This document shows positions 1 through 64,000 of a stretch of DNA of 64,000 bases, piece by piece. The DNA comes from Terriglobus albidus (lineage in GTDB: Bacteria; Acidobacteriota; Terriglobia; Terriglobales; Acidobacteriaceae), in NCBI RefSeq assembly GCF_008000815.1, contig NZ_CP042806.1, forward strand, positions 3,410,001 through 3,474,000, written 5' to 3'. Within the stretch, counting starts at the first letter, position 1. Every line of letters begins with the position of its first letter. A program made the position numbers and the translations under genes. The notes under the pieces are model-generated. The model was not told the origin of the DNA and did no database searches. It saw only the letters and a program-made list of their open reading frames with translations.

Positions 1-2
1 TC

Positions 3-245
3 GGCACCGTCGGACGCAATACTATCGTCGGGCCTGGATTCCTTCAAAACGATATCTCCATCATGAAGAAATTCGGCCTGCCCGGTGAGCTAGGTGCGTT
101 CCAGTTCCGTGCTGACCTTTTCAACCTGATGAATTGGACCAATCTCGGCCAGCCGAGTACAACAATGACCTCGCCGGCATTCGGCCAGATCACCAACGCC
201 GGTGATCCACGAATCGCCCAATTCGCTCTAAGGTACGATTTCTGA
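3..245 (+). CDS. TonB-dependent receptor, Oar-like, C-terminal fragment
   Basis: This is the last 80 residues of an outer-membrane beta-barrel; the rest lies left of the window. The open frame runs in from the edge and ends at a TGA at 243-245. The sequence has alternating polar/hydrophobic strands, the motif FRADLFNLMNWTN, which matches the penultimate strand of acidobacterial Oar-like receptors (compare FRAEIFNIFNIQN near 16950 and FRAEAYNILNHG near 41670), and a terminal Phe in LRYDF, the usual barrel-insertion signal. Uptake of a large substrate is inferred from the family. It lies directly upstream of the xylose locus, so a xylan-oligomer substrate is possible but not shown. A strong terminator follows. 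Confidence 0.85.
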   Translation, partial: GTVGRNTIVGPGFLQNDISIMKKFGLPGELGAFQFRADLFNLMNWTNLGQPSTTMTSPAFGQITNAGDPRIAQFALRYDF

Positions 246-265
246 CCGTGTCGTAGCCCTCCTCG

Positions 266-310
266 CACACCATCCGTCACAGCATGCCGTGATGGATGGT
301 GTGTCCTTTT
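266..310 (+). terminator. Rho-independent terminator
   Basis: A 15-bp stem (266-280 with 289-303, one G-T pair, otherwise perfect) closes an 8-nt loop and is followed by TCCTTTT. It begins 21 nt after the receptor stop codon and should end that transcript, isolating the regulator downstream. Confidence 0.85.
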
Positions 311-339
311 CATTCGTAGTGCTAGACTCTTGCCTATTA

Positions 340-1509
340 ATGCCCCGACAGACTCGCAAGATCGCTCTTATCTATGACGCCCGGTCACCCTATGACCTCA
401 AGGTGATGGCCGGAGTAGCGGCATATTTGCAGGAGGGCCATCGTTACAGTGTCTTCATCGAAGAAAATGCCTTGAAAGACCAGAGGTTACCCGATCTGCG
501 CACATGGGAAGGCGATGGCATCATCGGGAACTTCGATGACCCTGGAATCGCGCGTCGTGTCACTCAGGCACGCTTGCCTGTCGTTGGTTTCGGCGGCGGG
601 TATGGGTGGTATACAGAGGGTTCTATCCCGTACTTCTATACGAATAACAAAGCAATCGCGACACTAGCCGCCGATCACCTCCTGGAGCGTGGGTTTAAAC
701 ACTTCGCTTACTGCGGCTACGCAAAGAGCCCGATCAACGGCTGGTCGCAGGAACGCCAGGAAGCATTTGTGAATCATCTCCGAAGGCGAGCGGCATCCTG
801 CGATGTATTCGATCGTTACCCCCGGTCAAATCACAACTGGGCCACACTCCAACGTTCCCTGGGCGAATGGCTGCGCACACTCCCAAAGCCACTTGGCGTC
901 ATGGCCGCCAATGACAACCGTGGCCGGCAGGTGCTCGAAGCATGTCGTGCTTACGATATTGCAGTCCCTGATGAGGTTGCTGTTGTCGGCGTTGATAATG
1001 ACGAACTCCTATGCCGTTTGAGCAGTCCACCCCTTAGCAGCGTGGAACAGGGGGCAAGAGGGTTGGGCTACGCGGCGGCAGCACTACTCGACCAAATGAT
1101 CGAGGGACGGCATTCAAGGAAGCGGCATTATGTCTCAGACCCCACAAGTATCGTTACCCGCCAATCGACTGACGTTCTAGCGATCGATGATCCTAAGGTT
1201 GCGCAGGCCATGGCCTTTATACGCGACCATTCCTCCGACGGTATCAAGGTGCCTCATGTTGTGAACGCTGTTGCCATCTCTCGTTCTGGTCTTGAGACTC
1301 GCTTTGCCTCGGCTCTCGGCTATTCGATTCACACTGCAATACGTCACACACAGTTGGAACGGGTGAGGCGGCTGGTGTCAGAGACCGAAATGCCACTGAA
1401 ACAAATTGCCTCGGAAACGGGCTTTCGGTCAGTGCAGCACATGACCACGCTCTTTGTCGCCGCCTTCGGGCAGACTCCGGGCAAATATCGTCGAATCTCT
1501 GCGATTTAG
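340..1509 (+). CDS. XylR-type transcriptional regulator (periplasmic-binding-like sensor plus AraC HTH)
   Basis: It probably senses D-xylose in the cytoplasm and activates the neighbouring xylose genes. The 389-residue length matches E. coli XylR (about 390). The N-terminal two thirds is a LacI/RbsB-like sugar-binding fold (KIALIYDARSPYD, GDGIIGNFDD, VGVDNDELLCRLSSPPLSSVEQGARGLG). The last 100 residues are two AraC-type helix-turn-helix units (SDGIKVPHVVNAVAISRSGLETRF, here cited only as the region near residue 305, then KQIASETGFRSVQHM). The ATG at 340 is preferred because an upstream in-frame start at 289 lies inside the terminator and adds residues unlike the family. It is followed by 264 nt without a gene and then the xylose dehydrogenase, which fits a regulator with its target. 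Ligand identity is inferred. Confidence 0.85.
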   Translation: MPRQTRKIALIYDARSPYDLKVMAGVAAYLQEGHRYSVFIEENALKDQRLPDLRTWEGDGIIGNFDDPGIARRVTQARLPVVGFGGGYGWYTEGSIPYFYTNNKAIATLAADHLLERGFKHFAYCGYAKSPINGWSQERQEAFVNHLRRRAASCDVFDRYPRSNHNWATLQRSLGEWLRTLPKPLGVMAANDNRGRQVLEACRAYDIAVPDEVAVVGVDNDELLCRLSSPPLSSVEQGARGLGYAAAALLDQMIEGRHSRKRHYVSDPTSIVTRQSTDVLAIDDPKVAQAMAFIRDHSSDGIKVPHVVNAVAISRSGLETRFASALGYSIHTAIRHTQLERVRRLVSETEMPLKQIASETGFRSVQHMTTLFVAAFGQTPGKYRRISAI

Positions 1510-1773
1510 GCCGTTGCAAATAGCTTCGTCACGATGGCCAATCCGCGTCTTTCGTGTTGGGCAAATGTGTAAAGGTATGACTCATTTACATAAAGAAGAG
1601 CGATTGAAGCCCATTGGTACCAGTGAGTAATCTCCCACCATGGTTTTAATGGGTCAAGTTGGAAAGCCCAAGTGCGTTACTCTTCATATCACGCGTGGTC
1701 GCGAACGCCTCTCGAACAACCGCCTTCGATTGAACTCGTGCACCAGAGTGGTATCGGAGGGAGGGAAGTAAAG

Positions 1774-2550
1774 ATGACTGGGAACAATCACTATGCGGCG
1801 TATCCAAGCCTGTGTGATCGAGTCGTTCTGATTACGGGCGGAGCCTCTGGAATCGGATCAGCCATGGTGGAGCAGTTCGCGCTTCAGGGGGCCAAAGTAG
1901 GGTTTCTCGACATTGCCGTCGATCAAGCAATGGAGTTGATTGACAGCCTTAAGGGAAGATCCACGCATCAGCCGTTCTTCATCCGCTGCGATATCACTGA
2001 TATAAGCGCCTTGCGACCGGCAATTCAGCAGGTCGAGGAGCACTTCGGGACAATTCGGGTTCTGATCAACAACGCTGCGAACGATGACCGTCATGACATG
2101 CAGGATGTGACCCCGGAATATTGGGACAACCGGATGAACGTTAATCTCCGACACCATTTCTTTACGATTCAGGCCGTGAGTCCGGCGATGACGTCAGCCG
2201 GAGGCGGGTCAGTCATTAACATGAGTTCGATTGCCTGGCGGATCCCGTCGATGGGGCTGCCGGCCTATGTGACGGCGAAGGCGGCGATTGTTGGCCTGAC
2301 GCGTGCGATGGCGCATGAACTCGGATGTTCGAAGATCAGGGTAAACAGTGTCTTGCCCGGAGCCATTGCAACAGAACGTCAGAAGCAGCTTTGGTGGACC
2401 CCGGAATATGAGGCCGAGATCATGGGCAGGCAGGCACTGAAGACAAGCGTCCTTCCAAACGATGTTGCTCGCATGGTCCTGTTCCTGGCATCGGATGACA
2501 GCTCTGCGATTACCAATCAAAGCTTCGTTGTTGATGGCGGTTGGGTTTAG
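1774..2550 (+). CDS. xylB: D-xylose 1-dehydrogenase (SDR), Caulobacter XylB-like
   Basis: It likely oxidises D-xylose to D-xylonolactone with NAD(P)+, the first step of the oxidative (Weimberg/Dahms) xylose routes. It is a classical 258-residue SDR: cofactor motif TGGASGIG at 21-28 and catalytic S152, Y165, K169. Remembered Caulobacter crescentus XylB shares unusual stretches with it: NNAxNDDRH, INVNLRH/MNVNLRH, SIxW and LFLASDD, plus a C-terminal VDGGW. The usual NNAG is NNAA here. The ATG at 1774 follows GGAGGGAGGGAAG and begins the family-typical N-terminus; an upstream in-frame codon at 1672 has no such support. The XylR-type gene upstream and the xylonate dehydratase downstream support the assignment. 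Confidence 0.8.
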   Translation: MTGNNHYAAYPSLCDRVVLITGGASGIGSAMVEQFALQGAKVGFLDIAVDQAMELIDSLKGRSTHQPFFIRCDITDISALRPAIQQVEEHFGTIRVLINNAANDDRHDMQDVTPEYWDNRMNVNLRHHFFTIQAVSPAMTSAGGGSVINMSSIAWRIPSMGLPAYVTAKAAIVGLTRAMAHELGCSKIRVNSVLPGAIATERQKQLWWTPEYEAEIMGRQALKTSVLPNDVARMVLFLASDDSSAITNQSFVVDGGWV

Positions 2551-2559
2551 AGAGGCGAC

Positions 2560-4710
2560 ATGTTTTCGAAGAAGACAACGATAGCGTTTTTCACTGCCAC
2601 GTTCCTTGCAGGGGGTGTTGGTCTTCATTGGACTCCGATTGCCTCCGCTGCCCATTCGTCATCAGAATCCCGGGGTGAGGTGAAGGATTGGCCTTCTTAC
2701 GGGGGGCAACCGGCAAATGACCACTATTCAACGCTGAGCCAGATTAATCGCACCAATGTTTCCAATTTGAAGGTTGCCTGGACCTTCGAAACTGGCGAAG
2801 ACGGCGGTATGGAAACGAACCCTCTCGTCATCGGGCGAGTGCTGTATACATATACGCCCTCCCAGAAAGTCATCGCACTGGACGCGGCAACCGGTAAATT
2901 GCTGTGGAAGTTTGATTCGGGCGTGCCCGCGGAACAGCCCACTCGTGGCCTCTCGTACTGGACTGACAGTAAGCAGGCCAGGCTGTTCGCGGGAATCATG
3001 AACTATCTGTATGCGCTTGATCCGCAGACGGGAAAGCCAATCCCGGGGTTCGGAGAGGCTGGGCGTATCGATTTAAGGAAAGGCCTTCGCGGTGACTATC
3101 AACTTCAGTCCATCGCTCTGACGACGCCTGGAGTTGTCTACAAAGATCTCATCATTGTTGGCGGGGAGATGCCGGAGACCTTACCGGCCGCACCCGGCGA
3201 TATCCGGGCCTACGACGTCCATACAGGTGCTACGCGCTGGACATTCCACACCATTCCTCATCCAGGCGAGTTTGGATATGACACCTGGCCGGCGGATGCC
3301 TGGCAACACTCTGGAGCGGCGAATAACTGGTCCGGCATGAGCCTGGATGCGGAGAGAGGGGTTGTGTACGTTCCCACCGGTTCGGCATCCTTCGACTTCT
3401 ATGGCGGCGATCGGCTCGGTAACGATCTGTTTGCGAACACACTCCTGGCCCTGGATGCAAATACGGGCAAAAGGATCTGGCACTTTCAAGGCGTGCATCA
3501 CGACATATGGGATCGAGACTTTCCCTCGGCGCCATCGCTTGTCACGGTCAGGCGTAACGGAAAGACCATCGATGCCATTGCACAGACGACGAAACAGGGT
3601 TTCCTCTACCTCTTCGATCGGTCGACGGGAGAGCCCTTGTTTCCAATCGAGGAGCGGGAATACCCCTTCAGTGCAACTCCAGGTGAGGTGACATCGCCGA
3701 CCCAACCTCATCCGTTGAAGCCGGAGCCATACGCTCGGCAGATCCTGACCGAGGACATGCTGACGACGCGCACGCCTGAGGCACACGAATGGGCGGTCAA
3801 ACAATTTCGAACGTTCCGCTCTGAAGGGCAGTTTGTTCCATTCGGCCTCGACAAGCAGACCGTTATCTTCCCTGGCTTCGACGGGGGAGCTGAATGGGGC
3901 GGTCCCGCCATTGATGTGAAGAGCGGAGTCATCTATATCAATGTCAACGAAATGGCCTGGACGGGAGGCCTGCAGAGAAGTGGCATGGCCAAGAGCCCTG
4001 GCGAGGAAACCTATAGGAGCCAGTGTAGCGTCTGCCACGGCGCGGACCGTGCCGGTTCACCTCCGGGATTCCCATCGCTGGTTCAAATCGACAAGCGGCT
4101 GACAGACGACCAGATCAAAGCAGTGGTCCACCATGGCAGAGGTCGAATGCCAACATTTCCGGGTCTGAGTGATTCGCAACTGGACGGGTTGTTGTCCTTC
4201 TTGAAAGACCCTGCGTCCATTTCGGGTGACAAAAAGGAAATGGAACCCACTTCCGGCGTGTCGTCAGATAAAGCCGGCCCTCAGTACAGCTTCACAGGCT
4301 ATCGAAAGTTTCTTGATCCGGATCACTACCCAGCGATCGCTCCACCATGGGGCACGCTGAATGCAATCGATCTCAATACGGGGGAATACCTCTGGAAGGT
4401 TCCCCTCGGTGAGTATCCAGAGCTTGCAGCGAAGGGAGTGAAAAACACCGGATCGGAAAACTATGGCGGCCCAATCGTTACGGCTGGTGGGGTTGTATTC
4501 ATCGGGGCGAGTCTCTATGACTCCAAGTTTCATGCCTTCGATTCTCGCTCCGGAAAACTGCTCTGGGAGACAAAACTCCCATATGCGGGCAGAGCAACTC
4601 CAGCAACATACATGGTCGATGGAAAGCAGTTCGTCGTTGTTGCGACGGGTGGCGGGCGTTATCAGATTGCGCCGGCGAAAGGCGTATACGTCGCCTTCAC
4701 GTTGCCCTGA
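2560..4710 (+). CDS. PQQ-dependent dehydrogenase with an inserted cytochrome c domain
   Basis: This is an exported quinoprotein, probably oxidising a sugar or sugar alcohol in the periplasm and passing electrons to its own heme. It begins with a signal peptide (FFTATFLAGGVGLHWTPIASAAH) and then the start of an eight-bladed propeller (WPSYGGQPANDHYSTLSQIN). Blades repeat tryptophan-docking motifs of the type ALDxxTGKxxWxF. A CxxCH heme site lies at residues 489-493 (CSVCH), inside a cytochrome c-like insert of about 80 residues, after which the propeller resumes (YGGPIVTAGGVVFIGA). The family includes membrane-bound glucose and quinate dehydrogenases, but no N-terminal membrane domain is present here. 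The start is 9 nt after the xylose dehydrogenase stop, so co-transcription is likely and an aldose substrate is plausible but unproven. Confidence 0.85.
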   Translation: MFSKKTTIAFFTATFLAGGVGLHWTPIASAAHSSSESRGEVKDWPSYGGQPANDHYSTLSQINRTNVSNLKVAWTFETGEDGGMETNPLVIGRVLYTYTPSQKVIALDAATGKLLWKFDSGVPAEQPTRGLSYWTDSKQARLFAGIMNYLYALDPQTGKPIPGFGEAGRIDLRKGLRGDYQLQSIALTTPGVVYKDLIIVGGEMPETLPAAPGDIRAYDVHTGATRWTFHTIPHPGEFGYDTWPADAWQHSGAANNWSGMSLDAERGVVYVPTGSASFDFYGGDRLGNDLFANTLLALDANTGKRIWHFQGVHHDIWDRDFPSAPSLVTVRRNGKTIDAIAQTTKQGFLYLFDRSTGEPLFPIEEREYPFSATPGEVTSPTQPHPLKPEPYARQILTEDMLTTRTPEAHEWAVKQFRTFRSEGQFVPFGLDKQTVIFPGFDGGAEWGGPAIDVKSGVIYINVNEMAWTGGLQRSGMAKSPGEETYRSQCSVCHGADRAGSPPGFPSLVQIDKRLTDDQIKAVVHHGRGRMPTFPGLSDSQLDGLLSFLKDPASISGDKKEMEPTSGVSSDKAGPQYSFTGYRKFLDPDHYPAIAPPWGTLNAIDLNTGEYLWKVPLGEYPELAAKGVKNTGSENYGGPIVTAGGVVFIGASLYDSKFHAFDSRSGKLLWETKLPYAGRATPATYMVDGKQFVVVATGGGRYQIAPAKGVYVAFTLP

Positions 4711-4783
4711 CGCTTCGCAGCCGCTCTACTAGTCCTCAAGAACCACGACCGCAGGAATCAAGCTCAAGGAGAAGACTACCATC

Positions 4784-5695
4784 ATGACCATGCCGATTAC
4801 GCGTCGCGCGTTTATGCGTACAAGTGCCGTCGCTCTTACCGGCGCTTCTGCTCCCAGTACACTCACGACTGCGCTCTGGGCCGAGCCTATGGTGACCTAT
4901 CCGGGCATCCAGCTTTACACCGTGGATAAAGAGCTGAAGGCAGATGTCAACGCCACCCTGAACACCATTCAACATATTGGCTACAAAGAAGTGGAGGGGG
5001 CGGCGCTCCCGGGGATATCCGCAAAACAATTTAGAGCAGCGTTGGATAGGGCTGGTCTCAAGTGCAACAGTACGCACTTCTTCAACTGGGGTGAGGTTGA
5101 TCCGAGCGCCATCTTCGAGCAGGCCAATACGCTCGGCGTCCACTATGTGGTGAGCTCCTTCATCGGAAAGTTCGGTCGCAGTCGAACTGGTGGTGAGGCA
5201 GGAGTGGACGAGTACAAGGCAATGGCGGAATATTTCAATCAGCTTGGCGGAGCAGCAAAGCAGGCGGGCCTTCAGCTCGCTTTTCACAATCACAATACCG
5301 AGTTCAAGAAGTTTGAACAGGGAAGAGTTGGGTACGACATCTTTATAGAAGCCACAGATCCTGACCTGGTGAAACTGGAGTTGGACTGCGGATGGATGGT
5401 CGCCGCCGGCTACAACCCGATCGACTATTTCAAGCGTTATCCCAATCGCTATCGGATGGTCCATATCAAGGACTTCATGCGGAGATCGCAGCCGAGCACC
5501 TCCCTTGAGAAGGCCGATGTGCCGCAGGGAACGGTGCTGGGTACCGGCTACATCAAATACAAGCCAATCCTGGCCGTTGCCAAAGCGGCAGGTGTCGAGC
5601 ACTTCTACATCGAGCAGGAACCTCCATTCATCGGTATGACGGCCATCGAAGCGGCGACCAGGGACTACCAGTATCTCGAATCCATATCGCAGTGA
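4784..5695 (+). CDS. Tat-exported sugar phosphate isomerase/epimerase-family TIM barrel
   Basis: A 303-residue protein of the xylose-isomerase-like TIM barrel family (AP-endonuclease-2 fold). The N-terminus is a twin-arginine signal (TRRAFMRTSAVALTG) ending near residue 35. The barrel shows metal-site motifs ELDCGWM, HIKDFM, AFHNHNTEF and FYIEQE, the set of Glu, His and Asp ligands usual in this family. It sits between the PQQ dehydrogenase and the xylonate dehydratase with short gaps of 73 and 24 nt, so it is probably in the same operon and acts on a sugar outside the cytoplasm. Similar acidobacterial and planctomycete proteins are only annotated generically. Its substrate cannot be told from sequence. 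Confidence 0.75.
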   Translation: MTMPITRRAFMRTSAVALTGASAPSTLTTALWAEPMVTYPGIQLYTVDKELKADVNATLNTIQHIGYKEVEGAALPGISAKQFRAALDRAGLKCNSTHFFNWGEVDPSAIFEQANTLGVHYVVSSFIGKFGRSRTGGEAGVDEYKAMAEYFNQLGGAAKQAGLQLAFHNHNTEFKKFEQGRVGYDIFIEATDPDLVKLELDCGWMVAAGYNPIDYFKRYPNRYRMVHIKDFMRRSQPSTSLEKADVPQGTVLGTGYIKYKPILAVAKAAGVEHFYIEQEPPFIGMTAIEAATRDYQYLESISQ

Positions 5696-5719
5696 AAGCA
5701 ACGGGCACCGAGAATTCTG

Positions 5720-7708
5720 ATGAGTGAAGCAAAGTCAGCAGGTGGGGTTTCGCCCATCCAATTGGATTCCATACTTGAATCGCCGGTGGAAGCGTGGGCT
5801 GGGATTCAGACACACGCAAGCGGGCCAGCCGGGGTATTGCCGGTTACGCCCGAGATGCTCCTGATTGAGCCATCGGGAAACCTATTCGGTCTGACTCAGA
5901 ACGCCGGAATGGGGTGGGCTCCAAATCGTCTTCTGGATCCCGAATTCCTTATCTTGAGTACTCACGGTGGGCTTCGAGCCGATGATGGGAGCCCGATTGC
6001 CCTGGGTTTTCATAGCGGTCACTGGGAGGTAGGGCTACTTGTCGCAGAAGCGGCACGAGAGTTCAAAGAGCTTCGTGCCGTTCCATTTGCGGGGGCTTGC
6101 ACGGATCCCTGCGATGGCCGTACGCAGGGCACAACAGGCATGATGGATTCGTTGCCGTTTCGCAATGATGCCGCAACGGTACTTCGTCGCCTGATGCGCT
6201 CGCTGCCGACAAGAAAAGGTGTGATGGGAATCGCGACCTGCGATAAAGGCCTTCCGGCCATGATGATGGCTCTTGCCTCGGCAGGGTCGCTTCCCACGGT
6301 ACTGGTGCCAGGCGGTGTCACGCTCTTGCCTGAGTCCGGCGAAGATGCCGGCAAAGTTCAGACAATTGGGGCCCGGTTTGCGCAGCAACAGATCACTTTG
6401 GAATACGCGGCGGAAGTCGGATGCCGCGCATGTGCCAGTCCTGGAGGCGGATGTCAGTTTCTTGGTACGGCAGCAACGGCGCAAGTCGTTGGTGAGGCTC
6501 TCGGATTGTCTTTACCGCACACTGCGCTCGCGCCTTCTGGGCAAGCGATATGGCTTGATGCGGCGAGACGCTCCGCACGGGCGCTGCGCCGCCTCGAAGA
6601 GATTCAACTTGGAAGCAGGGACGTATTGACGGCCGGTGCGCTTCACAACGCGATGGTTCTCCATGCTGCCTTTGGCGGCTCCACGAATCTCTTGATTCAT
6701 CTTCCGGCAATTGCATTTTCAGCCGGGCTGAAGCGTCCATCCGTCGATGACTGGGCCGCAATCAACCGCCAGGTGCCTCGCCTCGTAGATGCACTGCCAA
6801 ATGGACCGCGCGGATTCGCAACCGTGCAGGTGTTTCTTGCAGGTGGCGTCCCAGAGGTCATGCTCCATCTGCGTGCTGCCGGATTATTGGACACTCGTGT
6901 CCGGACGGTGTCTGGAGAGACGCTGGACACATGCCTGGACTGGTGGCAGGGGAGCGAACGTCGCCATGAACTGCGGGAACGTCTGCGAGCTATCGATGGA
7001 ATTGATCCCGATGATGTCATTATGGCCCCCGATCGGGCGCGCGAGAGAGGACTAACCTCGACTGTTTGTTTTCCGATGGGAAACCTTGCACCCGAAGGCT
7101 CCGTAATCAAAAGCACAGCGATCGACCCATCGCTCGTAGATCAGAATCAGATCTATCGGCACCGCGGGCCTGCTCGCGTCTTCACTACCGAGGCAGATGC
7201 GATTTGCGCGATCAAGAACGGCAAGATCGGCCATGGTGACGTGATCGTCCTTATCTGTGGCGGCCCGAAAGGTGCGGGCATGCAGGAGATCTATCAAGTC
7301 ACTTCTGCTCTGAAGGCCCTCCCAGATTGCAAACATGTTGCAGTTCTCACAGATGCTCGATTCAGTGGTGTATCGACCGGCGCGTGTGTGGGCCATATCT
7401 CTCCCGAAGCACTCGCCTGCGGTCCTATCGGCAAGATAGAAGAAGACGACCAAATCGAGATCTTCATCGATCTTAGAAATCTGGTGGGCTCGATCTCATT
7501 GGTTGGCTGTGGCGAGAGAAGTTTCACTGAGGAAGAGGCAAGCTCTATCCTGGAAAACCGTTCTGCTCGGCCCGACCTCAAACCTCATCCAGAACTTCCT
7601 GCAGATACGAGCCTGTGGGCGGCTCTGGTGCAGGCCAGTGGAGGCATTTGGAATGGCTGTGTCTATGACACAGCCGCGATTGTCGCAAAGCTAGAGAGGT
7701 TGGTTTAG
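5720..7708 (+). CDS. yjhG: D-xylonate dehydratase, YjhG/YagF type (IlvD/Edd family)
   Basis: It should convert D-xylonate to 2-keto-3-deoxy-D-xylonate using an iron-sulfur cluster. The 662 residues match the long YjhG/YagF subfamily (about 655 in E. coli) rather than the shorter Edd or IlvD. Shared landmarks with the remembered E. coli proteins include [15 protein letters not shown], DPCDGRxQGTxGM, [27 protein letters not shown] and [20 protein letters not shown]. Probable cluster cysteines are C131, C174 and C245. It lies 24 nt downstream of the TIM-barrel gene, which places it in the xylose operon. Next-step enzymes (aldolase or second dehydratase and semialdehyde dehydrogenase) are not visible in the window. 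A near-perfect short palindrome at 7718-7734 follows but has no T-tract. Confidence 0.88.
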
Positions 7709-7818
7709 CCCGCACCGCGCAAGGGGCCCTTGCGTGCAGCAATGTTGAATCGGCTCCTCTTCCTTTGCCTTTACACGGGCTGGTTCGCTAAGAGTTTCAA
7801 ATCATCAGGAGATAAAGC

Positions 7819-8583
7819 GTGTCGACAGTTGCGAACACAACGTATCAATCGAGCCAGACAAAAACTGCGCTCATCACCGGTGGTGGTAGCGGTATCGGCG
7901 AAGCAATCTGCCGGAAGCTTGGACAGGAGGGCCTCCGAGTCATTGTTGCCGATCTTGATATGGCCGCCGCCACGAGAGTTGCAAGCGAGCTGCCGAATGC
8001 CAGACCTCTGCACATAGATGTTGGTTCTGAAGAGAGCGTCGCCGCAGCCACGGCAGGCATCGACGGGTTAGACATTCTCGTCAACAATGCCGGAGTTGGA
8101 ATGGTCGGAAGCATTGCAGAAACGGAGACAGCAGAGTTCGAACGCGTAATGCGCGTCAACGTGAACTCGGTTTTCTACGTAACGCGAAGCTTCCTTCCTA
8201 AGCTGCTTGCAGCTCGCGGTTCAATCATCAATATCGCCTCGGTTGCAGGGCTTGTCGGGATAAAGCGCCGGTTTGCCTATTGTGCTTCGAAAGGAGCCGT
8301 TGTCGCGATGACACGGCAACTGGCGGTTGAATATCCACGGGAACTGAGAGTGAATTGCATCTGCCCGGGAACAATCGATAGCCCGTTTGTCGCTGGATAC
8401 CTGGCAAAGTACCATGCGGGAGAAGAAGAAAAGGTTCGGGCTGAGTTGAACGACCGGCAACCAGTGGGACGGCTGGGCCACCCGAGTGAAGTTGCGGCGC
8501 TCGTTCGATATTTATGCAGTCCGGAGGCCGATTTCATGCACGGAGCAGCCTTAGCCCTCGATGGAGGATGGACTGCAGCATAA
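7819..8583 (+). CDS. SDR-family dehydrogenase, possibly 2-keto-3-deoxy-sugar-acid dehydrogenase
   Basis: A classical 254-residue short-chain dehydrogenase: TGGGSGIG at 20-27, NNAGVG, catalytic S141, Y154, K158. The C-terminal half (CICPGTIDSPF, RQPVGRLG, LALDGGW) resembles DHRS6-like enzymes and bacterial 2-keto-3-deoxy-L-fuconate dehydrogenases. If that holds, it would serve the L-fucose locus further downstream rather than the xylose genes. It starts with GTG at 7819, placed 6 nt after AGGAG. It follows the xylonate dehydratase after 110 nt and converges on the kinase gene with a 39-nt gap. The fold is certain; the substrate is a guess. Confidence 0.7.
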   Translation: MSTVANTTYQSSQTKTALITGGGSGIGEAICRKLGQEGLRVIVADLDMAAATRVASELPNARPLHIDVGSEESVAAATAGIDGLDILVNNAGVGMVGSIAETETAEFERVMRVNVNSVFYVTRSFLPKLLAARGSIINIASVAGLVGIKRRFAYCASKGAVVAMTRQLAVEYPRELRVNCICPGTIDSPFVAGYLAKYHAGEEEKVRAELNDRQPVGRLGHPSEVAALVRYLCSPEADFMHGAALALDGGWTAA

Positions 8584-8622
8584 GCGGACTTAGGATGCGA
8601 GAGGCCTAGACCTCTCCGGCCA

Positions 8623-9546
8623 TCAACCTCTTTGACGGAGCCACTCTGCGATAGACCCGAGCAAAGCCGCTTTCTCAAAATATGACGCTACTCGAAAAAG
8701 GTTCGCGAGTACGGGATTGACCGATAGAACGCCCGGCAAGAAGGTCTGGTAACTGCGAGAAATGGAGCCACCTAGAATGATGACATCAGGCGCGAAGGGC
8801 GAAAGAAAAGTGTCGATAACCAGGCCGAGCTCTTTTCCGAAGGCCGACATCGTGTCTGCTGCGATTGGATCGACGCCGGACTTCTCAGCAATCTCTTTGA
8901 CTGACTGATAGTGTCCTCCGCGCTCTTTGTGCAGCTTCATAATTCCGCGAGTGGAGAGGAACTCTTCCACGGTGCTTCCTTTCCACGGCAGGGCATAGAG
9001 ATCGCAATGGTTGGGGAGGATCTCCGTCGCTGGAACCGCTCGGCCATCGATCGCGAATGCGGCGCCGATACCTGTTCCCAAAGTGATTCCTACTGCTTTG
9101 GACGCAGATGAATCGTGAAGTTCGCCAAGAAGAAAGGCGTCGGCGTCATTGAGGAATACGATGTTCTCTTCATCGATCCCGAATCGAACCGCAAGATGCT
9201 TACGAACGTCGACACCATACCAGGCTGCGAACTTGTGCTGCAGTAACGAGATTCCATTGGCGTAATCAAATGGTCCTGGCATCGCAACTGCAATTCCCAC
9301 GATGACTGCTGGCGGGGTTAAGGCTGAGAGCGCCACACGGGCAGCGCCTTCGATCCGGTCAAAAAGATAGCTTGCCGAACCGCCTTCATCCAGAGCGGCT
9401 GATGCGCTCGTTCCGGCAAAAGGACTGTTCAACGGAGCAGCCATGGCAGCTACGTGGCTGCCTCCCATATCAAAGCTCAAAATGACCTGAGTGTTTGTTG
9501 CTGCTTGCCGCTCATCAGTCCGGGGACCAGAAATATTGTGAGGCAT
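8623..9546 (-). CDS. ROK-family sugar kinase-like protein lacking the zinc motif
   Basis: A 307-residue actin-fold protein of the ROK family. Visible motifs are the first phosphate loop (SFDMGGSHVAAM), the catalytic-Asp region (VFLNDADAFLLGE), the second phosphate loop (GITLGTGIGAAFAIDG) and the adenosine region (IILGGSISRSY). The ROK signature normally has a CxCGxxGCxE zinc site. Here the matching stretch reads NHCDLYALPWKGSTVEEFLS, with one cysteine and the Glu kept, so zinc is probably not bound. ATG 9546 is chosen because the longer frame would overlap the next gene. It lies 38 nt downstream of the phosphomannose isomerase gene, so a hexose kinase feeding hexose 6-phosphate to that enzyme is a reasonable inference. 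Confidence 0.8.
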   Translation of the reverse strand: MPHNISGPRTDERQAATNTQVILSFDMGGSHVAAMAAPLNSPFAGTSASAALDEGGSASYLFDRIEGAARVALSALTPPAVIVGIAVAMPGPFDYANGISLLQHKFAAWYGVDVRKHLAVRFGIDEENIVFLNDADAFLLGELHDSSASKAVGITLGTGIGAAFAIDGRAVPATEILPNHCDLYALPWKGSTVEEFLSTRGIMKLHKERGGHYQSVKEIAEKSGVDPIAADTMSAFGKELGLVIDTFLSPFAPDVIILGGSISRSYQTFLPGVLSVNPVLANLFRVASYFEKAALLGSIAEWLRQRG

Positions 9547-9584
9547 TGTTCTTGTATACCCTGTTGGAGGAAAGCAATCTGCGG

Positions 9585-11348
9585 TTATGTGGTCGGTCGG
9601 CAGCTGCATGCCGGCGAGGGACGAACGAACGCCTTGATCGTTGCGCAGGTCGTACCGGGAGTGGCAGGTCGAATCGTGTAAGCTCCAACCGCCGCGGGCA
9701 CGATAAAAGATTCTGCGTAGTGGACTGTAAACGGTGGAAAAGCCCCCGCTGGACTTTCGACGATCGCTTCCGGTCCGTGAACGAGATTGAGGACGTTGAG
9801 ATTTCCCTTAGTGTCGTGCGGTACAGTACCGGTGAACCAGTGGCGCCGTGTTTCGATGAATTGTGCTGAGTGAAGTCCGGTCAGTTCTTCGCGCCAGCCA
9901 TCGCTCTCGGCGATCGTCTCACTGCGATTGATCAGCGCCTGTTCCACCCATGTCGTGGTTCGGTCCCAGCAGATGTTCTCGATCCCATGATCCAGATGAA
10001 TTGGTCTTGGGCGGCCATCAAGCCCGACCCGTCCCCAATCCCACAATTTGAAGGTGAAGATATAAGGAGTCGCGCTGATCTCGAGCACTACGGTGTCGCG
10101 TCCCGAACAATGGATCGTTCCAGCCGGGATAAGGAAGTGATCATGTTTCTGGGCAGGGAAGCGATTCACATACCGCTCTGCCTCGAATTCGGTATCGTCG
10201 TCTGCCTGGGCGGCTCTCAGTTCTTTGGCCATGGTTTCACAGTTGATGTCGGCCTTCAGCCCTAGGTACACGCTTCCGTTTGGCTTCGCCTCCAGGATGT
10301 AGTAGCTCTCATCCTGGGTATACTTCATCCCAAATTCCCGCTGAATATATTCATTTCTCGGGTGTACCTGCAGCGAAAGATTGCCACCCTCAAATGTGTC
10401 CAGCAGGTCGAAGCGGATAGGGAATTCCGCTCCGAAACGCGAGACTACTGCCTGCCCAAGCAGTTCCATAGGATGGAAGAGCACGAGGTCGAGTGCGGGG
10501 ATTTCCACGGTCTTCTTCCCGAATCGCAGAAGTAGGCTATTTTCCTCGGGGACACAGTCAAAACACCACGCATAGTTCGCTTGATCGCGCGGCAGGTCGA
10601 AGACCTCCTCCATCCAGTGCCCGCCCCACGGGCCTGGATCAAAGAAGGGAACTACACGGAACGGTTGATGGACGGTCGCAGACAGACCTGCCTGAAGCTG
10701 TTCCGTCGAGATCATCTTGGGCAATGATGGAATGTTTGTGTCGATCAGGAAATTCGATCTGGGCAGGACTTCGGTCTTCAAACGATCGGCCGCTCGCCAA
10801 TCAATAAAGAAGCTGCGCTTGTACTTGAGGGATGAGCGTTCCGATCTATTCGGAATTCCTAAATTTCCGATCTCACCCCGGCGCTGTCGTTGTTGAATCT
10901 CCCAGCGCGCCATGTCGGCATAGAGAAGAAGGTCGAATTTCGGAAGCAGGAAGGAAGCTCCGGTCCCAATGACGATGGTGATGTCCGTAGCCATTGAGGG
11001 CAGGTCGGCGCGGGTTGCTTCCAGCTTTTCGGAGTCAATGAAGTCCCTAATCGCCAATGAGTTCATCCTGCCAAAGACAGGATCATCCGACAGGTATGGC
11101 TCAACCAGTTGGTCGATTTGATCCGGGGAGAGATACCAGTCCGCAGCGAACAGTTGGAGGTGGGGACCCAGCTCTTTGTGAAGGAAAAAACTAAGCTCAT
11201 CGACAAAGACTCCTGGATAGCATTCGATACAAACCAGTCCTGAACCTGTAGGAAGCGAGGCGCGTATCGCTTCAGCGATCGCTGGCCAACCGTCTAGGCA
11301 ATCACTATCCTGGGTCGTGACCTGAAGATATGGGGTTTTATCGTACAT
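9585..11348 (-). CDS. Class I phosphomannose isomerase-like protein with an extra N-terminal domain
   Basis: It probably interconverts mannose 6-phosphate and fructose 6-phosphate. The protein is 587 residues, against about 390 for E. coli ManA. The cupin-type catalytic part begins near residue 225 and shows the zinc-ligand pattern of the class: LSLQVHP (Q327, H329), YYILEA (E353) and GTIHC (H413), with the preceding PWGGHW as in short class I enzymes. The first 215 residues form a separate domain with a GSGLVCIECYPGVFVDEL stretch placed like a degenerate P-loop, reminiscent of nucleoside/uridine-kinase folds, without a GKS/T. The last 12 residues look unstructured. It is transcribed with the ROK kinase and diverges from a DeoR-type regulator. 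Confidence 0.75.
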   Translation of the reverse strand: MYDKTPYLQVTTQDSDCLDGWPAIAEAIRASLPTGSGLVCIECYPGVFVDELSFFLHKELGPHLQLFAADWYLSPDQIDQLVEPYLSDDPVFGRMNSLAIRDFIDSEKLEATRADLPSMATDITIVIGTGASFLLPKFDLLLYADMARWEIQQRQRRGEIGNLGIPNRSERSSLKYKRSFFIDWRAADRLKTEVLPRSNFLIDTNIPSLPKMISTEQLQAGLSATVHQPFRVVPFFDPGPWGGHWMEEVFDLPRDQANYAWCFDCVPEENSLLLRFGKKTVEIPALDLVLFHPMELLGQAVVSRFGAEFPIRFDLLDTFEGGNLSLQVHPRNEYIQREFGMKYTQDESYYILEAKPNGSVYLGLKADINCETMAKELRAAQADDDTEFEAERYVNRFPAQKHDHFLIPAGTIHCSGRDTVVLEISATPYIFTFKLWDWGRVGLDGRPRPIHLDHGIENICWDRTTTWVEQALINRSETIAESDGWREELTGLHSAQFIETRRHWFTGTVPHDTKGNLNVLNLVHGPEAIVESPAGAFPPFTVHYAESFIVPAAVGAYTIRPATPGTTCATIKAFVRPSPACSCRPTT

Positions 11349-11385
11349 CTTGCCTTCGGTCCTCCAAGGAGCATTTATACGCTTT

Positions 11386-11404
11386 AATGACCGTTATTGT
11401 CATT
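11386..11404. promoter_or_regulatory. Inverted repeat, candidate operator between divergent genes
   Basis: AATGAC (11386-11391) and GTCATT (11399-11404) form a perfect 6-bp inverted repeat around a 7-nt centre. It sits 38 nt upstream of the phosphomannose isomerase start and 107 nt upstream of the DeoR-type regulator. Position suggests an operator for that regulator, but a single 6-bp repeat can arise by chance. Confidence 0.4.
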
Positions 11405-11510
11405 TAGAGCATAAAATTAAGATCGAAATATGGATTAAGAAAAGTATTGTGGCGGAAGTAATGCCTCCTCAGCTCGTCTCCCGACGAGCGTTGTGTATGG
11501 TTAGAGGGAT

Positions 11511-12302
11511 ATGGCGCGAGGCAAAGACAAGCAGGTACAGAGGCACGAGCAGATTCTGAGTCGCTTGCAGGCAGTAGGAGAGATAACGGTTGAGGAATTG
11601 TGCTCGGAACTCGGGGCATCTGTGGTCACGATCCGTCGCGATCTTGATGAGCTCGAGCAGAGATCTCTCCTGAAGCGAACCCGTGGCGGCGCAATGCCGA
11701 TCGGGCCCCTGTTCTACGAGCCATTCAAAAAGGATCCGTCCTTCCAGGACAAGATTGGCAGCTTTGCCGAAGAGAAACGGCGCATCGCGCGTAAGGCCGC
11801 AGAGATGATCACCCCAGGCGCAACCATCGCACTTACCGGCGGAACGACGACCACCGAAATTATCCGATGCCTGAATGCGATCAGTGGGATCACGATTATC
11901 ACGAACACCGTAAACGTCGCGATGGAGCTCAGCTCGCGCAAAGACATTGATGTGTACGTCACCGGGGGACATCTGCGCGGCAACTGGTTCACACTGGTGG
12001 GCCCGCTTGCAACAGCATCGGCAGGCCTGCTGTTTGCGGACATCATGTTCCTTGGGGTGGACGGTATCGAAGTAAACCAGGGACTGACGTGTTCCCACCC
12101 GCAGGAAGCCGAGGTGCTGCGAATCCTCGCCGGCCACTCGAAACATCTCGTCGTGGTCGCGGACTCGAGCAAGCTAGGAAATGTGTCGAAGTGGCTGTTG
12201 TGTCCTACGTCCTCGATACAGGAGATCATCACCGATACCGGCGCAAAGGACGAGGCCATCAAGCCGTTCGAAGCCCTGGGGATCAAAGTGCATCGGGTGT
12301 GA
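11511..12302 (+). CDS. DeoR/GlpR-family transcriptional regulator
   Basis: A 263-residue cytoplasmic regulator. The N-terminus is the DeoR winged helix (RHEQILSRLQ, EELCSELGASVVTIRRDLDEL), followed by the sugar-phosphate-sensing domain of the ribose-5-phosphate isomerase fold (KRRIARKAAEMITPGATIALTGGTTTTEI, with the GGTTTTE effector loop, and VVADSSKLG). DeoR members usually repress sugar operons and are released by a phosphorylated sugar. It diverges from the phosphomannose isomerase/ROK pair with 162 nt between starts, so those genes are the likely targets. An AGAGGG ribosome site lies just before the ATG. It is followed by the RhaT-like transporter under a separate promoter. Confidence 0.88.
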   Translation: MARGKDKQVQRHEQILSRLQAVGEITVEELCSELGASVVTIRRDLDELEQRSLLKRTRGGAMPIGPLFYEPFKKDPSFQDKIGSFAEEKRRIARKAAEMITPGATIALTGGTTTTEIIRCLNAISGITIITNTVNVAMELSSRKDIDVYVTGGHLRGNWFTLVGPLATASAGLLFADIMFLGVDGIEVNQGLTCSHPQEAEVLRILAGHSKHLVVVADSSKLGNVSKWLLCPTSSIQEIITDTGAKDEAIKPFEALGIKVHRV

Positions 12303-12314
12303 AGAGCGCTTAAG
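12303..12314. promoter_or_regulatory. Upstream half of a paired operator (AGCGCT core) before the RhaT-like gene
   Basis: AAGAGCGCTTAA, core AGCGCT at 12305-12310, lies right after the DeoR stop codon. Its partner core is exactly 84 bp downstream (12389-12394). Equivalent upstream sites occur near 20181 and 23327, so this is one member of a three-promoter set. Confidence 0.6.
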
Positions 12315-12349
12315 TCGTTTTCATCTGCTTCCTGCGCACGCAATTTATT

Positions 12350-12377
12350 TTGACATCCGTGAAAAACTCGATCTAAT
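12350..12377 (+). promoter_or_regulatory. Predicted sigma-70-type promoter for the RhaT-like gene
   Basis: TTGACA (12350-12355) and TCTAAT (12372-12377) are separated by 16 nt. The downstream operator starts 10 nt after the -10 box, at or just past the likely transcription start, where a bound repressor would block initiation or clearance. Confidence 0.55.
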
Positions 12378-12386
12378 CTCCATCAC

Positions 12387-12400
12387 TGAGCGCTCAAATT
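12387..12400. promoter_or_regulatory. Downstream operator (TGAGCGCTCA palindrome) of the RhaT-like gene
   Basis: TGAGCGCTCAAAT with core 12389-12394 is a 10-bp perfect palindrome of the LacI-family kind (centre CG). The same word with extended arms recurs at 20260-20275 and 23421-23433. Confidence 0.65.
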
Positions 12401-12422
12401 GGGGCCAGAGGGGATGCACGTC

Positions 12423-13445
12423 ATGGAGAACGAGTTTGCGGGATTAGTTTTACTGGTGGGAGCGGGCGCCATGAATGCCTGCTTTGCGCTTCCCATGAAA
12501 CGGATGGGGAGATGGGCCTGGGAAAACACCTGGCTCGTCTGGAGTGGTTTTGCTCTTGTTCTGTTGCCCCTGTTGAGCGCGTTGTGTTTCATTCCCTCTC
12601 TTAAGGAAGCGCTCCTGGCAGGCGGGGTGAGCCTTCTGTTTCTCGTTGGTGTATGCGGATTTGCCTGGGGAATCGCTCAGGTATTATTCGGGCTCGCCAT
12701 CGACATGATTGGGGTAACCCTCTCATTTTCTATTGTGTTAGGTCTCTCCGCGGCAGTAGGGAGCATTGTCCCGTTTGTCAGGCTCGCTGTTCGTCGCGGA
12801 TTTGTCTTTACTGATTTGCTGTTTGTCGGCGCTCTGGCATTGGTACTGTCAGGAGTGTTTTTCTGCGCGTGGGCGGGCAGCGTCAGAGATCGATCACAGC
12901 CGGGAACAGAAAGCGTAAATCCGCGTTCCAGTTTCCATCGCGGGTTGATCTGTGCGGTCTGCAGCGGATTGGGCGCAGCGGCGATGAATATTGGGATCTC
13001 CCTGGGAGCTCCGATCGATCTGCAGGCGCTGGCTCACGGTGCCCAACCTGCATTGAGCCATACTGCCGTTTGGTTCCCCCTCCTGGAGGCAGGCGCAATT
13101 CCGAACCTGGCTTACTGCGCCCTTCTGCTTCGCCGAAACTCGAGTTACGGCAGGTTTAGCGCAGAACGAACCGGACGGTATTGGCTTGGCGGTTTGATTA
13201 TGGCCGTGTTCTGGTTTACAAGCAGCATCCTGTACAGCATCGGGGCGGCAAAAATGGGGCAATTCGGCCTGGCGATCGGATGGCCGGCATTCATGGCGGC
13301 AATTGTAGTCACCGCCGGGATCGTCGGCGTTGTGACCGGGGAGTGGACAGGAGCGCCTCGACGGGCCTTCAGCCTGCAGGCAACCGGTATGCTTCTGCTT
13401 CTTATTTCGATCCTTTTACTCGCGAAATCCAGTGGAAAGATGTGA
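12423..13445 (+). CDS. RhaT-like sugar/proton symporter
   Basis: A 340-residue inner-membrane protein with about ten hydrophobic helices, of the L-rhamnose-proton symporter (RhaT) family. Typical stretches are GAGAMNACFALPMKRM at the start, then WENTWLVW, FAWGIAQVLFG and SFSIVLGLSAAVGSIVP, all close to conserved RhaT segments; GEW occurs near the C-terminus. It should import a deoxy sugar or other monosaccharide with H+. ATG 12423 is preferred: AGAGGGG lies 9 nt before it, whereas a TTG at 12399 falls in the operator. A paralogue lies at 22299. Shared operators with the fucose genes make L-fucose or L-rhamnose the best substrate guesses. The specificity of RhaT homologues in this phylum is uncertain. 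Confidence 0.8.
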   Translation: MENEFAGLVLLVGAGAMNACFALPMKRMGRWAWENTWLVWSGFALVLLPLLSALCFIPSLKEALLAGGVSLLFLVGVCGFAWGIAQVLFGLAIDMIGVTLSFSIVLGLSAAVGSIVPFVRLAVRRGFVFTDLLFVGALALVLSGVFFCAWAGSVRDRSQPGTESVNPRSSFHRGLICAVCSGLGAAAMNIGISLGAPIDLQALAHGAQPALSHTAVWFPLLEAGAIPNLAYCALLLRRNSSYGRFSAERTGRYWLGGLIMAVFWFTSSILYSIGAAKMGQFGLAIGWPAFMAAIVVTAGIVGVVTGEWTGAPRRAFSLQATGMLLLLISILLLAKSSGKM

Positions 13446-13502
13446 TCCCGGAGGAAAGTTTCGGTTATGAAACTCGTTCATTCTTGCGTTTGCAATCTTT
13501 AT

Positions 13503-13547
13503 AAAGATCGAAAAATCGAGAAAGATCAATTTAATACGATCTTTTTA
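13503..13547. repeat. AAAGATC repeats with hairpin, possible terminator or operator
   Basis: AAAGATC occurs twice as a direct repeat (13503-13509, 13521-13527), and its complement GATCTTT lies at 13538-13544 followed by TTTT. The second and third copies can form a 7-bp stem with a 10-nt loop and a T-run, so it may terminate the transporter transcript. The AT-rich setting about 95 nt upstream of a receptor gene also allows a regulatory role. Confidence 0.4.
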
Positions 13548-13639
13548 TTGCATTAAGAACATTAAAAGCCTTACATTTCTCCTGCTTCGTAAGGGTCGCG
13601 TTTTCGGACTCCCGAAGGTCTGCGAAGGAGGCTAGGAAG

Positions 13640-16600
13640 ATGAATGTCGGAAAAGTTATCCGAACAAAAGCAATAACGCGGCTCCTCACACTATGGGCCG
13701 TATCCTGCATGATGGTCGGTGCTCTGCCGTATCGTCTGCATGCACAGACGGCGAATGCGTCGCTGTCAGGACACATAACGGATCCGTCGGGCGCGGTAAT
13801 CCCGGATGCCGATATCAGCTTGACCGAAACTGCGACCCACGTCACAAGCACAACAAGATCGAATCGCGAAGGCCTCTATACTTTTCCGTCCGTCAAACCT
13901 GGCGAATATTCCATGACAGTCAAGAGAGCCGGGTTTGGAGACGCGAAGATCAATGGCCTATCGCTCGCTGTTCAGGGCAATGTGCTTCGAGACGTCTCGT
14001 TGGCGCCAGGCTCGACAGCAGAGACCATCACGGTCCACTCCGAAACGGAAGATCTGGTGCAAAAGACCAGTTCTGAGCTCGGTACAGTGATTGACCAGAA
14101 GGCGATTCATCAGTTGCCGCTCAATGGAAGGAACTTCACGCAACTGCTGACTCTTACACCTGGAGCGACGCCTATCAGCACATCACAAAGCGCGGGCGTT
14201 GGCGTAAACGATCTGGCGAATCTTAGTGTTCCCACGGCAAGCGTCGCGCAACCTTCCATCCAGGGACAGACGAATCGTTCCAATCTGTATCTGCTTGATG
14301 GTGTTGTCAACACTGAGATGACCGGCAGCGTTTATGTCATTCCTCCGATTGTCGATGCAATGCAGGAATTCAAAGTGCAATCGCATGACGACAAAGCCGA
14401 GTACGGAAGCGTCCTGGGCGGCGTTATCAACGTCGTCACACGAAGTGGCACGAACTCGCTGCACGGCGCGGCATGGGAATTTGTAAGGAACAACATCTTC
14501 GATGCCCGCGATACGTTCCGCGATCAGAACAACACCGGCCCTTCTGCGTTCCGCCAGAATCAGTTTGGCGCCACTGTTGGAGGCCCGGTATTCCTGCCAA
14601 AGATCTATGACGGACGCAACCGCACCTTCTTCTTCTTCGGATATGAGGGATGGCGTTATCGGCAGGCAGCCCAATCGCGTTACCGCGTCCCCACTGACGC
14701 TGAGCTGGGAGGGGACTTCTCACGTTCGATTCTGTCGAACAATATCTACGATCCTGCGACTACTACCGGCACAGCAAGCTCCGGCTACACCCGTACTGCC
14801 TTCGCAGGACGGGTAATTCCTTCAAACAGAATCAACCCGACAGCCGCCAACTTCATCAAGACCTATTACGCGCGGCCAAATCTAACCGGAGATCCGCTGT
14901 ATAACGCGATCGTAACCCGTTCCAACTCTAACGATTCCGACCACTATATGATTCGTGGCGACGAACAACTGGGAAGCAGGAACGCCATCTTTGTTCGTTA
15001 CGATCGCCTCAATGTAACAAGCCTGTCGCCCGCATCAATCAGCCTGAGTACGGGAGCATCGGTGCCCGCAGAGAATCTGGGTGTGGGATGGACCGGAGTC
15101 CTGAGCAGCAAATTGCTCGCCGATGTTCGATTCGGAATCAGCAAGAGACCATTCTCACGATTCCAGCAGGACAGCGCCGGTCTCGATCCGATGAAAGGGC
15201 TTGGCTTTGTCAGCGCCGGAGGAACGACGTTCAGTCTAAGCACGCCGTATTCCGGTGGAGGTATGCAGACAGCAAATACGATCGAAAGCCCTGTATATAA
15301 CCTGTCGCCGAGTCTCACCTGGGTCGCCGGCAATCATAATTTGAAGTTCGGCATGCAGTACATCAAGCAGGGCAACGATTCCAATAGCCCGGCGTACGGC
15401 GGCTATACCTTCAGCAATGATCAGACAAGCGATCCCAGACAGGTCGGTACTACCGGAAACTCGCTTGCATCTGCGTTGCTGGGACTTCCATCGCAGATTA
15501 ACAACACGACAACGGTGAGCAACAGCAATCGCGTGTCGACGTATTCCTTCTATGCCCAGGACGTTTGGGCTCTCAATAAGAAAGTTACGATAACGTACGG
15601 TCTTCGCTTCGATCATCGTCGCTCGTTCTCTCCGTCCGGCTCGACGGTTGTGAGCGGTCTAACAACAGACGGTCTGTGGTGGATTGGTTTAGATAAATTG
15701 CCGTCTGCCTGCACTCAGACTGGTCAGAGCCCCTGTATTCCTGGTGACGGAACACTCGGTTCCATCAAAAATGGCGACAAGATTATGCTGTCGCCCTACG
15801 GCCGCTCCTGGGGACCTGTTCCTATATGGGGCGACTTCGGGCCTCGCATTGGTATCGCCTGGCGTATTACCGACAAGGTTGTGCTTCGTGGCGGATACGG
15901 CATCGTTTATGACCCGCTCATGGGTTTCGAGCAGGATTGGAAGGGGTTTGCTGGATCATGGCCCGCAACCGGATCGGTCACAGCTTCGCTGGCCGCCAAT
16001 CAGGTAGGATCCCCCGCAACGCCGATCGAATCGACATTTAGTTCGGTAGGCCGCGCCGTTCCCGCATCGGACCCGTGGGATACAGTGACCTGGTTTATGG
16101 ACCCCAAAATTCGTGATCCGCGGTCACAACAATACAACGTTACGGTGGAGCAGCAGATAGGCTCCAACATGGCTCTATCGGTCGGCTACGTGGGAAGCCA
16201 CACGGACCGGATGAGCGTTACAGGTATCTTCAACACCGCTCAGATTGCAGGCCCTGGAACACCAGCTCAGGTGAACGCGCGCAAGCCCTTCCCCTGGGTC
16301 ACGGCAACTCCTTTCATGAGTACCGACCGGGGATATGCAGATTACAACTCGCTGCAAGTGAAACTGGATCGCAGGTTCTCCAACGGGCTCCAGTACCTTA
16401 TCTCGTACACGTTCTCAAAATCGATGGATGCCGGTGGCAGCGGTCTTTTCGATGTAGAGAATGGACCGGGCGGCAGCTCTGCTCTTCAGAACTACTATGA
16501 CGTCAAAGAGAGCCGCAGTGTTTCGTCGTATGACATCCCGCACTTTCTTTCGATGGCTGGTCAGTATGAGCTTCCCTTCGGACGTAACAAACGCTATCTG

Positions 16601-17077
16601 ACACATGGACTGGCGAGCTATGTCCTCGGAAACTGGCAGATGAACGCTGTAGCTCAAGTTCGTTCGGGACAGCCGTACAATCTAACCGTCTCCGGCGATG
16701 TCGCGAACATCGGAACATCGTTCTCCTGGTGGAACTACGCGCGGCCCAATCAGATTGGCAACCCAAAGCCGGCGAATCCAACCCCACTCAAGTGGTTTGA
16801 CCCCGCGGCGTTCTCCGTGCCGGTCAACTCATACGGAAACTTCCGGCGTAATTCTCTCCGGACCTCACATGTAGCAACAGCGGATGCTTCGTTGTTCAAG
16901 AACTTCCCATTCAAAGATCAGCTCGCATTGAATTTCAGGGCTGAGATCTTCAACATCTTCAATATCCAGAACTATGGTGCTCCCAATACGACGATTGGGG
17001 ATCCCGGGGCCGGCCGAATCACCTCAAATGTTCTGCCTCCACGGCAGATTCAATTGGGGCTGCACCTGAGTTTCTAG
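13640..17077 (+). CDS. TonB-dependent receptor, Oar-like, with carboxypeptidase-regulatory-like N-terminus
   Basis: A 1145-residue outer-membrane receptor expected to take up oligosaccharides with TonB energy. A signal peptide ends near HAQ (residue 36). Next is a CarboxypepD_reg-like beta domain (ASLSGHITDPSGAVIPDADI), then a plug-like region with the QLPLNGRNFTQLLTLTPGA hallmark of the acidobacterial Oar group. A 22-strand-type barrel follows, with a second-last strand LNFRAEIFNIFN and terminal Phe (LHLSF). GGAGG lies 10 nt before the ATG. It stands between the RhaT-like transporter and an exported glycosidase and ends in its own terminator. The ligand is unknown; the neighbours suggest a fucose-containing or similar glycan. 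Confidence 0.9.
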   Translation: MNVGKVIRTKAITRLLTLWAVSCMMVGALPYRLHAQTANASLSGHITDPSGAVIPDADISLTETATHVTSTTRSNREGLYTFPSVKPGEYSMTVKRAGFGDAKINGLSLAVQGNVLRDVSLAPGSTAETITVHSETEDLVQKTSSELGTVIDQKAIHQLPLNGRNFTQLLTLTPGATPISTSQSAGVGVNDLANLSVPTASVAQPSIQGQTNRSNLYLLDGVVNTEMTGSVYVIPPIVDAMQEFKVQSHDDKAEYGSVLGGVINVVTRSGTNSLHGAAWEFVRNNIFDARDTFRDQNNTGPSAFRQNQFGATVGGPVFLPKIYDGRNRTFFFFGYEGWRYRQAAQSRYRVPTDAELGGDFSRSILSNNIYDPATTTGTASSGYTRTAFAGRVIPSNRINPTAANFIKTYYARPNLTGDPLYNAIVTRSNSNDSDHYMIRGDEQLGSRNAIFVRYDRLNVTSLSPASISLSTGASVPAENLGVGWTGVLSSKLLADVRFGISKRPFSRFQQDSAGLDPMKGLGFVSAGGTTFSLSTPYSGGGMQTANTIESPVYNLSPSLTWVAGNHNLKFGMQYIKQGNDSNSPAYGGYTFSNDQTSDPRQVGTTGNSLASALLGLPSQINNTTTVSNSNRVSTYSFYAQDVWALNKKVTITYGLRFDHRRSFSPSGSTVVSGLTTDGLWWIGLDKLPSACTQTGQSPCIPGDGTLGSIKNGDKIMLSPYGRSWGPVPIWGDFGPRIGIAWRITDKVVLRGGYGIVYDPLMGFEQDWKGFAGSWPATGSVTASLAANQVGSPATPIESTFSSVGRAVPASDPWDTVTWFMDPKIRDPRSQQYNVTVEQQIGSNMALSVGYVGSHTDRMSVTGIFNTAQIAGPGTPAQVNARKPFPWVTATPFMSTDRGYADYNSLQVKLDRRFSNGLQYLISYTFSKSMDAGGSGLFDVENGPGGSSALQNYYDVKESRSVSSYDIPHFLSMAGQYELPFGRNKRYLTHGLASYVLGNWQMNAVAQVRSGQPYNLTVSGDVANIGTSFSWWNYARPNQIGNPKPANPTPLKWFDPAAFSVPVNSYGNFRRNSLRTSHVATADASLFKNFPFKDQLALNFRAEIFNIFNIQNYGAPNTTIGDPGAGRITSNVLPPRQIQLGLHLSF

Positions 17078-17093
17078 CGTCGATGTAATTCTG

Positions 17094-17134
17094 GACAGGC
17101 AATCGGCTGCATTGCGGTTGCCTGTCATTTGTTT
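17094..17134 (+). terminator. Rho-independent terminator after receptor gene
   Basis: A 12-bp stem (17094-17105 with 17115-17126, one G-T) with a 9-nt loop is followed by ATTTGTTT. It begins 17 nt after the receptor stop codon. Confidence 0.8.
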
Positions 17135-17164
17135 CGAACCTGAGGGGGAAAAGACAGATCCATC

Positions 17165-19402
17165 ATGAAGGACGAAGTGCGGACTCAAAAGCAAGTACGA
17201 TCGAAAGCAACCCTTAGCCGTCGCGAGTTCTGCGAAGCCGGTGCTTCTGCGCTCGCGATGGTGCTCGCGCCGGCCAGATCGCTTGCTTCGGTCGGGGAAC
17301 CCAGATTCACGGGCGCGTCGAGGATTCCCACACTTGATGAGCTGGGGACGGAATGGCTTGATTGCAGCCAACTGGCACATATGCCTTCGCTTCATAATTT
17401 TCATGAGATGGCCGCCTGCGCGCCGGACCTGGTTGGTGTGAATTTCCTTCCGGGAGGGCAGCTCTACGAAGGTTCAGGACCTCGTTGGTATATCTACAAC
17501 ACGCTGCCGTTATGCCGCATGTCGATTGATGGCAAGGTATATGAAAGTTCGAATTGCAGATGGTTTGCGTACCAGGCGGTGAGGCGGGTTCAGGCCGCGG
17601 ATCTGGAAATAGTGACGACGAATCGACTCATTATGGAGGATTCAACCATCTTATGGCGGGTCAGGTTTAAGAACACGAGTGCTACTGTCAGGACCATCCG
17701 GATATCGATCGATACAGATGGCGTCCGCAGGGAAGTCAAAGGAGACGTTCAGCTCGTGGCTGGATCGCAGAAATCGGAGATGAAAGCGATCTATCAATTT
17801 CTCGATTCGCCCCTCAAGAGCACGGAGGGCAACCGGGTGGAATGGGAGTTGAACCTACCGCCGAAAGGGCAGCGTGAACTTCGCTTCTTTATGAAAGCGA
17901 GTGTCGACGATAGCGTGTCGTTGGATACAGCACCCGCATTGTGGTTTGAGACGGAGTGGACCCGCGCAAAGAGAGTATGGACAGATCGCTGGAACAGCGC
18001 CTTCACTCCCGGCAACAATTTCTTTTCCGGCAACGCGCCCACGTTGTTCGCGAAGGACTCCGCAATCAGCGAGATTTATTATCGAAGCGTTCTGACTCTC
18101 ATGGTCCTGCTCCGAACCAATCTCTGGAGTGACAGGACATTTATCACCAGTGGAGAGCGAGCGAAGGGCACTGTCTATTACTGGGATACCTCTCTGTTTT
18201 CGACCTTGTTTGCGATGCTCGAACCAAAACAGATGAAAGAGCAGATCAAGCTCTTCCTGGAACAGGATCCGCACGAGGACGCGGTGATCGTATTCAAAAC
18301 GAAACGGCCGGCCTCGCCTGAGAAGATCAAAACGCCGGAAGGATGGGATCTGAGAGGCTATGCCGCGAACGATCTCTCCATCTTCCGGCTGACCTGGTCC
18401 TATCTGTCCGTGACTCAGGACAAGGCGTTCCTGAATGAGAAGATCGCGGACCAGACGGTAAAAGAGCGCCTGCAGGTTCTCGCCACAGACTGGAAGAAGT
18501 TGTTACGCGAGCCGTCGGACAAACTTTCGGATTACGGAGAGGCGCCTAACCTTCTGGAATGTGTGCCTACGTATATCCACAAGGTCCCATCCTTTAATGC
18601 GGCAAATGCCTGGATGATGCGTGAGTATGCCGACATCATAGAGTTCGCCGGGAATCACAGCGAAGCGAACGAACTTCGCCAGGAAGCCACCGAGATGGTC
18701 AAGGCTGTGATGACGTTGTATGAGCCTGGCAAAGGCGTATGGGCAAGCGTGCATCGGGATGGCAGCCGGGTTGAAATGCGGCATTGCTATGACTTTGCAA
18801 CGGTCGGAAGGTTCATGGCCGCAGACCTGCCTCCAACCGTTCGTCGAGAGATGGTTGAGTTTGTTCAGCGCGAGTTGCTCACGGAGAAATGGATGCGTGC
18901 TCAGTCCATGCTGGATGTAGCGGCTGCCAACTCTGACCGTCCTGACCATGGTCCGATGGGAGCGTATGACGCATGGCCTGCGGTTACGGTCGATGCCATG
19001 TGTTCCCTCGGATACTGGAAGGACGCCATCCTTTTTTTGAGGAGAACCAGGGCGGCGATCTACGAAGGTGTTTACGCGCAGGCGCGTGAGTTTTATGGGC
19101 CAAGGCGGCGCGAGTACGACGCACCGATCCGGATCGCGCAACGTGAGGGCTGCATGCGGGAATGTACCGGCGGAGGTGCGTTTGCCGAGACCATCATCAA
19201 TACGCTGTTCGGCTACATTCCGAAGCTGGGGCGGCAATTGACGCTATCCAACCCTGAAACACCACGAGGGTTTGAGGGAGAGTTACATCATGTGCGCTTT
19301 GGAGGCGACCAATTCGCAATCCAATCTGATAGCGATGGTCTGCATTTGAGAAAAGAAGTTAACGCCAGATCTCGTTCGCACGTTCCGCGAACCGAAGAAT
19401 AG
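17165..19402 (+). CDS. Tat-exported six-hairpin-type glycosidase-like protein
   Basis: A 745-residue protein with a twin-arginine signal (LSRREFCEAGASALAMVLA, cleavage near residue 42). The middle and C-terminal parts read like an (alpha/alpha)6 barrel as in GH15/63/78-type enzymes: WDTSLFSTLFAMLEPKQ, RGYAANDLSIFRLTWSYL, NAANAWMMREYADI, YDAWPAVTVDAMCSLGYW and a late GGGAFAETIINTLFGYIP. Residues 60-260 look like the beta-sandwich that often precedes such barrels. Carboxylates in AYDAWP and ECVP are possible acid/base candidates, but I cannot assign a family. It follows the receptor and overlaps the 3' end of the convergent GntR gene by 44 nt. Its place in the locus suggests it trims an imported or surface glycan. 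Confidence 0.6.
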   Translation: MKDEVRTQKQVRSKATLSRREFCEAGASALAMVLAPARSLASVGEPRFTGASRIPTLDELGTEWLDCSQLAHMPSLHNFHEMAACAPDLVGVNFLPGGQLYEGSGPRWYIYNTLPLCRMSIDGKVYESSNCRWFAYQAVRRVQAADLEIVTTNRLIMEDSTILWRVRFKNTSATVRTIRISIDTDGVRREVKGDVQLVAGSQKSEMKAIYQFLDSPLKSTEGNRVEWELNLPPKGQRELRFFMKASVDDSVSLDTAPALWFETEWTRAKRVWTDRWNSAFTPGNNFFSGNAPTLFAKDSAISEIYYRSVLTLMVLLRTNLWSDRTFITSGERAKGTVYYWDTSLFSTLFAMLEPKQMKEQIKLFLEQDPHEDAVIVFKTKRPASPEKIKTPEGWDLRGYAANDLSIFRLTWSYLSVTQDKAFLNEKIADQTVKERLQVLATDWKKLLREPSDKLSDYGEAPNLLECVPTYIHKVPSFNAANAWMMREYADIIEFAGNHSEANELRQEATEMVKAVMTLYEPGKGVWASVHRDGSRVEMRHCYDFATVGRFMAADLPPTVRREMVEFVQRELLTEKWMRAQSMLDVAAANSDRPDHGPMGAYDAWPAVTVDAMCSLGYWKDAILFLRRTRAAIYEGVYAQAREFYGPRRREYDAPIRIAQREGCMRECTGGGAFAETIINTLFGYIPKLGRQLTLSNPETPRGFEGELHHVRFGGDQFAIQSDSDGLHLRKEVNARSRSHVPRTEE

Positions 19403-20030
19403 CATTGCGAACGGTTAGTTCGGCCAGCGACGCTTCGCCTTCAGCAATAGCGCGTACCATTTCGCGATGGCGCTCCAGATCTGGTTTCCAGGCTGTCGCG
19501 AGCGTCGCATCGCCGCCCAGGCGCATCGATACGAAAGCGAAGAGCGGCACCAGAAGCATGCGCGCGTGTTGAGAAAGTACTTCATTCCCGGGCAGCTCGC
19601 AGAGCTGCAGATGAAACGCGAGATCCGCCTCAAGCAGGGCAGCGAGGTCTCTATTCTTGATGGACTTCGACATTTGCGTGATCGCAGCTTCGAGAGTGGA
19701 AAGATCCTGGCCCGACTGGGCAAGGATGCGGGCGGCCGTTCCCTCTAATGCGGCACGAACTTCGTAAATCTGAGCGACCTTACCGGGAGAATACGAGGTG
19801 ACACGAGCACTGCGCCCCGAGTTCTTGGTGGCGAAGCCTTCGGCAATGAGGATGTTGATGGCCTCACGCACTGACGTCTGAGCGACTCCGAATCTACTTG
19901 CCCAGAACTTCTCAACGATGCGAGAGCCCTGTGAGAGCTTGCCAGAGACGATCTCGTCTTTTAGTCGTGCTGCAAGTGAGGATTTGATCAGGAGAGGCGG
20001 ACTGGCGACAGTTTTCTTTGATGCTTTCAT
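19359..20030 (-). CDS. GntR-family regulator, FCD (FadR-like) type
   Basis: A 223-residue regulator: N-terminal GntR winged helix (LAARLKDEIVSGKL, RIVEKFWASRFGVAQTSVREAINIL) and an all-helical FCD effector domain (YEVRAALEGTAARILAQ, DLAFHLQLCELPGNEVL, HREMVRAIAEGE). The conserved Asp/His metal-site residues of FCD domains are seen in DLAFH and ERHREM. FCD members commonly sense sugar acids. It diverges from the L-fucose dehydrogenase/fuconate dehydratase operon with 275 nt between starts, so it likely regulates that operon with a fuconate-type ligand. The AGCGCT palindromes between them look more like LacI-family sites than GntR sites, so a second regulator may act too. Confidence 0.85.
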   Translation of the reverse strand: MKASKKTVASPPLLIKSSLAARLKDEIVSGKLSQGSRIVEKFWASRFGVAQTSVREAINILIAEGFATKNSGRSARVTSYSPGKVAQIYEVRAALEGTAARILAQSGQDLSTLEAAITQMSKSIKNRDLAALLEADLAFHLQLCELPGNEVLSQHARMLLVPLFAFVSMRLGGDATLATAWKPDLERHREMVRAIAEGEASLAELTVRNAILRFAERANEIWR

Positions 20031-20177
20031 TCAGATACCGGTGAATCGTGGTCAAAGACGGGTCGCCTTCGACAGAATCATCATTGCATTGCGTCGATGC
20101 TAGCACACAATCCCTGGACGAACGCTGGTCTGCAATACTGGCTGGACGCGCAGCGCCATCACGGGGCGTCGCCTGAA

Positions 20178-20189
20178 GAGAGCGCTTAT
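20178..20189. promoter_or_regulatory. Upstream half of paired operator before the L-fucose dehydrogenase operon
   Basis: AGAGAGCGCTTAT, core AGCGCT at 20181-20186, lies 84 bp from the downstream core at 20265-20270. This is the same spacing as at 12.3 kb. Confidence 0.6.
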
Positions 20190-20252
20190 GCGTCTATCGC
20201 CCTGCTCCTAAATCAGTAAATGTAGCGATATTTTCGGAAACAATTTCCGGGC

Positions 20253-20281
20253 TAGACATATTTGAGCGCTCAAATGTATAT
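20253..20281 (+). promoter_or_regulatory. Promoter with a 16-bp perfect palindromic operator inside its spacer
   Basis: TAGACA (20253-20258) and GTATAT/TGTATA (20275-20281) form a plausible promoter. Between them lies ATTTGAGCGCTCAAAT (20260-20275), a perfect 16-bp palindrome and the best copy of the motif in the window. A protein bound there would exclude RNA polymerase. Confidence 0.7.
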
Positions 20282-20305
20282 TGCTCTTCGTCGGAGCGTG
20301 AGCGC

Positions 20306-21073
20306 ATGTCTGGAAAGCTGTTTGGCAAATGTGTGGTGGTTACGGGCGCTGCTCAGGGCATCGGTATGGAGTGCGCGCGCGCCTATCACCGCGAGGGAGC
20401 TCGAGTTGCAATTCTGGATGTATCCCTCGAACAAGGCGAACAAGCTGCAGCCGCAATCGGTCCTGAGACTATCTTTGTGCACTGTGACGTCGCCAGTGCG
20501 GCGTCGGTGGAAGCCGCGAGATCGGCGGTGCTGGCTGTGTTTGGCCGGGTCGACGCCCTCCACAACAATGCCGGAATCGCAACCCCGTCAAAGCCTCTGC
20601 ATGAGACGGATGAAGAGGAATGGGACAAGCTCTTCCAGGTGAATCTCAAGTCTGTCTTGTGGACAACGAAGCACTTTTATAAGGACCTGAAAGCGACGAA
20701 AGGTCCAATTCTGAACACGGCAAGCATGGTCGGTCTCATCGGCCAGCCAAACCATGCAGCTTATGTCGCGACAAAGGGAGCTCTGATCTCACTTACGAAG
20801 GCGATGGCTTTGGACTATGCCACGGATGGAATCCGGGTCAACGCCATCTGTCCAGCAGGTGTGTGGACTCCGATGCTGCGGCGATGGGCCGCCGAGCAGG
20901 AGAACGAAGCGGATATCACGTCCTACCTTGATCGGATTCATCCCTTAGGCAATTGCCCGGAGGGCGATGTCATCGCCGATGCTGCGGCATTTTTGCTTTC
21001 AGACTCTGCCCGCTTTATTACCGGCTGCATCCTGCCGGTAAGCGGCGGTGCTGAGCTTGGCTATCGACTTTAG
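20306..21073 (+). CDS. SDR dehydrogenase, probable L-fucose dehydrogenase (HSD17B14-like)
   Basis: It probably oxidises L-fucose to L-fucono-lactone with NAD(P)+. A 255-residue classical SDR: TGAAQGIG at 13-20, NNAG, catalytic S140, Y153, K157. The C-terminal half strongly recalls human HSD17B14, an L-fucose dehydrogenase: GxIGQ then YVATKGA, DGIRVN, a WTP after the PG-motif position, and the C-terminal GGAELGY. In the PG motif the glycine context is PAGVWTP, a small change. The ATG at 20306 lies 24 nt after the predicted -10 region. The L-fuconate dehydratase gene starts 9 nt downstream, which supports the substrate. No lactonase gene is visible close by. Confidence 0.72.
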   Translation: MSGKLFGKCVVVTGAAQGIGMECARAYHREGARVAILDVSLEQGEQAAAAIGPETIFVHCDVASAASVEAARSAVLAVFGRVDALHNNAGIATPSKPLHETDEEEWDKLFQVNLKSVLWTTKHFYKDLKATKGPILNTASMVGLIGQPNHAAYVATKGALISLTKAMALDYATDGIRVNAICPAGVWTPMLRRWAAEQENEADITSYLDRIHPLGNCPEGDVIADAAAFLLSDSARFITGCILPVSGGAELGYRL

Positions 21074-21081
21074 GAGAGAGT

Positions 21082-22302
21082 ATGTATATCGAGACGATTT
21101 CCTCCGAGGACTGCCGCTTCAAGCTTGAAGCGGGCGCAGGCTCGGACGCAGTGCACTCCGACCCCGAATATTCCTTTGCTGTAACAAAGCTGACTCTCGA
21201 TGCCGGCGTTACTGGAACCGGACTGGTCCTCACCATGGGGCGGGGCAATGAGCTGGTGTGCAACGCAATCAATCTTCTCAGTCTCCCATTGGCAGGCCGG
21301 GATATTGAAAACCTGATGTCGGATTTTGGCCGGACATTTCGCGTGCTGGCCGATGACGCACAGCTTCGCTGGCTGGGGCCGCATAAAGGAGTTGTTCATC
21401 TTGCGCTTGCTTCCATCACCAACGCATGTTTTGATGCCTGGGCGAAAGCAAGACGCGTTCCGCTCTGGAAGCTTCTTCTCTCGCTCTCTCCGGCTGAAAT
21501 CGTATCTCTACTGGATCTCAGCTATCTGGAAGATGTACTCGACACCACCTCAGCCACAGAGCTACTGACGGCGCAGATCTCGTCTCGTCGCACGAGGGAA
21601 GATGTTCTGACGGCCGGCTATCCGGGCTACGACACAAGTGTTGGCTGGTACCAATACAGTTCTGCTCAGATTGAGGAGAGAGTCCGTCGCAGCGTTGATG
21701 CGGGCTTTGGTGCCTTCAAGCTGAAAGTCGGCGGATCGCTCGATCATGATCTCTCACGCGCACGAGGATTGCGGCAGGTTGCCGGGGATAAGGCCACCAT
21801 CATGTTTGACGCAAACCAGCAATGGAACTATCCGCAGGCTTTAGCCGCCTGCAAAGAGCTTGCAGCGCTAGCTCCACTTTGGATTGAAGAACCCACTCAC
21901 CCCGATGATGTCTTCGCTCACAAGTCTTTGGCGAATGCTGTAGCGCCCGTAGCATTAGCCCTCGGCGAGCACGTCCCCAACCGGGTGATCTTTAAAAATT
22001 TCCTTCAGGCGGAATGTGTCAAATTCCTGCAACCAGACTGCACGCGCCTGGGAGGAGTGAGCGAGTTTCTAACGGTAAGCTTGCTGGCAAGAAAATTTGA
22101 TGTGCCTGTAGTGCCTCACGTGGGCGATATGGGGCAGATTCATCAGCACCTCGTACTTTTCAATCATGTGGCGATGGGACATCCAAGGACGTTTCTCGAG
22201 TACATTCCCCACTTGAGCACGCACTTTGTGAATCCGGCGGTAGTCAAGGATGGACGGTATCAAACACCACAAGAGCCCGGAAGTAGCAGCGACCTGATAT
22301 GA
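21082..22302 (+). CDS. L-fuconate dehydratase (enolase superfamily)
   Basis: It should dehydrate L-fuconate to 2-keto-3-deoxy-L-fuconate with Mg2+. The 406 residues align by eye with the Xanthomonas-type FucD: GRGNE, GRD, QLRWxGPxKGVxHLA, the SxGWxxYS stretch and KLKVG. Catalytic and metal residues visible are K213 and K215 (KLK), D243 (DANQ), E269 (EEPT), E296 (GEH) and H346 (VPH). The N-terminal capping domain is complete, and the protein is slightly shorter than the usual 430-440 because the C-terminus ends soon after the HFVDP-like HFVNP motif. It is in one operon with the dehydrogenase before (9 nt) and the transporter after (4-nt ATGA overlap). Confidence 0.85.
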   Translation: MYIETISSEDCRFKLEAGAGSDAVHSDPEYSFAVTKLTLDAGVTGTGLVLTMGRGNELVCNAINLLSLPLAGRDIENLMSDFGRTFRVLADDAQLRWLGPHKGVVHLALASITNACFDAWAKARRVPLWKLLLSLSPAEIVSLLDLSYLEDVLDTTSATELLTAQISSRRTREDVLTAGYPGYDTSVGWYQYSSAQIEERVRRSVDAGFGAFKLKVGGSLDHDLSRARGLRQVAGDKATIMFDANQQWNYPQALAACKELAALAPLWIEEPTHPDDVFAHKSLANAVAPVALALGEHVPNRVIFKNFLQAECVKFLQPDCTRLGGVSEFLTVSLLARKFDVPVVPHVGDMGQIHQHLVLFNHVAMGHPRTFLEYIPHLSTHFVNPAVVKDGRYQTPQEPGSSSDLI

Positions 22303-23297
22303 CATCCCATACCCTCGGAGTTGCCTTAGCGCTGTTGGGTGGAATTCTCGTTGGCAATTGTATGTCGCCTCTCGGGCGGATCAAAGGCTGGAGATGGGAG
22401 TGCACCTGGCTCGTATTTAGCTTCGTATCGCTGATCCTGGTCCCGGCTGCACTCTCCCTCTATCTCGTGCCAGACTGGCCAATGCTGTATTGGGGTTTGA
22501 GCCTCCACGACTTGTATCCTTCATTTGCATTTGGCTTCGGCTGGGGCGTGGCGCAGGTGCTCTTTGGCGTCGCTGTCCAGCGGCTTGGAATGGCACTGGG
22601 ATTCACCCTCGTCGTTGGACTGGGTACGGTCTTCGGTATGCTCGTCCCCTTCCTGGCGCACCAGCACGGGGATCTGTTCCATGGCAAAGGTCTCCTGCTG
22701 TTGTGTGGCTGTCTGCTGATGATCCTCGGCGTGGGGTTGTCCGGCTGGGCGGGGCAGATGAGAGACTCCCGGAAAAACGCACCTGCCCAAGCAAGCTACC
22801 TGTCGGGATTCATCATTGCCACCATTTCAGGTGTGTTGTCCTCGATGTTGAACCTGTCCTTCTCGTTTGGCGGAGCGATGAATGAAGCCGCCGTCAAACT
22901 GGGGGCGCATCCGGCCGTTGCGGTTGTCGCTGTCTGGCCGGTGGCCCTTGCCGGAGGCTTCATTCCGAACTTCGGTTATTCCTTCTATCTACTGGTCCGA
23001 AATCGCAGTTGGGGCGATCTAAGAAAGCCTCTCCCGGACGCACTGTGGAGTGGACTGATGGGCCTCCTATGGATTTCAGCGGTTGTGATCTATGGATTGG
23101 CAACCTATCAGCTAGGCCCTCTAGGCGACTCTGCTGGATGGGCTATCTATCAGATCACGATGGTCCTTACTGCGTGCGTGGCGGGTGTTATCTCGGGGGA
23201 GTGGAAGAATTCTTCACGAAGCGCACTCGCGATCTTTGTACTCGGTATCATTCCGCTCTTATTGGCGACAGTGGTGCTCGCCCAGGCGACGAAATAA
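22299..23297 (+). CDS. RhaT-like sugar/proton symporter, probable L-fucose importer
   Basis: A 332-residue inner-membrane protein with about ten hydrophobic helices, paralogous to the protein at 12423: compare FGWGVAQVLFGVAVQRLG with FAWGIAQVLFGLAIDMIG, and GGILVGNCMSPLGRIKGW with the equivalent N-terminus. It belongs to the RhaT family. Its ATG overlaps the dehydratase stop codon (ATGA), a sign of translational coupling. As the last gene of the dehydrogenase/dehydratase operon it most likely imports L-fucose (or a related deoxy sugar) for that pathway. E. coli uses FucP of a different family, so this would be a non-orthologous solution. Specificity is inferred from context only. Confidence 0.8.
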   Translation: MTSHTLGVALALLGGILVGNCMSPLGRIKGWRWECTWLVFSFVSLILVPAALSLYLVPDWPMLYWGLSLHDLYPSFAFGFGWGVAQVLFGVAVQRLGMALGFTLVVGLGTVFGMLVPFLAHQHGDLFHGKGLLLLCGCLLMILGVGLSGWAGQMRDSRKNAPAQASYLSGFIIATISGVLSSMLNLSFSFGGAMNEAAVKLGAHPAVAVVAVWPVALAGGFIPNFGYSFYLLVRNRSWGDLRKPLPDALWSGLMGLLWISAVVIYGLATYQLGPLGDSAGWAIYQITMVLTACVAGVISGEWKNSSRSALAIFVLGIIPLLLATVVLAQATK

Positions 23298-23324
23298 GCT
23301 GTCTGGTGTTTATTTTTTCTGAAA

Positions 23325-23336
23325 AGAGCGCTTAAA
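23325..23336. promoter_or_regulatory. Upstream half of paired operator before the alpha-L-fucosidase gene
   Basis: AAGAGCGCTTAA, core 23327-23332, is almost identical to the site at 12303. Its partner core lies 96 bp downstream (23423-23428), about nine helical turns. Confidence 0.6.
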
Positions 23337-23379
23337 TTATTCCCTGCCACAATACGCTCCCGGAAATTACCGAATTTGT

Positions 23380-23433
23380 TTGACATATGTGTCTAACTCT
23401 CTCTAGGCTTTTCGTGATTATGAGCGCTCAAAT
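23380..23433 (+). promoter_or_regulatory. Promoter and start-codon-overlapping operator of the alpha-L-fucosidase gene
   Basis: TTGACA (23380-23385) with TCTAGG (23402-23407) after 16 nt is a moderate promoter. The palindrome TGAGCGCTCA plus AATT (23421-23433) begins on the T of the proposed ATG at 23420, so the operator is partly coding. No good ribosome-binding site is seen just before this ATG, which leaves leaderless translation or an upstream start as possibilities. Confidence 0.55.
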
Positions 23434-24775
23434 TGTTTCTCGACGTCGTTTCCTTCAACTGGCATCTGCTGCCGGCGCCTTCTCCATGCTTCCGCGCTTC
23501 GCGCATGCGAGTGACCTCGATGACCCTCGGATGGCATGGTTTCGCAAAGCAAAATTTGGCATGTTCATTCACTGGGGCCCGTATTCCCTGGCTAGCGTGG
23601 AAGCATCATGGCCCATCATTCGACCCTCAGAGAAGTGGAAGATTAGCGAAGCCGAGTATCGAGCGCTTGCGAAGCAGTTCAATCCCGTAAAGTTCGATCC
23701 CGATCAATTTATCGACGTAGCGCGTAGCGCTGCTCAGCAATACATGGTCATCACCACGAAGCACCATGACGGCTTCTGCATGTTTGATTCGGACTACACG
23801 AACTACAAAATTACAAAGACGCCCTACGGGAAAGATATCCTGGCCATGCTCTCTGAGGCTTGCAAAAGGCGTGGGATGCCTCTTGGCTTCTACTACTCGC
23901 CCCCGGACTTCACGCATCCTGGGTTCCGCGACACATCGAAGTTGACGAAAGAGAACTGGGATGGGGAGCCGGATCGTCCCGAGTGGTCGTCGTACCTCTA
24001 CTATATGGAGCTGCAGCTCACGGAACTGTTGACACGGTACGGAGACTGCAAAGTCATATGGTTCGATGGTCTGGAGCATCAGCGGAAGTACGATGGTCAA
24101 CGATTTCTTAACCTGATCCATAAGCTTCAACCCAACACCCTGGTCAACGATCGCATTGGAGTACGTGGCGACTTCGTGACTCCGGAACAGTTCATCCCAA
24201 AAGCGATTCCCACAAAAGATGTGGAAGTGCATGCGATCGATACAAATGTCGTATTTCATGACGGTGTGCCACCGGCCAGCGAGTTTCAGTTGTGGGAGAC
24301 CTGCATGACGATTAACAACACCTGGGCTTACAACGCGAATGATCATAACTTCAAATCCACCCAGGATCTCATTCGTGCGCTCGTTGAGGTTGCCAGCCGC
24401 GGCGGAAACTTCCTCCTCAATGTTGGACCGCAACCAGACGGTCTCGTACAGCCCGAGTTTCAGGAACGCCTTCGGGGCATTGGCAATTGGCTGGAAGTCA
24501 ATGGCGAATCAATCTTCGACACCACGTACGGCCCCATTCAAAACGTAGCCGGAGTCCGAACAACCTCCGGACAAGACCATGTCTATGTGCATCTGTTAGA
24601 GCCGGCGAACGGGACGCTCGCGCTTCCAGATTTCAAGCGGAAAGTTGCCTCCGTACGGTCGTTAGCTACAAATCAAATGTTGCGGTTCTCGCAGAACGAA
24701 AGATCCATAACGGTCAATTTGGCTCAGCCGTTTCAGGCTGAGAATGTGAATGTGCTTGCACTCAGAGTTATCTGA
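23420..24775 (+). CDS. Tat-exported GH29 alpha-L-fucosidase
   Basis: It hydrolyses terminal alpha-L-fucose from glycans outside the cytoplasm. The 451-residue protein starts with a twin-arginine signal (SRRRFLQLASAAGAF, cleavage near AHA, residue 30). The GH29 TIM barrel follows: KFGMFIHWGPYS, KHHDGFCMFDS, GFYYSP, and the nucleophile region VIWFDG with D216. A short C-terminal beta-sandwich ends the chain. The acid/base residue of GH29 varies and is not assigned. An upstream in-frame ATG at 23387 would add MCLTLSRLFVI, so translation from there is an alternative. The shared operator ties its expression to the fucose catabolic operon just upstream. Confidence 0.88.
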   Translation: MSAQIVSRRRFLQLASAAGAFSMLPRFAHASDLDDPRMAWFRKAKFGMFIHWGPYSLASVEASWPIIRPSEKWKISEAEYRALAKQFNPVKFDPDQFIDVARSAAQQYMVITTKHHDGFCMFDSDYTNYKITKTPYGKDILAMLSEACKRRGMPLGFYYSPPDFTHPGFRDTSKLTKENWDGEPDRPEWSSYLYYMELQLTELLTRYGDCKVIWFDGLEHQRKYDGQRFLNLIHKLQPNTLVNDRIGVRGDFVTPEQFIPKAIPTKDVEVHAIDTNVVFHDGVPPASEFQLWETCMTINNTWAYNANDHNFKSTQDLIRALVEVASRGGNFLLNVGPQPDGLVQPEFQERLRGIGNWLEVNGESIFDTTYGPIQNVAGVRTTSGQDHVYVHLLEPANGTLALPDFKRKVASVRSLATNQMLRFSQNERSITVNLAQPFQAENVNVLALRVI

Positions 24776-24872
24776 GACATCAGTTCTGTTTTGGGGGACG
24801 TTGGCGGCAACGTAGCAATGGCCAACTGGGAATGTAAGAATCATGGCGGTTCCTGATACTAAGGTGGGATAG

Positions 24873-26324
24873 ATGCAGACAAGACGGGAGATCTGTAAAT
24901 GGATGGCGGGCGCGGCGTCACTTGCTTTGCCCTCAACGGGGGCACTGGCGCTTACCGAAGGTGCGGCTAAGCCTGTAGTGAGACGGGGTGAGCCGCTGGT
25001 CGATCTCCAGCAGCGGTTCATTGATCTGCGCTTTGGGATGTTTGTCCATTTCAATATGGCGACGTTCCAGGACCGTGAGTGGGGCGATCCGGATTCACCA
25101 GCCACGTTGTTCCATCCGACGGCGCTGGATACGGATCAATGGGCTGAAGCTGCGAAGTCCGCCAACATGACATGGGGATGCCTCACCACGAGGCATCACG
25201 ACGGCTTCTGCCTCTGGCCAACGAAGACGCGAGGTGCGAGCGTTGCCCAAACGACGCACAAGATCGACATCGTACGGCGGTATGTCGATTCGTTCCGTAA
25301 GGCCGGCCTGCGTGTGGCCCTGTATTACTCGATCCTGTCGTTACGGGACGACATTCGGCACTTCAACATTACGCCGGACAAGATCCAACTGGTGAAAGAT
25401 CAGCTTACGGAGCTTTTCAGCAATTATGGCGAGATCGATGCGCTGATCATCGATGGATGGAATGCGCCCTGGAGCCGGATTGCGTATGAGGAGATGCCGT
25501 TTCCGGAGATCTATGGGCATATCAAGTCGATGCAGCCAAACTGCCTGGTATCGGATCTGAATGCGAGTCAGTTTCCTTCCGGCGGTTTGTACTATTCGGA
25601 TTTGAAGGCGTTTGAGCAGAACGCAGGGCAGAAGGTTCCTCAGGAGAGTGACCTGCCGGCATTTTCATGCGTAACGATTACGCCCGGCTGGTTCTGGAAA
25701 CAGGCCGATGTTCAGGCGCCTCTGAAAGCGACAGAGACCGTGGTGAACGAGTGGCTGATACCGCTCAATAACCGGCACTGCAATCTGATTCTGAATGCGC
25801 CGCCAGACCGTAGTGGTCAGCTTGCGCCGAATGTCGTGGCCCGGCTCAAGGAGATTGGGCAGGCATGGAAGCACTCGGGACCGATGCAGAAAGTGCACGA
25901 ACATATCGTGATTACGACACCGAATCTGGCGGCGGCAAAGCCGATTCATGCGAGTTCGTATCCGGATACGGTGGGACCGGACCTGGCGAATGACGGCAAC
26001 TATCACTCGAGCTGGAATGTAGGAGAAGGGAATCGCTCTGGATGGCTTGAGGTGAACTTTGGCAGGCGCGAGAGCTTCAACGTACTGTCACTGGTTGAGC
26101 CGGTGGGACAGCGGGATGGCTACAGCGAGAGTCGCATTGCAAGCTACAAATTCGAAGCATGGAATGGCTCGGGTTGGTCAACAATCGTTGAGAGTAAGGA
26201 TCGGAATGCTGTGAGAGTCCACCGCATTTCACACGTGATCGCTTCGCGCGTGCGGGTCTCGATCGAGGGAAGCCACGATGATTTTCATGTTGTGGATCTG
26301 GGAATCTATAACGAGCCATCGTAG
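24873..26324 (+). CDS. Exported GH29 alpha-L-fucosidase with C-terminal F5/8-type-C-like domain
   Basis: A second GH29 enzyme of 483 residues, clearly diverged from the first. A signal peptide with MQTRREICKWMAGAASLAL suggests Tat export (RR at 4-5). Barrel motifs: RFGMFVHFNMATF, TRHHDGFCLWPT, ALYYSI and ALIIDGWN with probable nucleophile D194. Residues from about 350 form a galactose-binding-like module (ASSYPDTVGPDLANDGN, SGWLEVNFG, SYKFEAWNGSGW, RVRVSIEG), the F5/8 type C fold common in GH29 enzymes. It follows the first fucosidase by 97 nt without an obvious operator, so it may be read through from that promoter. Different linkage specificity for the two enzymes is likely but not shown. 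Confidence 0.85.
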   Translation: MQTRREICKWMAGAASLALPSTGALALTEGAAKPVVRRGEPLVDLQQRFIDLRFGMFVHFNMATFQDREWGDPDSPATLFHPTALDTDQWAEAAKSANMTWGCLTTRHHDGFCLWPTKTRGASVAQTTHKIDIVRRYVDSFRKAGLRVALYYSILSLRDDIRHFNITPDKIQLVKDQLTELFSNYGEIDALIIDGWNAPWSRIAYEEMPFPEIYGHIKSMQPNCLVSDLNASQFPSGGLYYSDLKAFEQNAGQKVPQESDLPAFSCVTITPGWFWKQADVQAPLKATETVVNEWLIPLNNRHCNLILNAPPDRSGQLAPNVVARLKEIGQAWKHSGPMQKVHEHIVITTPNLAAAKPIHASSYPDTVGPDLANDGNYHSSWNVGEGNRSGWLEVNFGRRESFNVLSLVEPVGQRDGYSESRIASYKFEAWNGSGWSTIVESKDRNAVRVHRISHVIASRVRVSIEGSHDDFHVVDLGIYNEPS

Positions 26325-26368
26325 CCGCAAACCCACATTTGCATCGTCCTGCGAGGTGGGCCTGCGCC

Positions 26369-29300
26369 TCAGTCACTCGCTATCGTTGGCTGTGGCGCGC
26401 TTAAAAGAAGACTGAACTTAGCTCCAAAGTCTGGGTTGTTTTCCGCTCGAAGCTGTCCGTCATGAGCTTCTAAGATCGAACGTGAGATGGCAAGCCCGAT
26501 GCCCATCCCGTTTTTCTTTGTGGTGACGAACGCATCGAAGATATTGTCCAAACTATCTAGCGGCAAGCCGCATCCGTTGTCGATAAATTCTGTGAGTACC
26601 CGCCGGTCCGTCGTCTGTCGGATACGAATGCGTAGAAAAGGCGGTCTATCGCTGCCTTGCATTGCGTCAATTGCATTTCCAACCAGATTCATAATGACCT
26701 GTTGGATTTGGAAACGATCCACGAGGACCATGAGGACCGGCTCTTGATAGTCGTACTCGATGGGGATGGACCGGCGATTTACATCCTCTTTGATGAGGCC
26801 TACAGCCTCTCGAACGAGATCCACCATATTGCAGGGAGCTTTCAGTGCGGGTTGCCTCTTGAACAACGATCGAATATTGCGCATGACCGCATCGGCCGAT
26901 CGCGCATCCCGCACGACGCGCCCGGCAGACGTGACTGCCTGCTCGATGTTTGGAACAGCGAGCCCCAGCCAACGGGAACATGCCTGCGCGTTTGCAAGTA
27001 TGGACGTCAGTGGTTGATTAATCTCGTGCGCGATGGATGCGGAGATCTCTGCGCCCATCGACGTCCTCGACGTTTGTGACATGTTTGTGCGAAGTTCCTG
27101 AAGTTTTTCTTCCGCACGTTTGCGGTCCTCGATGTCGGTTAGAATTCCGTACCACTTGAGAATCGTTCCATGGTGGTCGCGTAACGGCAAGGCACGAACG
27201 AGAAACCAGCGATATACCCCGTGTGAGTTGCAATGGCGTGCTTCATTTTCAAAGGGAGCGCCGGTTTCCAGCGATGCTCGCCATTTGGTCAAATGTGCTT
27301 CAAGATCGTCAGGGTGCACGGCAAGTTCCCGGCCAAATCCCAGGATAGATTTTTCGGTGGATCCGGTGAATTCCAGCCACCGCCCACTGACGAATTCATG
27401 CGATCCATCGGGCCCGACAGTGAATGCCATTGCCGGAATCGTTTCCACAACCTCACGCAGATGCTTTTCTTCCTGTCGCAGTTGCCGAATACGCAATCGA
27501 TAAATTCCCGCCAGGAACGCCGCGAAAACCGAGATGCAGAGCGTACGAAACCACCAGGTCGCCCACCAGGGAGGCAGGATCTGGATCGTTAATACAAGCC
27601 CCGGCTCACTCCAGGGCCCTCGGCTCGTTGCTCCCTGCACGTGGAAGGTATATGTGGCAGGCGGAAGGGTCGTATACGTCACATATCGTTGGTTGCTTCC
27701 CACCTCGTGCCATTGGTGGTCTAAACCGTCGAGCTTGTACCGGTAGCGGTTCGTCGCTGAGTTGATATAGCTGAGGGCGGCGAACTCCAGGGAAAAGACA
27801 TTCTGGTCATGGGAGAGAGTAAGTGAACTGGTATAGGCGATGGATTTGCTGAGAAGGGAATCAGGTCCAGTCGTCACGGGGCGATCGAACAGTCTGAAAT
27901 TGGTGAGGACCACGGGGGGAGTGTAGGTGTAGTCCACGACCTGGTCTGGATGAAAGGCAACGGCTCCGCTGAATCCCCCAAAAAACATCTCGCCGCCTGG
28001 ACTCTTGAAGCATGCACCCCAACCGGTCAAGTCAGGGCCGGGAAGTCCGTCGGCTGCGGAGTAGTTCTTGAATGTTTCTTTTGAGGGATCGAGTACTGAC
28101 AATCCGTTGTTGGTGCTCATCCATAAATTGCCGCGACGATCCTCAAGGATGCAGCTCACGACATTTCCAGAGAGCCCATCTTGCTCATAGTAGGACCGAA
28201 ACTGCCGTGTCTTGGCGTCAAATTTGTCGAGCCCGTCCTGAGTCCCAACCCACAGCGTTCCTGAGTGATCAAAATAGACGGAGTTTACCCGGTTATTGCT
28301 CAGGCTCGTTGGATCCTTGGTGTCGTGCTCGTAGATTTCGGTAAAGCGCTTGGTGGATGGATCAAAACGCTGCAAACCGCCGACATTAGAACCCAGCCAA
28401 AGGTCGCCTTTCCTGTCTTCGGCGATTGCGAAATAATTGAGTCCGCGGGTATTTGGAGTCGGCTTGTAGGTCGTGAAGTTCTGACTGGAGGCATTGAAAC
28501 CACAAAGGCCGTCCCAGGTCGCGGCCCAAAGCTTTCCGGTGTGATCAATAAGCAATCGATCAGTGACACCGCTGCATAAGCTTGTGGGGTCCGCCGGATT
28601 GTGAGCGTAACCCTTAAGAGTGCCGGTTCTCCGGTCGTATCGCAGCAATCCCGGACCCGCGTTTCCAAGCCAAAGGATGTCCTGGCCGCCTTCGATGATC
28701 GAGAGCACTTCAGATCCACCGGCGGGGTGGAATAAAGAGCACCGGCCGGACTTGCGGTCAATGCGCTTCAAGCGCTGATCGACGCCGGCCCACAAAACGT
28801 TATTTCGATCTTCATAGATCGTGCTGATCAAGCTCGGATTCAGGCAGTCAGGATTATCAGATTCGTGAGAAAGGTTCTCAAACGACAGTGGCTTGGTGGC
28901 GAAATAGCTCGGTTCTACTTCGTGCATGCCAGTCCAAATGTTGCCCTCACGGTCCTGGAACAAGGCCATTACCCGATTACCGGCGAGGCTGTTGGAATCG
29001 TTAGGCTGGTGGCTGTAGCCGATGAAGCGTCGATGCTCCCGATCAAATTTCAACAAACCGGCGCCGGTACCGAACCACATTGTCCCCTGCTGATCTTCCA
29101 GCATGGTATATGCCTGGATGGTTCGATTCCTTAGACCACTCGTCCAGTCGAGTTTGTAACGAATAAGCGTATTCGCAATGCGATCAAAGGTAGCGATTCG
29201 TCCATCGGACCCGTAGATGATCCATAAAACGCCCGAGCGATCCTCGTGAAACCAAAGCCCCACCCCGGATTCGCCTAAATTAATCTGACGTCTAACTTTT

Positions 29301-30073
29301 CCGGTGTTCCGGTCAAATTCATTCAGGGCCTGGCTCGTCGAAACCCAGAATGCTCCTGTACTGTCTTCTGCCGTGGCCTGGATGTCGTTATCGCCAAGAC
29401 TTGAAGGATCATTGGGGTCGTGACGGAAGCGTTTCACGTCACCGGTGGTCGGGTTGAATTGAAATAGTCCATTGCGGGTTGACAGCCACAACATCCCGGA
29501 ATGGTCTTGGCTGATGTGGGTGACAGGAGCTATTTCTCCGGCCGCCCTATTTGGATCGATTCGGTAATGAGTAAATGTCTCAGAAACCGGATCGAATTTA
29601 TCCAAAAACCCCTCGCATCCAATCCAGAGCGATCCGGAACGGTCTTTGAAAAGGGCCGAAATTAACATCCCGCTCAGACTGTTGGTTTGCCCAGGCTCAT
29701 GTTTGAACACCTTGAATTTGTAGCCGTCGTACCGGTTCAATCCGTATTGCGAACCAAACCATATGAACCCCTGATCATCTTGTACGATCTGGGATACTCT
29801 CTTCTGCGACAGTCCCTCTTCTGTGGAAAGTCGCCTGAAATAGATATCCTTTCCATCGACCACGGGCAACGTGATCGTACGCGGATTCACATGCGCTTGC
29901 TGCGCGGTATCCGTGTTAACGATCCGATCGGCGGAGTGCCCCGCAGGTGTTTGAGCTATTGCGAACCGGAGTGGACATAAGAGCGGGAGAAGGACGCAGA
30001 AGGCACCCCAGCGCATCAGAGCCGCCGGCTTGAGTGACCCTCGATAAACAAAAGAAGTCGCAGCCTTTATCAT
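26369..30073 (-). CDS. Periplasmic two-component propeller sensor histidine kinase
   Basis: A 1234-residue membrane sensor. After a signal peptide (residues 1-40) come about a dozen propeller repeats of the type GLFQFNPTTGDVKRFRHDPN, DRSGSLWIG or EDRxGNLWxG, forming two seven-bladed propellers up to about 760. A Y_Y_Y beta domain follows (YRYKLDGLDHQWHEVG, TLPPATYTF), then one transmembrane helix near 845-865, a PAS domain (VGPDGSHEFVSGRWLEFTG) and the kinase core: H1016 in ASIAHEINQPLTS, N-box MNLVGNAIDAM, DNGCGLP and GMGIGLAISRSI. Unlike Bacteroides hybrid sensors it has no receiver or AraC domain, so a partner response regulator must be encoded elsewhere. It converges on the fucosidase gene, and glycan sensing is an inference. 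Confidence 0.92.
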   Translation of the reverse strand: MIKAATSFVYRGSLKPAALMRWGAFCVLLPLLCPLRFAIAQTPAGHSADRIVNTDTAQQAHVNPRTITLPVVDGKDIYFRRLSTEEGLSQKRVSQIVQDDQGFIWFGSQYGLNRYDGYKFKVFKHEPGQTNSLSGMLISALFKDRSGSLWIGCEGFLDKFDPVSETFTHYRIDPNRAAGEIAPVTHISQDHSGMLWLSTRNGLFQFNPTTGDVKRFRHDPNDPSSLGDNDIQATAEDSTGAFWVSTSQALNEFDRNTGKVRRQINLGESGVGLWFHEDRSGVLWIIYGSDGRIATFDRIANTLIRYKLDWTSGLRNRTIQAYTMLEDQQGTMWFGTGAGLLKFDREHRRFIGYSHQPNDSNSLAGNRVMALFQDREGNIWTGMHEVEPSYFATKPLSFENLSHESDNPDCLNPSLISTIYEDRNNVLWAGVDQRLKRIDRKSGRCSLFHPAGGSEVLSIIEGGQDILWLGNAGPGLLRYDRRTGTLKGYAHNPADPTSLCSGVTDRLLIDHTGKLWAATWDGLCGFNASSQNFTTYKPTPNTRGLNYFAIAEDRKGDLWLGSNVGGLQRFDPSTKRFTEIYEHDTKDPTSLSNNRVNSVYFDHSGTLWVGTQDGLDKFDAKTRQFRSYYEQDGLSGNVVSCILEDRRGNLWMSTNNGLSVLDPSKETFKNYSAADGLPGPDLTGWGACFKSPGGEMFFGGFSGAVAFHPDQVVDYTYTPPVVLTNFRLFDRPVTTGPDSLLSKSIAYTSSLTLSHDQNVFSLEFAALSYINSATNRYRYKLDGLDHQWHEVGSNQRYVTYTTLPPATYTFHVQGATSRGPWSEPGLVLTIQILPPWWATWWFRTLCISVFAAFLAGIYRLRIRQLRQEEKHLREVVETIPAMAFTVGPDGSHEFVSGRWLEFTGSTEKSILGFGRELAVHPDDLEAHLTKWRASLETGAPFENEARHCNSHGVYRWFLVRALPLRDHHGTILKWYGILTDIEDRKRAEEKLQELRTNMSQTSRTSMGAEISASIAHEINQPLTSILANAQACSRWLGLAVPNIEQAVTSAGRVVRDARSADAVMRNIRSLFKRQPALKAPCNMVDLVREAVGLIKEDVNRRSIPIEYDYQEPVLMVLVDRFQIQQVIMNLVGNAIDAMQGSDRPPFLRIRIRQTTDRRVLTEFIDNGCGLPLDSLDNIFDAFVTTKKNGMGIGLAISRSILEAHDGQLRAENNPDFGAKFSLLLSAPQPTIASD

Positions 30074-30087
30074 TTTCGTCTGGGAAT

Positions 30088-30122
30088 CCAGGGGTACCGT
30101 TTGTTGAAAATCATACCCCCGG
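30088..30122. promoter_or_regulatory. Inverted repeat upstream of the sensor kinase
   Basis: CCAGGGGTA (30088-30096) and TACCCCCGG (30114-30122) are complementary in 8 of 9 positions with a 17-nt spacer. It lies just upstream of the kinase start at 30073, a fitting place for an operator or a transcript hairpin. Confidence 0.4.
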
Positions 30123-30820
30123 AAAACAGGCAGGAGCGTTCTGATGACGACGTGTGGAATGGACAGACAAGGTATGTGGACGATCGCACGCGGGCTGCAT
30201 CATCTACCTAGCGTCCTTCCTCGCAAGGTCGGGGCCTCACCGCTGATAGTCTTGCCCTGGAGGCACCGGGTCGTACTGAAATTGGCTTCCTACCGGACGA
30301 ATGATAGACCTCTTTCTATCTCTGGGACTTGGTCGTTCCACCACAAATGAGCAGCGTGAGTCGTTTGAAGCGGACCATCTTTTCCCATCGGCGAAGGTGA
30401 CGGTTAAGAAATCGATCCAGCGGACATACTCGATACGCCAAGTTCCGGTGACAGCTCCACTGGTGCGAGTCTCAACAGCGTTACGGATGCGCATATACTG
30501 CTCAGGACCAGGCGTACCTTGGGCAGAATTATTGCACGCGTTATCCGGATCGTCGTCATGGGCAAGTGTCTTTCTGCACGGTATGCGGCCGAGATAAGAA
30601 GAGGGATTCACTCGAGGTCCATAAATTTCGCATCCACCGAGCGATAGTATCGAGTGAGATTGATCTGAATATTGGTGTTTTCTGGATTGATTCGGAAAGC
30701 CATCGCCCCGAATGGGCAATGTTTACTTTTGGGGATCTCAGGAAGAAGGTCCGATTCTTGAGAGGCCGGTGTTTGCGGTACAAAACACTACCATAAGCGA
30801 AAAAAATAAGACCTTCAGCA
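30123..30820. other. Gene-poor stretch
   Basis: About 700 nt without a convincing gene. A short plus-strand frame from the GTG at 30566 to 30796 encodes a CxxC-containing peptide (SFCTVCGRDKKRD) and could be the tail of a decayed zinc-ribbon gene, because the open frame starts just after a stop at 30449. A 160-codon minus-strand frame covers the same bases but shows no domain. Codon use in both is atypical for the window. I see no RNA gene or repeat. Confidence 0.4.
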
Positions 30821-30982
30821 TCAAAAACTCGTTAGAGGGTCGATGTCTATAGTGTATTCGTGGCTTGAGTAATCTGCGAGGTCCATCGCGCCGGTACTTG
30901 GAAGCTTTGAGCAACAGCATCCCTCCTCACAAGCCGGTAGCTCGTCTAAGGACCATTGCGCGTTGAATTCGTCCTGCGTCAT
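30821..30982 (-). CDS. Small hypothetical protein, translationally coupled
   Basis: A 53-residue acidic peptide (MTQDEFNAQWSLDELP at the start) with a cysteine cluster CEEGCCC in the middle. Its ATG overlaps the stop codon of the small gene upstream in an ATGA arrangement, which is the main reason to believe in it. No family is recognised. Confidence 0.35.
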   Translation of the reverse strand: MTQDEFNAQWSLDELPACEEGCCCSKLPSTGAMDLADYSSHEYTIDIDPLTSF

Positions 30983-31221
30983 TCGGGCACGTCCTGATCC
31001 TCCGGCATATACCAAGGGACAGTTTTGTGCTGGAACAGCCCAGGATGCTTTTGGATGGCCTCACACAGTACCATGTGGGCTATTTCGATGGAATCTTTCA
31101 CGTCTTTCTCCCAATCGCTCTTTGACCCAATGAGTGTCAGGAACGGTCTTCTTTGCCGTACGGATGGCGAGCACCAGACTAGCGGCGACAACCAGGGAAG
31201 AGCCCGGCCGTTCGAAGTCAA
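30979..31221 (-). CDS. Small hypothetical protein, possibly 5' frameshifted
   Basis: The last 57 residues (from GSKSDWEKDVKDSIEIAHMVL to MPEDQDVPE) look like real protein, mostly helical and charged. The first 25 codons, from a TTG at 31221, look poor. The overlapping frame from GTG 31288 gives a more natural start (MDQFRFLFAHDDPMK, then SLVVAASLVLAIRTAK) that degrades just where this frame becomes convincing, near 31150. A single frameshift there would join them into a protein of about 100 residues. It may therefore be a frameshifted gene or a sequencing error. Function unknown. Confidence 0.35.
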   Translation of the reverse strand: MTSNGRALPWLSPLVWCSPSVRQRRPFLTLIGSKSDWEKDVKDSIEIAHMVLCEAIQKHPGLFQHKTVPWYMPEDQDVPE

Positions 31222-31350
31222 CTCGCCGGTTCTGACCGCATACCTTCATGGGATCATCGTGGGCGAATAAAAAACGAAATTGATCCACATCGCTGCTTGT
31301 AAATCTATTGCCATAAGTGAGTTAAACTTCCTTGCAATCACGGAGGCGGA

Positions 31351-32136
31351 ATGCGTCTGAAGGGGAAGGTTGCGCTTGTTACAGGCGGAGCATCGGGAAT
31401 CGGCTATGCCATTGCCGAGCGGTTTGCGATAGAAGGTGCCAATGTTGCCATAGCGGACGTAGATGGCGAAAGCGCGGAGGCGGCAGCAGAGCGTCTTCAG
31501 AAGATTGCGCTAGCGAACATCTCAGGTATCGCCATGGATGTAACGAAGGAAGATCAGGTCGAGAGTGGTGTAAGGGATGTTCTTCAGCGGTATGGCGGTC
31601 TGGATGTTCTTTGCAGCAATGCGGGAGTCCAACATATCGCGGGTGTCCATGAGCTGACGTACAGCGACTGGAAGAAGGTCACATCAACCCATCTGGACGG
31701 AGCGTTTCTGACGACGCGAGCGTGTCTTCGCCATATGTATCGGTCTGGGCGGGGCGGAACGATTCTCTACATGGGCTCTGTTCATTCGAAGATTGCCTCT
31801 GTGTTGAAGGCGCCTTATGTTGCGGCGAAGCATGGAATTGTTGGACTTTGTCGCACGGTCGCCAAGGAGGGAGCACAATACGGCGTGCGGGCGAATGTGA
31901 TCTGTCCGGGGTTCGTCCGTACTGCTCTGGTCGAGAAACAGATACCGGAGCAGGCCGAACTCCTCGGCATCACTGCGGAAGAAGTCGTTCAGAAGGTCAT
32001 GCTGAAGGATGCCGTAGATGGCCAGTTCACGACGACCGATGAAATTGCGGAGGCGGCCGTGTTTCTCGCTCAGCAGAGGACGCTGGCGCTGACGGGGCAG
32101 TCGATCATCGTCAGCCATGGGTGGGTAATGGAGTAG
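31351..32136 (+). CDS. SDR dehydrogenase, 3-hydroxybutyrate dehydrogenase-like
   Basis: A 261-residue SDR: TGGASGIG at 11-18, SNAG at the NNAG position, catalytic S143, Y156, K160. The C-terminal half follows the D-3-hydroxybutyrate dehydrogenase pattern: PYVAAKHGIVGL, then NVICPGFVRTALVEKQI, a long helical insert (AELLGITAEEVVQKVML) and a late GWV. It may oxidise D-3-hydroxybutyrate to acetoacetate with NAD+, although related enzymes act on other hydroxy acids. GGAGG lies 6 nt before the ATG. It stands alone, between the small minus-strand genes and the DUF3237 gene, so context does not help. Confidence 0.7.
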   Translation: MRLKGKVALVTGGASGIGYAIAERFAIEGANVAIADVDGESAEAAAERLQKIALANISGIAMDVTKEDQVESGVRDVLQRYGGLDVLCSNAGVQHIAGVHELTYSDWKKVTSTHLDGAFLTTRACLRHMYRSGRGGTILYMGSVHSKIASVLKAPYVAAKHGIVGLCRTVAKEGAQYGVRANVICPGFVRTALVEKQIPEQAELLGITAEEVVQKVMLKDAVDGQFTTTDEIAEAAVFLAQQRTLALTGQSIIVSHGWVME

Positions 32137-32299
32137 TCGTGTGAGCGCCGCTGCCAGAAGTGGCTTCCAATTTCTGGCGCTCCGCGCAATGAAGTTCACG
32201 CATAAGCGGATGGAGGCCTTTGCACACATGGCGAAGCGATCGAACCGGTCGGCTTCGCCAAATCGGTCATGAGTGAGAGAACCGCGCTTGTTCTCGCGA

Positions 32300-32761
32300 T
32301 CAAAGGATTTCGAATACCCGGTAGCTGACGCCATTGGGTTGTCGTTCGCCAATGCTAACAGCCACAATTTTGTTGAGCCATGCGTATTTCAGTGCGGAAG
32401 TTTCGAAAAACGGAGCTGTGCGTAGATAGTATTCAGAAGCTGCAATGTTCTCCCCACGGGCAATTTTTGCGCTAACTTCGACCGAAGCGTGTCGCACGCC
32501 ACGGTAAGTCATGACAATAATAGCTTCGTCATCTGTCTTCAGAACTAAACGAGCGTCCTGCTGAGAGGACCCATCGGCTCGAACCAGCAAGAGGTCAGAG
32601 CTGGCCTGGGGCAACACGACTCCTTTGAGACGGTCTCCTTCGAAGTGCCCACCGGATACCGTGAATACCCTGCGCTGTCCGGCAGGCGTATTGCCAACTT
32701 CCATCACTGGATCCAGAGTCATGCTGATCGTAAACAAAGGGCGCGATTGCAATTCTTGCAT
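32300..32761 (-). CDS. DUF3237 (UPF0311) family protein
   Basis: A 153-residue single-domain protein. The stretches PLFTISMTLDPVMEVGNTPAGQRRVF, GGHFEGDRLKGVVLP, GADW-like VRADGSSQQDARLVLKTDD and YYLRTAPFFET match the DUF3237 pattern of an antiparallel beta barrel. The family has no settled function; members are often next to aromatic- or sugar-degradation genes. ATG 32761 follows GGAACGGAG by 7 nt and is preferred to an upstream start at 32818. It lies downstream of the LysR gene on the same strand after a 225-nt gap that holds nothing I recognise. Confidence 0.75.
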   Translation of the reverse strand: MQELQSRPLFTISMTLDPVMEVGNTPAGQRRVFTVSGGHFEGDRLKGVVLPQASSDLLLVRADGSSQQDARLVLKTDDEAIIVMTYRGVRHASVEVSAKIARGENIAASEYYLRTAPFFETSALKYAWLNKIVAVSIGERQPNGVSYRVFEIL

Positions 32762-32986
32762 CGAATTTCTCCGTTCCTGTGTGTCTTTTGATGGCACGCG
32801 AATGCGATCTTCTCCCACACTGGCGAGATTAGGTCATCCTGTGTTATTCGTCCAATGCATTGATTGTATGAACAATATGCAGGATATGAATGATTGTCCG
32901 CAGCGAACTTCGCCGCCGTTGAACGCTGTTGCGTGAATGTCGACACGGGATGTCAGCTATCAAATCGTAGAGGTGCAGACGATTTT

Positions 32987-33901
32987 CTAGATGTCGCGAG
33001 TGACTCGAACGATAAGATTCTTCATCCATATCGACGCCGGGTCTTGTTCCGTTCGCAAAGCGGAAAAGAGTTGTTCCCGATATTTTCCCGGATTGATCGG
33101 CGGGGGTGTCATCGACAACGAAAGGGGACTCATCCAAATTGTTACAAAACGCTTTGGCACGACGGCTACTAGATCTGTCTGGCTTACCGCTTGCAGCGCT
33201 TGTAGATAGTTTGGGACGCGCAAGGCAATTCTTCTCGTTTGTCCTTCCTGCCGAAGCCAAACATCCACTGGGTCCTCAGAGGCTCCGTAACCGACAACGG
33301 CAACGTGCTTCGCAGTAAGGAAGCTGTCCAGGCGGCTGAGGTGACGGGGTAGGGATCGACCTGCTCGGAAAACCACGACCTCGGTGTCCGTGAACAAGGA
33401 CCTCCGATAGAACCCGGGCAGATCAATGTCGGCACATGAAATCAAAAAGTCAAGAGTTTGATATCGCTCCGGGGCCAGCATGACAGGGCTTTGCCATGCC
33501 ACAAGGGACAGTGTGATTCCGGGTGCCTCCGCGTTCAAACGCTCGACAAGTGGAGGAAGAACCAAATGTGCAACATGATCCTGCATCTGGATTGAAAAAG
33601 TTCGATCACTGCTTTCCGGCGAAAATGGCCTGGCATTCAGGGTATTCTGCAGCTGATGTAACAAATCGGGAAGTGAATCGCGCAACTGGGCAGCTCGTGG
33701 TGTCAACTGCATTCGGGAACCGATGCGGACGAGCAGCGGATCCGATAGCAAATGCCGCAAGCGGTTGAGTGCGTGACTGGTTGCCGGTTGGGATAGGCCG
33801 GCTTTTCGAGCAGCTCGTCCCACATGGGCCTCGGTGAGGAGCGCATCGAGAACGACCAACAAATTGAGGTCAAAGCCTGCTAGATTCATCATGCGAATCA
33901 T
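32987..33901 (-). CDS. LysR-family transcriptional regulator
   Basis: A 304-residue regulator: N-terminal winged helix (FDLNLLVVLDALLTEAHVGRAARKAGLSQPATSHALNRLR) cited here in part as DLNLLVVLDALL and SQPATSHALNRLR, then a periplasmic-binding-like effector domain from about residue 95. The form of the HTH places it near the NodD/LinR-type branch, which often senses aromatic compounds. ATG 33901 or 33889 are equally possible starts. It diverges from the DUF1593 gene and lies upstream of the DUF3237 gene, its most likely targets. Confidence 0.85.
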   Translation of the reverse strand: MIRMMNLAGFDLNLLVVLDALLTEAHVGRAARKAGLSQPATSHALNRLRHLLSDPLLVRIGSRMQLTPRAAQLRDSLPDLLHQLQNTLNARPFSPESSDRTFSIQMQDHVAHLVLPPLVERLNAEAPGITLSLVAWQSPVMLAPERYQTLDFLISCADIDLPGFYRRSLFTDTEVVVFRAGRSLPRHLSRLDSFLTAKHVAVVGYGASEDPVDVWLRQEGQTRRIALRVPNYLQALQAVSQTDLVAVVPKRFVTIWMSPLSLSMTPPPINPGKYREQLFSALRTEQDPASIWMKNLIVRVTRDI

Positions 33902-34335
33902 TGTCGCAGCCTTTAGTTCCCAAACATTTCGACCGACCCTGCTCGCGGCGACGACGGATCCGGATCGCGCTGCCGCCAAGCGTCGCCGGAACGAGCGAAG
34001 ACACTTTCAACTTTCGCCCAATAAAAGCGAAACGTTTCGTTGATCATAAATATGCGGTATCTCAATTAATCGTGAGATCTTGCGTCTCGCGTGTTGTCTG
34101 TTTACTATTGCATATTTATGCGGCAATGAAATTAATTCGTTGACAGGGAAATCTCGGATTCATATGCTGGCTCCTGTTTCATTCAGGAGGAGTCATATTG
34201 AAAGCAACTGCTGTAGTCGCTCTCTGCGAGTCTCCTTCTGACGGTCGGTGCTGGACTCCGATCTGCGTGCTTTGGGATAAACCAAAGCGACCTGAGCAAA
34301 CATCGGATCAAACGAATATCGAAGATCGAGGGATT
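33902..34335. other. Divergent intergenic region
   Basis: 434 nt between the LysR regulator and the DUF1593 gene. AT-rich from about 34025, with repeated ATATGC/GCATAT-like words and a GAGATC-TTGC-GTCTC partial inverted repeat near 34073-34088 that could be a LysR site. An in-frame extension of the downstream gene to 34198 is open but lacks protein-like character. No further gene seen. Confidence 0.45.
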
Positions 34336-35970
34336 ATGAAGAATAAAAAGTTCTACCTGATGTTGTTGCTGGGCTCCCTGGGAGTAGTGGACGCGTTGGC
34401 GCAACGACCGTCTATCTCCGCGAACAAGCCTCGCGTCGTCATCACCGCCGACCCTGAGCTGGATGACAACGACACGCTGATTCGCGCGATCTTATATACA
34501 ACTGACTTCAATGTGGAAGGGCTGGTCTACCAGGAGTCGACCTTTCACTGGAAGGGTGATGGCAAAGGGACAACGCAATTCCGTCCTGCATGGGGAGCAG
34601 CCCGCGCGAAGACATGTCCAGAGGGCTGCACTACGTACAGATGGCCCTTCCCGGAGAAGGAGGCGTTCATCGACCATATCGTTGATGCGTATGCCAAGGT
34701 CTACAAGAACCTGAAGGTCCATAATCCGGAGTATCCGGATCCGGCGTTGCTGAAGTCCAAGATCAAGTGGGGCAACGTTGAGTTTGAGGGCGACTTCTCA
34801 AGGGACACAGATGGCTCGAATCTGATCAAGTCTCTTCTCATGGATGACAAACCGGGTCCGCTGTACGTTACGGCGCAGGGCGGACAGAGCACGATCGCAC
34901 GCGCCCTGCGCTCGATCTATATGGAATGCCACGATAAGCCACAGTGGCAAAGCGTCAAGGAAAAGATATCGCGCAAGCTGGTGATTATTCCGTTCGGTGA
35001 CCAGGACGGGACATATAACAGCTACATCAAGCCGAACTGGCCGGATGTAGCCGAGTGGTCGCTGGCGATGGTTGAATACGGCTATGGCATTCGCGGTTCG
35101 CTCTCCCCGGAGAACATGGTCTATATCAGCGGTCCATGGACAAGAGAGAATGTTCTCAATCAAGGACCTTTAGGGGCGTTGTATCGTGTGTGGCAGGATG
35201 GTGTCGTGATGGATCCGACCGACACCTTTGGATTCACAGTAGACAAATTGCGTGAAATGGGACGCCAGGCTCAAGAGAAGGACTCGTTCATCAGCGAGGG
35301 AGATACTCCGACATTCCTCAATCTCCTCAACAATGGTCTGCGAGCGCAGAATGGGCGTTGGGGCGGTTGGGGAGGAATCTGGCGAGACGGCGCCGGACCG
35401 ATGCTGAATATCATTCCGATTCAAGGGCCGTTGCCTCCGGATGACGCGGGCTTTGCACCCGGACTCGCGGCGCAGGGTCAGAAGAATCCCAACGTACCCG
35501 ATATTGCCAATGCCCCAGCACCACAGGCTCGACCGCAAGGGATGAGGCGGTCGCCGCTGCCTCCTGAGGTCCTGGCATTGAATAATAGATTCTTTGCTGC
35601 CTCACAGAATGACTTCGCGGCTCGTCTGAAGTGGTCCGTCACGCCCAATTTCAAGGATGCCAATCACGAACCCAAAGTGACCGTGAAGGGCCCGCTCGAT
35701 CTAACTGCCAAAGCGGGAAGCACCGTGGCCCTTCAAGGCGCCGCATCGGACCCTGATCACAATAGCGTCAAGGTGAAGTGGTGGCAGTACAAGGATGCGG
35801 GTTCCTATGGAGGCAGTGTCCGGATTGACAGCCCGGAGGCGCTCAAAACCAACATCGTCATTCCCGCGGACGCGAAGGTTGGCGATACGATCCACCTGAT
35901 TCTGGAAGGAACTGACAGCGGCACGCCCGCCCTAACGCAGTACCAGCGTGTTGTAATTACCGTGCAATAG
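34336..35970 (+). CDS. Exported nucleoside-hydrolase-like protein (DUF1593/Sde182 family)
   Basis: A 544-residue secreted protein. The signal peptide (KKFYLMLLLGSLGVVDALAQ) ends near residue 23. The catalytic-like domain starts with RVVITADPELDDNDTLIRA, the Asp-rich calcium motif of nucleoside hydrolase folds, and continues with PLYVTAQGGQSTIARAL and VIIPFGDQDG, typical of the DUF1593 family first noted as cellulose-binding Sde182 in Saccharophagus. Residues from about 440 form an immunoglobulin-like beta domain (GSTVALQGAASDPDHNSVKVKWWQY). ATG 34336 lies directly after GAGGG. It probably binds or cleaves a plant polysaccharide or glycoside; the reaction is unknown. Confidence 0.8.
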   Translation: MKNKKFYLMLLLGSLGVVDALAQRPSISANKPRVVITADPELDDNDTLIRAILYTTDFNVEGLVYQESTFHWKGDGKGTTQFRPAWGAARAKTCPEGCTTYRWPFPEKEAFIDHIVDAYAKVYKNLKVHNPEYPDPALLKSKIKWGNVEFEGDFSRDTDGSNLIKSLLMDDKPGPLYVTAQGGQSTIARALRSIYMECHDKPQWQSVKEKISRKLVIIPFGDQDGTYNSYIKPNWPDVAEWSLAMVEYGYGIRGSLSPENMVYISGPWTRENVLNQGPLGALYRVWQDGVVMDPTDTFGFTVDKLREMGRQAQEKDSFISEGDTPTFLNLLNNGLRAQNGRWGGWGGIWRDGAGPMLNIIPIQGPLPPDDAGFAPGLAAQGQKNPNVPDIANAPAPQARPQGMRRSPLPPEVLALNNRFFAASQNDFAARLKWSVTPNFKDANHEPKVTVKGPLDLTAKAGSTVALQGAASDPDHNSVKVKWWQYKDAGSYGGSVRIDSPEALKTNIVIPADAKVGDTIHLILEGTDSGTPALTQYQRVVITVQ

Positions 35971-36029
35971 GGGCTCTGGCTCGTCTCTTCACGCGGTAAA
36001 TTAAGCACGGCTTCTATCCGGTGTGGAGT

Positions 36030-36127
36030 CTGCCGCTGCGGTTGCGACAGCGGCAGAGAGAAACAGTAGAACCCGACCAAGCGATGAAGACTGGTCGCCG
36101 AAGTGACGTGTCATCACTTCGGCTTGT
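36030..36127. repeat. Hairpin array with first copy of a dispersed two-hairpin repeat
   Basis: Three hairpins in a row between convergent genes. The first (36030-36038 with 36048-36056, perfect 9-bp) is likely the terminator of the DUF1593 gene. Then comes a 73-nt unit (36055-36127): AGAGAGAAACA leader, a GACCA/TGGTC stem, and a 10-bp stem GCCGAAGTGA (36097-36106) with TCACTTCGGC (36114-36123) plus TTGTT. The unit recurs at 49243-49316. Confidence 0.7.
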
Positions 36128-36184
36128 TAAATCGCGCAGGGAGAACCCCCTTCAATTTCTCCCTGTACTCTGATCCCGCCAAAC

Positions 36185-36790
36185 TCAGGCGGCTGATATC
36201 GGACAGGCCGTGGTTGTCGACTGAATCGTGTTTGACCTTCTAGCGATGAAGAAAGATGCATCCTTGAGTTCCGTTTCGCCGAAAGTGATCCGGACTCTGT
36301 CGGCAGTCGTGAGTAGAGAACTAGCCTTACTGAATCTCAATCGAAGATTTACCTGCTCACCTGCAGCAATTTGGGTTGCCGAACCAGGATCCTCAGTTGA
36401 GGAATAGAGCGCATAAAGACCCTTGGAGTTCGTGACATCATCTTTCGGACCAACGATCTGGGCCTCCACGTACATTATTCTGCGATTGTGAGTCCCACCT
36501 CGATGAGTCGTTCTTTGGTCTATCGAGATCGGAAAGCTGTAAGCTTCATTGCCATGGTTAACCATCGACAACTCGACAATTGCATCGCCTCCGGCTTCCA
36601 ACCTGCAAGACTTGTTGATGACTCGGAATGGCAGTTCATAGTCGAAGGATGGAGTAGACGATCCCATTGTCCCGCCCGGAACACCGAGACTACTAAGCCC
36701 TGCAACAGGCTTCGTGAGATCTAGTTCTTTCACCTCTGTTGCCTGGCCAACCAACAGAAACGTCATACTTGCAGCAAAGAACAGCTTCAT
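36185..36790 (-). CDS. Small exported hypothetical protein
   Basis: A 201-residue protein with a signal peptide (KLFFAASMTFLLVGQATE) and a beta-rich body resembling a single immunoglobulin-like or DUF-type sandwich (FDYELPFRVINKSCRLEAGGDAIVEL split over several strands, then QVNLRLRFSK). AGGAG lies 5 nt before the ATG at 36790. It begins 33 nt after the exported aldose epimerase gene and is surely co-transcribed with it, so a role with sugars at the cell surface is likely. I recognise no family. Confidence 0.65.
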   Translation of the reverse strand: MKLFFAASMTFLLVGQATEVKELDLTKPVAGLSSLGVPGGTMGSSTPSFDYELPFRVINKSCRLEAGGDAIVELSMVNHGNEAYSFPISIDQRTTHRGGTHNRRIMYVEAQIVGPKDDVTNSKGLYALYSSTEDPGSATQIAAGEQVNLRLRFSKASSLLTTADRVRITFGETELKDASFFIARRSNTIQSTTTACPISAA

Positions 36791-36823
36791 CACAACTCCT
36801 AGTTGCAGGTTGTTACCTCCCAA

Positions 36824-37945
36824 TCAATGCTTCGTATCAACTGTCGGGATATAAACGGTCTGAGAGCGGAATATCTGCCCTGGTCGCAGCGTAGTCGTTG
36901 GGAAGTTCGTCCGGTTTGGAGAATCGGGAAAATGTTGTGTCTCCAGGCAGAACGCCGCTATGCCAGCTCGTTGGGCTCCTGCTGGCGGAGTAGGGAAGCG
37001 CGGGACGTAAAACTGCAAGCCGGGCTGGTCCGTAATCACCTGTAATGTTCGCCCGCTTTTCTGATCTCTGACTTCAGCATTCGGCGAGCTGCGACGATGG
37101 CTGTTTAGAGCGAAGTTCTGGTCGTAGCCAAGCTCAGGAATTTTGTCCGCGATTGGATGAGGGGTCGTAAAGTCGAAGGCCGTATCGTGCACGCTCTCGA
37201 TTTGGCCCGTCGGAATGCTGGTTGCGTCTGTCGGCGTGTAGTGGGCCGCATCGATCCATGCAATGTCTTCGAAGACGGGCTCCTGGCCCGACATCGACAG
37301 GTTGAAATACGCGTGGTTGGTCAGGTTGACCACAGTGGTGCGGTCTGTGGTTGCGCGGTACTGTATCACGAGTGCCGGGTTATGGCGATACCTGACCAAC
37401 GTGAAGGTCACTTGAACAGAGAGACTGCCGGGGAACCCCATATCGCCATCGGGTGACACCAGAGACATCTCCACACCGTCTTTGACAATGCGGGGACTCC
37501 AGACCTTCTTATTGAATCCGACAGTCCCGCCGTGGAGTGCGTTGCCATTGTTATTGATGGGGATGGTGTACTCCATTCCATCGAGGGAGAAGCGGCCATG
37601 TGCGATTCGATTCGCAAATCTTCCGACAGTCGCCCCCATGACCGAGTTACGCGGCTCAAGATAGGGTTCGAGGTTCGGAAAGCCAAGAACGATGTTTCCG
37701 GTCCGACCACTGCGATCGGGTGCGCGTATCGCCACAATGCGCGCACCATAATTGGAAGTCTGAACGGTTAGCGATCCATCGCGCAACGTAAAGAGTTCGA
37801 CGGGTTGCCCGTCTGGCAGATGCCCCCAGTTCTCGCTCGATACGACAACTTCTCCGGTCAAACGAGCGGTACAGAAGAGGAGTGACAAGATGACTACGAT
37901 AAGAGATCGAGAAATCCGGTAATAGCGAGGAATGGCAGCCTCCAC
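36824..37945 (-). CDS. Exported aldose 1-epimerase (galactose mutarotase)
   Basis: It interconverts alpha and beta anomers of aldoses, here outside the cytoplasm, because a signal peptide or anchor (LIVVILSLLFCTARLTGEV) precedes the enzyme. The 373-residue chain has GalM landmarks: NYGARIVAIRAPDR, ATVGRFANRIAHGRF, NNGNALHGG, catalytic His in NLTNHAYFNL and catalytic Glu in CLETQHFPDSPN. Exported mutarotases are common in glycan-degrading acidobacteria and Bacteroidetes and speed use of freshly released sugars. The start could be a few residues later. It is followed by a small exported protein in the same operon. Confidence 0.88.
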   Translation of the reverse strand: MEAAIPRYYRISRSLIVVILSLLFCTARLTGEVVVSSENWGHLPDGQPVELFTLRDGSLTVQTSNYGARIVAIRAPDRSGRTGNIVLGFPNLEPYLEPRNSVMGATVGRFANRIAHGRFSLDGMEYTIPINNNGNALHGGTVGFNKKVWSPRIVKDGVEMSLVSPDGDMGFPGSLSVQVTFTLVRYRHNPALVIQYRATTDRTTVVNLTNHAYFNLSMSGQEPVFEDIAWIDAAHYTPTDATSIPTGQIESVHDTAFDFTTPHPIADKIPELGYDQNFALNSHRRSSPNAEVRDQKSGRTLQVITDQPGLQFYVPRFPTPPAGAQRAGIAAFCLETQHFPDSPNRTNFPTTTLRPGQIFRSQTVYIPTVDTKH

Positions 37946-38331
37946 ACATGCGTATCAGTGGTTTTGCGATCCTGCCTAGCTTATCTCTGAATCGAGATGT
38001 TTGAAGTTGTCATTGGCGGATAAAGAATAACGGCCACAAAAATATTCGGAGTAGAGGTGCGCCGGATATCAAAAATGCAGTGCCGCCAATCCTCAAGTAG
38101 CATCACTCACTCCTTGCCGTCTGTGTCGATGCGCTACTCCCTATCGTCGATCAACCTACTGAAACAAAAAGGCCTTACAGGTAAAAGACCGGAAAAACAC
38201 CTAAACAGCGCCAGATTGTGGTGCTTACTCTCGTCCGGCTTTACAAACCGCTCTCTTCGCTGCGGTGAAGGCTTTGTGTATGCAATCGCAAAGCCTGCGG
38301 GGTAGAGGTGCGGAAACTTGGAGGCCCAACA
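37946..38331. other. Intergenic region upstream of receptor gene
   Basis: 386 nt between divergent genes. It holds the TTACAGGTAAAAGACCGG motif (38175-38192) described separately and the ribosome-binding site TTGGAGG at 38319-38325. No coding signal or RNA gene seen. Confidence 0.5.
38175..38201 (+). promoter_or_regulatory. CAGGTAAAAGACC motif, copy 1 (receptor gene)
   Basis: TTACAGGTAAAAGACCGG followed by AAAAACACC. It lies 154 nt before the receptor start. Related elements precede the esterase (41893) and the metallo-hydrolase (46094) genes and do not recur elsewhere between genes. Confidence 0.45.
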
Positions 38332-41300
38332 ATGCAAAACCGTACATGGCAAAAAAACTGGCGGCCCACCGCTGATCGTGCTTCGTTTCTCGTCACTACA
38401 TTTTTTCTGGTCTTTCTGAGCCTGCTCTCGCCCGCTTGCTTCGGCCAGGCAAGCTCCAGTTCTGACATCTCCGGCAAAGTCACCGATCCCACCGGCGCCG
38501 CGATCGCCGGCGCGACCATTCACCTCATCAACAACGGCACCGGCGCAGAGCGTACGGCCACCTCCAACGATCAAGGAGACTGGTCCATTCCGAACGTTCC
38601 ACCCACAAACTACAAACTGCGGGTCGAAAAACAAGGCTTCAAGGCTGCGCAGGTTCCGTCGATTGACGTTGAGATCGGCAAAACAGCGAATGGTTCCGTC
38701 GTTCTCAACGTTGGTGAAGTTACAGAGACGGTTGAGGTCAACACCTTACCTCCCCAGCTTCAAACGCAGGAGGCCACGGTCGGTCAGGTCATCGACACCA
38801 AGCAGATCAATGACCTGCCGCTGAATGGCCGTAACGTCCTTCAGCTGGCTACGCTCGCTCCCGGTGTCTCTCCGCCGCAGGCTGGTCAGACCGGTAGCCC
38901 CGGACAGTTCGGAACGCGTCAGCTCTACATCACCGTCGACGGAGGCCGGGGATCGTCTACGAACTACGTGCTGGATGGTACATACGTGCGCTCGGTCCGC
39001 TTCAACAATATGTCCCTTCAGCCAAACACCGATACATTGCAGGAGTTCAATCTCCTGCGTTCGACCTTCTCGACAGAGTACGGTCAGGGACAGGCCGTGG
39101 TATCGATGGTGACGAAATCCGGAACAAACCGGATTCACGGCTCGGGCTATGAGTTCGCGCGCAATGCAGTCTTCGATGCGCGAAACTATTTTGCTCCCGC
39201 CTACAGCACGATCGGCGGCGCGCAGGTCTTCAACCCGAAGCCGGACTTCTATCGTCACCAGTTCGGAGGAACAGTTGGCTTCCCAGTCATTAAGGACCAC
39301 GTCTTCATGTTTGGGGGATACGAAGGGCAGCGGTCACAACGGGGAACCTTGCTGACAGCCTTATTTCCCACGCAGAACGAACTGAACGGTACATGGGATG
39401 CGACCAGCAGCCAGGCTTTGCCAGGACCGAGCGGCCCCGGTGGGTTCGGCTACAGCAAGACTAATCCTGCTGGATTGACGGTAACGAACAAAGTGGCTCA
39501 GGTCCTGAATCCCACCTATCCTGTGGTCACTTCGGATGCAGTATCGATTTTGGGAACGGCCAACTATCAGAGGACGGCGCCTTTTCAGGATAACTACGAT
39601 CAGTACACCATTCGTGGTGACTGGACAATGAGCCACAATAGCTCCCTTTTTGGGCGCTATGTGAACTTCGATTCGTTTCAGGCAAATCCTCAGGTGATCG
39701 GATCAACGCAGACAAACCCGCTCATCGGCCGCAACGCGGTGTTGGGTAATACCTACCTCATCAATTCCAATATCGTGAATGAGGCTCGTATCGGTTGGAA
39801 CGAGTTCTACAACATTGGGCTGGGGGTCCTCGCCATTCCAGGAACGAACTGGGCGGCCGCGGAAGGGCTCAACAATATCACTGCTCTTACCAGCGCGCGG
39901 CAGAACGGCCGTGCCGCGTTCACCATCCAGAACTTCACCAGTGCCGCCGATTTCGGTCCGAATGCCGCCGGCGATCAAGGTGGTCACGAGAACGTCATCA
40001 GCATTGGAGACTCGGTCTCAGATGTGATTGGCAAACATACCTTGAAGGCAGGTTTCCAATACCAAAACCGGCGCTTGTGGCAGATTGCAGACAACGGCTC
40101 CCGGGGTGCCGCAACCTTTGACAACTGTACCTCGGCGACCTACGCGGCCGGCTACATCCCCACCAGTCCGGATGATCCCAACAATGTGACCGCCACCGGT
40201 AACTGCCCCATAGGCCAGAAAGGGTACCAGCTCAATGGAACCTATTACTTCTACAACAAGTTCCAGAACTATGCCCGAGGGATGTGCACCTCAGGCTGCA
40301 ACGGCAATGCAGGGAATTCGCTGGGTCACTATCGCGACAACACCTACGGTGCGTTTTTCAACGATATCTGGCAAATCGGTCACGGTCTAACCCTGAATGC
40401 TGGGATGCGCTGGGAGTACAACTCTCCGTGGGTGGAACAAAACGGGCTGGAGGGAACACTTGATCCGGGAAGCGGTCTGATCACCTTCGTCAAGATTCCT
40501 ACTGTCATTCCTGCTGCCTACACGAAATATATCGATTTCAGCCGCACCTACTCGCCTGGCATCGTGCAGCCTAAGCGCCTTGGTTTCATGCCGCGTATGG
40601 GCGTCGCCTGGGAAGCGCGGTCTGGCACGGTGATTCGAGCAGGCTTCGGTATCTACTTCGAGAACCTGAACACAAACGAACTGCAGTTCACTCGCTATGC
40701 AGCTCCACTCTATTTCCAGCAATCATTCACCAACGTATTCACGAACGGGCTCTACCCCGACCCCACAACAAACACCCAGATTCCGTCGCCGTTTTCCATC
40801 CGTCCGGAAAACAGCCGTCCTCTAACGCAGGAGTGGAATCTGAGCCTGCAGCAAGATCTCGGACAGGGTCTTGTACTGGAAATGGCTTACACGGGGAGCA
40901 ATACCCACCACTCATGGAAGCGGTATGACCAGAACATGTACATCCAGTACCCGTTCCAGATTCCAACAACGTTTGTACGGCCATATCCGCAGTTTGGAAA
41001 TGGCGTACTGACGAGCAGCACCTTTGGGTCCGCAAGCTTCAACGGCGGCTCCATCAAAATCGAGAAGCGGGCAAGAAACGGTTTCTATTACCTGGGTAGT
41101 TATCAATGGTCGAAAAATCTCGACAACTTCTCGGGGGAGGCGGGTGCGAACGACTCCTCTTATGCCACCACTATGGCTTTTGATCGGTCGTATTCAAACT
41201 TCGACACTCGTAGCCGGGCGGTGATCTCAGGTGGCTATGAGCTTCCGTTCGGTAAAGGAAAATCGTTGTTGCAGGGACCGATCGGAACAGTGCTTCTCGG

Positions 41301-41808
41301 TGGATGGAGTCTGCAACCCGCCGTCCAGCTACGCTCGGGATATCCGTTCAACATCGCCGGTTCGGGATGCACGTTTGCGTCGTACAACGGCTGCCGTGTC
41401 TTCCTCGCCCCCGGGCGGACTGTCGCGAGCTCCTATAAGAGCGATCGGAGTATCAGCAACTGGTTTGACCCTACTGCCTTCTCGCAGGATCCCGCTGTTG
41501 CAACCTTCAGCGGCACTCCTGGTGCGTACGTCTCTCAACCTCGTCCAAGACCAAACCTACAAGGCTGGGTGACGCGTAATGCGGGCCGTGGTCCGGGAAC
41601 AACGTCGTTCGACCTCTCGGCAATCAAGAACTTCAAGATCCGTGAGCGGCTCACTACGCAATTCCGTGCCGAAGCGTACAACATCCTCAACCACGGCATC
41701 TTCTCCAATCCGTCAGGAGCCATTGGGACACCCACTTCGGTTGGGAAGATCACAGGAACATCGATGGACAACCGGAGTATCCAACTCGCAGTCAAGGTTC
41801 TCTGGTAA
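38332..41808 (+). CDS. TonB-dependent receptor, Oar-like, with carboxypeptidase-regulatory-like N-terminus
   Basis: An 1158-residue outer-membrane receptor. Signal peptide up to about residue 40 (FLVFLSLLSPACFGQA), CarboxypepD_reg-like domain (DISGKVTDPTGAAIAGATI), then the Oar-group plug landmarks INDLPLNGRNVLQLATLAPG and NYVLDGTYVR, and a long barrel ending FRAEAYNILNHG and a terminal aromatic (VKVLW). TTGGAGG sits 7 nt before ATG 38332, so that start is chosen over GTG 38308. It ends in a strong terminator. The exported esterase and amidohydrolase behind it and the shared upstream motif suggest uptake of an esterified or aromatic-decorated substrate; this is inference. Confidence 0.9.
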   Translation: MQNRTWQKNWRPTADRASFLVTTFFLVFLSLLSPACFGQASSSSDISGKVTDPTGAAIAGATIHLINNGTGAERTATSNDQGDWSIPNVPPTNYKLRVEKQGFKAAQVPSIDVEIGKTANGSVVLNVGEVTETVEVNTLPPQLQTQEATVGQVIDTKQINDLPLNGRNVLQLATLAPGVSPPQAGQTGSPGQFGTRQLYITVDGGRGSSTNYVLDGTYVRSVRFNNMSLQPNTDTLQEFNLLRSTFSTEYGQGQAVVSMVTKSGTNRIHGSGYEFARNAVFDARNYFAPAYSTIGGAQVFNPKPDFYRHQFGGTVGFPVIKDHVFMFGGYEGQRSQRGTLLTALFPTQNELNGTWDATSSQALPGPSGPGGFGYSKTNPAGLTVTNKVAQVLNPTYPVVTSDAVSILGTANYQRTAPFQDNYDQYTIRGDWTMSHNSSLFGRYVNFDSFQANPQVIGSTQTNPLIGRNAVLGNTYLINSNIVNEARIGWNEFYNIGLGVLAIPGTNWAAAEGLNNITALTSARQNGRAAFTIQNFTSAADFGPNAAGDQGGHENVISIGDSVSDVIGKHTLKAGFQYQNRRLWQIADNGSRGAATFDNCTSATYAAGYIPTSPDDPNNVTATGNCPIGQKGYQLNGTYYFYNKFQNYARGMCTSGCNGNAGNSLGHYRDNTYGAFFNDIWQIGHGLTLNAGMRWEYNSPWVEQNGLEGTLDPGSGLITFVKIPTVIPAAYTKYIDFSRTYSPGIVQPKRLGFMPRMGVAWEARSGTVIRAGFGIYFENLNTNELQFTRYAAPLYFQQSFTNVFTNGLYPDPTTNTQIPSPFSIRPENSRPLTQEWNLSLQQDLGQGLVLEMAYTGSNTHHSWKRYDQNMYIQYPFQIPTTFVRPYPQFGNGVLTSSTFGSASFNGGSIKIEKRARNGFYYLGSYQWSKNLDNFSGEAGANDSSYATTMAFDRSYSNFDTRSRAVISGGYELPFGKGKSLLQGPIGTVLLGGWSLQPAVQLRSGYPFNIAGSGCTFASYNGCRVFLAPGRTVASSYKSDRSISNWFDPTAFSQDPAVATFSGTPGAYVSQPRPRPNLQGWVTRNAGRGPGTTSFDLSAIKNFKIRERLTTQFRAEAYNILNHGIFSNPSGAIGTPTSVGKITGTSMDNRSIQLAVKVLW

Positions 41809-41823
41809 ACCTTACCTGCGCGA

Positions 41824-41864
41824 GCCCCAGCGATGCCTCGACCGTCGCTGGGGCACTCTTTTCT
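41824..41864 (+). terminator. Rho-independent terminator after receptor gene
   Basis: A perfect 10-bp stem (GCCCCAGCGA at 41824-41833 with 41845-41854) closes an 11-nt loop and is followed by ACTCTTTTCTT. It begins 16 nt after the receptor stop. Confidence 0.85.
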
Positions 41865-41892
41865 TGCCGTAAGTCGTTGCAACGAAAAACTC

Positions 41893-41927
41893 TTTACAGG
41901 TAATTGACGGCAAAAGACCTTTGACGG
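41893..41927 (+). promoter_or_regulatory. CAGGTAA/AAAAGACC motif, copy 2 (esterase gene)
   Basis: TTTACAGGTAATTGACGG then CAAAAGACCTTTGACGG: the two halves of the motif seen fused in copies 1 and 3 are here 6 nt apart. It ends 11 nt before the esterase start, so the mRNA leader would be very short or the motif is in the leader. Confidence 0.45.
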
Positions 41928-41937
41928 CGATGCAGCA

Positions 41938-43683
41938 ATGGATAGTCTCGGCAGACCTGCATCTTTAGAAAGGCTAATCGTGTCAGACCACCACGTCTTT
42001 AACTCCGGGAACGTTACCCGTCGCAACTTCCTTATCGGTAGCTCGGCATTCACGCTCGGAGTCTTCGAGCCGTTGAGCATGGGGCAGGGCTCATCAACCT
42101 CTTTTATAGAGGTCGAGACCAGTTATGGAAAGCTCCGTGGTGTTCAAGGGAATGGTCTGGCGACCTTCAAGGGAATTCCCTATGCAGGCTCTGTTGCGGG
42201 GAAGAACCGGTTCAAAGCTGCGCCGCCCCTGGCGCCCTGGCAAGGCGTTCGGGATGCCTTGGAATTCGGTGCTCCATCACTGCAGCCTGGAAATGGCAGG
42301 CCGGGCGAGCCTCCTTCCGCTGAGGATTGTCTCTTCCTGAATGTGTGGACGCCGGCGGTCGACGGAAAGAAGCGGCCAGTCATGTTCTACAGCCACGGCG
42401 GAGGATTTACGGTAGGCTCCGGCGGAGCAAGATATCAGGATGGAGGCAATCTCGCTCGTACGTGGGATGTTGTGGTGGTCGAAACCAACCATCGGCTCGG
42501 TCTCATGGGATTTCTCTACCTCGGGGACCTCGGCGGCGAGGAATATGACACTTCTGGCAATCAGGGAATCCTGGATATCAGGGATGGCCTGAAATGGGTG
42601 CATAACAACATCTCCCGCTTCGGGGGGGACCCGAATAACGTCATGATCTTTGGAGAGAGCGGCGGTGGTGGCAAAACCTCCTGCCTCTATGCCATGCCCT
42701 CGGCGGCTCCGTACTTCAACAAAGCATCCATCGAAAGCGGTCCTGGGATTCGTATCTATCCCAAGGAGTCAGCAATCGAGACGACCTCGATGGTTTTGAA
42801 GCAGCTCGGCCTTGAGAGATCGCAGTGGCGCCAGCTCCTGGAGGTGCCCGCTGACAAGCTTTTGAATGTGCAGGTGGAACTTGGCAAGAGCCGGTCCGGT
42901 CCGCTCACACAGATCGGCGGCCGCAAGGGCATGACCGGCAATCCCGCTCCTGGCGGATTCGGCCCCGTTCTGGACGGCAAAATTCTGCCGAACCATCCCT
43001 TCGATCCTGGAGCTCCGGCGATATCGAGACAGAAGCCCCTGATTGTGGGTTACAACCGCGATGAGATGAATTTCTTTTTCGCGCAGAATCACGCGACTGA
43101 TATCTATTCTCTGACGGATGACACCCTGAAGGAACGGCTTGAGAAGGAACTAGGTGCGGATGCCGCGGCGGTACTGGAGGCGTATCGGAAGAGCAGACCC
43201 GAGGCGTCGCCGACAGATCTTTATGTCGCGATTGCGACCGCCAGGTTTGCCGGCATCGGCGAGACGACGATGGCCGAACGCAAGTTCGCACAGCACGGCG
43301 CTCCGGTCTACGTGTATATCTTCACGCACGAGTCGGATCGACTGATTCCGGGAACGCAGCACAAGATGGGAGCCGCCCATGCCGCTGAGATTGTGTACAA
43401 GTTCAATAACGTGCAGCCGGCGAGTGAGGCTCCTTCCGAACAGATGCGGGCTACCGGTACGATGGCGGACTCTCGCCCCGCCAGCATTCAGGCTGCGCGC
43501 AATATGAGTGAATTTTGGAGCACGTTTGCGCGTACCGGCCGCCCTGCGGCGAAGGGACGACCCGAGTGGCCCGCGTATTCCACCACAAGAAGAGCGACCA
43601 TGTTGATCGATACAGAATGCAAAGTTGTCGATGATCCGTTCAGCCTGGAAAGACAGGTATGGGAACGGATAGAGAAGTCTTGA
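41938..43683 (+). CDS. Tat-exported type-B carboxylesterase
   Basis: A 581-residue serine hydrolase. A twin-arginine signal (TRRNFLIGSSAFTLGVF, RR at 28-29) is preceded by about 25 residues, so the real start may be a later codon such as GTG 41980. The catalytic domain shows GIPYAGS, EDCLFLNVWTP, the oxyanion loop SHGGGF, and the nucleophile elbow GESGGGG with S241. The late HAAEIVYKFNN supplies the probable catalytic His. Type-B carboxylesterases cleave carboxylic esters, in glycan loci often acetyl or aromatic esters. The amidohydrolase starts 37 nt downstream and is probably in the same operon. Confidence 0.88.
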   Translation: MDSLGRPASLERLIVSDHHVFNSGNVTRRNFLIGSSAFTLGVFEPLSMGQGSSTSFIEVETSYGKLRGVQGNGLATFKGIPYAGSVAGKNRFKAAPPLAPWQGVRDALEFGAPSLQPGNGRPGEPPSAEDCLFLNVWTPAVDGKKRPVMFYSHGGGFTVGSGGARYQDGGNLARTWDVVVVETNHRLGLMGFLYLGDLGGEEYDTSGNQGILDIRDGLKWVHNNISRFGGDPNNVMIFGESGGGGKTSCLYAMPSAAPYFNKASIESGPGIRIYPKESAIETTSMVLKQLGLERSQWRQLLEVPADKLLNVQVELGKSRSGPLTQIGGRKGMTGNPAPGGFGPVLDGKILPNHPFDPGAPAISRQKPLIVGYNRDEMNFFFAQNHATDIYSLTDDTLKERLEKELGADAAAVLEAYRKSRPEASPTDLYVAIATARFAGIGETTMAERKFAQHGAPVYVYIFTHESDRLIPGTQHKMGAAHAAEIVYKFNNVQPASEAPSEQMRATGTMADSRPASIQAARNMSEFWSTFARTGRPAAKGRPEWPAYSTTRRATMLIDTECKVVDDPFSLERQVWERIEKS

Positions 43684-43720
43684 AATCTGATCTCAAATCG
43701 TTTGATCTGGAGTACAGAGC

Positions 43721-44680
43721 ATGGCATGGATAAGCCGAAGAAGATTTGTTGGTTCCGCGGTGACGGTGGCAGCGGCACGCGTCCTGCAGAGCCAGTCGCC
43801 ATCGACTCGTAGCGTCGAATGGGGCTCGCCGGTGATCGATTGCCACTTTCACCAGCGGCCTACGCTTGAAGCGAATCTCGCGCACTTGAACGGCTCTGGA
43901 TGCCAGGCCGCGTATTTGCTATCGCGGCTGCAGTCGGCAGACGATGCCAAGCGTTTCCTTGCTGGAGAGCCCACGCGTTTTGCAGGATATTCAGTAAGCA
44001 CGGACGTTACGGCGGCAGATGCTGTCAAGCTTCTTACCGAAGCGGTAAAGGCGGGAGCGCATGGGTTCGGCGAGGTGAAGTTTCATGTTGATGCGGATGG
44101 ACCGGAGATGCGGCGTCTCTATGCAGCTGCGGCGGAGCTGAACGTGCCGGTGACAATTCACTTCCAGGAGGTTCCACACACTCCCACCGAAGGTGTCTTC
44201 AACACCGGATTCAAGCGGTTCGACAAGATTCTGAAAGAGTTTCCGAAGACCACTTTTGTGGGGCATTGTGATGCCTTCTGGGCCAATGTCAGCGCGGACT
44301 ACGCAAACGATAAAGATTACCCGCGAACCCCAATCATCCGCGGCGGCATCACGGACAAGTGGCTGGGCGATTATCCGAATCTCTTCGGAGACCTGTCGGC
44401 GAACTCCGGCAACAATGCGCTTACACGCGATCCATCCTTCACGGCCTACTTTCTCAGCCGGCATCAACACAAACTGTTCTTCGGGAGCGACTGCGCGTGT
44501 ACTGATGGACATGGCGGCGGTGTCTCGCAGCAGGGAAATCCGGGAGCCGCGCGGCTGGCGGGAAAATGCGTTGCCCGGGAGACCCTCGCCGTGCTGAAAG
44601 CGAATGCTTCACCTGATCTCTTCCACGATCTCGTCTGGAGCAACGGACACAAGGTGTATGGTCTGACCTCTCTTTCATAG
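43721..44680 (+). CDS. Tat-exported amidohydrolase-2 family protein
   Basis: A 319-residue TIM-barrel metal hydrolase. The N-terminus is a twin-arginine signal (SRRRFVGSAVTVAAARVL). The metal motif HxH is in IDCHFHQRP, a middle His in TIHFQE, another in FVGHCDAFW, and the conserved Asp in FGSDCACTDG. The family includes decarboxylases, lactonases (such as L-fuconolactonase and 2-pyrone-4,6-dicarboxylate lactonase) and esterase-like enzymes. Its export argues against a cytosolic lactonase role for the fucose locus 20 kb away, though the window shows no better lactonase candidate. It is probably co-transcribed with the esterase. Confidence 0.75.
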   Translation: MAWISRRRFVGSAVTVAAARVLQSQSPSTRSVEWGSPVIDCHFHQRPTLEANLAHLNGSGCQAAYLLSRLQSADDAKRFLAGEPTRFAGYSVSTDVTAADAVKLLTEAVKAGAHGFGEVKFHVDADGPEMRRLYAAAAELNVPVTIHFQEVPHTPTEGVFNTGFKRFDKILKEFPKTTFVGHCDAFWANVSADYANDKDYPRTPIIRGGITDKWLGDYPNLFGDLSANSGNNALTRDPSFTAYFLSRHQHKLFFGSDCACTDGHGGGVSQQGNPGAARLAGKCVARETLAVLKANASPDLFHDLVWSNGHKVYGLTSLS

Positions 44681-44775
44681 TTTTACCTTTGGGTGCATAG
44701 CGATCTCACATAGAGGAATTGCTGTTGAGAGTTCGTTACGTCGTCACATAGAATGTGCTTCGTCGTCTCACTGCA

Positions 44776-46035
44776 ATGGCAACTCCCGCGACCATTCCGC
44801 TTACGGACCAAGAAAGATCGCTCATCCTCTCGGAGCTGACGGCGATCCTTGAAAGCGGCCCATTTCGTAGCAGCAAGCGCTATCCAGCGATGCTGGAGTA
44901 CTGTGTTCGCCACACGCTGGATGGGGAAACAGATAAGTTGCGGGAACGACAGCTCGGCATTGTTCTCTTCTCTCGCTCTCCCGGCTACGAGACGAGCTCC
45001 GATCCGATTGTCCGCATGGCTGCCAGCGAGATTCGCAAGCGTCTGGCCCAGTATTACGATTTGGTCGGCGATCGAGCACAGGTCCGAATTTCACTTCCGC
45101 CCGGAACCTACGTTGCGGAGTTTCGATTCCTCTTTCATCTCACGACTGCTTCTGTTCCTTCGGCTCCAGATCTACTGGTGGGAAGCCTCGGCCAAACACA
45201 TCTTGAGCCTGTTATGCAGCCGGGAATACCCATACTTTCTGAAGGAGTTTTGACAAAGGAGATCCACGAAGGGCGCCGTTTTTCTCGTCTTATATTGTTC
45301 CTCCTTCTCGTGGCGGTCGCCGTGGCCGGCGTCTGGGGTATTCAGAGAGCAAGGGCTAATCGTCGTATCCCAGAATTTTGGCGGACATTTATCGACGGCA
45401 ATGGTGGGCCGGTGCTTACAGTCGTTGGCCAACTCGTTCCTCATGTAGACGGCAAGACTGATCCCGAGCCGCCTCTATCTTCTGACATCTATCGAACCAG
45501 CCACTATGTTTCGGTCGGAGATGCATCGTCGGCAATGCGGGCCTGCCTGGTCCTGGCCCGTCTCGGAATGGACTGTCAGATGAAGGCGGTTTCCACCACC
45601 GACCTTTCGAACGTCCATTCCCATCCCGCCATTTTTGTGGGTGCCTATAACAATCCCTGGGTGCTGCGCATCACTCAGGCCATTCCTTACCGGTTCGGCG
45701 AGCTGGCTTGTAAATGCATTCTCGATACCAGGACAGGGGAACGCATTGGGGGCGTCGACTTTTCTATCCCGCGCGACCAGATCACGACAGACTACAGCAT
45801 CGTGGCAAGCTTCCACTCCGATGTCACGGACGGGCCGGTAGTGGTGATCGCAGGCATTGGCCCCATGAGCACCGAAGCTGCTGCGGAGTTCACCACCTTG
45901 ACCGAGCGTTCCGCTGAATTGTTCAGCCACGCACCAAAGGGATGGAAGGGCGGTAACGTCGAGGCGGTGTTGGCCACCGATGTTGTTAACGGCATTCCCG
46001 GACATACTCGCATCCTGAAAACAGCCTTTTGGTAA
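44776..46035 (+). CDS. Winged-helix-like / transmembrane / exported-domain protein, paralogue 1
   Basis: A 419-residue protein with three parts. Residues 10-118 resemble a winged helix: SSKRYPAMLEYCVRHTLDGE, LRERQLGIVLFSRSPGYETS, DPIVRMAASEIRKRL and a final PPGTYVAEF hairpin placed like the wing of OmpR-type domains. One transmembrane helix lies at about 171-189. The outer domain of about 220 residues has VGAYNNPWVLRITQ near 290 and a late GPMSTEAAAEF. It may be a one-component membrane regulator that senses outside and binds DNA inside, as CadC does; that is inference. The paralogue at 56808 has exactly the same length. It lies between the amidohydrolase and a metallo-hydrolase. Start 44776 is chosen over GTG 44755. 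Confidence 0.65.
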   Translation: MATPATIPLTDQERSLILSELTAILESGPFRSSKRYPAMLEYCVRHTLDGETDKLRERQLGIVLFSRSPGYETSSDPIVRMAASEIRKRLAQYYDLVGDRAQVRISLPPGTYVAEFRFLFHLTTASVPSAPDLLVGSLGQTHLEPVMQPGIPILSEGVLTKEIHEGRRFSRLILFLLLVAVAVAGVWGIQRARANRRIPEFWRTFIDGNGGPVLTVVGQLVPHVDGKTDPEPPLSSDIYRTSHYVSVGDASSAMRACLVLARLGMDCQMKAVSTTDLSNVHSHPAIFVGAYNNPWVLRITQAIPYRFGELACKCILDTRTGERIGGVDFSIPRDQITTDYSIVASFHSDVTDGPVVVIAGIGPMSTEAAAEFTTLTERSAELFSHAPKGWKGGNVEAVLATDVVNGIPGHTRILKTAFW

Positions 46036-46086
46036 GTAATCCGTGGCACGCTCGCTAAGCCCCTGAAAATACTGCTTCTACTCCTG

Positions 46087-46109
46087 TAAGTAGCAGGTAA
46101 AAGACCTTT
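46087..46109 (+). promoter_or_regulatory. CAGGTAAAAGACC motif, copy 3 (metallo-hydrolase operon)
   Basis: AGTAGCAGGTAAAAGACCTTTC, 13 of 13 identical to copy 1 over CAGGTAAAAGACC (46094-46106) and sharing AAAAGACCTTT with copy 2. It is 104-119 nt before the metallo-hydrolase start. Confidence 0.45.
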
Positions 46110-46212
46110 CGCATCGAGTTCTTTGTTCTCTAGGCTGCTCAAGAATCCGCACAAATCAAAATGATGTTGGCCTGAAACTCATCGGCAGCACCATGCGGAA
46201 TGAGGAACAAAG

Positions 46213-47811
46213 ATGAAACAGGAAGGCTTGAGCAGGCATCCCGTTCTGCATGGAATTGTTAATAGTGCGATCGTCGAGACCATTCAAGGTAAGGGAGAGG
46301 GATTTCAACGACACCTTCGTTTGTCGTTGCTTGCGGTCGCCTGGGCTTGTTCATCCGTCTCTTTGTGTGCACAGTTTGGGCCACCGGAGCCACAGGGACA
46401 TGGTCCAAAGCTGCCGGCGCCGACGGCTTTCCCTGCGCCTGGGACATATCCAACAACCGAGTCGGTCACGCTACTTAATGCCGAACCCGGCGTGACCATT
46501 CATTACACCTGGGATGGTAGCCTGCCCACGTCGAAGAGTCCCATCTATAACCCGCTGCAGGTACTGTTCATCGGTGGGGTCTATGAGGGAGACCACGGCT
46601 TGAAGGCCGGATATACGCTGCGCGCCGTCGCCATGAAGGAAGGCAACACCAATAGCGATGTCGCCGACTTTCAATACACCATCGACCGCCGTGACCGAAC
46701 CTCCTATGTCTCGGAAGAAATTCTTTCCGGCGTGCGCATGGTCCGCGATTCGGACAACGACAAGATGTTTCTCGTGAAGGGAAGCACCAGGTATGCCCTG
46801 ATTGACAGTGGAATGGGGCGGGGAGCGTTACGTGAGTATATCGCGCAGTACACAGGTGGTTTGCCTGTTGAGCCGATCTTCACACATAACCACGGGGATC
46901 ATATCGGGCAGGCAGATCAGTTCATCCGCGAGAGCGTCGAGCACGTCGGTGAGGCAGACAGGCCGGCCATGGAGCGGCTCTTGAAAGCCAGGGGGATTCC
47001 CGATGACATCATTGCTCGCAACCTGTTAGCGATTCATGATGGTGAGCGCATCGATCTTGGCGATCGATCGCTGATCGTCTATGAGACCCCAGGACACACC
47101 AGGGGTTCGCTTGTCATCTTCGATGAGAAGAACGGCTATCTCTTCACCGGTGATTCTTACGGGAGCAACTCCCCAACGATTCCTGACGCTCTATGGATGC
47201 AGGGTTCTCAGGCTTCCTTGGATAGTTATCTGGCAATGATTGTTGGTTCGCGCGCCAGGTTTTCAGGTCGCGTGAACTATGTCATGACTGGTCATAACGA
47301 TCATCCTCTTAAGGGCGAGACCTATCTCGATAATCTGCAGGCGGCAGTGCAGACCTTGATGGATAAGGGAGATGCGGCTCTTGTGCCATCGTATCGGCCC
47401 GCTGGATTGCAGCAGGTTGTGATCGGCGACCGTTTCGGCGATCCCGATTGGGCCGCGATCAACGTGAACAAAGAGCATTATCTGCCGGCGCCTGTAGACG
47501 AGATCGCTGGCCTGGTCAGCCTGCGACTGAACGGAGCCAAGCTCTCTCCCGCGTTCGACCCCCAGGTCAAGACCTATCAGGTGGTCCTCGACCAGGGCCG
47601 TAAGACAGTTCATTTGGTAGTTATTCCCACCTCACTGCGCACATCCGCGCTTACCGCCGATGGGTTCGACATTCTGAAGGCAAAGAGTTTCGATATTCCA
47701 GCCACGGGAGAGTCAAAGATTGTCGTCACCTCGCCGAATGGCAAATCCAATACAACCTACACGCTGCAGTTCCATACCGCAGATTCAGGAGAAGTCCGTG
47801 CAAATCGCTAA
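46213..47811 (+). CDS. Exported metallo-beta-lactamase-fold hydrolase with chitobiase-type beta domain
   Basis: A 532-residue exported protein. A hydrophobic export segment lies at about 34-54 (LSLLAVAWACSSVSLCAQ), late for a signal peptide, so a nearer start is possible. Then comes a CHB_HEX-type domain (FPAPGTYPTTESVTL, TIHYTWDGSLPTSKSP), a metallo-beta-lactamase domain with the binuclear site THNHGDH (H225, H227, D229, H230) and later ETPGHTRGSLVIFD, FTGDSY and MTGHNDHP. The C-terminal 90 residues form a cadherin-like beta sandwich (LVSLRLNGAKLSPAFDPQV). The substrate is unknown. Its last 14 nt overlap the ceramidase-like gene, so the two are expressed together. Confidence 0.75.
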   Translation: MKQEGLSRHPVLHGIVNSAIVETIQGKGEGFQRHLRLSLLAVAWACSSVSLCAQFGPPEPQGHGPKLPAPTAFPAPGTYPTTESVTLLNAEPGVTIHYTWDGSLPTSKSPIYNPLQVLFIGGVYEGDHGLKAGYTLRAVAMKEGNTNSDVADFQYTIDRRDRTSYVSEEILSGVRMVRDSDNDKMFLVKGSTRYALIDSGMGRGALREYIAQYTGGLPVEPIFTHNHGDHIGQADQFIRESVEHVGEADRPAMERLLKARGIPDDIIARNLLAIHDGERIDLGDRSLIVYETPGHTRGSLVIFDEKNGYLFTGDSYGSNSPTIPDALWMQGSQASLDSYLAMIVGSRARFSGRVNYVMTGHNDHPLKGETYLDNLQAAVQTLMDKGDAALVPSYRPAGLQQVVIGDRFGDPDWAAINVNKEHYLPAPVDEIAGLVSLRLNGAKLSPAFDPQVKTYQVVLDQGRKTVHLVVIPTSLRTSALTADGFDILKAKSFDIPATGESKIVVTSPNGKSNTTYTLQFHTADSGEVRANR

Positions 47812-49219
47812 TGTCGTTACAGGATCGATGATCGTAGCCGCTGCTCTGGTGCTAACCGCAACCGGAAAAGCTAGCGCACAAGGAAACCATCCGTTGCGTG
47901 CGGGCGCGGCCATGACGGATATTACCCCGAAGCCGGGTGAACTGAAGCTCAAAACAGACACGATTCGCGATCATCTCTTTGCACGCGCCATTGTTGTGGA
48001 TTCAGGCGATAGCTGTGCTGTGCTGATTGGTGTGGATCAGGGGGCGATCCGTAAGGACATGTATGACGCAGCCCTTCCGCGTGTGGCTTCCGCAACCGGG
48101 TGTGCGAAGGAGAATATCCTGATTGCAGCCACCCATACACACAGCGGATCGACGGATGGGTTTGGCGGTGCGCCCACATCTAGCACCATAGCGGACGGAA
48201 TCGTTAAGGCCGCCACCGATGCCAGGGCGAAGCTCGCCCCGGCGATGATCGGCTATGGACGTGCGAACGTTGACCTGAACGTAAATCGGGATCTCTTCAA
48301 TAACAAACTGGAGTGGAGACAGGAGCCGAATCCGCAGGGTGTATCGGACAAAACTCTATCGGTCGTTGAGTTCATCGGCGCCGACTATGTCCCCATCGGG
48401 ATTTACATGAACTATGCAATGCACCCGATTAACTTCTATCTCTCCGGCGTTATCAGTGCCGATTTTCCAGGCGAAGCCTCGCGCACCATTGAGGAACATT
48501 TCGATCACAAGACGGTGGCGATCTTTACCCAGGGAACCTCCGGCGATCAGAATCCGTCGCTGAGGGAGAACTTCCTGACAGCATTCCGCGGAGAGACTGC
48601 TCCGGGGACGGAGACCATTGCCGCTCCGCCCCCGCCGCCTGCTCCGCCGAGCAACTTCAATCCAGCCGCCGCTTCAGCCGGTCTGAGGCCCGTGCCCGAT
48701 CAAAACCTCGCCGCGTATCGGAAAGCGATCGATCGCACCAGCGCGGATGTCGCAATGATGGGAGTACTGATCGCAGAAAAGACGCTCTATCTCATGCGCC
48801 ACGACATCAAGCCGGTTTCGGAAGCCCGCATCTGGGGTGGTCAGGAGAAGTTCACCTGTCCCGGACGCGACCGCCTCGATACGGATCATCCAGTTCGCGA
48901 GAATGCGATGCCACCCTATAAAGATGGAGCCGACGTGAATCTGATGGTCAGCCTGGTGCGTGTTGGGGATATCTACTTCACCGGCATCAATGGTGAGGTC
49001 TATACGAACATTGGGCTCAAGATTAAGGGCGCTGCGGCGGCTAATAAGCTCATTATTTCGACGCTGACGAATGGCGGCGCAAACTCCGGCTACATTTATT
49101 CGGATGATGCCTACAGCCATCTGTCATTTCAGGTCATCGGATCCCGGTTGAAGCCCGGCTGCGGCGAGAACAAGATCACGGATGCGGCGCTAGAGCTCAT
49201 GCGCAAATCCGATCGTTAA
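47798..49219 (+). CDS. Exported neutral/alkaline ceramidase-like protein
   Basis: A 473-residue protein matching the N-terminal catalytic domain of neutral/alkaline non-lysosomal ceramidases: RAGAAMTDITPKPGE, FARAIVVDSGDS, ATHTHSGSTDG, AMHPINF, DFPGEASRTIEEH and QGTSGDQNPS. True ceramidases are about 650 residues with a C-terminal beta domain, which is missing. Similar short proteins in acidobacteria and planctomycetes are of unknown specificity. The signal peptide is SMIVAAALVLTATGKASAQ. GTG 47798 follows AGGAG by 6 nt and sits inside the end of the metallo-hydrolase gene, indicating coupling. A proline-rich stretch (PPPPPAPP) near residue 275 is a probable linker or insert. Confidence 0.75.
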   Translation: MQIANVVTGSMIVAAALVLTATGKASAQGNHPLRAGAAMTDITPKPGELKLKTDTIRDHLFARAIVVDSGDSCAVLIGVDQGAIRKDMYDAALPRVASATGCAKENILIAATHTHSGSTDGFGGAPTSSTIADGIVKAATDARAKLAPAMIGYGRANVDLNVNRDLFNNKLEWRQEPNPQGVSDKTLSVVEFIGADYVPIGIYMNYAMHPINFYLSGVISADFPGEASRTIEEHFDHKTVAIFTQGTSGDQNPSLRENFLTAFRGETAPGTETIAAPPPPPAPPSNFNPAAASAGLRPVPDQNLAAYRKAIDRTSADVAMMGVLIAEKTLYLMRHDIKPVSEARIWGGQEKFTCPGRDRLDTDHPVRENAMPPYKDGADVNLMVSLVRVGDIYFTGINGEVYTNIGLKIKGAAAANKLIISTLTNGGANSGYIYSDDAYSHLSFQVIGSRLKPGCGENKITDAALELMRKSDR

Positions 49220-49242
49220 GGGTGCTGAGATCACGCGACGGA

Positions 49243-49316
49243 AGAGAGAAACAAGAGAACCGATCAACCGATGAAAACGGTCAGCCGAAGTGACGTGTCG
49301 TCACTTCGGCTTCTTG
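49243..49316. repeat. Dispersed two-hairpin repeat, copy 2
   Basis: It matches the unit at 36055-36127 almost base for base, with AGAGAGAAACA leader, GATC/GGTC stem and a long hairpin AGCCGAAGTGACG (49283-49295) with CGTCACTTCGGCT (49299-49311), a perfect 13-bp stem, then TCTTG. Like copy 1 it lies between convergent genes. Its right arm includes the stop codon of the minus-strand PEBP gene (49301-49303). Confidence 0.7.
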
Positions 49317-49957
49317 TAGCGACCCACCAACAAAGCCCGATCCAGAATATGACCATCCATCTCCTTCATGATGTCGGCAGCGCTGGCATTCGAATCCACA
49401 GTCAGCTTCACGTCGAGCGCCATCAGGCGAAAAATATAATGATGAGGTTGACCTGCCGCCGGCGCACCAGGGCCGAGATAGCCGACCCAGCGGAAATTAA
49501 ACGGTTGCACTGCACCCGTGACTAGCTGTTTTTCGGCGGGCACTCCCTCTGGTAAACCTGTCGCGGTCCCTGGGATATTGAAGATGATCCAGTGATAGAA
49601 GGGAACCGTTTTCTTCTGCAACGCGAACTCTTCATCAATCACCATAAGCACGAAACTAGCGGTGCCCTCAGGAACGCCTTTCCATTCCAGCGGCGGTGAG
49701 AGTGTGTTCGTCGCGGTTGCGGAAGCATATTTATCTGGAATCATTCCATTGTCGGAGAAAGCAGGGCTGGTAAGGACAAGTTGATTGAGTGTTGGAGTCG
49801 AGCGCGTGGACGGCGCCGCTGATGTTGTCTGTGCTATTACACCATTCGGTACGCAAAGCAACAGCACTGTCGCGTAGGGGAAGCTCTTGACCCGCGAAGA
49901 ACTCCTTCTGTTACGGTAGCTGGAAATATTGTGGTGTAGAAGCTTGATGATATTCAT
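49301..49957 (-). CDS. Exported PEBP-family (YbhB/YbcL, Raf-kinase-inhibitor-like) protein
   Basis: A 218-residue exported protein of the phosphatidylethanolamine-binding-protein fold. A hydrophobic export segment (YATVLLLCVPNGVIAQ) ends near residue 43. Fold landmarks are SPAFSDNGMIPDKYA, SPPLEWKGVPEGTASFVLMVID, FYHWIIFNIP and GPGAPAAGQPHHYIFRLMALD, including the D-x-D/E and HxY-like ligand-site residues of YbhB. Family function in bacteria is not settled. It is the last gene of a seven-gene minus-strand run, 31 nt after the TIM-barrel gene, and its final codons are part of the repeat hairpin. Confidence 0.85.
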   Translation of the reverse strand: MNIIKLLHHNISSYRNRRSSSRVKSFPYATVLLLCVPNGVIAQTTSAAPSTRSTPTLNQLVLTSPAFSDNGMIPDKYASATATNTLSPPLEWKGVPEGTASFVLMVIDEEFALQKKTVPFYHWIIFNIPGTATGLPEGVPAEKQLVTGAVQPFNFRWVGYLGPGAPAAGQPHHYIFRLMALDVKLTVDSNASAADIMKEMDGHILDRALLVGRYKKPK

Positions 49958-49988
49958 GGCGAGACCTCGAAGAATGTGTAGAAACCCG

Positions 49989-51050
49989 CTATGTGAGCGT
50001 ATTGCGTAGATACTGCGCACACCTCTTGATTTCGGTGACAGAATTCGATCCAGCCGGAATTGGGTAGTCAAGCTCAATGGTGGTCACACCCGGGAACCCT
50101 ATCTTGCGTAGGAGCTGCATGGCTGGCTTGATCGGTGAGTCTCCTTCGCCCCATGGCATGCTCCCGCCGTTCGAAGATTTGTAGTCCTTGACGTGAATGC
50201 TGGAGATCTTGTCATGGAAGTGCTCGATGAAGACGACGGCATTTCCGCAGGACGAGGTAAAGTGACCAATATCGAAGTTGATGCGAAAGTATTTCGAAAG
50301 CTGTAGTGTGTCTGCGTAGTCATCCGCATTACTGAAGAGGCCAAAGAGATGTTCGTGGAACGCGACAGGGAACTGATGCTTGTTGGCGAACAGCGCTAAC
50401 CTCCTGGCCATCTCAAGCGACGAAGACGAGTTGATGGCGTGTGCGCCAAGTTCCCTGGCAGCCGTAAAGACAGCGTCGATCTCGCGATCGGTATAGTCGG
50501 CTCCCCAGCCGCAAGTATAGGCATTGATGCTGATCCCGAGATCCGCGGCGCGGCGTCGAATATCGGTGTAGTAGTGCGGCGGTGGATCTTCGCGGAACCG
50601 GCGCGCATCCTCGCGTGCCTTGGTCAGTGCAGCGCTTTGTGCGGCACGGTCGGCGGGACTGAGTGCCGTCGGCGTCGCTGGGGACCGAGACGGGGCAACA
50701 CATGCTGTTCCATAGGGAGTACCGGTTGCTGCATTTTCTTGTGGAACAGCGGATGGTCTGTATCCGGAAATGAGCGTAAAAATCGGCTCGACCTTTCCAA
50801 TCTCGATCTCCAGATACGAGAGGCCGCACTCATGACAGCGTTCTAGAACCTCGGGCCATTGCGCTTCGCCGACCGTCTTTTTCAATTCCTTGAATGAGTA
50901 GGAGATGGTGCCGATGCGATGCGATAGGGTGTCCCCGGACTTACCCGCAAACGCGTAGAGTCCATGTGACGTCAGGAGTCTGCTCGCAAGTGCCGCGGCA
51001 GGGAGATGGGTGAGCGCAGCTTTTCCGAACTCTCTTCGTGTGTACTTCAT
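49989..51050 (-). CDS. Tat-exported sugar phosphate isomerase/epimerase-family TIM barrel
   Basis: A 353-residue protein with a twin-arginine signal (YTRREFGKAALTHLPAAALAS) and a xylose-isomerase-like barrel: RIGTISYSF, GLSYLEIEIG, FPVAFHEHLFG, NFDIGHFTSSCG, SIHVKDYKSSNGG and TTIELDYP, giving the His, Glu and Asp metal ligands. Residues 100-160 hold a low-complexity Ala/Pro-rich insert. It is a distant relative of the protein at 4784. It lies in the redox gene run, 69 nt downstream of thioredoxin reductase, without an obvious link to it. Substrate unknown. Confidence 0.75.
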   Translation of the reverse strand: MKYTRREFGKAALTHLPAAALASRLLTSHGLYAFAGKSGDTLSHRIGTISYSFKELKKTVGEAQWPEVLERCHECGLSYLEIEIGKVEPIFTLISGYRPSAVPQENAATGTPYGTACVAPSRSPATPTALSPADRAAQSAALTKAREDARRFREDPPPHYYTDIRRRAADLGISINAYTCGWGADYTDREIDAVFTAARELGAHAINSSSSLEMARRLALFANKHQFPVAFHEHLFGLFSNADDYADTLQLSKYFRINFDIGHFTSSCGNAVVFIEHFHDKISSIHVKDYKSSNGGSMPWGEGDSPIKPAMQLLRKIGFPGVTTIELDYPIPAGSNSVTEIKRCAQYLRNTLT

Positions 51051-51119
51051 ATGATTTGCCTCCGGTTTGCATGAACGGATTGAATGCGATGGTGCGAGCC
51101 CGGCTCGGAGTAGCGTGAT

Positions 51120-52070
51120 CTATCGTCCGGACTCCTCCAGAAACTTCTCGACCTCTAGCGCTGCCATGCATCCAGTGCCTGCGGCAGTAATTGCCTGCCG
51201 GTAGCGACGGTCCTGTACATCGCCGCAGGCATACACTCCATGAAGCTGAATCCCCTGGCGGGTGGTGAAGACGTTATGCTCTGTCTTTACGTAGCCTTCG
51301 TCATCAAGATCAATCTGTCCTTTGAAGATGGAAGCGTTGGGTTCATGCCCGATTCCAAGGAACATAAACTTTACTGACAGCTCAGAACGCTGGCCCGTAC
51401 TGCGATGGATAAGGCGCAAGCCGCGGACGTCTTTTTCCTCCGCCCCGAGGACCTCCTCCACGACGGTGTTGGTACGGAACTCAATCCGAGGATGCGCCAT
51501 CGCGCGTTCCAACATGATCCTGGATGCCCGGAAGTTCTCGCCTCGATGGATGAGCGTAACCTTGGCAGCAAAGCGCGTCAGAAACAATGCTTCTTCCATG
51601 GCGGAGTCGCCGCCGCCAATTACAGCGATCTCTTTGCCGGCGGTGAAAAAGCCGTCACAGGTTGCGCAGGAGCTCACGCCGTAGCCGATGAGGGCTTGTT
51701 CCGATGGAAGGCCGAGCCAACGCGCCGATGCACCCGATGCAATGATCAATGACCGTGTTCGAATGACTTCTTTGCCAATATGTAGCTCGAAAGGAGATTT
51801 CAGCAGATCTGCGCCTGTAAGGTGCGTCATGCGCATTTCTGCACCGAAACGCATCGCCTGCTTCTTCATGTTCTCGATCAGCTCTGGCCCCTGAATGCCA
51901 TCGGGCCACCCGGGAAAGTTCTCGACAAGCGTCGTGATAGAAAGCTGTCCACCGGGCTCGTGCCCTTCAAGAACCAGGGGCTTTAGATTCGCGCGAGCCG
52001 CATAGATCGCTGCTGTAAGGCCAGAACAACCCGAACCCAGGATCACTGTATTTCGAACTACATCGTGCAT
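51120..52070 (-). CDS. trxB: Thioredoxin reductase
   Basis: A flavoprotein that reduces thioredoxin (or a related thiol carrier) with NADPH. The 316 residues match the usual TrxB length. The FAD motif is GSGCSG at 12-17 (the common form is GSGPAG), the redox-active pair is C135/C138 in SSCATCDGFF, the NADPH motif is VIGGGDSAMEEA and the C-terminal FAD motif is YACGDVQDRRYRQAITAAGTGCMAA. It is downstream of the split DsbD genes on the same strand, which suggests it supplies electrons to that membrane relay. Confidence 0.9.
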   Translation of the reverse strand: MHDVVRNTVILGSGCSGLTAAIYAARANLKPLVLEGHEPGGQLSITTLVENFPGWPDGIQGPELIENMKKQAMRFGAEMRMTHLTGADLLKSPFELHIGKEVIRTRSLIIASGASARWLGLPSEQALIGYGVSSCATCDGFFTAGKEIAVIGGGDSAMEEALFLTRFAAKVTLIHRGENFRASRIMLERAMAHPRIEFRTNTVVEEVLGAEEKDVRGLRLIHRSTGQRSELSVKFMFLGIGHEPNASIFKGQIDLDDEGYVKTEHNVFTTRQGIQLHGVYACGDVQDRRYRQAITAAGTGCMAALEVEKFLEESGR

Positions 52071-52183
52071 AGAACGTTCCTCGTGCGTTTGTTTCGTTGA
52101 CGGTTCAAGTCATCCTTCCACCGACGTACCTCTGCGTGTCGACGGAACTGTTGTCGTCGATGCCGATGGTGGAAGAGTTTGGA

Positions 52184-53506
52184 TTACTTTGCCTTCGCCA
52201 GGAAGGTGGAGAAAGCGCTCACATCGCGGGTGACCCCTGCGGATGTGTCGATGGTATTCCCGTTGCTGTCGAGTAAGGCATAAAGGGGCAACGCGACCGT
52301 ACCGAAGGTCTTATCTTCGTAGTCCTGCTGTTTGGAATAAACCTCTCCATCGCCATCCGTATACAGACGGACCTTCACGAAGCGATTCATGTCGCCTTTG
52401 ATCTTCGGTTTGGAGAAGATATTCTGTTCCATCCATCGGCAGTTGGTGCACGTATAGCCGGTAAAGTCGATAAAGACAGGTCTGCCTTCTGTCTTTGCCT
52501 GTGCAAGTCCGGTCTGTAGGTCGTTCAGGATCCAGGGCGCCTCTGTAGATGCCGCGGCTACCTCTGCGTGCGAAGCTGCGTCCACTTCTGCGGGGGGCAA
52601 AAATGCGTCAAGGTCGCCGAGAGAGTGGCCGGTCAGTCCGTTCGCCAGCCAGATTGCAGCGGCGAGGACAAGCAGAGAAAACACCACGCGCGGACCCGAT
52701 ACGGCGCCGAGCTCCGTGTCGTGATCGAAACGGAACCAGCCAAGCAGATACGCGACGATCATCAGGAGGCAGCCTGTCCAGATGCAAAGGACGGTCGTTC
52801 TGGTAAAGATATTCCAGTGCCAGATGAGATCCGCATTTGAAAGGAACTTCATCGCGGCGGCAATCTCAAGAAACCCCATGACGACTTTTACGGAGTTCAT
52901 CCAGCCGCCGGCACGGGGCATCTGTGACATGAACTGCGGAACCAGTGCGAGCAGGAAGAAGGGGAGAGCAAATACAAACGAGAAGCCCACCATTCCAACC
53001 AGGGGCCAGCGCCAGTTTCCCTGAGATGCAAGTACCAGTAGCGTCCCTACAAAGGGAGCAGTGCAGGTGAAAGAGGTGAGTGAGAAGGTTAGCCCCATCA
53101 GCATAATGCCGAGGATGCTGCCTTCCTGCTTTTCCGTCGTGGCTCTGTTCAACCTGTTCATGAGGCTGGGAGGTAACTGCAGGAAGAACACACCCAGCAG
53201 GCTCAGGGCGAATGCCAGGAACACTCCGGTGATAGCCAGGTTCACCCACGGGTTGGACGCGAGCTTGTTGATTCCGGAGGCACCAAAAACCACAGCCAGA
53301 AACATACCGAGCGCGACAAAGGTAAACATGATGCCGAGCCCATAGAGCGCGGCGACTCGGACCGCTCCGGATCTCGTCCGCGAGGAATGACTGGCGAAGA
53401 ATGAAACGGTAATGGGTACCATGGGGAAAACGCATGGCGTAAGTAATGACAGCGCTCCCATCCCAAGCGAAAGCCAGAAGTAATGCAGCATGGATCCGGT
53501 TGGCAT
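52184..53506 (-). CDS. DsbD-like transmembrane thiol reductase with C-terminal thioredoxin domain
   Basis: It carries reducing power from cytoplasmic thioredoxin to the periplasm. The 440-residue chain corresponds to DsbD beta and gamma domains: eight-helix CcdA-type core with C25 (TPCVFPMVP) and C148 (SFTCTAPF), and a C-terminal thioredoxin fold with CxxC at C353/C356 (YTCTNCRW). The N-terminal alpha domain is missing but is encoded by the gene 4 nt upstream. ATG 53506 is chosen because the longer frame would overlap that gene. Confidence 0.88.
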   Translation of the reverse strand: MPTGSMLHYFWLSLGMGALSLLTPCVFPMVPITVSFFASHSSRTRSGAVRVAALYGLGIMFTFVALGMFLAVVFGASGINKLASNPWVNLAITGVFLAFALSLLGVFFLQLPPSLMNRLNRATTEKQEGSILGIMLMGLTFSLTSFTCTAPFVGTLLVLASQGNWRWPLVGMVGFSFVFALPFFLLALVPQFMSQMPRAGGWMNSVKVVMGFLEIAAAMKFLSNADLIWHWNIFTRTTVLCIWTGCLLMIVAYLLGWFRFDHDTELGAVSGPRVVFSLLVLAAAIWLANGLTGHSLGDLDAFLPPAEVDAASHAEVAAASTEAPWILNDLQTGLAQAKTEGRPVFIDFTGYTCTNCRWMEQNIFSKPKIKGDMNRFVKVRLYTDGDGEVYSKQQDYEDKTFGTVALPLYALLDSNGNTIDTSAGVTRDVSAFSTFLAKAK

Positions 53507-53510
53507 AGAG

Positions 53511-53987
53511 CTATCTCCTCTTGAGCGACGCGGTGAGATGTGCGGTATAAGGTGGCAGGCACAGGCGGTCACTGCAAGCCTGATAGCGTACGTCGATTGG
53601 GGTTGTCTCTGCCGCCGTAGCGCCCGCCGGTTTGAGGGTGAGATTGAAGTTCGCCGCTTTGAGGTAGTAAACGGTCTCCATATTGAAGTTCGAATCGAAG
53701 TGACGGACTACGCTGGTGTCGGTAACAGGCGCCTGGAGCACATAGGAGCTATTGGAGGGGACACTGATCTTCAATGGTGTTGGCCCGCCGGCCGGCTGAG
53801 ACAGCGCATAGATGTGCCATCCGTCGGCCACAGTGGCCGAAAGGGTAAGCTGCGTCGCGGTGGTTGTCGCCTTGGTGACCTCGGTGGACCACTTGACGAC
53901 TTCTGACGGGCGCTGTGCCTGCGCTTTCCAGCAGAGACAGGACAGCACGAACACGACAGCAACGGAATACTTCTGGGCGAATTGCAT
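53511..53987 (-). CDS. DsbD alpha-domain-like (DsbC-domain) exported protein
   Basis: A 158-residue exported protein with a signal peptide ending after AQA (residue 24) and an immunoglobulin-like fold resembling the periplasmic alpha domain of DsbD: ADGWHIYA near residue 57, and a redox pair C138/C143 in YQACSDRLCLPP, matching the CxxxxC of that domain (C103/C109 in E. coli). Together with the gene 4 nt downstream it makes up a split DsbD. Confidence 0.85.
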   Translation of the reverse strand: MQFAQKYSVAVVFVLSCLCWKAQAQRPSEVVKWSTEVTKATTTATQLTLSATVADGWHIYALSQPAGGPTPLKISVPSNSSYVLQAPVTDTSVVRHFDSNFNMETVYYLKAANFNLTLKPAGATAAETTPIDVRYQACSDRLCLPPYTAHLTASLKRR

Positions 53988-54043
53988 AAGTCGATACCTC
54001 GAGCGGGGAAGGTCGCACGGCAGAGTGGTGTCGTGCTCCGGGG

Positions 54044-55246
54044 TTAGTGAGAGCGAAGTTCTGCCCAGTATTGCGATTGCCCGGGGAAGTGCGGGTTGTC
54101 GGTGAAGTTAGTGAGCACCGCATGCCGAAGATCGAGGATGTTGACAGGCCCTGTATGGGTATAGACGATCTTTCCGCCGGGCGCGATCACCGCTGTGAAC
54201 TCCTCATCCTTACCCCATTGGGTTCCGAATGTAGTAAATGCCGCTTTTACATCTGCGGGCGATAGCTGCAGATTGGTACTCGAGGCGTGCTGCGACTTCA
54301 GAAACTCCGTGACCTTTTCTGTGTTCGCGGCAGGATCGGTATTGACGCTGACGAAGTCGAACGAGCGCCCGCGATACATGCGATAGGTCGTCTCCAACTG
54401 CGTAAAGTTGCGATCGACGTTCTTGTTTTTCGTGCTCCAGAAATGAACGACAGTCACCTTGTCACCGGCGTTGTCGCGCAGTGTCTTCACTTGGCTGGCG
54501 GAAGCCTGGTTCAAGGTAACGGGCTCAGCGACAATCCTCTCCCATTCGCGTTGTACATCCGTCGATTTCGAGATCCACTTGGTGGAGCATCCAAACGCGG
54601 GGCGGTGGGGAACGGCAACTTCCTGCCCAGCCAGCAGGGCTTCAATAGCATCGTGTGCATCATGGACCTTCACCAGCGCCTGATTCTGGTTGTCATCGAT
54701 GCGGCCTTCATACCGCAGCTTCCTGTCCGCGTCGAAGATGAAGACGTGGGGCGTGGCGACGACGCCAAACTTCTGTGCGATTTCCTGTGTGGCTCCGTCG
54801 TAGAGATAAGGCCAGGGAATCTCCCGCTGCCGCACGCGGATCTTCATGTCTTCCGGTGAGTCGGTCAGGTCGGTATATCCAAGCTCATCCAGACGGACGG
54901 CTGCCGGGTTGTTCGGATTGATCGCAACGAATGCGACACCCTTGCCGTGATAGGTGTCGTAAAGTTGTTTCATCCTTCCTTCGTAGTTCTCTGAAACCGG
55001 GCAGTGGATGGATTCAAACATCACTACAAGCAACTTGCCCTTGCTGAACTCCGCGAGAGTATGGGGCTGATCGTCCGTGCCCTTCAGGGAAAAATCGGGC
55101 GCCGATGTGCCGATGGGCATCAAGGGATGTTCGGTGGATGAGGTGCCGGTGAGCTGGCGGAGGCGTGTTGCATCCTGCGCCGTGAGCAGGGTGCTGGAAA
55201 GACAGATGGCAGTCGTGCCGATAAGTAGGTGCTGGATGAACCGCAT
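54044..55246 (-). CDS. Exported tandem thioredoxin-fold protein, second domain lacking cysteines
   Basis: A 400-residue exported protein with two thioredoxin-like domains. The signal peptide is LLIGTTAICLSSTLLTAQ. Domain 1 (about 45-215) is AhpC/TSA-like: IGTSAPDFSLKGTDDQ, a single Cys at 82 (FESIHCPVSENY) where a peroxidatic Cys or CxxC would be, and PWPYLYDGATQEIAQKFGVVATPHVFIFD. Domain 2 (about 255-395) has FWSTKNKN in place of WCGPC, so it has lost both redox cysteines. ATG 55246 follows AAGGAG by 8 nt. It is a paralogue of the next gene upstream and is 53 nt downstream of it. Domain 2 may now only bind partners. Confidence 0.8.
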   Translation of the reverse strand: MRFIQHLLIGTTAICLSSTLLTAQDATRLRQLTGTSSTEHPLMPIGTSAPDFSLKGTDDQPHTLAEFSKGKLLVVMFESIHCPVSENYEGRMKQLYDTYHGKGVAFVAINPNNPAAVRLDELGYTDLTDSPEDMKIRVRQREIPWPYLYDGATQEIAQKFGVVATPHVFIFDADRKLRYEGRIDDNQNQALVKVHDAHDAIEALLAGQEVAVPHRPAFGCSTKWISKSTDVQREWERIVAEPVTLNQASASQVKTLRDNAGDKVTVVHFWSTKNKNVDRNFTQLETTYRMYRGRSFDFVSVNTDPAANTEKVTEFLKSQHASSTNLQLSPADVKAAFTTFGTQWGKDEEFTAVIAPGGKIVYTHTGPVNILDLRHAVLTNFTDNPHFPGQSQYWAELRSH

Positions 55247-55299
55247 GTCTGTGACTCCTTGTAAAAATGTGTGGTCCTGTCGAACGCGATCGAGAAAGA

Positions 55300-56505
55300 T
55301 TACTTCGTTGACCAATATTGTTGTGATCCCTCGTGCCCGGGCTCGTCCGGCAGATTCGCCAGAATTGCACGGCGGATCTCCATCAGATCGATCTCACCTT
55401 GCTGGTGGAACAGCAACTCCCCTTGCGGACCGAGAAGCACGGTGATGGGAACCGCTGACCCGATGTTGGGATCGAATGCCTCCTGCATGGCGTAGATGTC
55501 ATCCGAGCCATAGAGCAGGTTTCTTGTTGTGGCGTGCATCTTGATCAGAAACTTGAGGACTTCCGGTTGTTCCGCTGGAACGTTGGAGGAAACGGTCGTA
55601 AACGAGAATGGACGGTCCCGGTACATTCTGTTGGTCGCCATCAGGTCAGGGAATTCCGTGATGCACGGACCGCACCACGTCGCATAGAAGTTAATCAGGA
55701 GGAGCTTTCCTGTGGGATTGTGCCGCAGTGAAGAAAGTACGTCGGCGGGCGCCAGCGCGACGGTAACTGCGCCCGCATCGTCCTTCTTTCTGATTGCCGT
55801 GTCTGCCCCAAGGCGAAGAGGGCATCCAGAAGGAGTGGTCGTTGCAATAGGCACCGGCTTATCTGTAAGCAAGGCGTCGATCGCATCCGCCGCTTCGTGT
55901 TTGTCTTCCGGCCCATTTGCCGGATCGCTGTCGATTCGCCCGCTATAGCGGAGTTTGCGGTCTTTATCGAAAACATAGACCGAAGGTGCGACCGTGGCCC
56001 CGAACGCCTTGGCGGTCATACCGGTGTCGCCGTCGTAGAGATAAGGAAAGCTAAACTTCCGGAACGTGGCCCGTTCTTTCATGTCGGCAAGGCTCTCGCC
56101 CACGTCGGACCAGGCGAGATCATTGTCAGAGAAGGCATTGGGATTGCTGGACTGGATGGCGACGACGCTGACGCCCTTATTGGCATACCCTTGCACCAGT
56201 TGATTGAGCCGAGCCTCGTACCGTTGAGATTCCGTACAGTGGTTGCATAGGAAGGCAACAACAAAAACGGGGTTCTTCTTCCAGTCACCGGAGCTGTGGG
56301 CGATCCCATCCGTACCCTTCAGCCGAAACTCCGGAGCTGTGCTGCCGATTGGGAGCGGTCCGGAACCGGACTGCGCGCCAGCGGATTGCGCGTGGCAGAG
56401 CACCATCGTCATAAAAAGCAGCAAAGAAGTCCGCGAACCTCCGGGCGCCATATCTCGAATGAGTTGCGCGAGCGGTCTAAGCAACATGCTTGCCTTCTGG
56501 AACAT
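55300..56505 (-). CDS. Exported tandem thioredoxin-fold protein (redoxin plus TlpA-like)
   Basis: A 401-residue exported protein, paralogous to the gene downstream but with intact sites. Signal peptide to about residue 45 (LLLFMTMVLCHAQSAGAQ). Domain 1 is AhpC-like with a CxxC (C87/C90 in FLCNHCTES) and SFPYLYDGDTG, APSVYVFD. Domain 2 is TlpA/ResA-like with WCGPC (C278/C281) and a cis-Pro region VPITVLLG. It should reduce periplasmic proteins or peroxides using electrons from the DsbD pair. ATG 56505 follows GGAG; an open extension to 56742 is in the divergent intergenic region and not protein-like. It is the first gene of the minus-strand run. Confidence 0.82.
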   Translation of the reverse strand: MFQKASMLLRPLAQLIRDMAPGGSRTSLLLFMTMVLCHAQSAGAQSGSGPLPIGSTAPEFRLKGTDGIAHSSGDWKKNPVFVVAFLCNHCTESQRYEARLNQLVQGYANKGVSVVAIQSSNPNAFSDNDLAWSDVGESLADMKERATFRKFSFPYLYDGDTGMTAKAFGATVAPSVYVFDKDRKLRYSGRIDSDPANGPEDKHEAADAIDALLTDKPVPIATTTPSGCPLRLGADTAIRKKDDAGAVTVALAPADVLSSLRHNPTGKLLLINFYATWCGPCITEFPDLMATNRMYRDRPFSFTTVSSNVPAEQPEVLKFLIKMHATTRNLLYGSDDIYAMQEAFDPNIGSAVPITVLLGPQGELLFHQQGEIDLMEIRRAILANLPDEPGHEGSQQYWSTK

Positions 56506-56807
56506 CTCGAAACTCCGTAACCGGAAGTGTGTCTTGATCCTGCGAGGCCCCAAACGGACAGGCCGCCGGCGGGCACAACCATATCTATGCCTGACTGGCT
56601 GAGAGCACAAGTACGATGCGGAAGAGTGCAGGTACCGTGCGGCTTCGATGGGGGAGAAATCCATGTCAGATACATGTACCGTACGTATTTGTCGGCCCGG
56701 AAGTCCTTTGAATCCGCCAGATATCGCAATCTCGGACCACATGCCGCCTGCCGATCTTCTGTGATATGGTTAGGCTCCGATGCGAATCGGGATTCCTGCG
56801 ACTTCCG
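56506..56807. other. Divergent intergenic region
   Basis: 302 nt between the redox run and the second winged-helix/transmembrane gene. An imperfect inverted repeat ATACATGTA-CCG-TACGTAT lies near 56668-56690. A site here could serve both directions. No gene or RNA seen. Confidence 0.45.
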
Positions 56808-58067
56808 ATGGAACACAAGGTCCAATTGACTGAAACCGAGAGGGACTCAATCCGCCTCGCGGCTTCTCGCATCCTTGCGCACTCGGGCTTTCGTTCCAGC
56901 GAGCGTAGCTCCCGGCTCTTCCGGTACCTCGTGGACAAGGCCATCGATGGTGAGGCTGACTCACTCAAAGAGAGATATATCGGCCATGAGGTGTTTGGCA
57001 GGGAAGTCGGGTATGACACGGCAAGCGACCCTGTAGTCCGCAATGCCGCGTCTGAGACTCGGAAGAGATTAAGGCAATACGATGCGGAACAAGGTTCAGC
57101 GGAAGAGGTCCGGATTGCACTTCCAGCGGGAACCTACGTCCTGGATTTCAGTTTCTCTCCGCAGGCCGTTCAGCAGGACACCTCCCCGAGTGAAGAACAG
57201 TTCGACGCGGGTATCCCTCGAAAAGAGGGAACTGTCCCCGAGCTTCCAGTATCAGAGTCCCGGTTCCCAATATGGAAGAAGCTGCCGTTTGCGTACTCTA
57301 TCGCCGCAATAGCTCTGATTGGCAATCTGCTTTTGGCGGCAATCGTCTACCGTCAGAAGCAACAGAGTGGCGCTACGCAGGTCAGCTTAATTGCGCCGGA
57401 CCCTCTGTGGCGCCCAATGTTTGCAACCGGCAAAGAAGTATTCATTGCCCTCGGTCATGCGGAAGGGCGAGGTGAGGCGACAGATTCCACCGTTACGCTA
57501 ACGTCGAGTGGCCTGCAACGGATCACCGTTACCGACCTGAAAGCGTATACGAACATCTCCGGTTTCCTGCAACTGCATGGACATTCGTTTCAAATGCGGA
57601 CCGACGCGGAGACCACCTTGCTTGATCTGCGCGACCGGCCGATTATCTTGATCGGGAATCACAACAACTCCTGGGCGCGACGGCTGACTCAGAACCTTCG
57701 ATACCGATTTGATTTCGACGAAGAAGACATCGGGAAGCCCAACCGCGTATCCAGCATCGTGGATTCCCAGCGCCCAGGACTGCGCCTCTGGCAGGTTCCC
57801 ATTCCTACCGGACCGTCGACTCAGGTCGATTACGGCATCGCCGGCCGCTTTCTCGATCCAGTAACCGGCGGAATCGTGATTTACCTCGCCGGGGCAGGTC
57901 CTGTTGCCACACAGGCAGCCTCCGAGTTCCTAACTCAGCAACGCTTCCTACGGGATCTGCCCGAGAGCATCAACGATCCCAAGGTGAGCTTTGAAGTCGT
58001 GCTTAAGACGCCGATCGTAGCTGGTGTTCCGGGATCCCCCGAAGTGATTGCAACTGACATAAGGTAA
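56808..58067 (+). CDS. Winged-helix-like / transmembrane / exported-domain protein, paralogue 2
   Basis: A 419-residue paralogue of the protein at 44776, identical in length and layout. Its N-terminal domain repeats the same words (SSRLFRYLVDKAIDGEADSL, LKERYIGHEVFGR, YDTASDPVVRNAASETRKRL, LPAGTYVLDF). A transmembrane helix spans about 161-181 (SIAAIALIGNLLLAAIVY). The outer domain has IGNHNNSWARRLTQ and a late GPVATQAASEF matching the first protein. The wing-like C-terminal hairpin of the first domain suggests DNA binding. It diverges from the redox run, so it may control that run. An in-frame ATG at 56766 would add 14 residues and lacks a counterpart in the paralogue. Role inferred only. 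Confidence 0.65.
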   Translation: MEHKVQLTETERDSIRLAASRILAHSGFRSSERSSRLFRYLVDKAIDGEADSLKERYIGHEVFGREVGYDTASDPVVRNAASETRKRLRQYDAEQGSAEEVRIALPAGTYVLDFSFSPQAVQQDTSPSEEQFDAGIPRKEGTVPELPVSESRFPIWKKLPFAYSIAAIALIGNLLLAAIVYRQKQQSGATQVSLIAPDPLWRPMFATGKEVFIALGHAEGRGEATDSTVTLTSSGLQRITVTDLKAYTNISGFLQLHGHSFQMRTDAETTLLDLRDRPIILIGNHNNSWARRLTQNLRYRFDFDEEDIGKPNRVSSIVDSQRPGLRLWQVPIPTGPSTQVDYGIAGRFLDPVTGGIVIYLAGAGPVATQAASEFLTQQRFLRDLPESINDPKVSFEVVLKTPIVAGVPGSPEVIATDIR

Positions 58068-58185
58068 AAGCCATACGCTTCGGCGGGCCAGTTGGCCAAT
58101 ATATGTTCGACAAACTCCGAGACATGGAAACGCTCCTTGTGCGCGAACACCATTCGGTGATTTTCCCCCCTCGGGAGATTCGACT

Positions 58186-59268
58186 CTACCTCTTGAGGAA
58201 AGGAACAGAGGGATTCCGAGATACGCCATAAGAGCGTTGCAACGAGCTAACGAGCAGATCGGGCCGATCCAACTGTATCCAGTGGCCGCTCTTTTCCGCA
58301 ATGATGTGCTCGCCTATGCTGGAAAGTGAAGCCAGCTTGCGATGCTCCCTTAGCTCTGACTCAGTTGCATTTTCGGCAGAAATCACGGTCAACGAAAGAT
58401 GACCCAGTGATGTGTAGGGAATTTCAGTCACGCACCGAGAGAGTCGAGAAAGATACTGGGCCAGAGTCTCAAAACTCTGCGGGCGCGACCAGTGTGCGCG
58501 TACCGCCGGCAACAGTTCGCGCGGCATCTTGCTGACCTCCGCCGTGACGCGCCCAATAACGCTCGCGCCACCGCCACTTGCTATGCGTGCGATCCACTTC
58601 GGTAGCGTTCTCGCTCCTGCCGACAGCAATATCAGGGAAAAACGAACCACACCCGCTCGCGCCAGCCAGGCGCCGCGTTTTGACAACCTGGCGCCGAGCG
58701 CCAATCGTTCCTGGCCTTCGAGGGGCAGCGTGCTCCAATGCTCACAATCGATTGGATCCAGCAGCAGAAGTCCCACCACACGATCGGGGTTGCGATAGCA
58801 GTACGCACGAGCAATCAAACTACCGAAGGAATGTGCAACCAAAATGAACGGTCCAGAGATGTTAAAAGAGTCAAGCATCTTCTCGAATTCGGATACTAAA
58901 TTGCCGACCGTGCGCGGGGTGTGGGCCGCTTCGCTCCACCCGAAACCAGCGCGGTCATAACTGATCACGCGCGTAAACTGCGCTAACTGCGATTGAACTG
59001 CTCTCCAGCTCAGCGAAGAAGTTGCGATACCTGATTCCAGGATGATCGTTGGCGCGCCTTCACCTTCCGAATAGACATGGAGGCGGCTATTCTGCACCGG
59101 AACAAGCCTGCCTGGTGCAGGATAGAGCCGGCGATCAATCGCCGAACCAATGGCTTGAAAGAGTGCCCCAATAAGCAATATGGCCAAGGGCACTGCTACC
59201 GCCCAAAGTAGGATGCTCACTGTCTCCCTCCTGCTCTGTGGGATGCAGTATGGATGAATCCCAAACAT
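58186..59268 (-). CDS. Membrane-anchored alpha/beta hydrolase
   Basis: A 360-residue hydrolase with an N-terminal membrane anchor (ILLWAVAVPLAILLIGALFQAIG). The fold shows SRLHVYSEGEGAPTIILESG, SYDRAGFGWSE, the nucleophile elbow VAHSFGSL and the late catalytic His in KSGHWIQLD. The active site probably faces outward. Substrate unknown; esterase or epoxide-hydrolase-like. It converges on the winged-helix gene with a 118-nt gap and precedes the ligase-acyltransferase gene on the same strand (105 nt). Confidence 0.8.
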   Translation of the reverse strand: MFGIHPYCIPQSRRETVSILLWAVAVPLAILLIGALFQAIGSAIDRRLYPAPGRLVPVQNSRLHVYSEGEGAPTIILESGIATSSLSWRAVQSQLAQFTRVISYDRAGFGWSEAAHTPRTVGNLVSEFEKMLDSFNISGPFILVAHSFGSLIARAYCYRNPDRVVGLLLLDPIDCEHWSTLPLEGQERLALGARLSKRGAWLARAGVVRFSLILLSAGARTLPKWIARIASGGGASVIGRVTAEVSKMPRELLPAVRAHWSRPQSFETLAQYLSRLSRCVTEIPYTSLGHLSLTVISAENATESELREHRKLASLSSIGEHIIAEKSGHWIQLDRPDLLVSSLQRSYGVSRNPSVPFLKR

Positions 59269-59372
59269 CAGGATTACGGGTCCATTTCAAGATGGAACTC
59301 CGTTCGAATAAGGTTTGTCCAACTTAACAAAAGACAACCACGCGACCCCTCTCACCCTGCAACGAGTGGGAT

Positions 59373-62006
59373 CTAATCTTCGGCTCGTAACTGCCTTACG
59401 CTCGCCTCGAGCTTTGCGGTGAGTTGCGCGGGCTCTGTATCTTCCTCGATGGCGACAGGCTCGCCTACATGCACCTCGAGTTTTCCTGAACGGAACCATC
59501 GAGTCTTGCCTCGTCGCATCTCGCCCAGCCCAATCAATGCTACCGGCACAACGGGTACGCGCGACTGCTGCGCCAGCAGGCCGATTCCGGGCCTAAACGG
59601 TTGTAGCTCTCCGTCGCGGCTCCGGGCCCCCTCTGGAAAGATCAGTACGGAGTAGCCTCGATCCATCGCCTCGCCCGCATGGGAAAAACTTTTCCGGAAT
59701 CCACGCAGCTGCGGCAGAGGAAATACATTGAACAACGCCGTCACCAGCCAATACCCCGCTGGCGCGAGCAGATTCTGAAGTGTGCTCTTCTGGTTTTTTC
59801 CCCTCCGAAGGTCCAGAAGAACCTCAGCAGACATTGCAATTGCAACCCGCTGCCGCAATCTTGCCGGTAGTGCATATAAGGTCAGTGCGCCATCGCAAGC
59901 GGTCACATGATTCGCAATCACCAGCACTGGACCTGGCGGCAGCTCCGGCGTCTCGCGCACTACATGTGGTGCGGCCAGCAACCATATCAGGGGACGCATC
60001 ACGAGTTCGATAAAAGCGATGCGAACCGCATGAATGGGCCAACCCCACGGCCACCGCGAAAGCGAAAGCTGAGATACATCGCGCTCGTTTGGGGAGGCCG
60101 CCTGCGGAAGGGATACGGCAGCCGGCACTCTATCGGAACTCACCGAAGCAGGACCGGTTTCACCCGCGATATGAGCCGCCTTTACTTCAGGCCCTGCCTT
60201 CCGCTCCAGTAATGCCCGAAGACCGCCCAGCGTCTCCACTCCGGCAATGGCATCATCCTCAAGTTCGACGGCCCACCGGTGCTCAAGCGCCGATTGCAAC
60301 TGCACGCGACCCAGACTGTCCAGGTGGAGATCCTCCGACAGTCTTAGGTCGTCGCTGCCCCCCGCGATCGATTCGCCGGTAATCTCGGCGATCAGATTGA
60401 GTAGAGCATCGGCTTTTGCGGCGCCTTCCGCCGTTTCGCCCTGCCTGGAGTTCGAGAGCGTTGCACGAACCCACTCTGCTACCTCTCTGCGCAATAGCTT
60501 TCCCGTCGAAGTGTATGAGAACTGCGGATTAGGCCACCGCAATGCTCGTCGAATGTGCTGATACTCAGCCAGCTCGCGGTTTGCCTGACCGACAAGTACG
60601 TTCAGGTCGGAATCGCCCGCTGAAAGGAGCACGACTGCAACAGGCTCCGGGCCGCGGATGGTCTCATATGGCACCACGACGCATCCGCGTACTCCGGGCA
60701 GTTTCGTCATCGCCTCTTCGAGATCCGAGGGGTACACGTTCATCCCTGCACCGGTGACGATTACTTCTCCCTTTCTGCCAAGGAACCGCAGCTCGCCCGA
60801 CTCATTCTTCGTCGCCAGATCGCCGGTTGCCAGCCATTCTGCCGGGCGCTGCCGCAAAGCGCCTCCCTGCCACGTCGCTGTTGCCAGCATGTCTCCGCGC
60901 ACAAGAATTTCGCCCTCGTCGCTGATGCGGACCTCACGACCTGGTAGGACTTTACCGATTGTCCCGTGTCCAATACGAAACGGATGATTGAGCGTCACAA
61001 GGGCGGTTGTCTCTGTCATGCCATAACCCTGAATCAGCGCGAAACCAAGCCTGTTCCAGAAATCTTCCAGATCGGCGGGTAGTGTCGCTCCCCCCGAGAT
61101 GGCCGCCCAGAACTTCCACCCGAAAGCGCGATGCACCTGCCGGAAGCGCCACCATCGCTTCCAGACCGAGAGATCTTTTGCTCGTTCCAGGTCTAGTGCG
61201 AGCGAACCATAGTGCTCCAGCAGATGCATCCGAAGTAGATGCAACACGCGCGGCACGGTGACCAGCACCGAGATGCGTTCACGATGTATCAGCTCGATCA
61301 TCCGCGACGGCTCGAACTGTTCACCAAAGTGGACCTCGGCCGCCAGCAGGGAAGGGATCCACATGCCCATGAACTGGCCGAAGACATGGCTCAGCGGCAG
61401 GGTGTGCAGAAACCGCAGTGGATGCACCCATCGCTCGTAACGCAGGTATTTGGCAATTTCGGTCTCAATGGGCTGCAGGCTCGTAAGAACATTGCGATGT
61501 GTAAGAACGATTCCCTTCGGCTCCGCCGTTGTGCCCGATGTAAAGATGATCTCAAACGGCGTCTCTCCGTTGACGGCATCGCTCACCGCGAACATCGGTG
61601 TGGCGGGCAACTGCGCATTTACTTCTGAGAACAACAACCGCGGAATATCGCTGGCTATGGAAGCCAACCGGCTGCGGTCGCCCACAATAAGCTTCGGCGA
61701 CACATCTTCCACGACGCGGTTAGCGAACTCGGTCGACCCTGCCGCGTCTAATGGAACCGCGATCACTCCCCGGAGCAGACAGCCGAAGAAGACGCCCAGC
61801 CATTCCGCCGAGTTCTCACCCCAGAGCACAATCCGTTCACCCGGGGCTATTCCGCGGCGGTCCAGTTCGGCAGCAGACCGGCCAGCAAGGTCTGCGAGCT
61901 CACCATACGTTGTCGGATAGCGCCGATTGCCTCGATAAGCAACCACAGCGGTCTCCGCAGCGTGCTGGCGAAATTCCTCAACGAGGCTAGCCAGATGAAA
62001 TCGCAC
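59373..62006 (-). CDS. AMP-ligase / acyl carrier / PlsC acyltransferase fusion
   Basis: An 877-residue multidomain enzyme of fatty-acid or lysophospholipid metabolism. Residues 1-510 are an AMP-forming ligase: phosphate loop TSGTTAEPKG (156-165), GYGMTETTA, ATGDLA and the lysine region near STGKLLRRE. Residues 530-605 are an acyl carrier domain with the phosphopantetheine serine S564 in LHLDSLGRVQL. Residues 650-877 are a PlsC-type acyltransferase with NHVTACDG (H700, D705) and FPEGARS (790-796). E. coli Aas has ligase and acyltransferase in the opposite order and no internal carrier motif. The likely path is acyl activation, loading on the carrier, then transfer to a lysolipid. It stands upstream of the hydrolase. 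Confidence 0.88.
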   Translation of the reverse strand: MRFHLASLVEEFRQHAAETAVVAYRGNRRYPTTYGELADLAGRSAAELDRRGIAPGERIVLWGENSAEWLGVFFGCLLRGVIAVPLDAAGSTEFANRVVEDVSPKLIVGDRSRLASIASDIPRLLFSEVNAQLPATPMFAVSDAVNGETPFEIIFTSGTTAEPKGIVLTHRNVLTSLQPIETEIAKYLRYERWVHPLRFLHTLPLSHVFGQFMGMWIPSLLAAEVHFGEQFEPSRMIELIHRERISVLVTVPRVLHLLRMHLLEHYGSLALDLERAKDLSVWKRWWRFRQVHRAFGWKFWAAISGGATLPADLEDFWNRLGFALIQGYGMTETTALVTLNHPFRIGHGTIGKVLPGREVRISDEGEILVRGDMLATATWQGGALRQRPAEWLATGDLATKNESGELRFLGRKGEVIVTGAGMNVYPSDLEEAMTKLPGVRGCVVVPYETIRGPEPVAVVLLSAGDSDLNVLVGQANRELAEYQHIRRALRWPNPQFSYTSTGKLLRREVAEWVRATLSNSRQGETAEGAAKADALLNLIAEITGESIAGGSDDLRLSEDLHLDSLGRVQLQSALEHRWAVELEDDAIAGVETLGGLRALLERKAGPEVKAAHIAGETGPASVSSDRVPAAVSLPQAASPNERDVSQLSLSRWPWGWPIHAVRIAFIELVMRPLIWLLAAPHVVRETPELPPGPVLVIANHVTACDGALTLYALPARLRQRVAIAMSAEVLLDLRRGKNQKSTLQNLLAPAGYWLVTALFNVFPLPQLRGFRKSFSHAGEAMDRGYSVLIFPEGARSRDGELQPFRPGIGLLAQQSRVPVVPVALIGLGEMRRGKTRWFRSGKLEVHVGEPVAIEEDTEPAQLTAKLEASVRQLRAED

Positions 62007-62170
62007 CCCGCCATGATATCCGTCTCTTTTATCGGAGAATGAAAAGCGATGCGCGAAGCGCTATACCTTACGCTCTTGCGAACAAGTTCGCCGAGGACCC
62101 CACCCTTCGCGATAAAACCGCGAAGAATGGGGCAGCGAGTGTCTACTGTTTCCGAAGATGTCAATACGCC

Positions 62171-64000
62171 CTAGACAGATCGGCGTGCCTCGGTTTCGGG
62201 TTTGTCATTCCCAAGGAGCACATCGAGCCTGTACTTCGCGGACGCAGCGGCCTCCAGGGCCTCCTTGATTGCCTTACTTAACTCCACGATTGCGCTGCGG
62301 TCTGGCACGGCCTTGCCGGCTAACTTACGCAGGACTGGCAACTGGAGCCACCAAATCAACTCCTCGTAGGATTCTTTGATGAAATAGGTATGCCCTTGTG
62401 CTTCATGTACGCCGGTTAGCCAGCGGACATCCGCGTCATGCCACAGGATGGGTGGGAGCGGCGGGGGAGCCTGCTTTTGCTCCTCTTTCGCTTTGGCCGG
62501 AGCAGCGCTCGTAGCATTTGCAGATGCCGCTACGCGATCAACCGGTACTGTTTCCGCTCTTTCGGGTAGGGCCGTGGTGCTGGAGGCCCTGGACACCCCA
62601 GCTTCAACCAGCAGGGCAACCTTGATTCGAGCCGTCGCGCGCCAGCTTTCCTCCCCCTCGAATCCCAGCGCCGAGAAGGAATGTGCCAAGGGTTCCCGCA
62701 GGCGTAATCGATCAAACAGATCGAGTGCCGCGTGCTCGGGCTCCTGTGCGTCGATCGACTCTGCGAGTAGTTCCAGGACACACCAGCTGAGCACCGGACC
62801 CCAAATGGCGGTGGCTATCAATTCGGGACTCAGGCTAGGCAGTAATCGACGAGCCCCTACTTTCCAAGGCGTAGGAAACAGGCTCTCGAGCGCTGGGATG
62901 TTCATCGCGGCACTCAGACGCTCGCGAAATTTCTCCGCGAGCAAGGCTGGATTCTCCGGTCTGACTGCGAGATGTTCCCCTTTGCGAGCGCGATACGCGA
63001 GCTGTGATTCCCGCAGGAAATCCTGGCTTCGTGTCCATGCGGCCTCAAAGAATTCCTCTTTCTGCCGCTCGATATTCTTCTGCTTCTCTGAGCCTCTGGC
63101 TGCTTGCGGATATTCAGACAGCTCGGCGAGTGTTCGCACCAGCGCAGGGTCCAGCAGCCAGCGGAGAGCGTCGTGTCCTGGCCGCAACGACAGGTTGATC
63201 AGCTCATCTTCCAGATTGGCAACGCCGCGCCCGTTTAGCTCGTCGCACAAGCGGTCCCATGGTTTGTCTGCGGTCGCACGCATCTCGCGCCAATCCAGAA
63301 AAACGTGGCATTGGTAGGCGCGCAGTTCGATGCGCAGTCCCTGCTCCGCCGTATTCTGGGCGCGCCGCAGATACTCAAGCCCGGTCAGGGAATCGCGATA
63401 CCTGAGTATGATCGCGGGATCGCCGCTCAGACCCAGACCGTCCTTCAAACGCTGCTGGCGCAGTTGTCCCGAATGCTTGTCTGCGTAGGCTGCCGACCAG
63501 TCGACCGTCCCTTTTGTTGTGGAATAGCGGTTGTTGTAAAGTACCAGGCCGCGCTGGTCTCCCAGCCGGTTCGAGTAAGCGAAGACGTTTTCGTCCACCG
63601 TGCCGTTATCGTTGAAGAAATCATAGAGCAGGAAGTTGCTGCTCTCGGCAAAGAGTGCTCGCTTGTGCAGCAACGGAGCTATTTCGCGCTCATGTCGTTC
63701 CACCAGCCAGTGGTTCGGAGCTTCGTCATACCGTGGCCTCCGATACTCCATGCCATACTTCTCGGTGAACCCGTCTATCTGACCGTGACCGAACATTGGC
63801 AACCCCGGCAAGGTCGCCATCATCGCCGTAACACCGAAGCACTTGTCGCCGTCGCCAAACTGATCAATGGTCGTCCGCTCGTCAGGATTGCTCATGAAGT
63901 TTACGTAGCGCTTCATAATGTCTGGGTCGAACTCCAGCGTGTTCTTGAGCACCGACCGATATTTTGCGTTCTCTTCGTCACGCATCATATTCATGAAGGC
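62171..64000 (-). CDS. Alpha-amylase family (GH13) protein, C-terminal part
   Basis: At least 609 residues, open at the right edge, so the start lies beyond the window. The visible N-terminal part matches the last third of a GH13 catalytic barrel: FMSNPDERTTIDQFGDGDK (region IV, with NPDE instead of the usual NHD), then MMATLPGLPMFGHGQIDGF and EYRRP. A C-terminal sheet domain follows (FAYSNRLGDQRGLVLYNN). The last 350 residues are helical and not typical of amylases, with an Ala/Pro/Lys linker near residue 520 (SAAPAKAKEEQKQAPPPLPP). It probably acts on alpha-glucans. The changed region IV leaves activity uncertain. Confidence 0.75.
   Translation of the reverse strand, partial: AFMNMMRDEENAKYRSVLKNTLEFDPDIMKRYVNFMSNPDERTTIDQFGDGDKCFGVTAMMATLPGLPMFGHGQIDGFTEKYGMEYRRPRYDEAPNHWLVERHEREIAPLLHKRALFAESSNFLLYDFFNDNGTVDENVFAYSNRLGDQRGLVLYNNRYSTTKGTVDWSAAYADKHSGQLRQQRLKDGLGLSGDPAIILRYRDSLTGLEYLRRAQNTAEQGLRIELRAYQCHVFLDWREMRATADKPWDRLCDELNGRGVANLEDELINLSLRPGHDALRWLLDPALVRTLAELSEYPQAARGSEKQKNIERQKEEFFEAAWTRSQDFLRESQLAYRARKGEHLAVRPENPALLAEKFRERLSAAMNIPALESLFPTPWKVGARRLLPSLSPELIATAIWGPVLSWCVLELLAESIDAQEPEHAALDLFDRLRLREPLAHSFSALGFEGEESWRATARIKVALLVEAGVSRASSTTALPERAETVPVDRVAASANATSAAPAKAKEEQKQAPPPLPPILWHDADVRWLTGVHEAQGHTYFIKESYEELIWWLQLPVLRKLAGKAVPDRSAIVELSKAIKEALEAAASAKYRLDVLLGNDKPETEARRSV

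Follow-up and report, generated by a model that had tools for sequence, protein, structure and literature searches.

The paired AGCGCT palindromes of a predicted fucose gene cluster in the window (the whole 64-kb stretch of DNA that was analysed) are very probably operators of the GntR/FCD regulator encoded within the cluster. This regulator belongs to the FadR subfamily (FCD) and is probably a repressor that controls its own gene and uses a non-canonical and often paired operator. The motif, its pairs, a predicted regulon, the association with the GntR gene, and, in most orthologues, a site where the regulator gene itself starts all come out of the sequence comparisons. If the local GntR protein reads the sites, an apparently ordinary sugar regulon therefore carries an unusual switch sequence.

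The fucose gene cluster and its sites

As judged by homology, the genes constitute a cluster for L-fucose oxidation, uptake, and fucosidase activity. The genes and sites are the following (coordinates, strand, description):

12301..12314, unstranded, upstream (weaker) operator of RhaT-like transporter 1, GAAGAGCGCTTAAG, kept in the relative G271
12385..12398, unstranded, downstream operator of RhaT-like transporter 1, ACTGAGCGCTCAAA, kept in G271
12399..13445, plus, RhaT-like sugar-proton symporter 1 (Pfam RhaT 1.2e-21; ORF from the first start codon)
13640..17077, plus, TonB-dependent-receptor-like outer-membrane protein, possibly in the presumed transcript of transporter 1
19359..20030, minus, regulator of the GntR/FCD type (FadR subfamily), proposed to read the sites (Pfam GntR 1.6e-11, FCD 4e-19)
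20177..20190, unstranded, upstream (weaker) operator of the GntR/fucose-dehydrogenase divergent region, kept in G271 but at 96 and not 84 bp
20261..20274, unstranded, main operator, perfect TTTGAGCGCTCAAA, in the TAGACA-18-TATATT spacer, kept in G271
20306..21073, plus, SDR-family protein, probably an L-fucose dehydrogenase (HSD17B14 is the closest solved structure)
21082..22302, plus, predicted L-fuconate dehydratase of the enolase superfamily (4a35 (ENOSF1) and 2hne/1yey L-fuconate dehydratase, nearly full length)
22299..23297, plus, RhaT-like sugar-proton symporter 2 (Pfam RhaT 7.6e-34)
23323..23336, unstranded, upstream fucosidase operator, AAAGAGCGCTTAAA, kept in G271 but at 86 and not 96 bp
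23419..23432, unstranded, downstream fucosidase operator, TATGAGCGCTCAAA, holding the likely start codon
23420..24775, plus, alpha-L-fucosidase-family protein, start MSAQ (twin-arginine-like leader by eye; a longer ORF runs from 23387)
24873..26324, plus, second fucosidase-family protein with an F5/8 type C domain, probably in the same transcript as the first

HSD17B14 has been reported as the mammalian L-fucose dehydrogenase. The AGCGCT cores lie at 12305/12389, 20181/20265, and 23327/23423, with spacings of 84, 84, and 96 bp. Within the 64 kb, the words TGAGCGCTCA and AGAGCGCTT have exactly three occurrences apiece, every one of them at the three pairs, and the reverse complement of AGAGCGCTT had no match there. 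At the level of the 6.4 Mb genome, the pattern GAGCGCT-N62..92-GAGCGCTC gave four forward matches and one reverse match, three of the five being the fucose-cluster pairs; the reversed control pattern gave none in the whole genome. Word counts and genome scan thus confirm the pairs near 12.3, 20.2, and 23.4 kb that a preliminary description had reported. Another AGCGCT pair (23662/23726, 64 bp) lies within the fucosidase gene and is devoid of the flanks.

Taken singly, the 14-mer with up to three mismatches is common in the own genome and not far above the control (195 vs. 145 places). With at most one mismatch it is found at two places only, both in the window. Of the window's three upstream sites, two have matrix scores below 7. 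Among the 11 two-mismatch places elsewhere in this genome, none was a convincing further regulon member: the best (C1:3377866, score 18.2) is at the start of a CoA-transferase-like gene, judged by eye, and is probably due to chance, and the next (score 16.3) lies inside a gene. The sites appear to behave like operators, and the proposal that they define a fucose regulon is borne out.

The promoter scanner detected one sigma-70-like promoter, TAGACA-18-TATATT, whose spacer holds the 20.26 kb operator, and found none at the transporter 1 and fucosidase pairs. The downstream sites had been described as lying in or just after promoters; this holds for the 20.26 kb site, whereas at the other two the scanner was silent, though TTGACA is present upstream of both. 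The fucosidase operator overlaps the likely start, where ATG AGC GCT CAA encodes MSAQ.

Association of the motif with the GntR/FCD gene

The regulator exceeded the Pfam cut-offs for both GntR (44.1 bits, cut-off 27) and FCD (69.7, cut-off 24.3), which is the FadR-subfamily architecture. The motif is TTTGAGCGCTCAAA in the window and in the orthologues, and the TKGT/ACMA boxes are not present.

Among 80 fuconate-dehydratase loci, the word TTTGAGCGCTCAAA (up to two mismatches) was found in 10 of the 16 with a GntR orthologue and in 3 of the 64 without. When only the 36 loci with acidobacterial titles were compared, it was present in 10/16 with the GntR gene vs. 2/20 without (p = 0.0014); two loci of the set with unclassified titles (L074 and L076) fell in neither group. 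A matrix score of at least 18 separated the same 36 loci further (12/16 vs. 0/20); some of these genomes had also served to train the matrix. One locus counted as lacking the gene, L104, has it just past its end (its DNA is that of L200), and reassigning it to the GntR group gives 10/17 vs. 2/19.

The specificity of the word was assessed in 41 GntR loci, leaving out the window and L159. TTTGAGCGCTCAAA gave 36 matches across 25 loci, and 300 permuted palindromes (the true word included) gave a mean of 1.7, the next best having 9. A site scoring at least 13 was found in 40 of the 42 GntR loci. Orthologues that lack such a site include L166 (55% identity, best score 11.4) and L198 (42%). Sites at or above this score were intergenic or near an ORF start in 100 cases and deep in genes in three.

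Sites also concentrated at particular starts. With a score of at least 13 required from -250 to +60, the regulator's own start carried a site in 25 of the 42 GntR loci and fucosidase homologues in 26/37, compared with 0/235 other ORFs (ORFs closer than 450 bp to the start of a named gene being excluded); this pattern points to autoregulation or to a divergon site at the regulator's own gene. In the window, the pair occupies the divergent region between the GntR and SDR genes, and the GntR start has no strong site, the nearest being the weak upstream one, 153 bp off.

Sites were present in all six orthologues withheld from training, one of which (L262) consists of the same DNA as the already included L115; moreover, 13 of the 42 GntR loci share DNA with fuconate-dehydratase loci. 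The two data sets therefore overlap. Loci L201 to L209 entered neither the matrix set nor the counts of sites, their identity being low or their contigs short. Within this group, L201 and L204 have sites scoring 14.4 and 18.9, L202 and L203 (39-40% identity, 3 kb contigs) have none of at least 13, and neither do the non-orthologues L205 to L209. None of nine distant FCD loci had sites. At the whole-genome level the association is weak (the word with up to one mismatch in 28/42 GntR-positive genomes vs. 119/356 others) because of background occurrences of the word.

LacI- and DeoR-family proteins as possible readers

The preliminary description had suggested a LacI-type looping repressor. The sites are CG-centred palindromes, as LacI operators are, TGAGCGCTCA is identical to the symmetric lac-type core, as in SymL, and lac and gal have paired operators. 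LacI/GalR proteins (LacI, AraQ of Bifidobacterium) share the palindrome GAGCGCTC, and the motif resembles TGTGAGCGCTCACA, the predicted operator of the LacI regulator AraQ (PMC4746261). The genome encodes 15 LacI-family proteins, and in both Granulicella mallensis (L049/L160) and G158 (L161) the SDR gene has a LacI gene immediately upstream. However, LacI genes do not track the motif, and the local GntR/FCD gene does. A search for the LacI HTH found no such gene in the 64-kb window, as had been stated before. In Bryocella (L054), a LacI like the one found next to the SDR gene stands beside FucD in place of the GntR gene; the locus contains no GntR orthologue, and the motif is absent. Granulicella S156 (L050) has the GntR gene and a perfect motif, and none of the 15 LacI queries matched there. 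LacI homologues are present in 5 of the 42 GntR loci, none of seven LacI starts has a site, and none of the 15 LacI loci of the own genome holds one of at least 13. The LacI code, as given in the accessible part of its source, links a Tyr-Gln recognition pair to the symmetric TGAGC site and Arg to G at position 6 (PMC2978694). None of the 15 proteins has Tyr-Gln and position 6 is T, not G, in the matrix, an argument that is secondary because the code, in that part of the source, applies to TVSR proteins alone, and these make up 5 of the 15. We consider a LacI-family looping repressor from another part of the genome a very unlikely reader of the sites.

A DeoR/AgaR-like gene (11511-12302) is also local, adjoins the first pair, and ends where the first upstream site starts. 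Just 2 of the 42 GntR loci contain a DeoR homologue, and neither of the two DeoR starts has a site; two of six later loci (L258 and L259) contain a DeoR homologue as well. DeoR is absent from 40 of the 42 fetched GntR stretches, and within the fetched stretches the motif persists without it. We rejected this protein as the reader and consider it the least probable candidate of all.

Conservation, spacing, and possible looping of the pairs

Conservation of the pairs in relatives was one of the points on which the initial claim was to stand or fall, and the pairs are conserved: in G271, both members of each form conserved islands, with spacings of 86, 96, and 86 bp. An exact pair search in 200 family genomes matched only three (the own genome with its three pairs, G193 and G029 with one each), and the control gave one match of the same size in G126. 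So few exact matches imply that the exact pattern misses orthologous, more degenerate pairs.

For the 23 pairs no longer than 120 bp, the data agree with the helix-phased spacing claimed earlier (R = 0.61 for a 10.5 bp period, naive p = 0.0002), but distinct spacings over all lengths give no sign of it (p = 0.62). All pairs together gave p = 0.11, and unique same-promoter spacings p = 0.08; the latter test included three weak upstream sites added by hand (two from the window, one from L159), and the other phasing tests were run without those three pairs. Phasing is suggestive only, and we dropped it as proof of looping, as it was not significant once repeated spacings were removed.

Looping between paired operators has, in our judgement, about an even chance. 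With GntR as the reader, the pair members could instead act independently as sites for two dimers, the upstream one serving activation, the divergent gene, or as a decoy. The range of spacings (52 to 164 bp) and the non-significant phasing of distinct spacings fit this explanation. It accounts less well for the weak upstream sites conserved at promoters that have no divergent gene (transporter 1 and fucosidase), for pair distances that differ from G271 by 2, 12, and 10 bp, and for the 62-63 bp spacing that recurs at unrelated promoters (GntR, SDR, FucD, and TonB). We place independent action a little short of an even chance.

Proposed mechanism

Under repression by the local GntR/FCD protein, the regulator would sit on the strong downstream palindrome TTTGAGCGCTCAAA when fucose catabolites are absent and block transcription. 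The block would fall within the -35/-10 spacer for the dehydrogenase operon, shortly after the TTGACA box for transporter 1, and over the start codon for the fucosidase. The weaker upstream copy 84-96 bp away may provide a second contact, most simply bridged into a small loop by two dimers or one tetramer. Release would probably be triggered by an acid intermediate, e.g., L-fuconate or 2-keto-3-deoxy-L-fuconate.

Comparison with known systems

Escherichia coli DgoR, UxuR, and LldR, FadR-subfamily sugar-acid repressors, are likewise local FCD regulators of acid pathways. LldR has two operators, and DgoR, in the part of its description available, two inverted repeats. These proteins use TKGT-N2/3-ACMA motifs, unlike the motif found here. 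Such boxes 2-3 nt apart are usual but not universal in the FadR subfamily, with NanR and BioR as exceptions (PMC4494728), and that GntR motif survey had no Acidobacteria among the factors analysed (its Table 2).

Atu1419 of Agrobacterium fabrum (VanR-group FCD, GntR superfamily, PDB 6z74) was the second-best solved relative (1.1e-13) and has the same GntR/FCD architecture. According to the available portion of its report, it is a tetrameric FCD repressor of its own gene and a catabolic pathway, with a palindrome and, at a distance of 109 bp, a degenerate one, and looping has been proposed for it (PMC7797058). In that portion, its palindrome is ATGTATACAT, read by Arg45, and its effector is a folate; here the aligned residue is Gln51, the operator TTTGAGCGCTCAAA, and the effector probably a sugar acid. 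Gln at the Arg45 position (VAQ in 43/43) was rejected as the sole motif determinant because it is shared by unrelated FCD proteins that lack the motif.

L-fucose use in one Acidobacteria family now has a candidate operator defined by sequence and a putatively assigned regulator, and the family supplies naturally varied operator spacings that would be easy to test with an FCD protein. The case also warns that a palindrome resembling those of LacI is not proof of a LacI regulator. We tentatively propose, as one joint idea rather more likely to fail than to hold, that a GntR/FCD clade of this acidobacterial family converged on a lac-like symmetric operator with short-loop repression (62-63, 84-86, 96, and 105 bp), the operator in the fucosidase start codon dictating the first residues MSAQ, MSAY, or MSAH.

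Predicted FucR regulons of Halomonas and relatives, as far as the accessible part of that report goes, likewise combine L-fucose/L-fuconate oxidation genes with predicted sites, in other phyla (PMC5507952).

Paired sites in the fucose cluster

At the gene level, we assigned identities with Pfam and solved-structure searches. The cluster encodes two RhaT-like symporters, a short-chain dehydrogenase (SDR, probable L-fucose dehydrogenase), an enolase-superfamily protein that matches both 4a35 and L-fuconate dehydratase entries (FucD), two fucosidase-family proteins, and one TonB-type outer-membrane protein. Among solved structures, HSD17B14 chains are the closest to the SDR. The same searches identified one DeoR-type and one GntR/FCD regulator. 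This gene set is an L-fucose oxidation cluster. Relatives with organism titles, Granulicella and Bryocella among them, put the genome in the Acidobacteria. The features discussed here are:

12305/12389: paired AGCGCT cores ahead of the first RhaT-like transporter (RhaT1), 84 bp apart
17165-19402: 745-aa protein, with no Pfam or NCBIfam match at 0.001
19359-20030, minus strand: GntR/FCD regulator (FadR subfamily)
20181/20265: paired cores between SDR and GntR, 84 bp apart
23327/23423: paired cores ahead of the fucosidase, 96 bp apart
23419-23432: putative operator holding the most likely fucosidase start codon

The three pairs claimed in the preliminary description are present. Across the 64 kb, TGAGCGCTCA and AGAGCGCTT have exactly three occurrences each, all of them in these pairs. 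A genome scan (6,405,582 bases) bore out the pairing. The spaced pattern had five matches, three of them these pairs, and the reversed control pattern had none in the same genome. For the 14-mer with up to three mismatches there was little excess (195 vs. 145 in the control), so the signal comes from the strong sites and from how they are paired.

The order DeoR, RhaT1, TonB, the 745-aa protein, GntR, SDR, FucD, RhaT2 (the second symporter), and fucosidase (11511-24775) is common to G271, a relative of another genus, with protein identities of 75-91%. The GntR gene was found in 0/18 other sampled genomes of the window's own genus. Given both observations, the cluster distribution is patchy and possibly reflects horizontal movement. 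Homologues of the 745-aa protein also lie near DeoR homologues in four fetched loci (L159, which is the G271 locus, L169, L258, and L259).

The motif follows the GntR regulator

We consider it very likely, from comparisons among relatives, that the sites are operators of the local GntR/FCD regulator. Among 80 fuconate-dehydratase loci taken from genome contigs with organism titles, TTTGAGCGCTCAAA with up to two mismatches was present in 10/16 loci with a GntR orthologue vs. 3/64 without (p=1.1e-6). For the 36 of these loci whose titles are acidobacterial, the counts were 10/16 vs. 2/20 (p=0.0014), and a matrix score of at least 18 gave 12/16 vs. 0/20 (p=1.5e-6), with a matrix whose training genomes were partly the same. 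One locus counted without GntR (L104) is the same DNA as L200, where the GntR gene lies just past the L104 end; re-assigning it gives 10/17 vs. 2/19 for the word and 12/17 vs. 0/19 for the matrix. At three mismatches, the contrast for TTTGAGCGCTCAAA was smaller (15/16 vs. 31/64, p=0.001).

The preliminary description had proposed a LacI-type looping repressor that may act beside the local GntR gene. All 15 LacI-type genes of the genome lie outside the window, in agreement with that description, and the predicted AraQ motif TGTGAGCGCTCACA, likened to LacI-family motifs in PMC4746261, contains GAGCGCTC. However, the motif tracks GntR orthologues, and we regard a LacI reader as very improbable. 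In Granulicella sp. S156 (L050), the GntR gene is accompanied by a perfect motif, with 0 matches to the 15 LacI queries, whereas in Bryocella elongata (L054) a LacI gene stands immediately 5′ of fuconate dehydratase, and the 21 kb contain neither a GntR orthologue nor the motif. None of seven LacI gene starts had a site at -250..+60. The recognition pairs of the 15 translated proteins are PM, LS, TM, SA, LG, CA, TV, IV, AG, IA, VA, KM, IG, IG, and PS. In the LacI code of PMC2978694, Tyr-Gln is linked to a symmetric TG at positions 5/4 and Arg to G at position 6, where the present motif has T. This residue argument is secondary, since the code was built on TVSR helices, found in only 5/15 of these proteins, and the comparison covers less than its full table.

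LacI genes lie directly before fucose genes in L160 (3245-4264; the same DNA as L049, Granulicella mallensis), L161 (3506-4504; genome G158), and L054 (8760-9782). They are ~64% identical to the LacI protein of our own genome (locus L032), and each is a second or replacement regulator there.

At the family level, 47/398 sampled genomes had GntR matches, five of which (28-37% identity) were treated as non-orthologues; in the phylum sample, matches outside the family were only 32-36% identical. We fetched 51 regions around GntR matches. In 41 orthologue loci, leaving out the window and its 87% relative, the word had 36 matches in 25 loci, against a mean of 1.7 and a next best of 9 for 300 permuted palindromes (the true one included). 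A site scoring at least 13 was present in 40/42 orthologue loci (L159-L200). With the window added, 100 such sites were intergenic or within ~150 bp of an ORF start and three deep in genes, as delimited by a home-made ORF caller. Six of six orthologue loci outside matrix training had sites above 15, although one of them, L262, is the same DNA as the previously used L115.

Sites were concentrated at particular starts. Within -250..+60 they occurred at 25/42 GntR, 26/37 fucosidase-homologue, 8/23 SDR, 8/26 TonB, 6/35 FucD, and 1/25 RhaT2 starts, and at 0/235 other ORF starts; these counts drop ORFs beginning <450 bp from the start of a named gene. The DeoR-family protein, encoded in the same cluster, is another conceivable reader, but 0/2 DeoR starts had a site. 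All four loci with a GntR gene and no fucose homologues in the fetched stretch (L176, L191, L194, L195) had sites. For L191 and L195, a second GntR copy with fucose genes lies within ~20 kb on the same contig (L197 and L196, respectively); the genome of L194 has a further copy on a different contig (L174).

A site of at least 13 was missing from L166 (55% identity, best score 11.4), L198 (42%), and L202 and L203 (39-40%, 3 kb contigs). Distant FCD loci, which are shorter (about 2.5-3.6 kb), had a site of at least 11 in 0/9 cases. The whole-genome association was weak: the word with up to one mismatch occurred in 28/42 genomes with the GntR gene vs. 119/356 others (p=6e-5).

In the window, the GntR start lies 153 bp from a weak upstream site, so autoregulation here is probable by analogy with the relatives. 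Overall, the protein is probably a repressor of fucose genes that is autoregulated and uses an atypical operator, often in pairs. The paired sites are real, conserved, and mostly explained.

Regarding recognition, PMC4494728 gives TKGT/ACMA as the FadR-subfamily consensus, GT and AC being separated by 2-3 nt; the present motif lacks those boxes. The table of that GntR motif survey has no Acidobacteria. The recognition helix VAQx(S/T)(I/V)RE(A/S) was found in 43/43 proteins; one later orthologue (L262) has VSQ. The local GntR has Gln at the place of the guanine-reading Arg45 of Atu1419. We rejected this Gln as sole determinant because other FCD proteins without the motif share it.

Spacing and possible looping

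All six sites are conserved islands against G271, whose regulator is 87% identical and whose gene order is the same; the promoter DNA around them has diverged. From window to G271, the spacings change from 84 to 86, 84 to 96, and 96 to 86 bp, and the +12 and -10 steps are close to one helical turn.

The proposed helix phasing is at best suggested by the spacings. The 43 pairs of the window and orthologues span 52 to 164 bp. At 10.5 bp, the 23 pairs no longer than 120 bp gave R=0.61 with a naive p=0.0002, but this phasing depends on spacings of 62-65 bp that occur repeatedly. Distinct spacings gave p=0.62, and all pairs together p=0.11. When pairs between two divergent genes were split off, same-promoter pairs (including three weak upstream sites entered manually) gave p=0.001 (n=35) and 24 unique values p=0.08. 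A spacing of 62-63 bp is seen repeatedly, at promoters of GntR, SDR, FucD, and TonB genes, and descent from a single promoter can hardly account for it. Such pairs were observed in L168, L172, L173, L175, L178, L179, L185, L188, L197, L199, L200, L260, and L262.

We rate looping between paired operators as an even chance. DNA loops form in the lac and gal systems, and LldR acts at two operators. Atu1419 (6z74), the second-best solved relative of the local GntR, is a precedent: in PMC7797058, this tetrameric FCD repressor has a palindrome and a degenerate palindrome, with looping proposed. Double sites with near-constant spacing in the FadR subfamily are described in PMC4494728.

A probable operator over the likely fucosidase start codon

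The fucosidase most likely starts at 23420 with ATG AGC GCT CAA (MSAQ), so that the operator would supply the start codon; the leader from there is twin-arginine-like by eye. Among the 42 orthologue loci, 21 had a frame of >350 codons starting MSA from such a site, when filtered on an arginine-containing leader. For fucosidase homologues (>300 bits) in fuconate-dehydratase loci, MSA starts, read by eye, occurred in 7/8 with GntR vs. 0/5 without (7/9 vs. 0/4 with L104 re-assigned). On this sequence evidence, the MSA start reads as a footprint that the GntR regulator leaves within coding sequence, and the first fucosidase residues (MSAQ/MSAY/MSAH) appear to be dictated by the operator.

In the literature searched, with subscription journals and regulon databases outside its scope, TTGAGCGCTCAA was absent, and no title or abstract opening among the papers matched described this regulon.

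Finally, a regulator with a XylR-type periplasmic-binding-like domain and an AraC HTH lies at 289-1509 of the window, with sugar genes as neighbors (SDR, PQQ dehydrogenase, and IlvD/EDD-type dehydratase).
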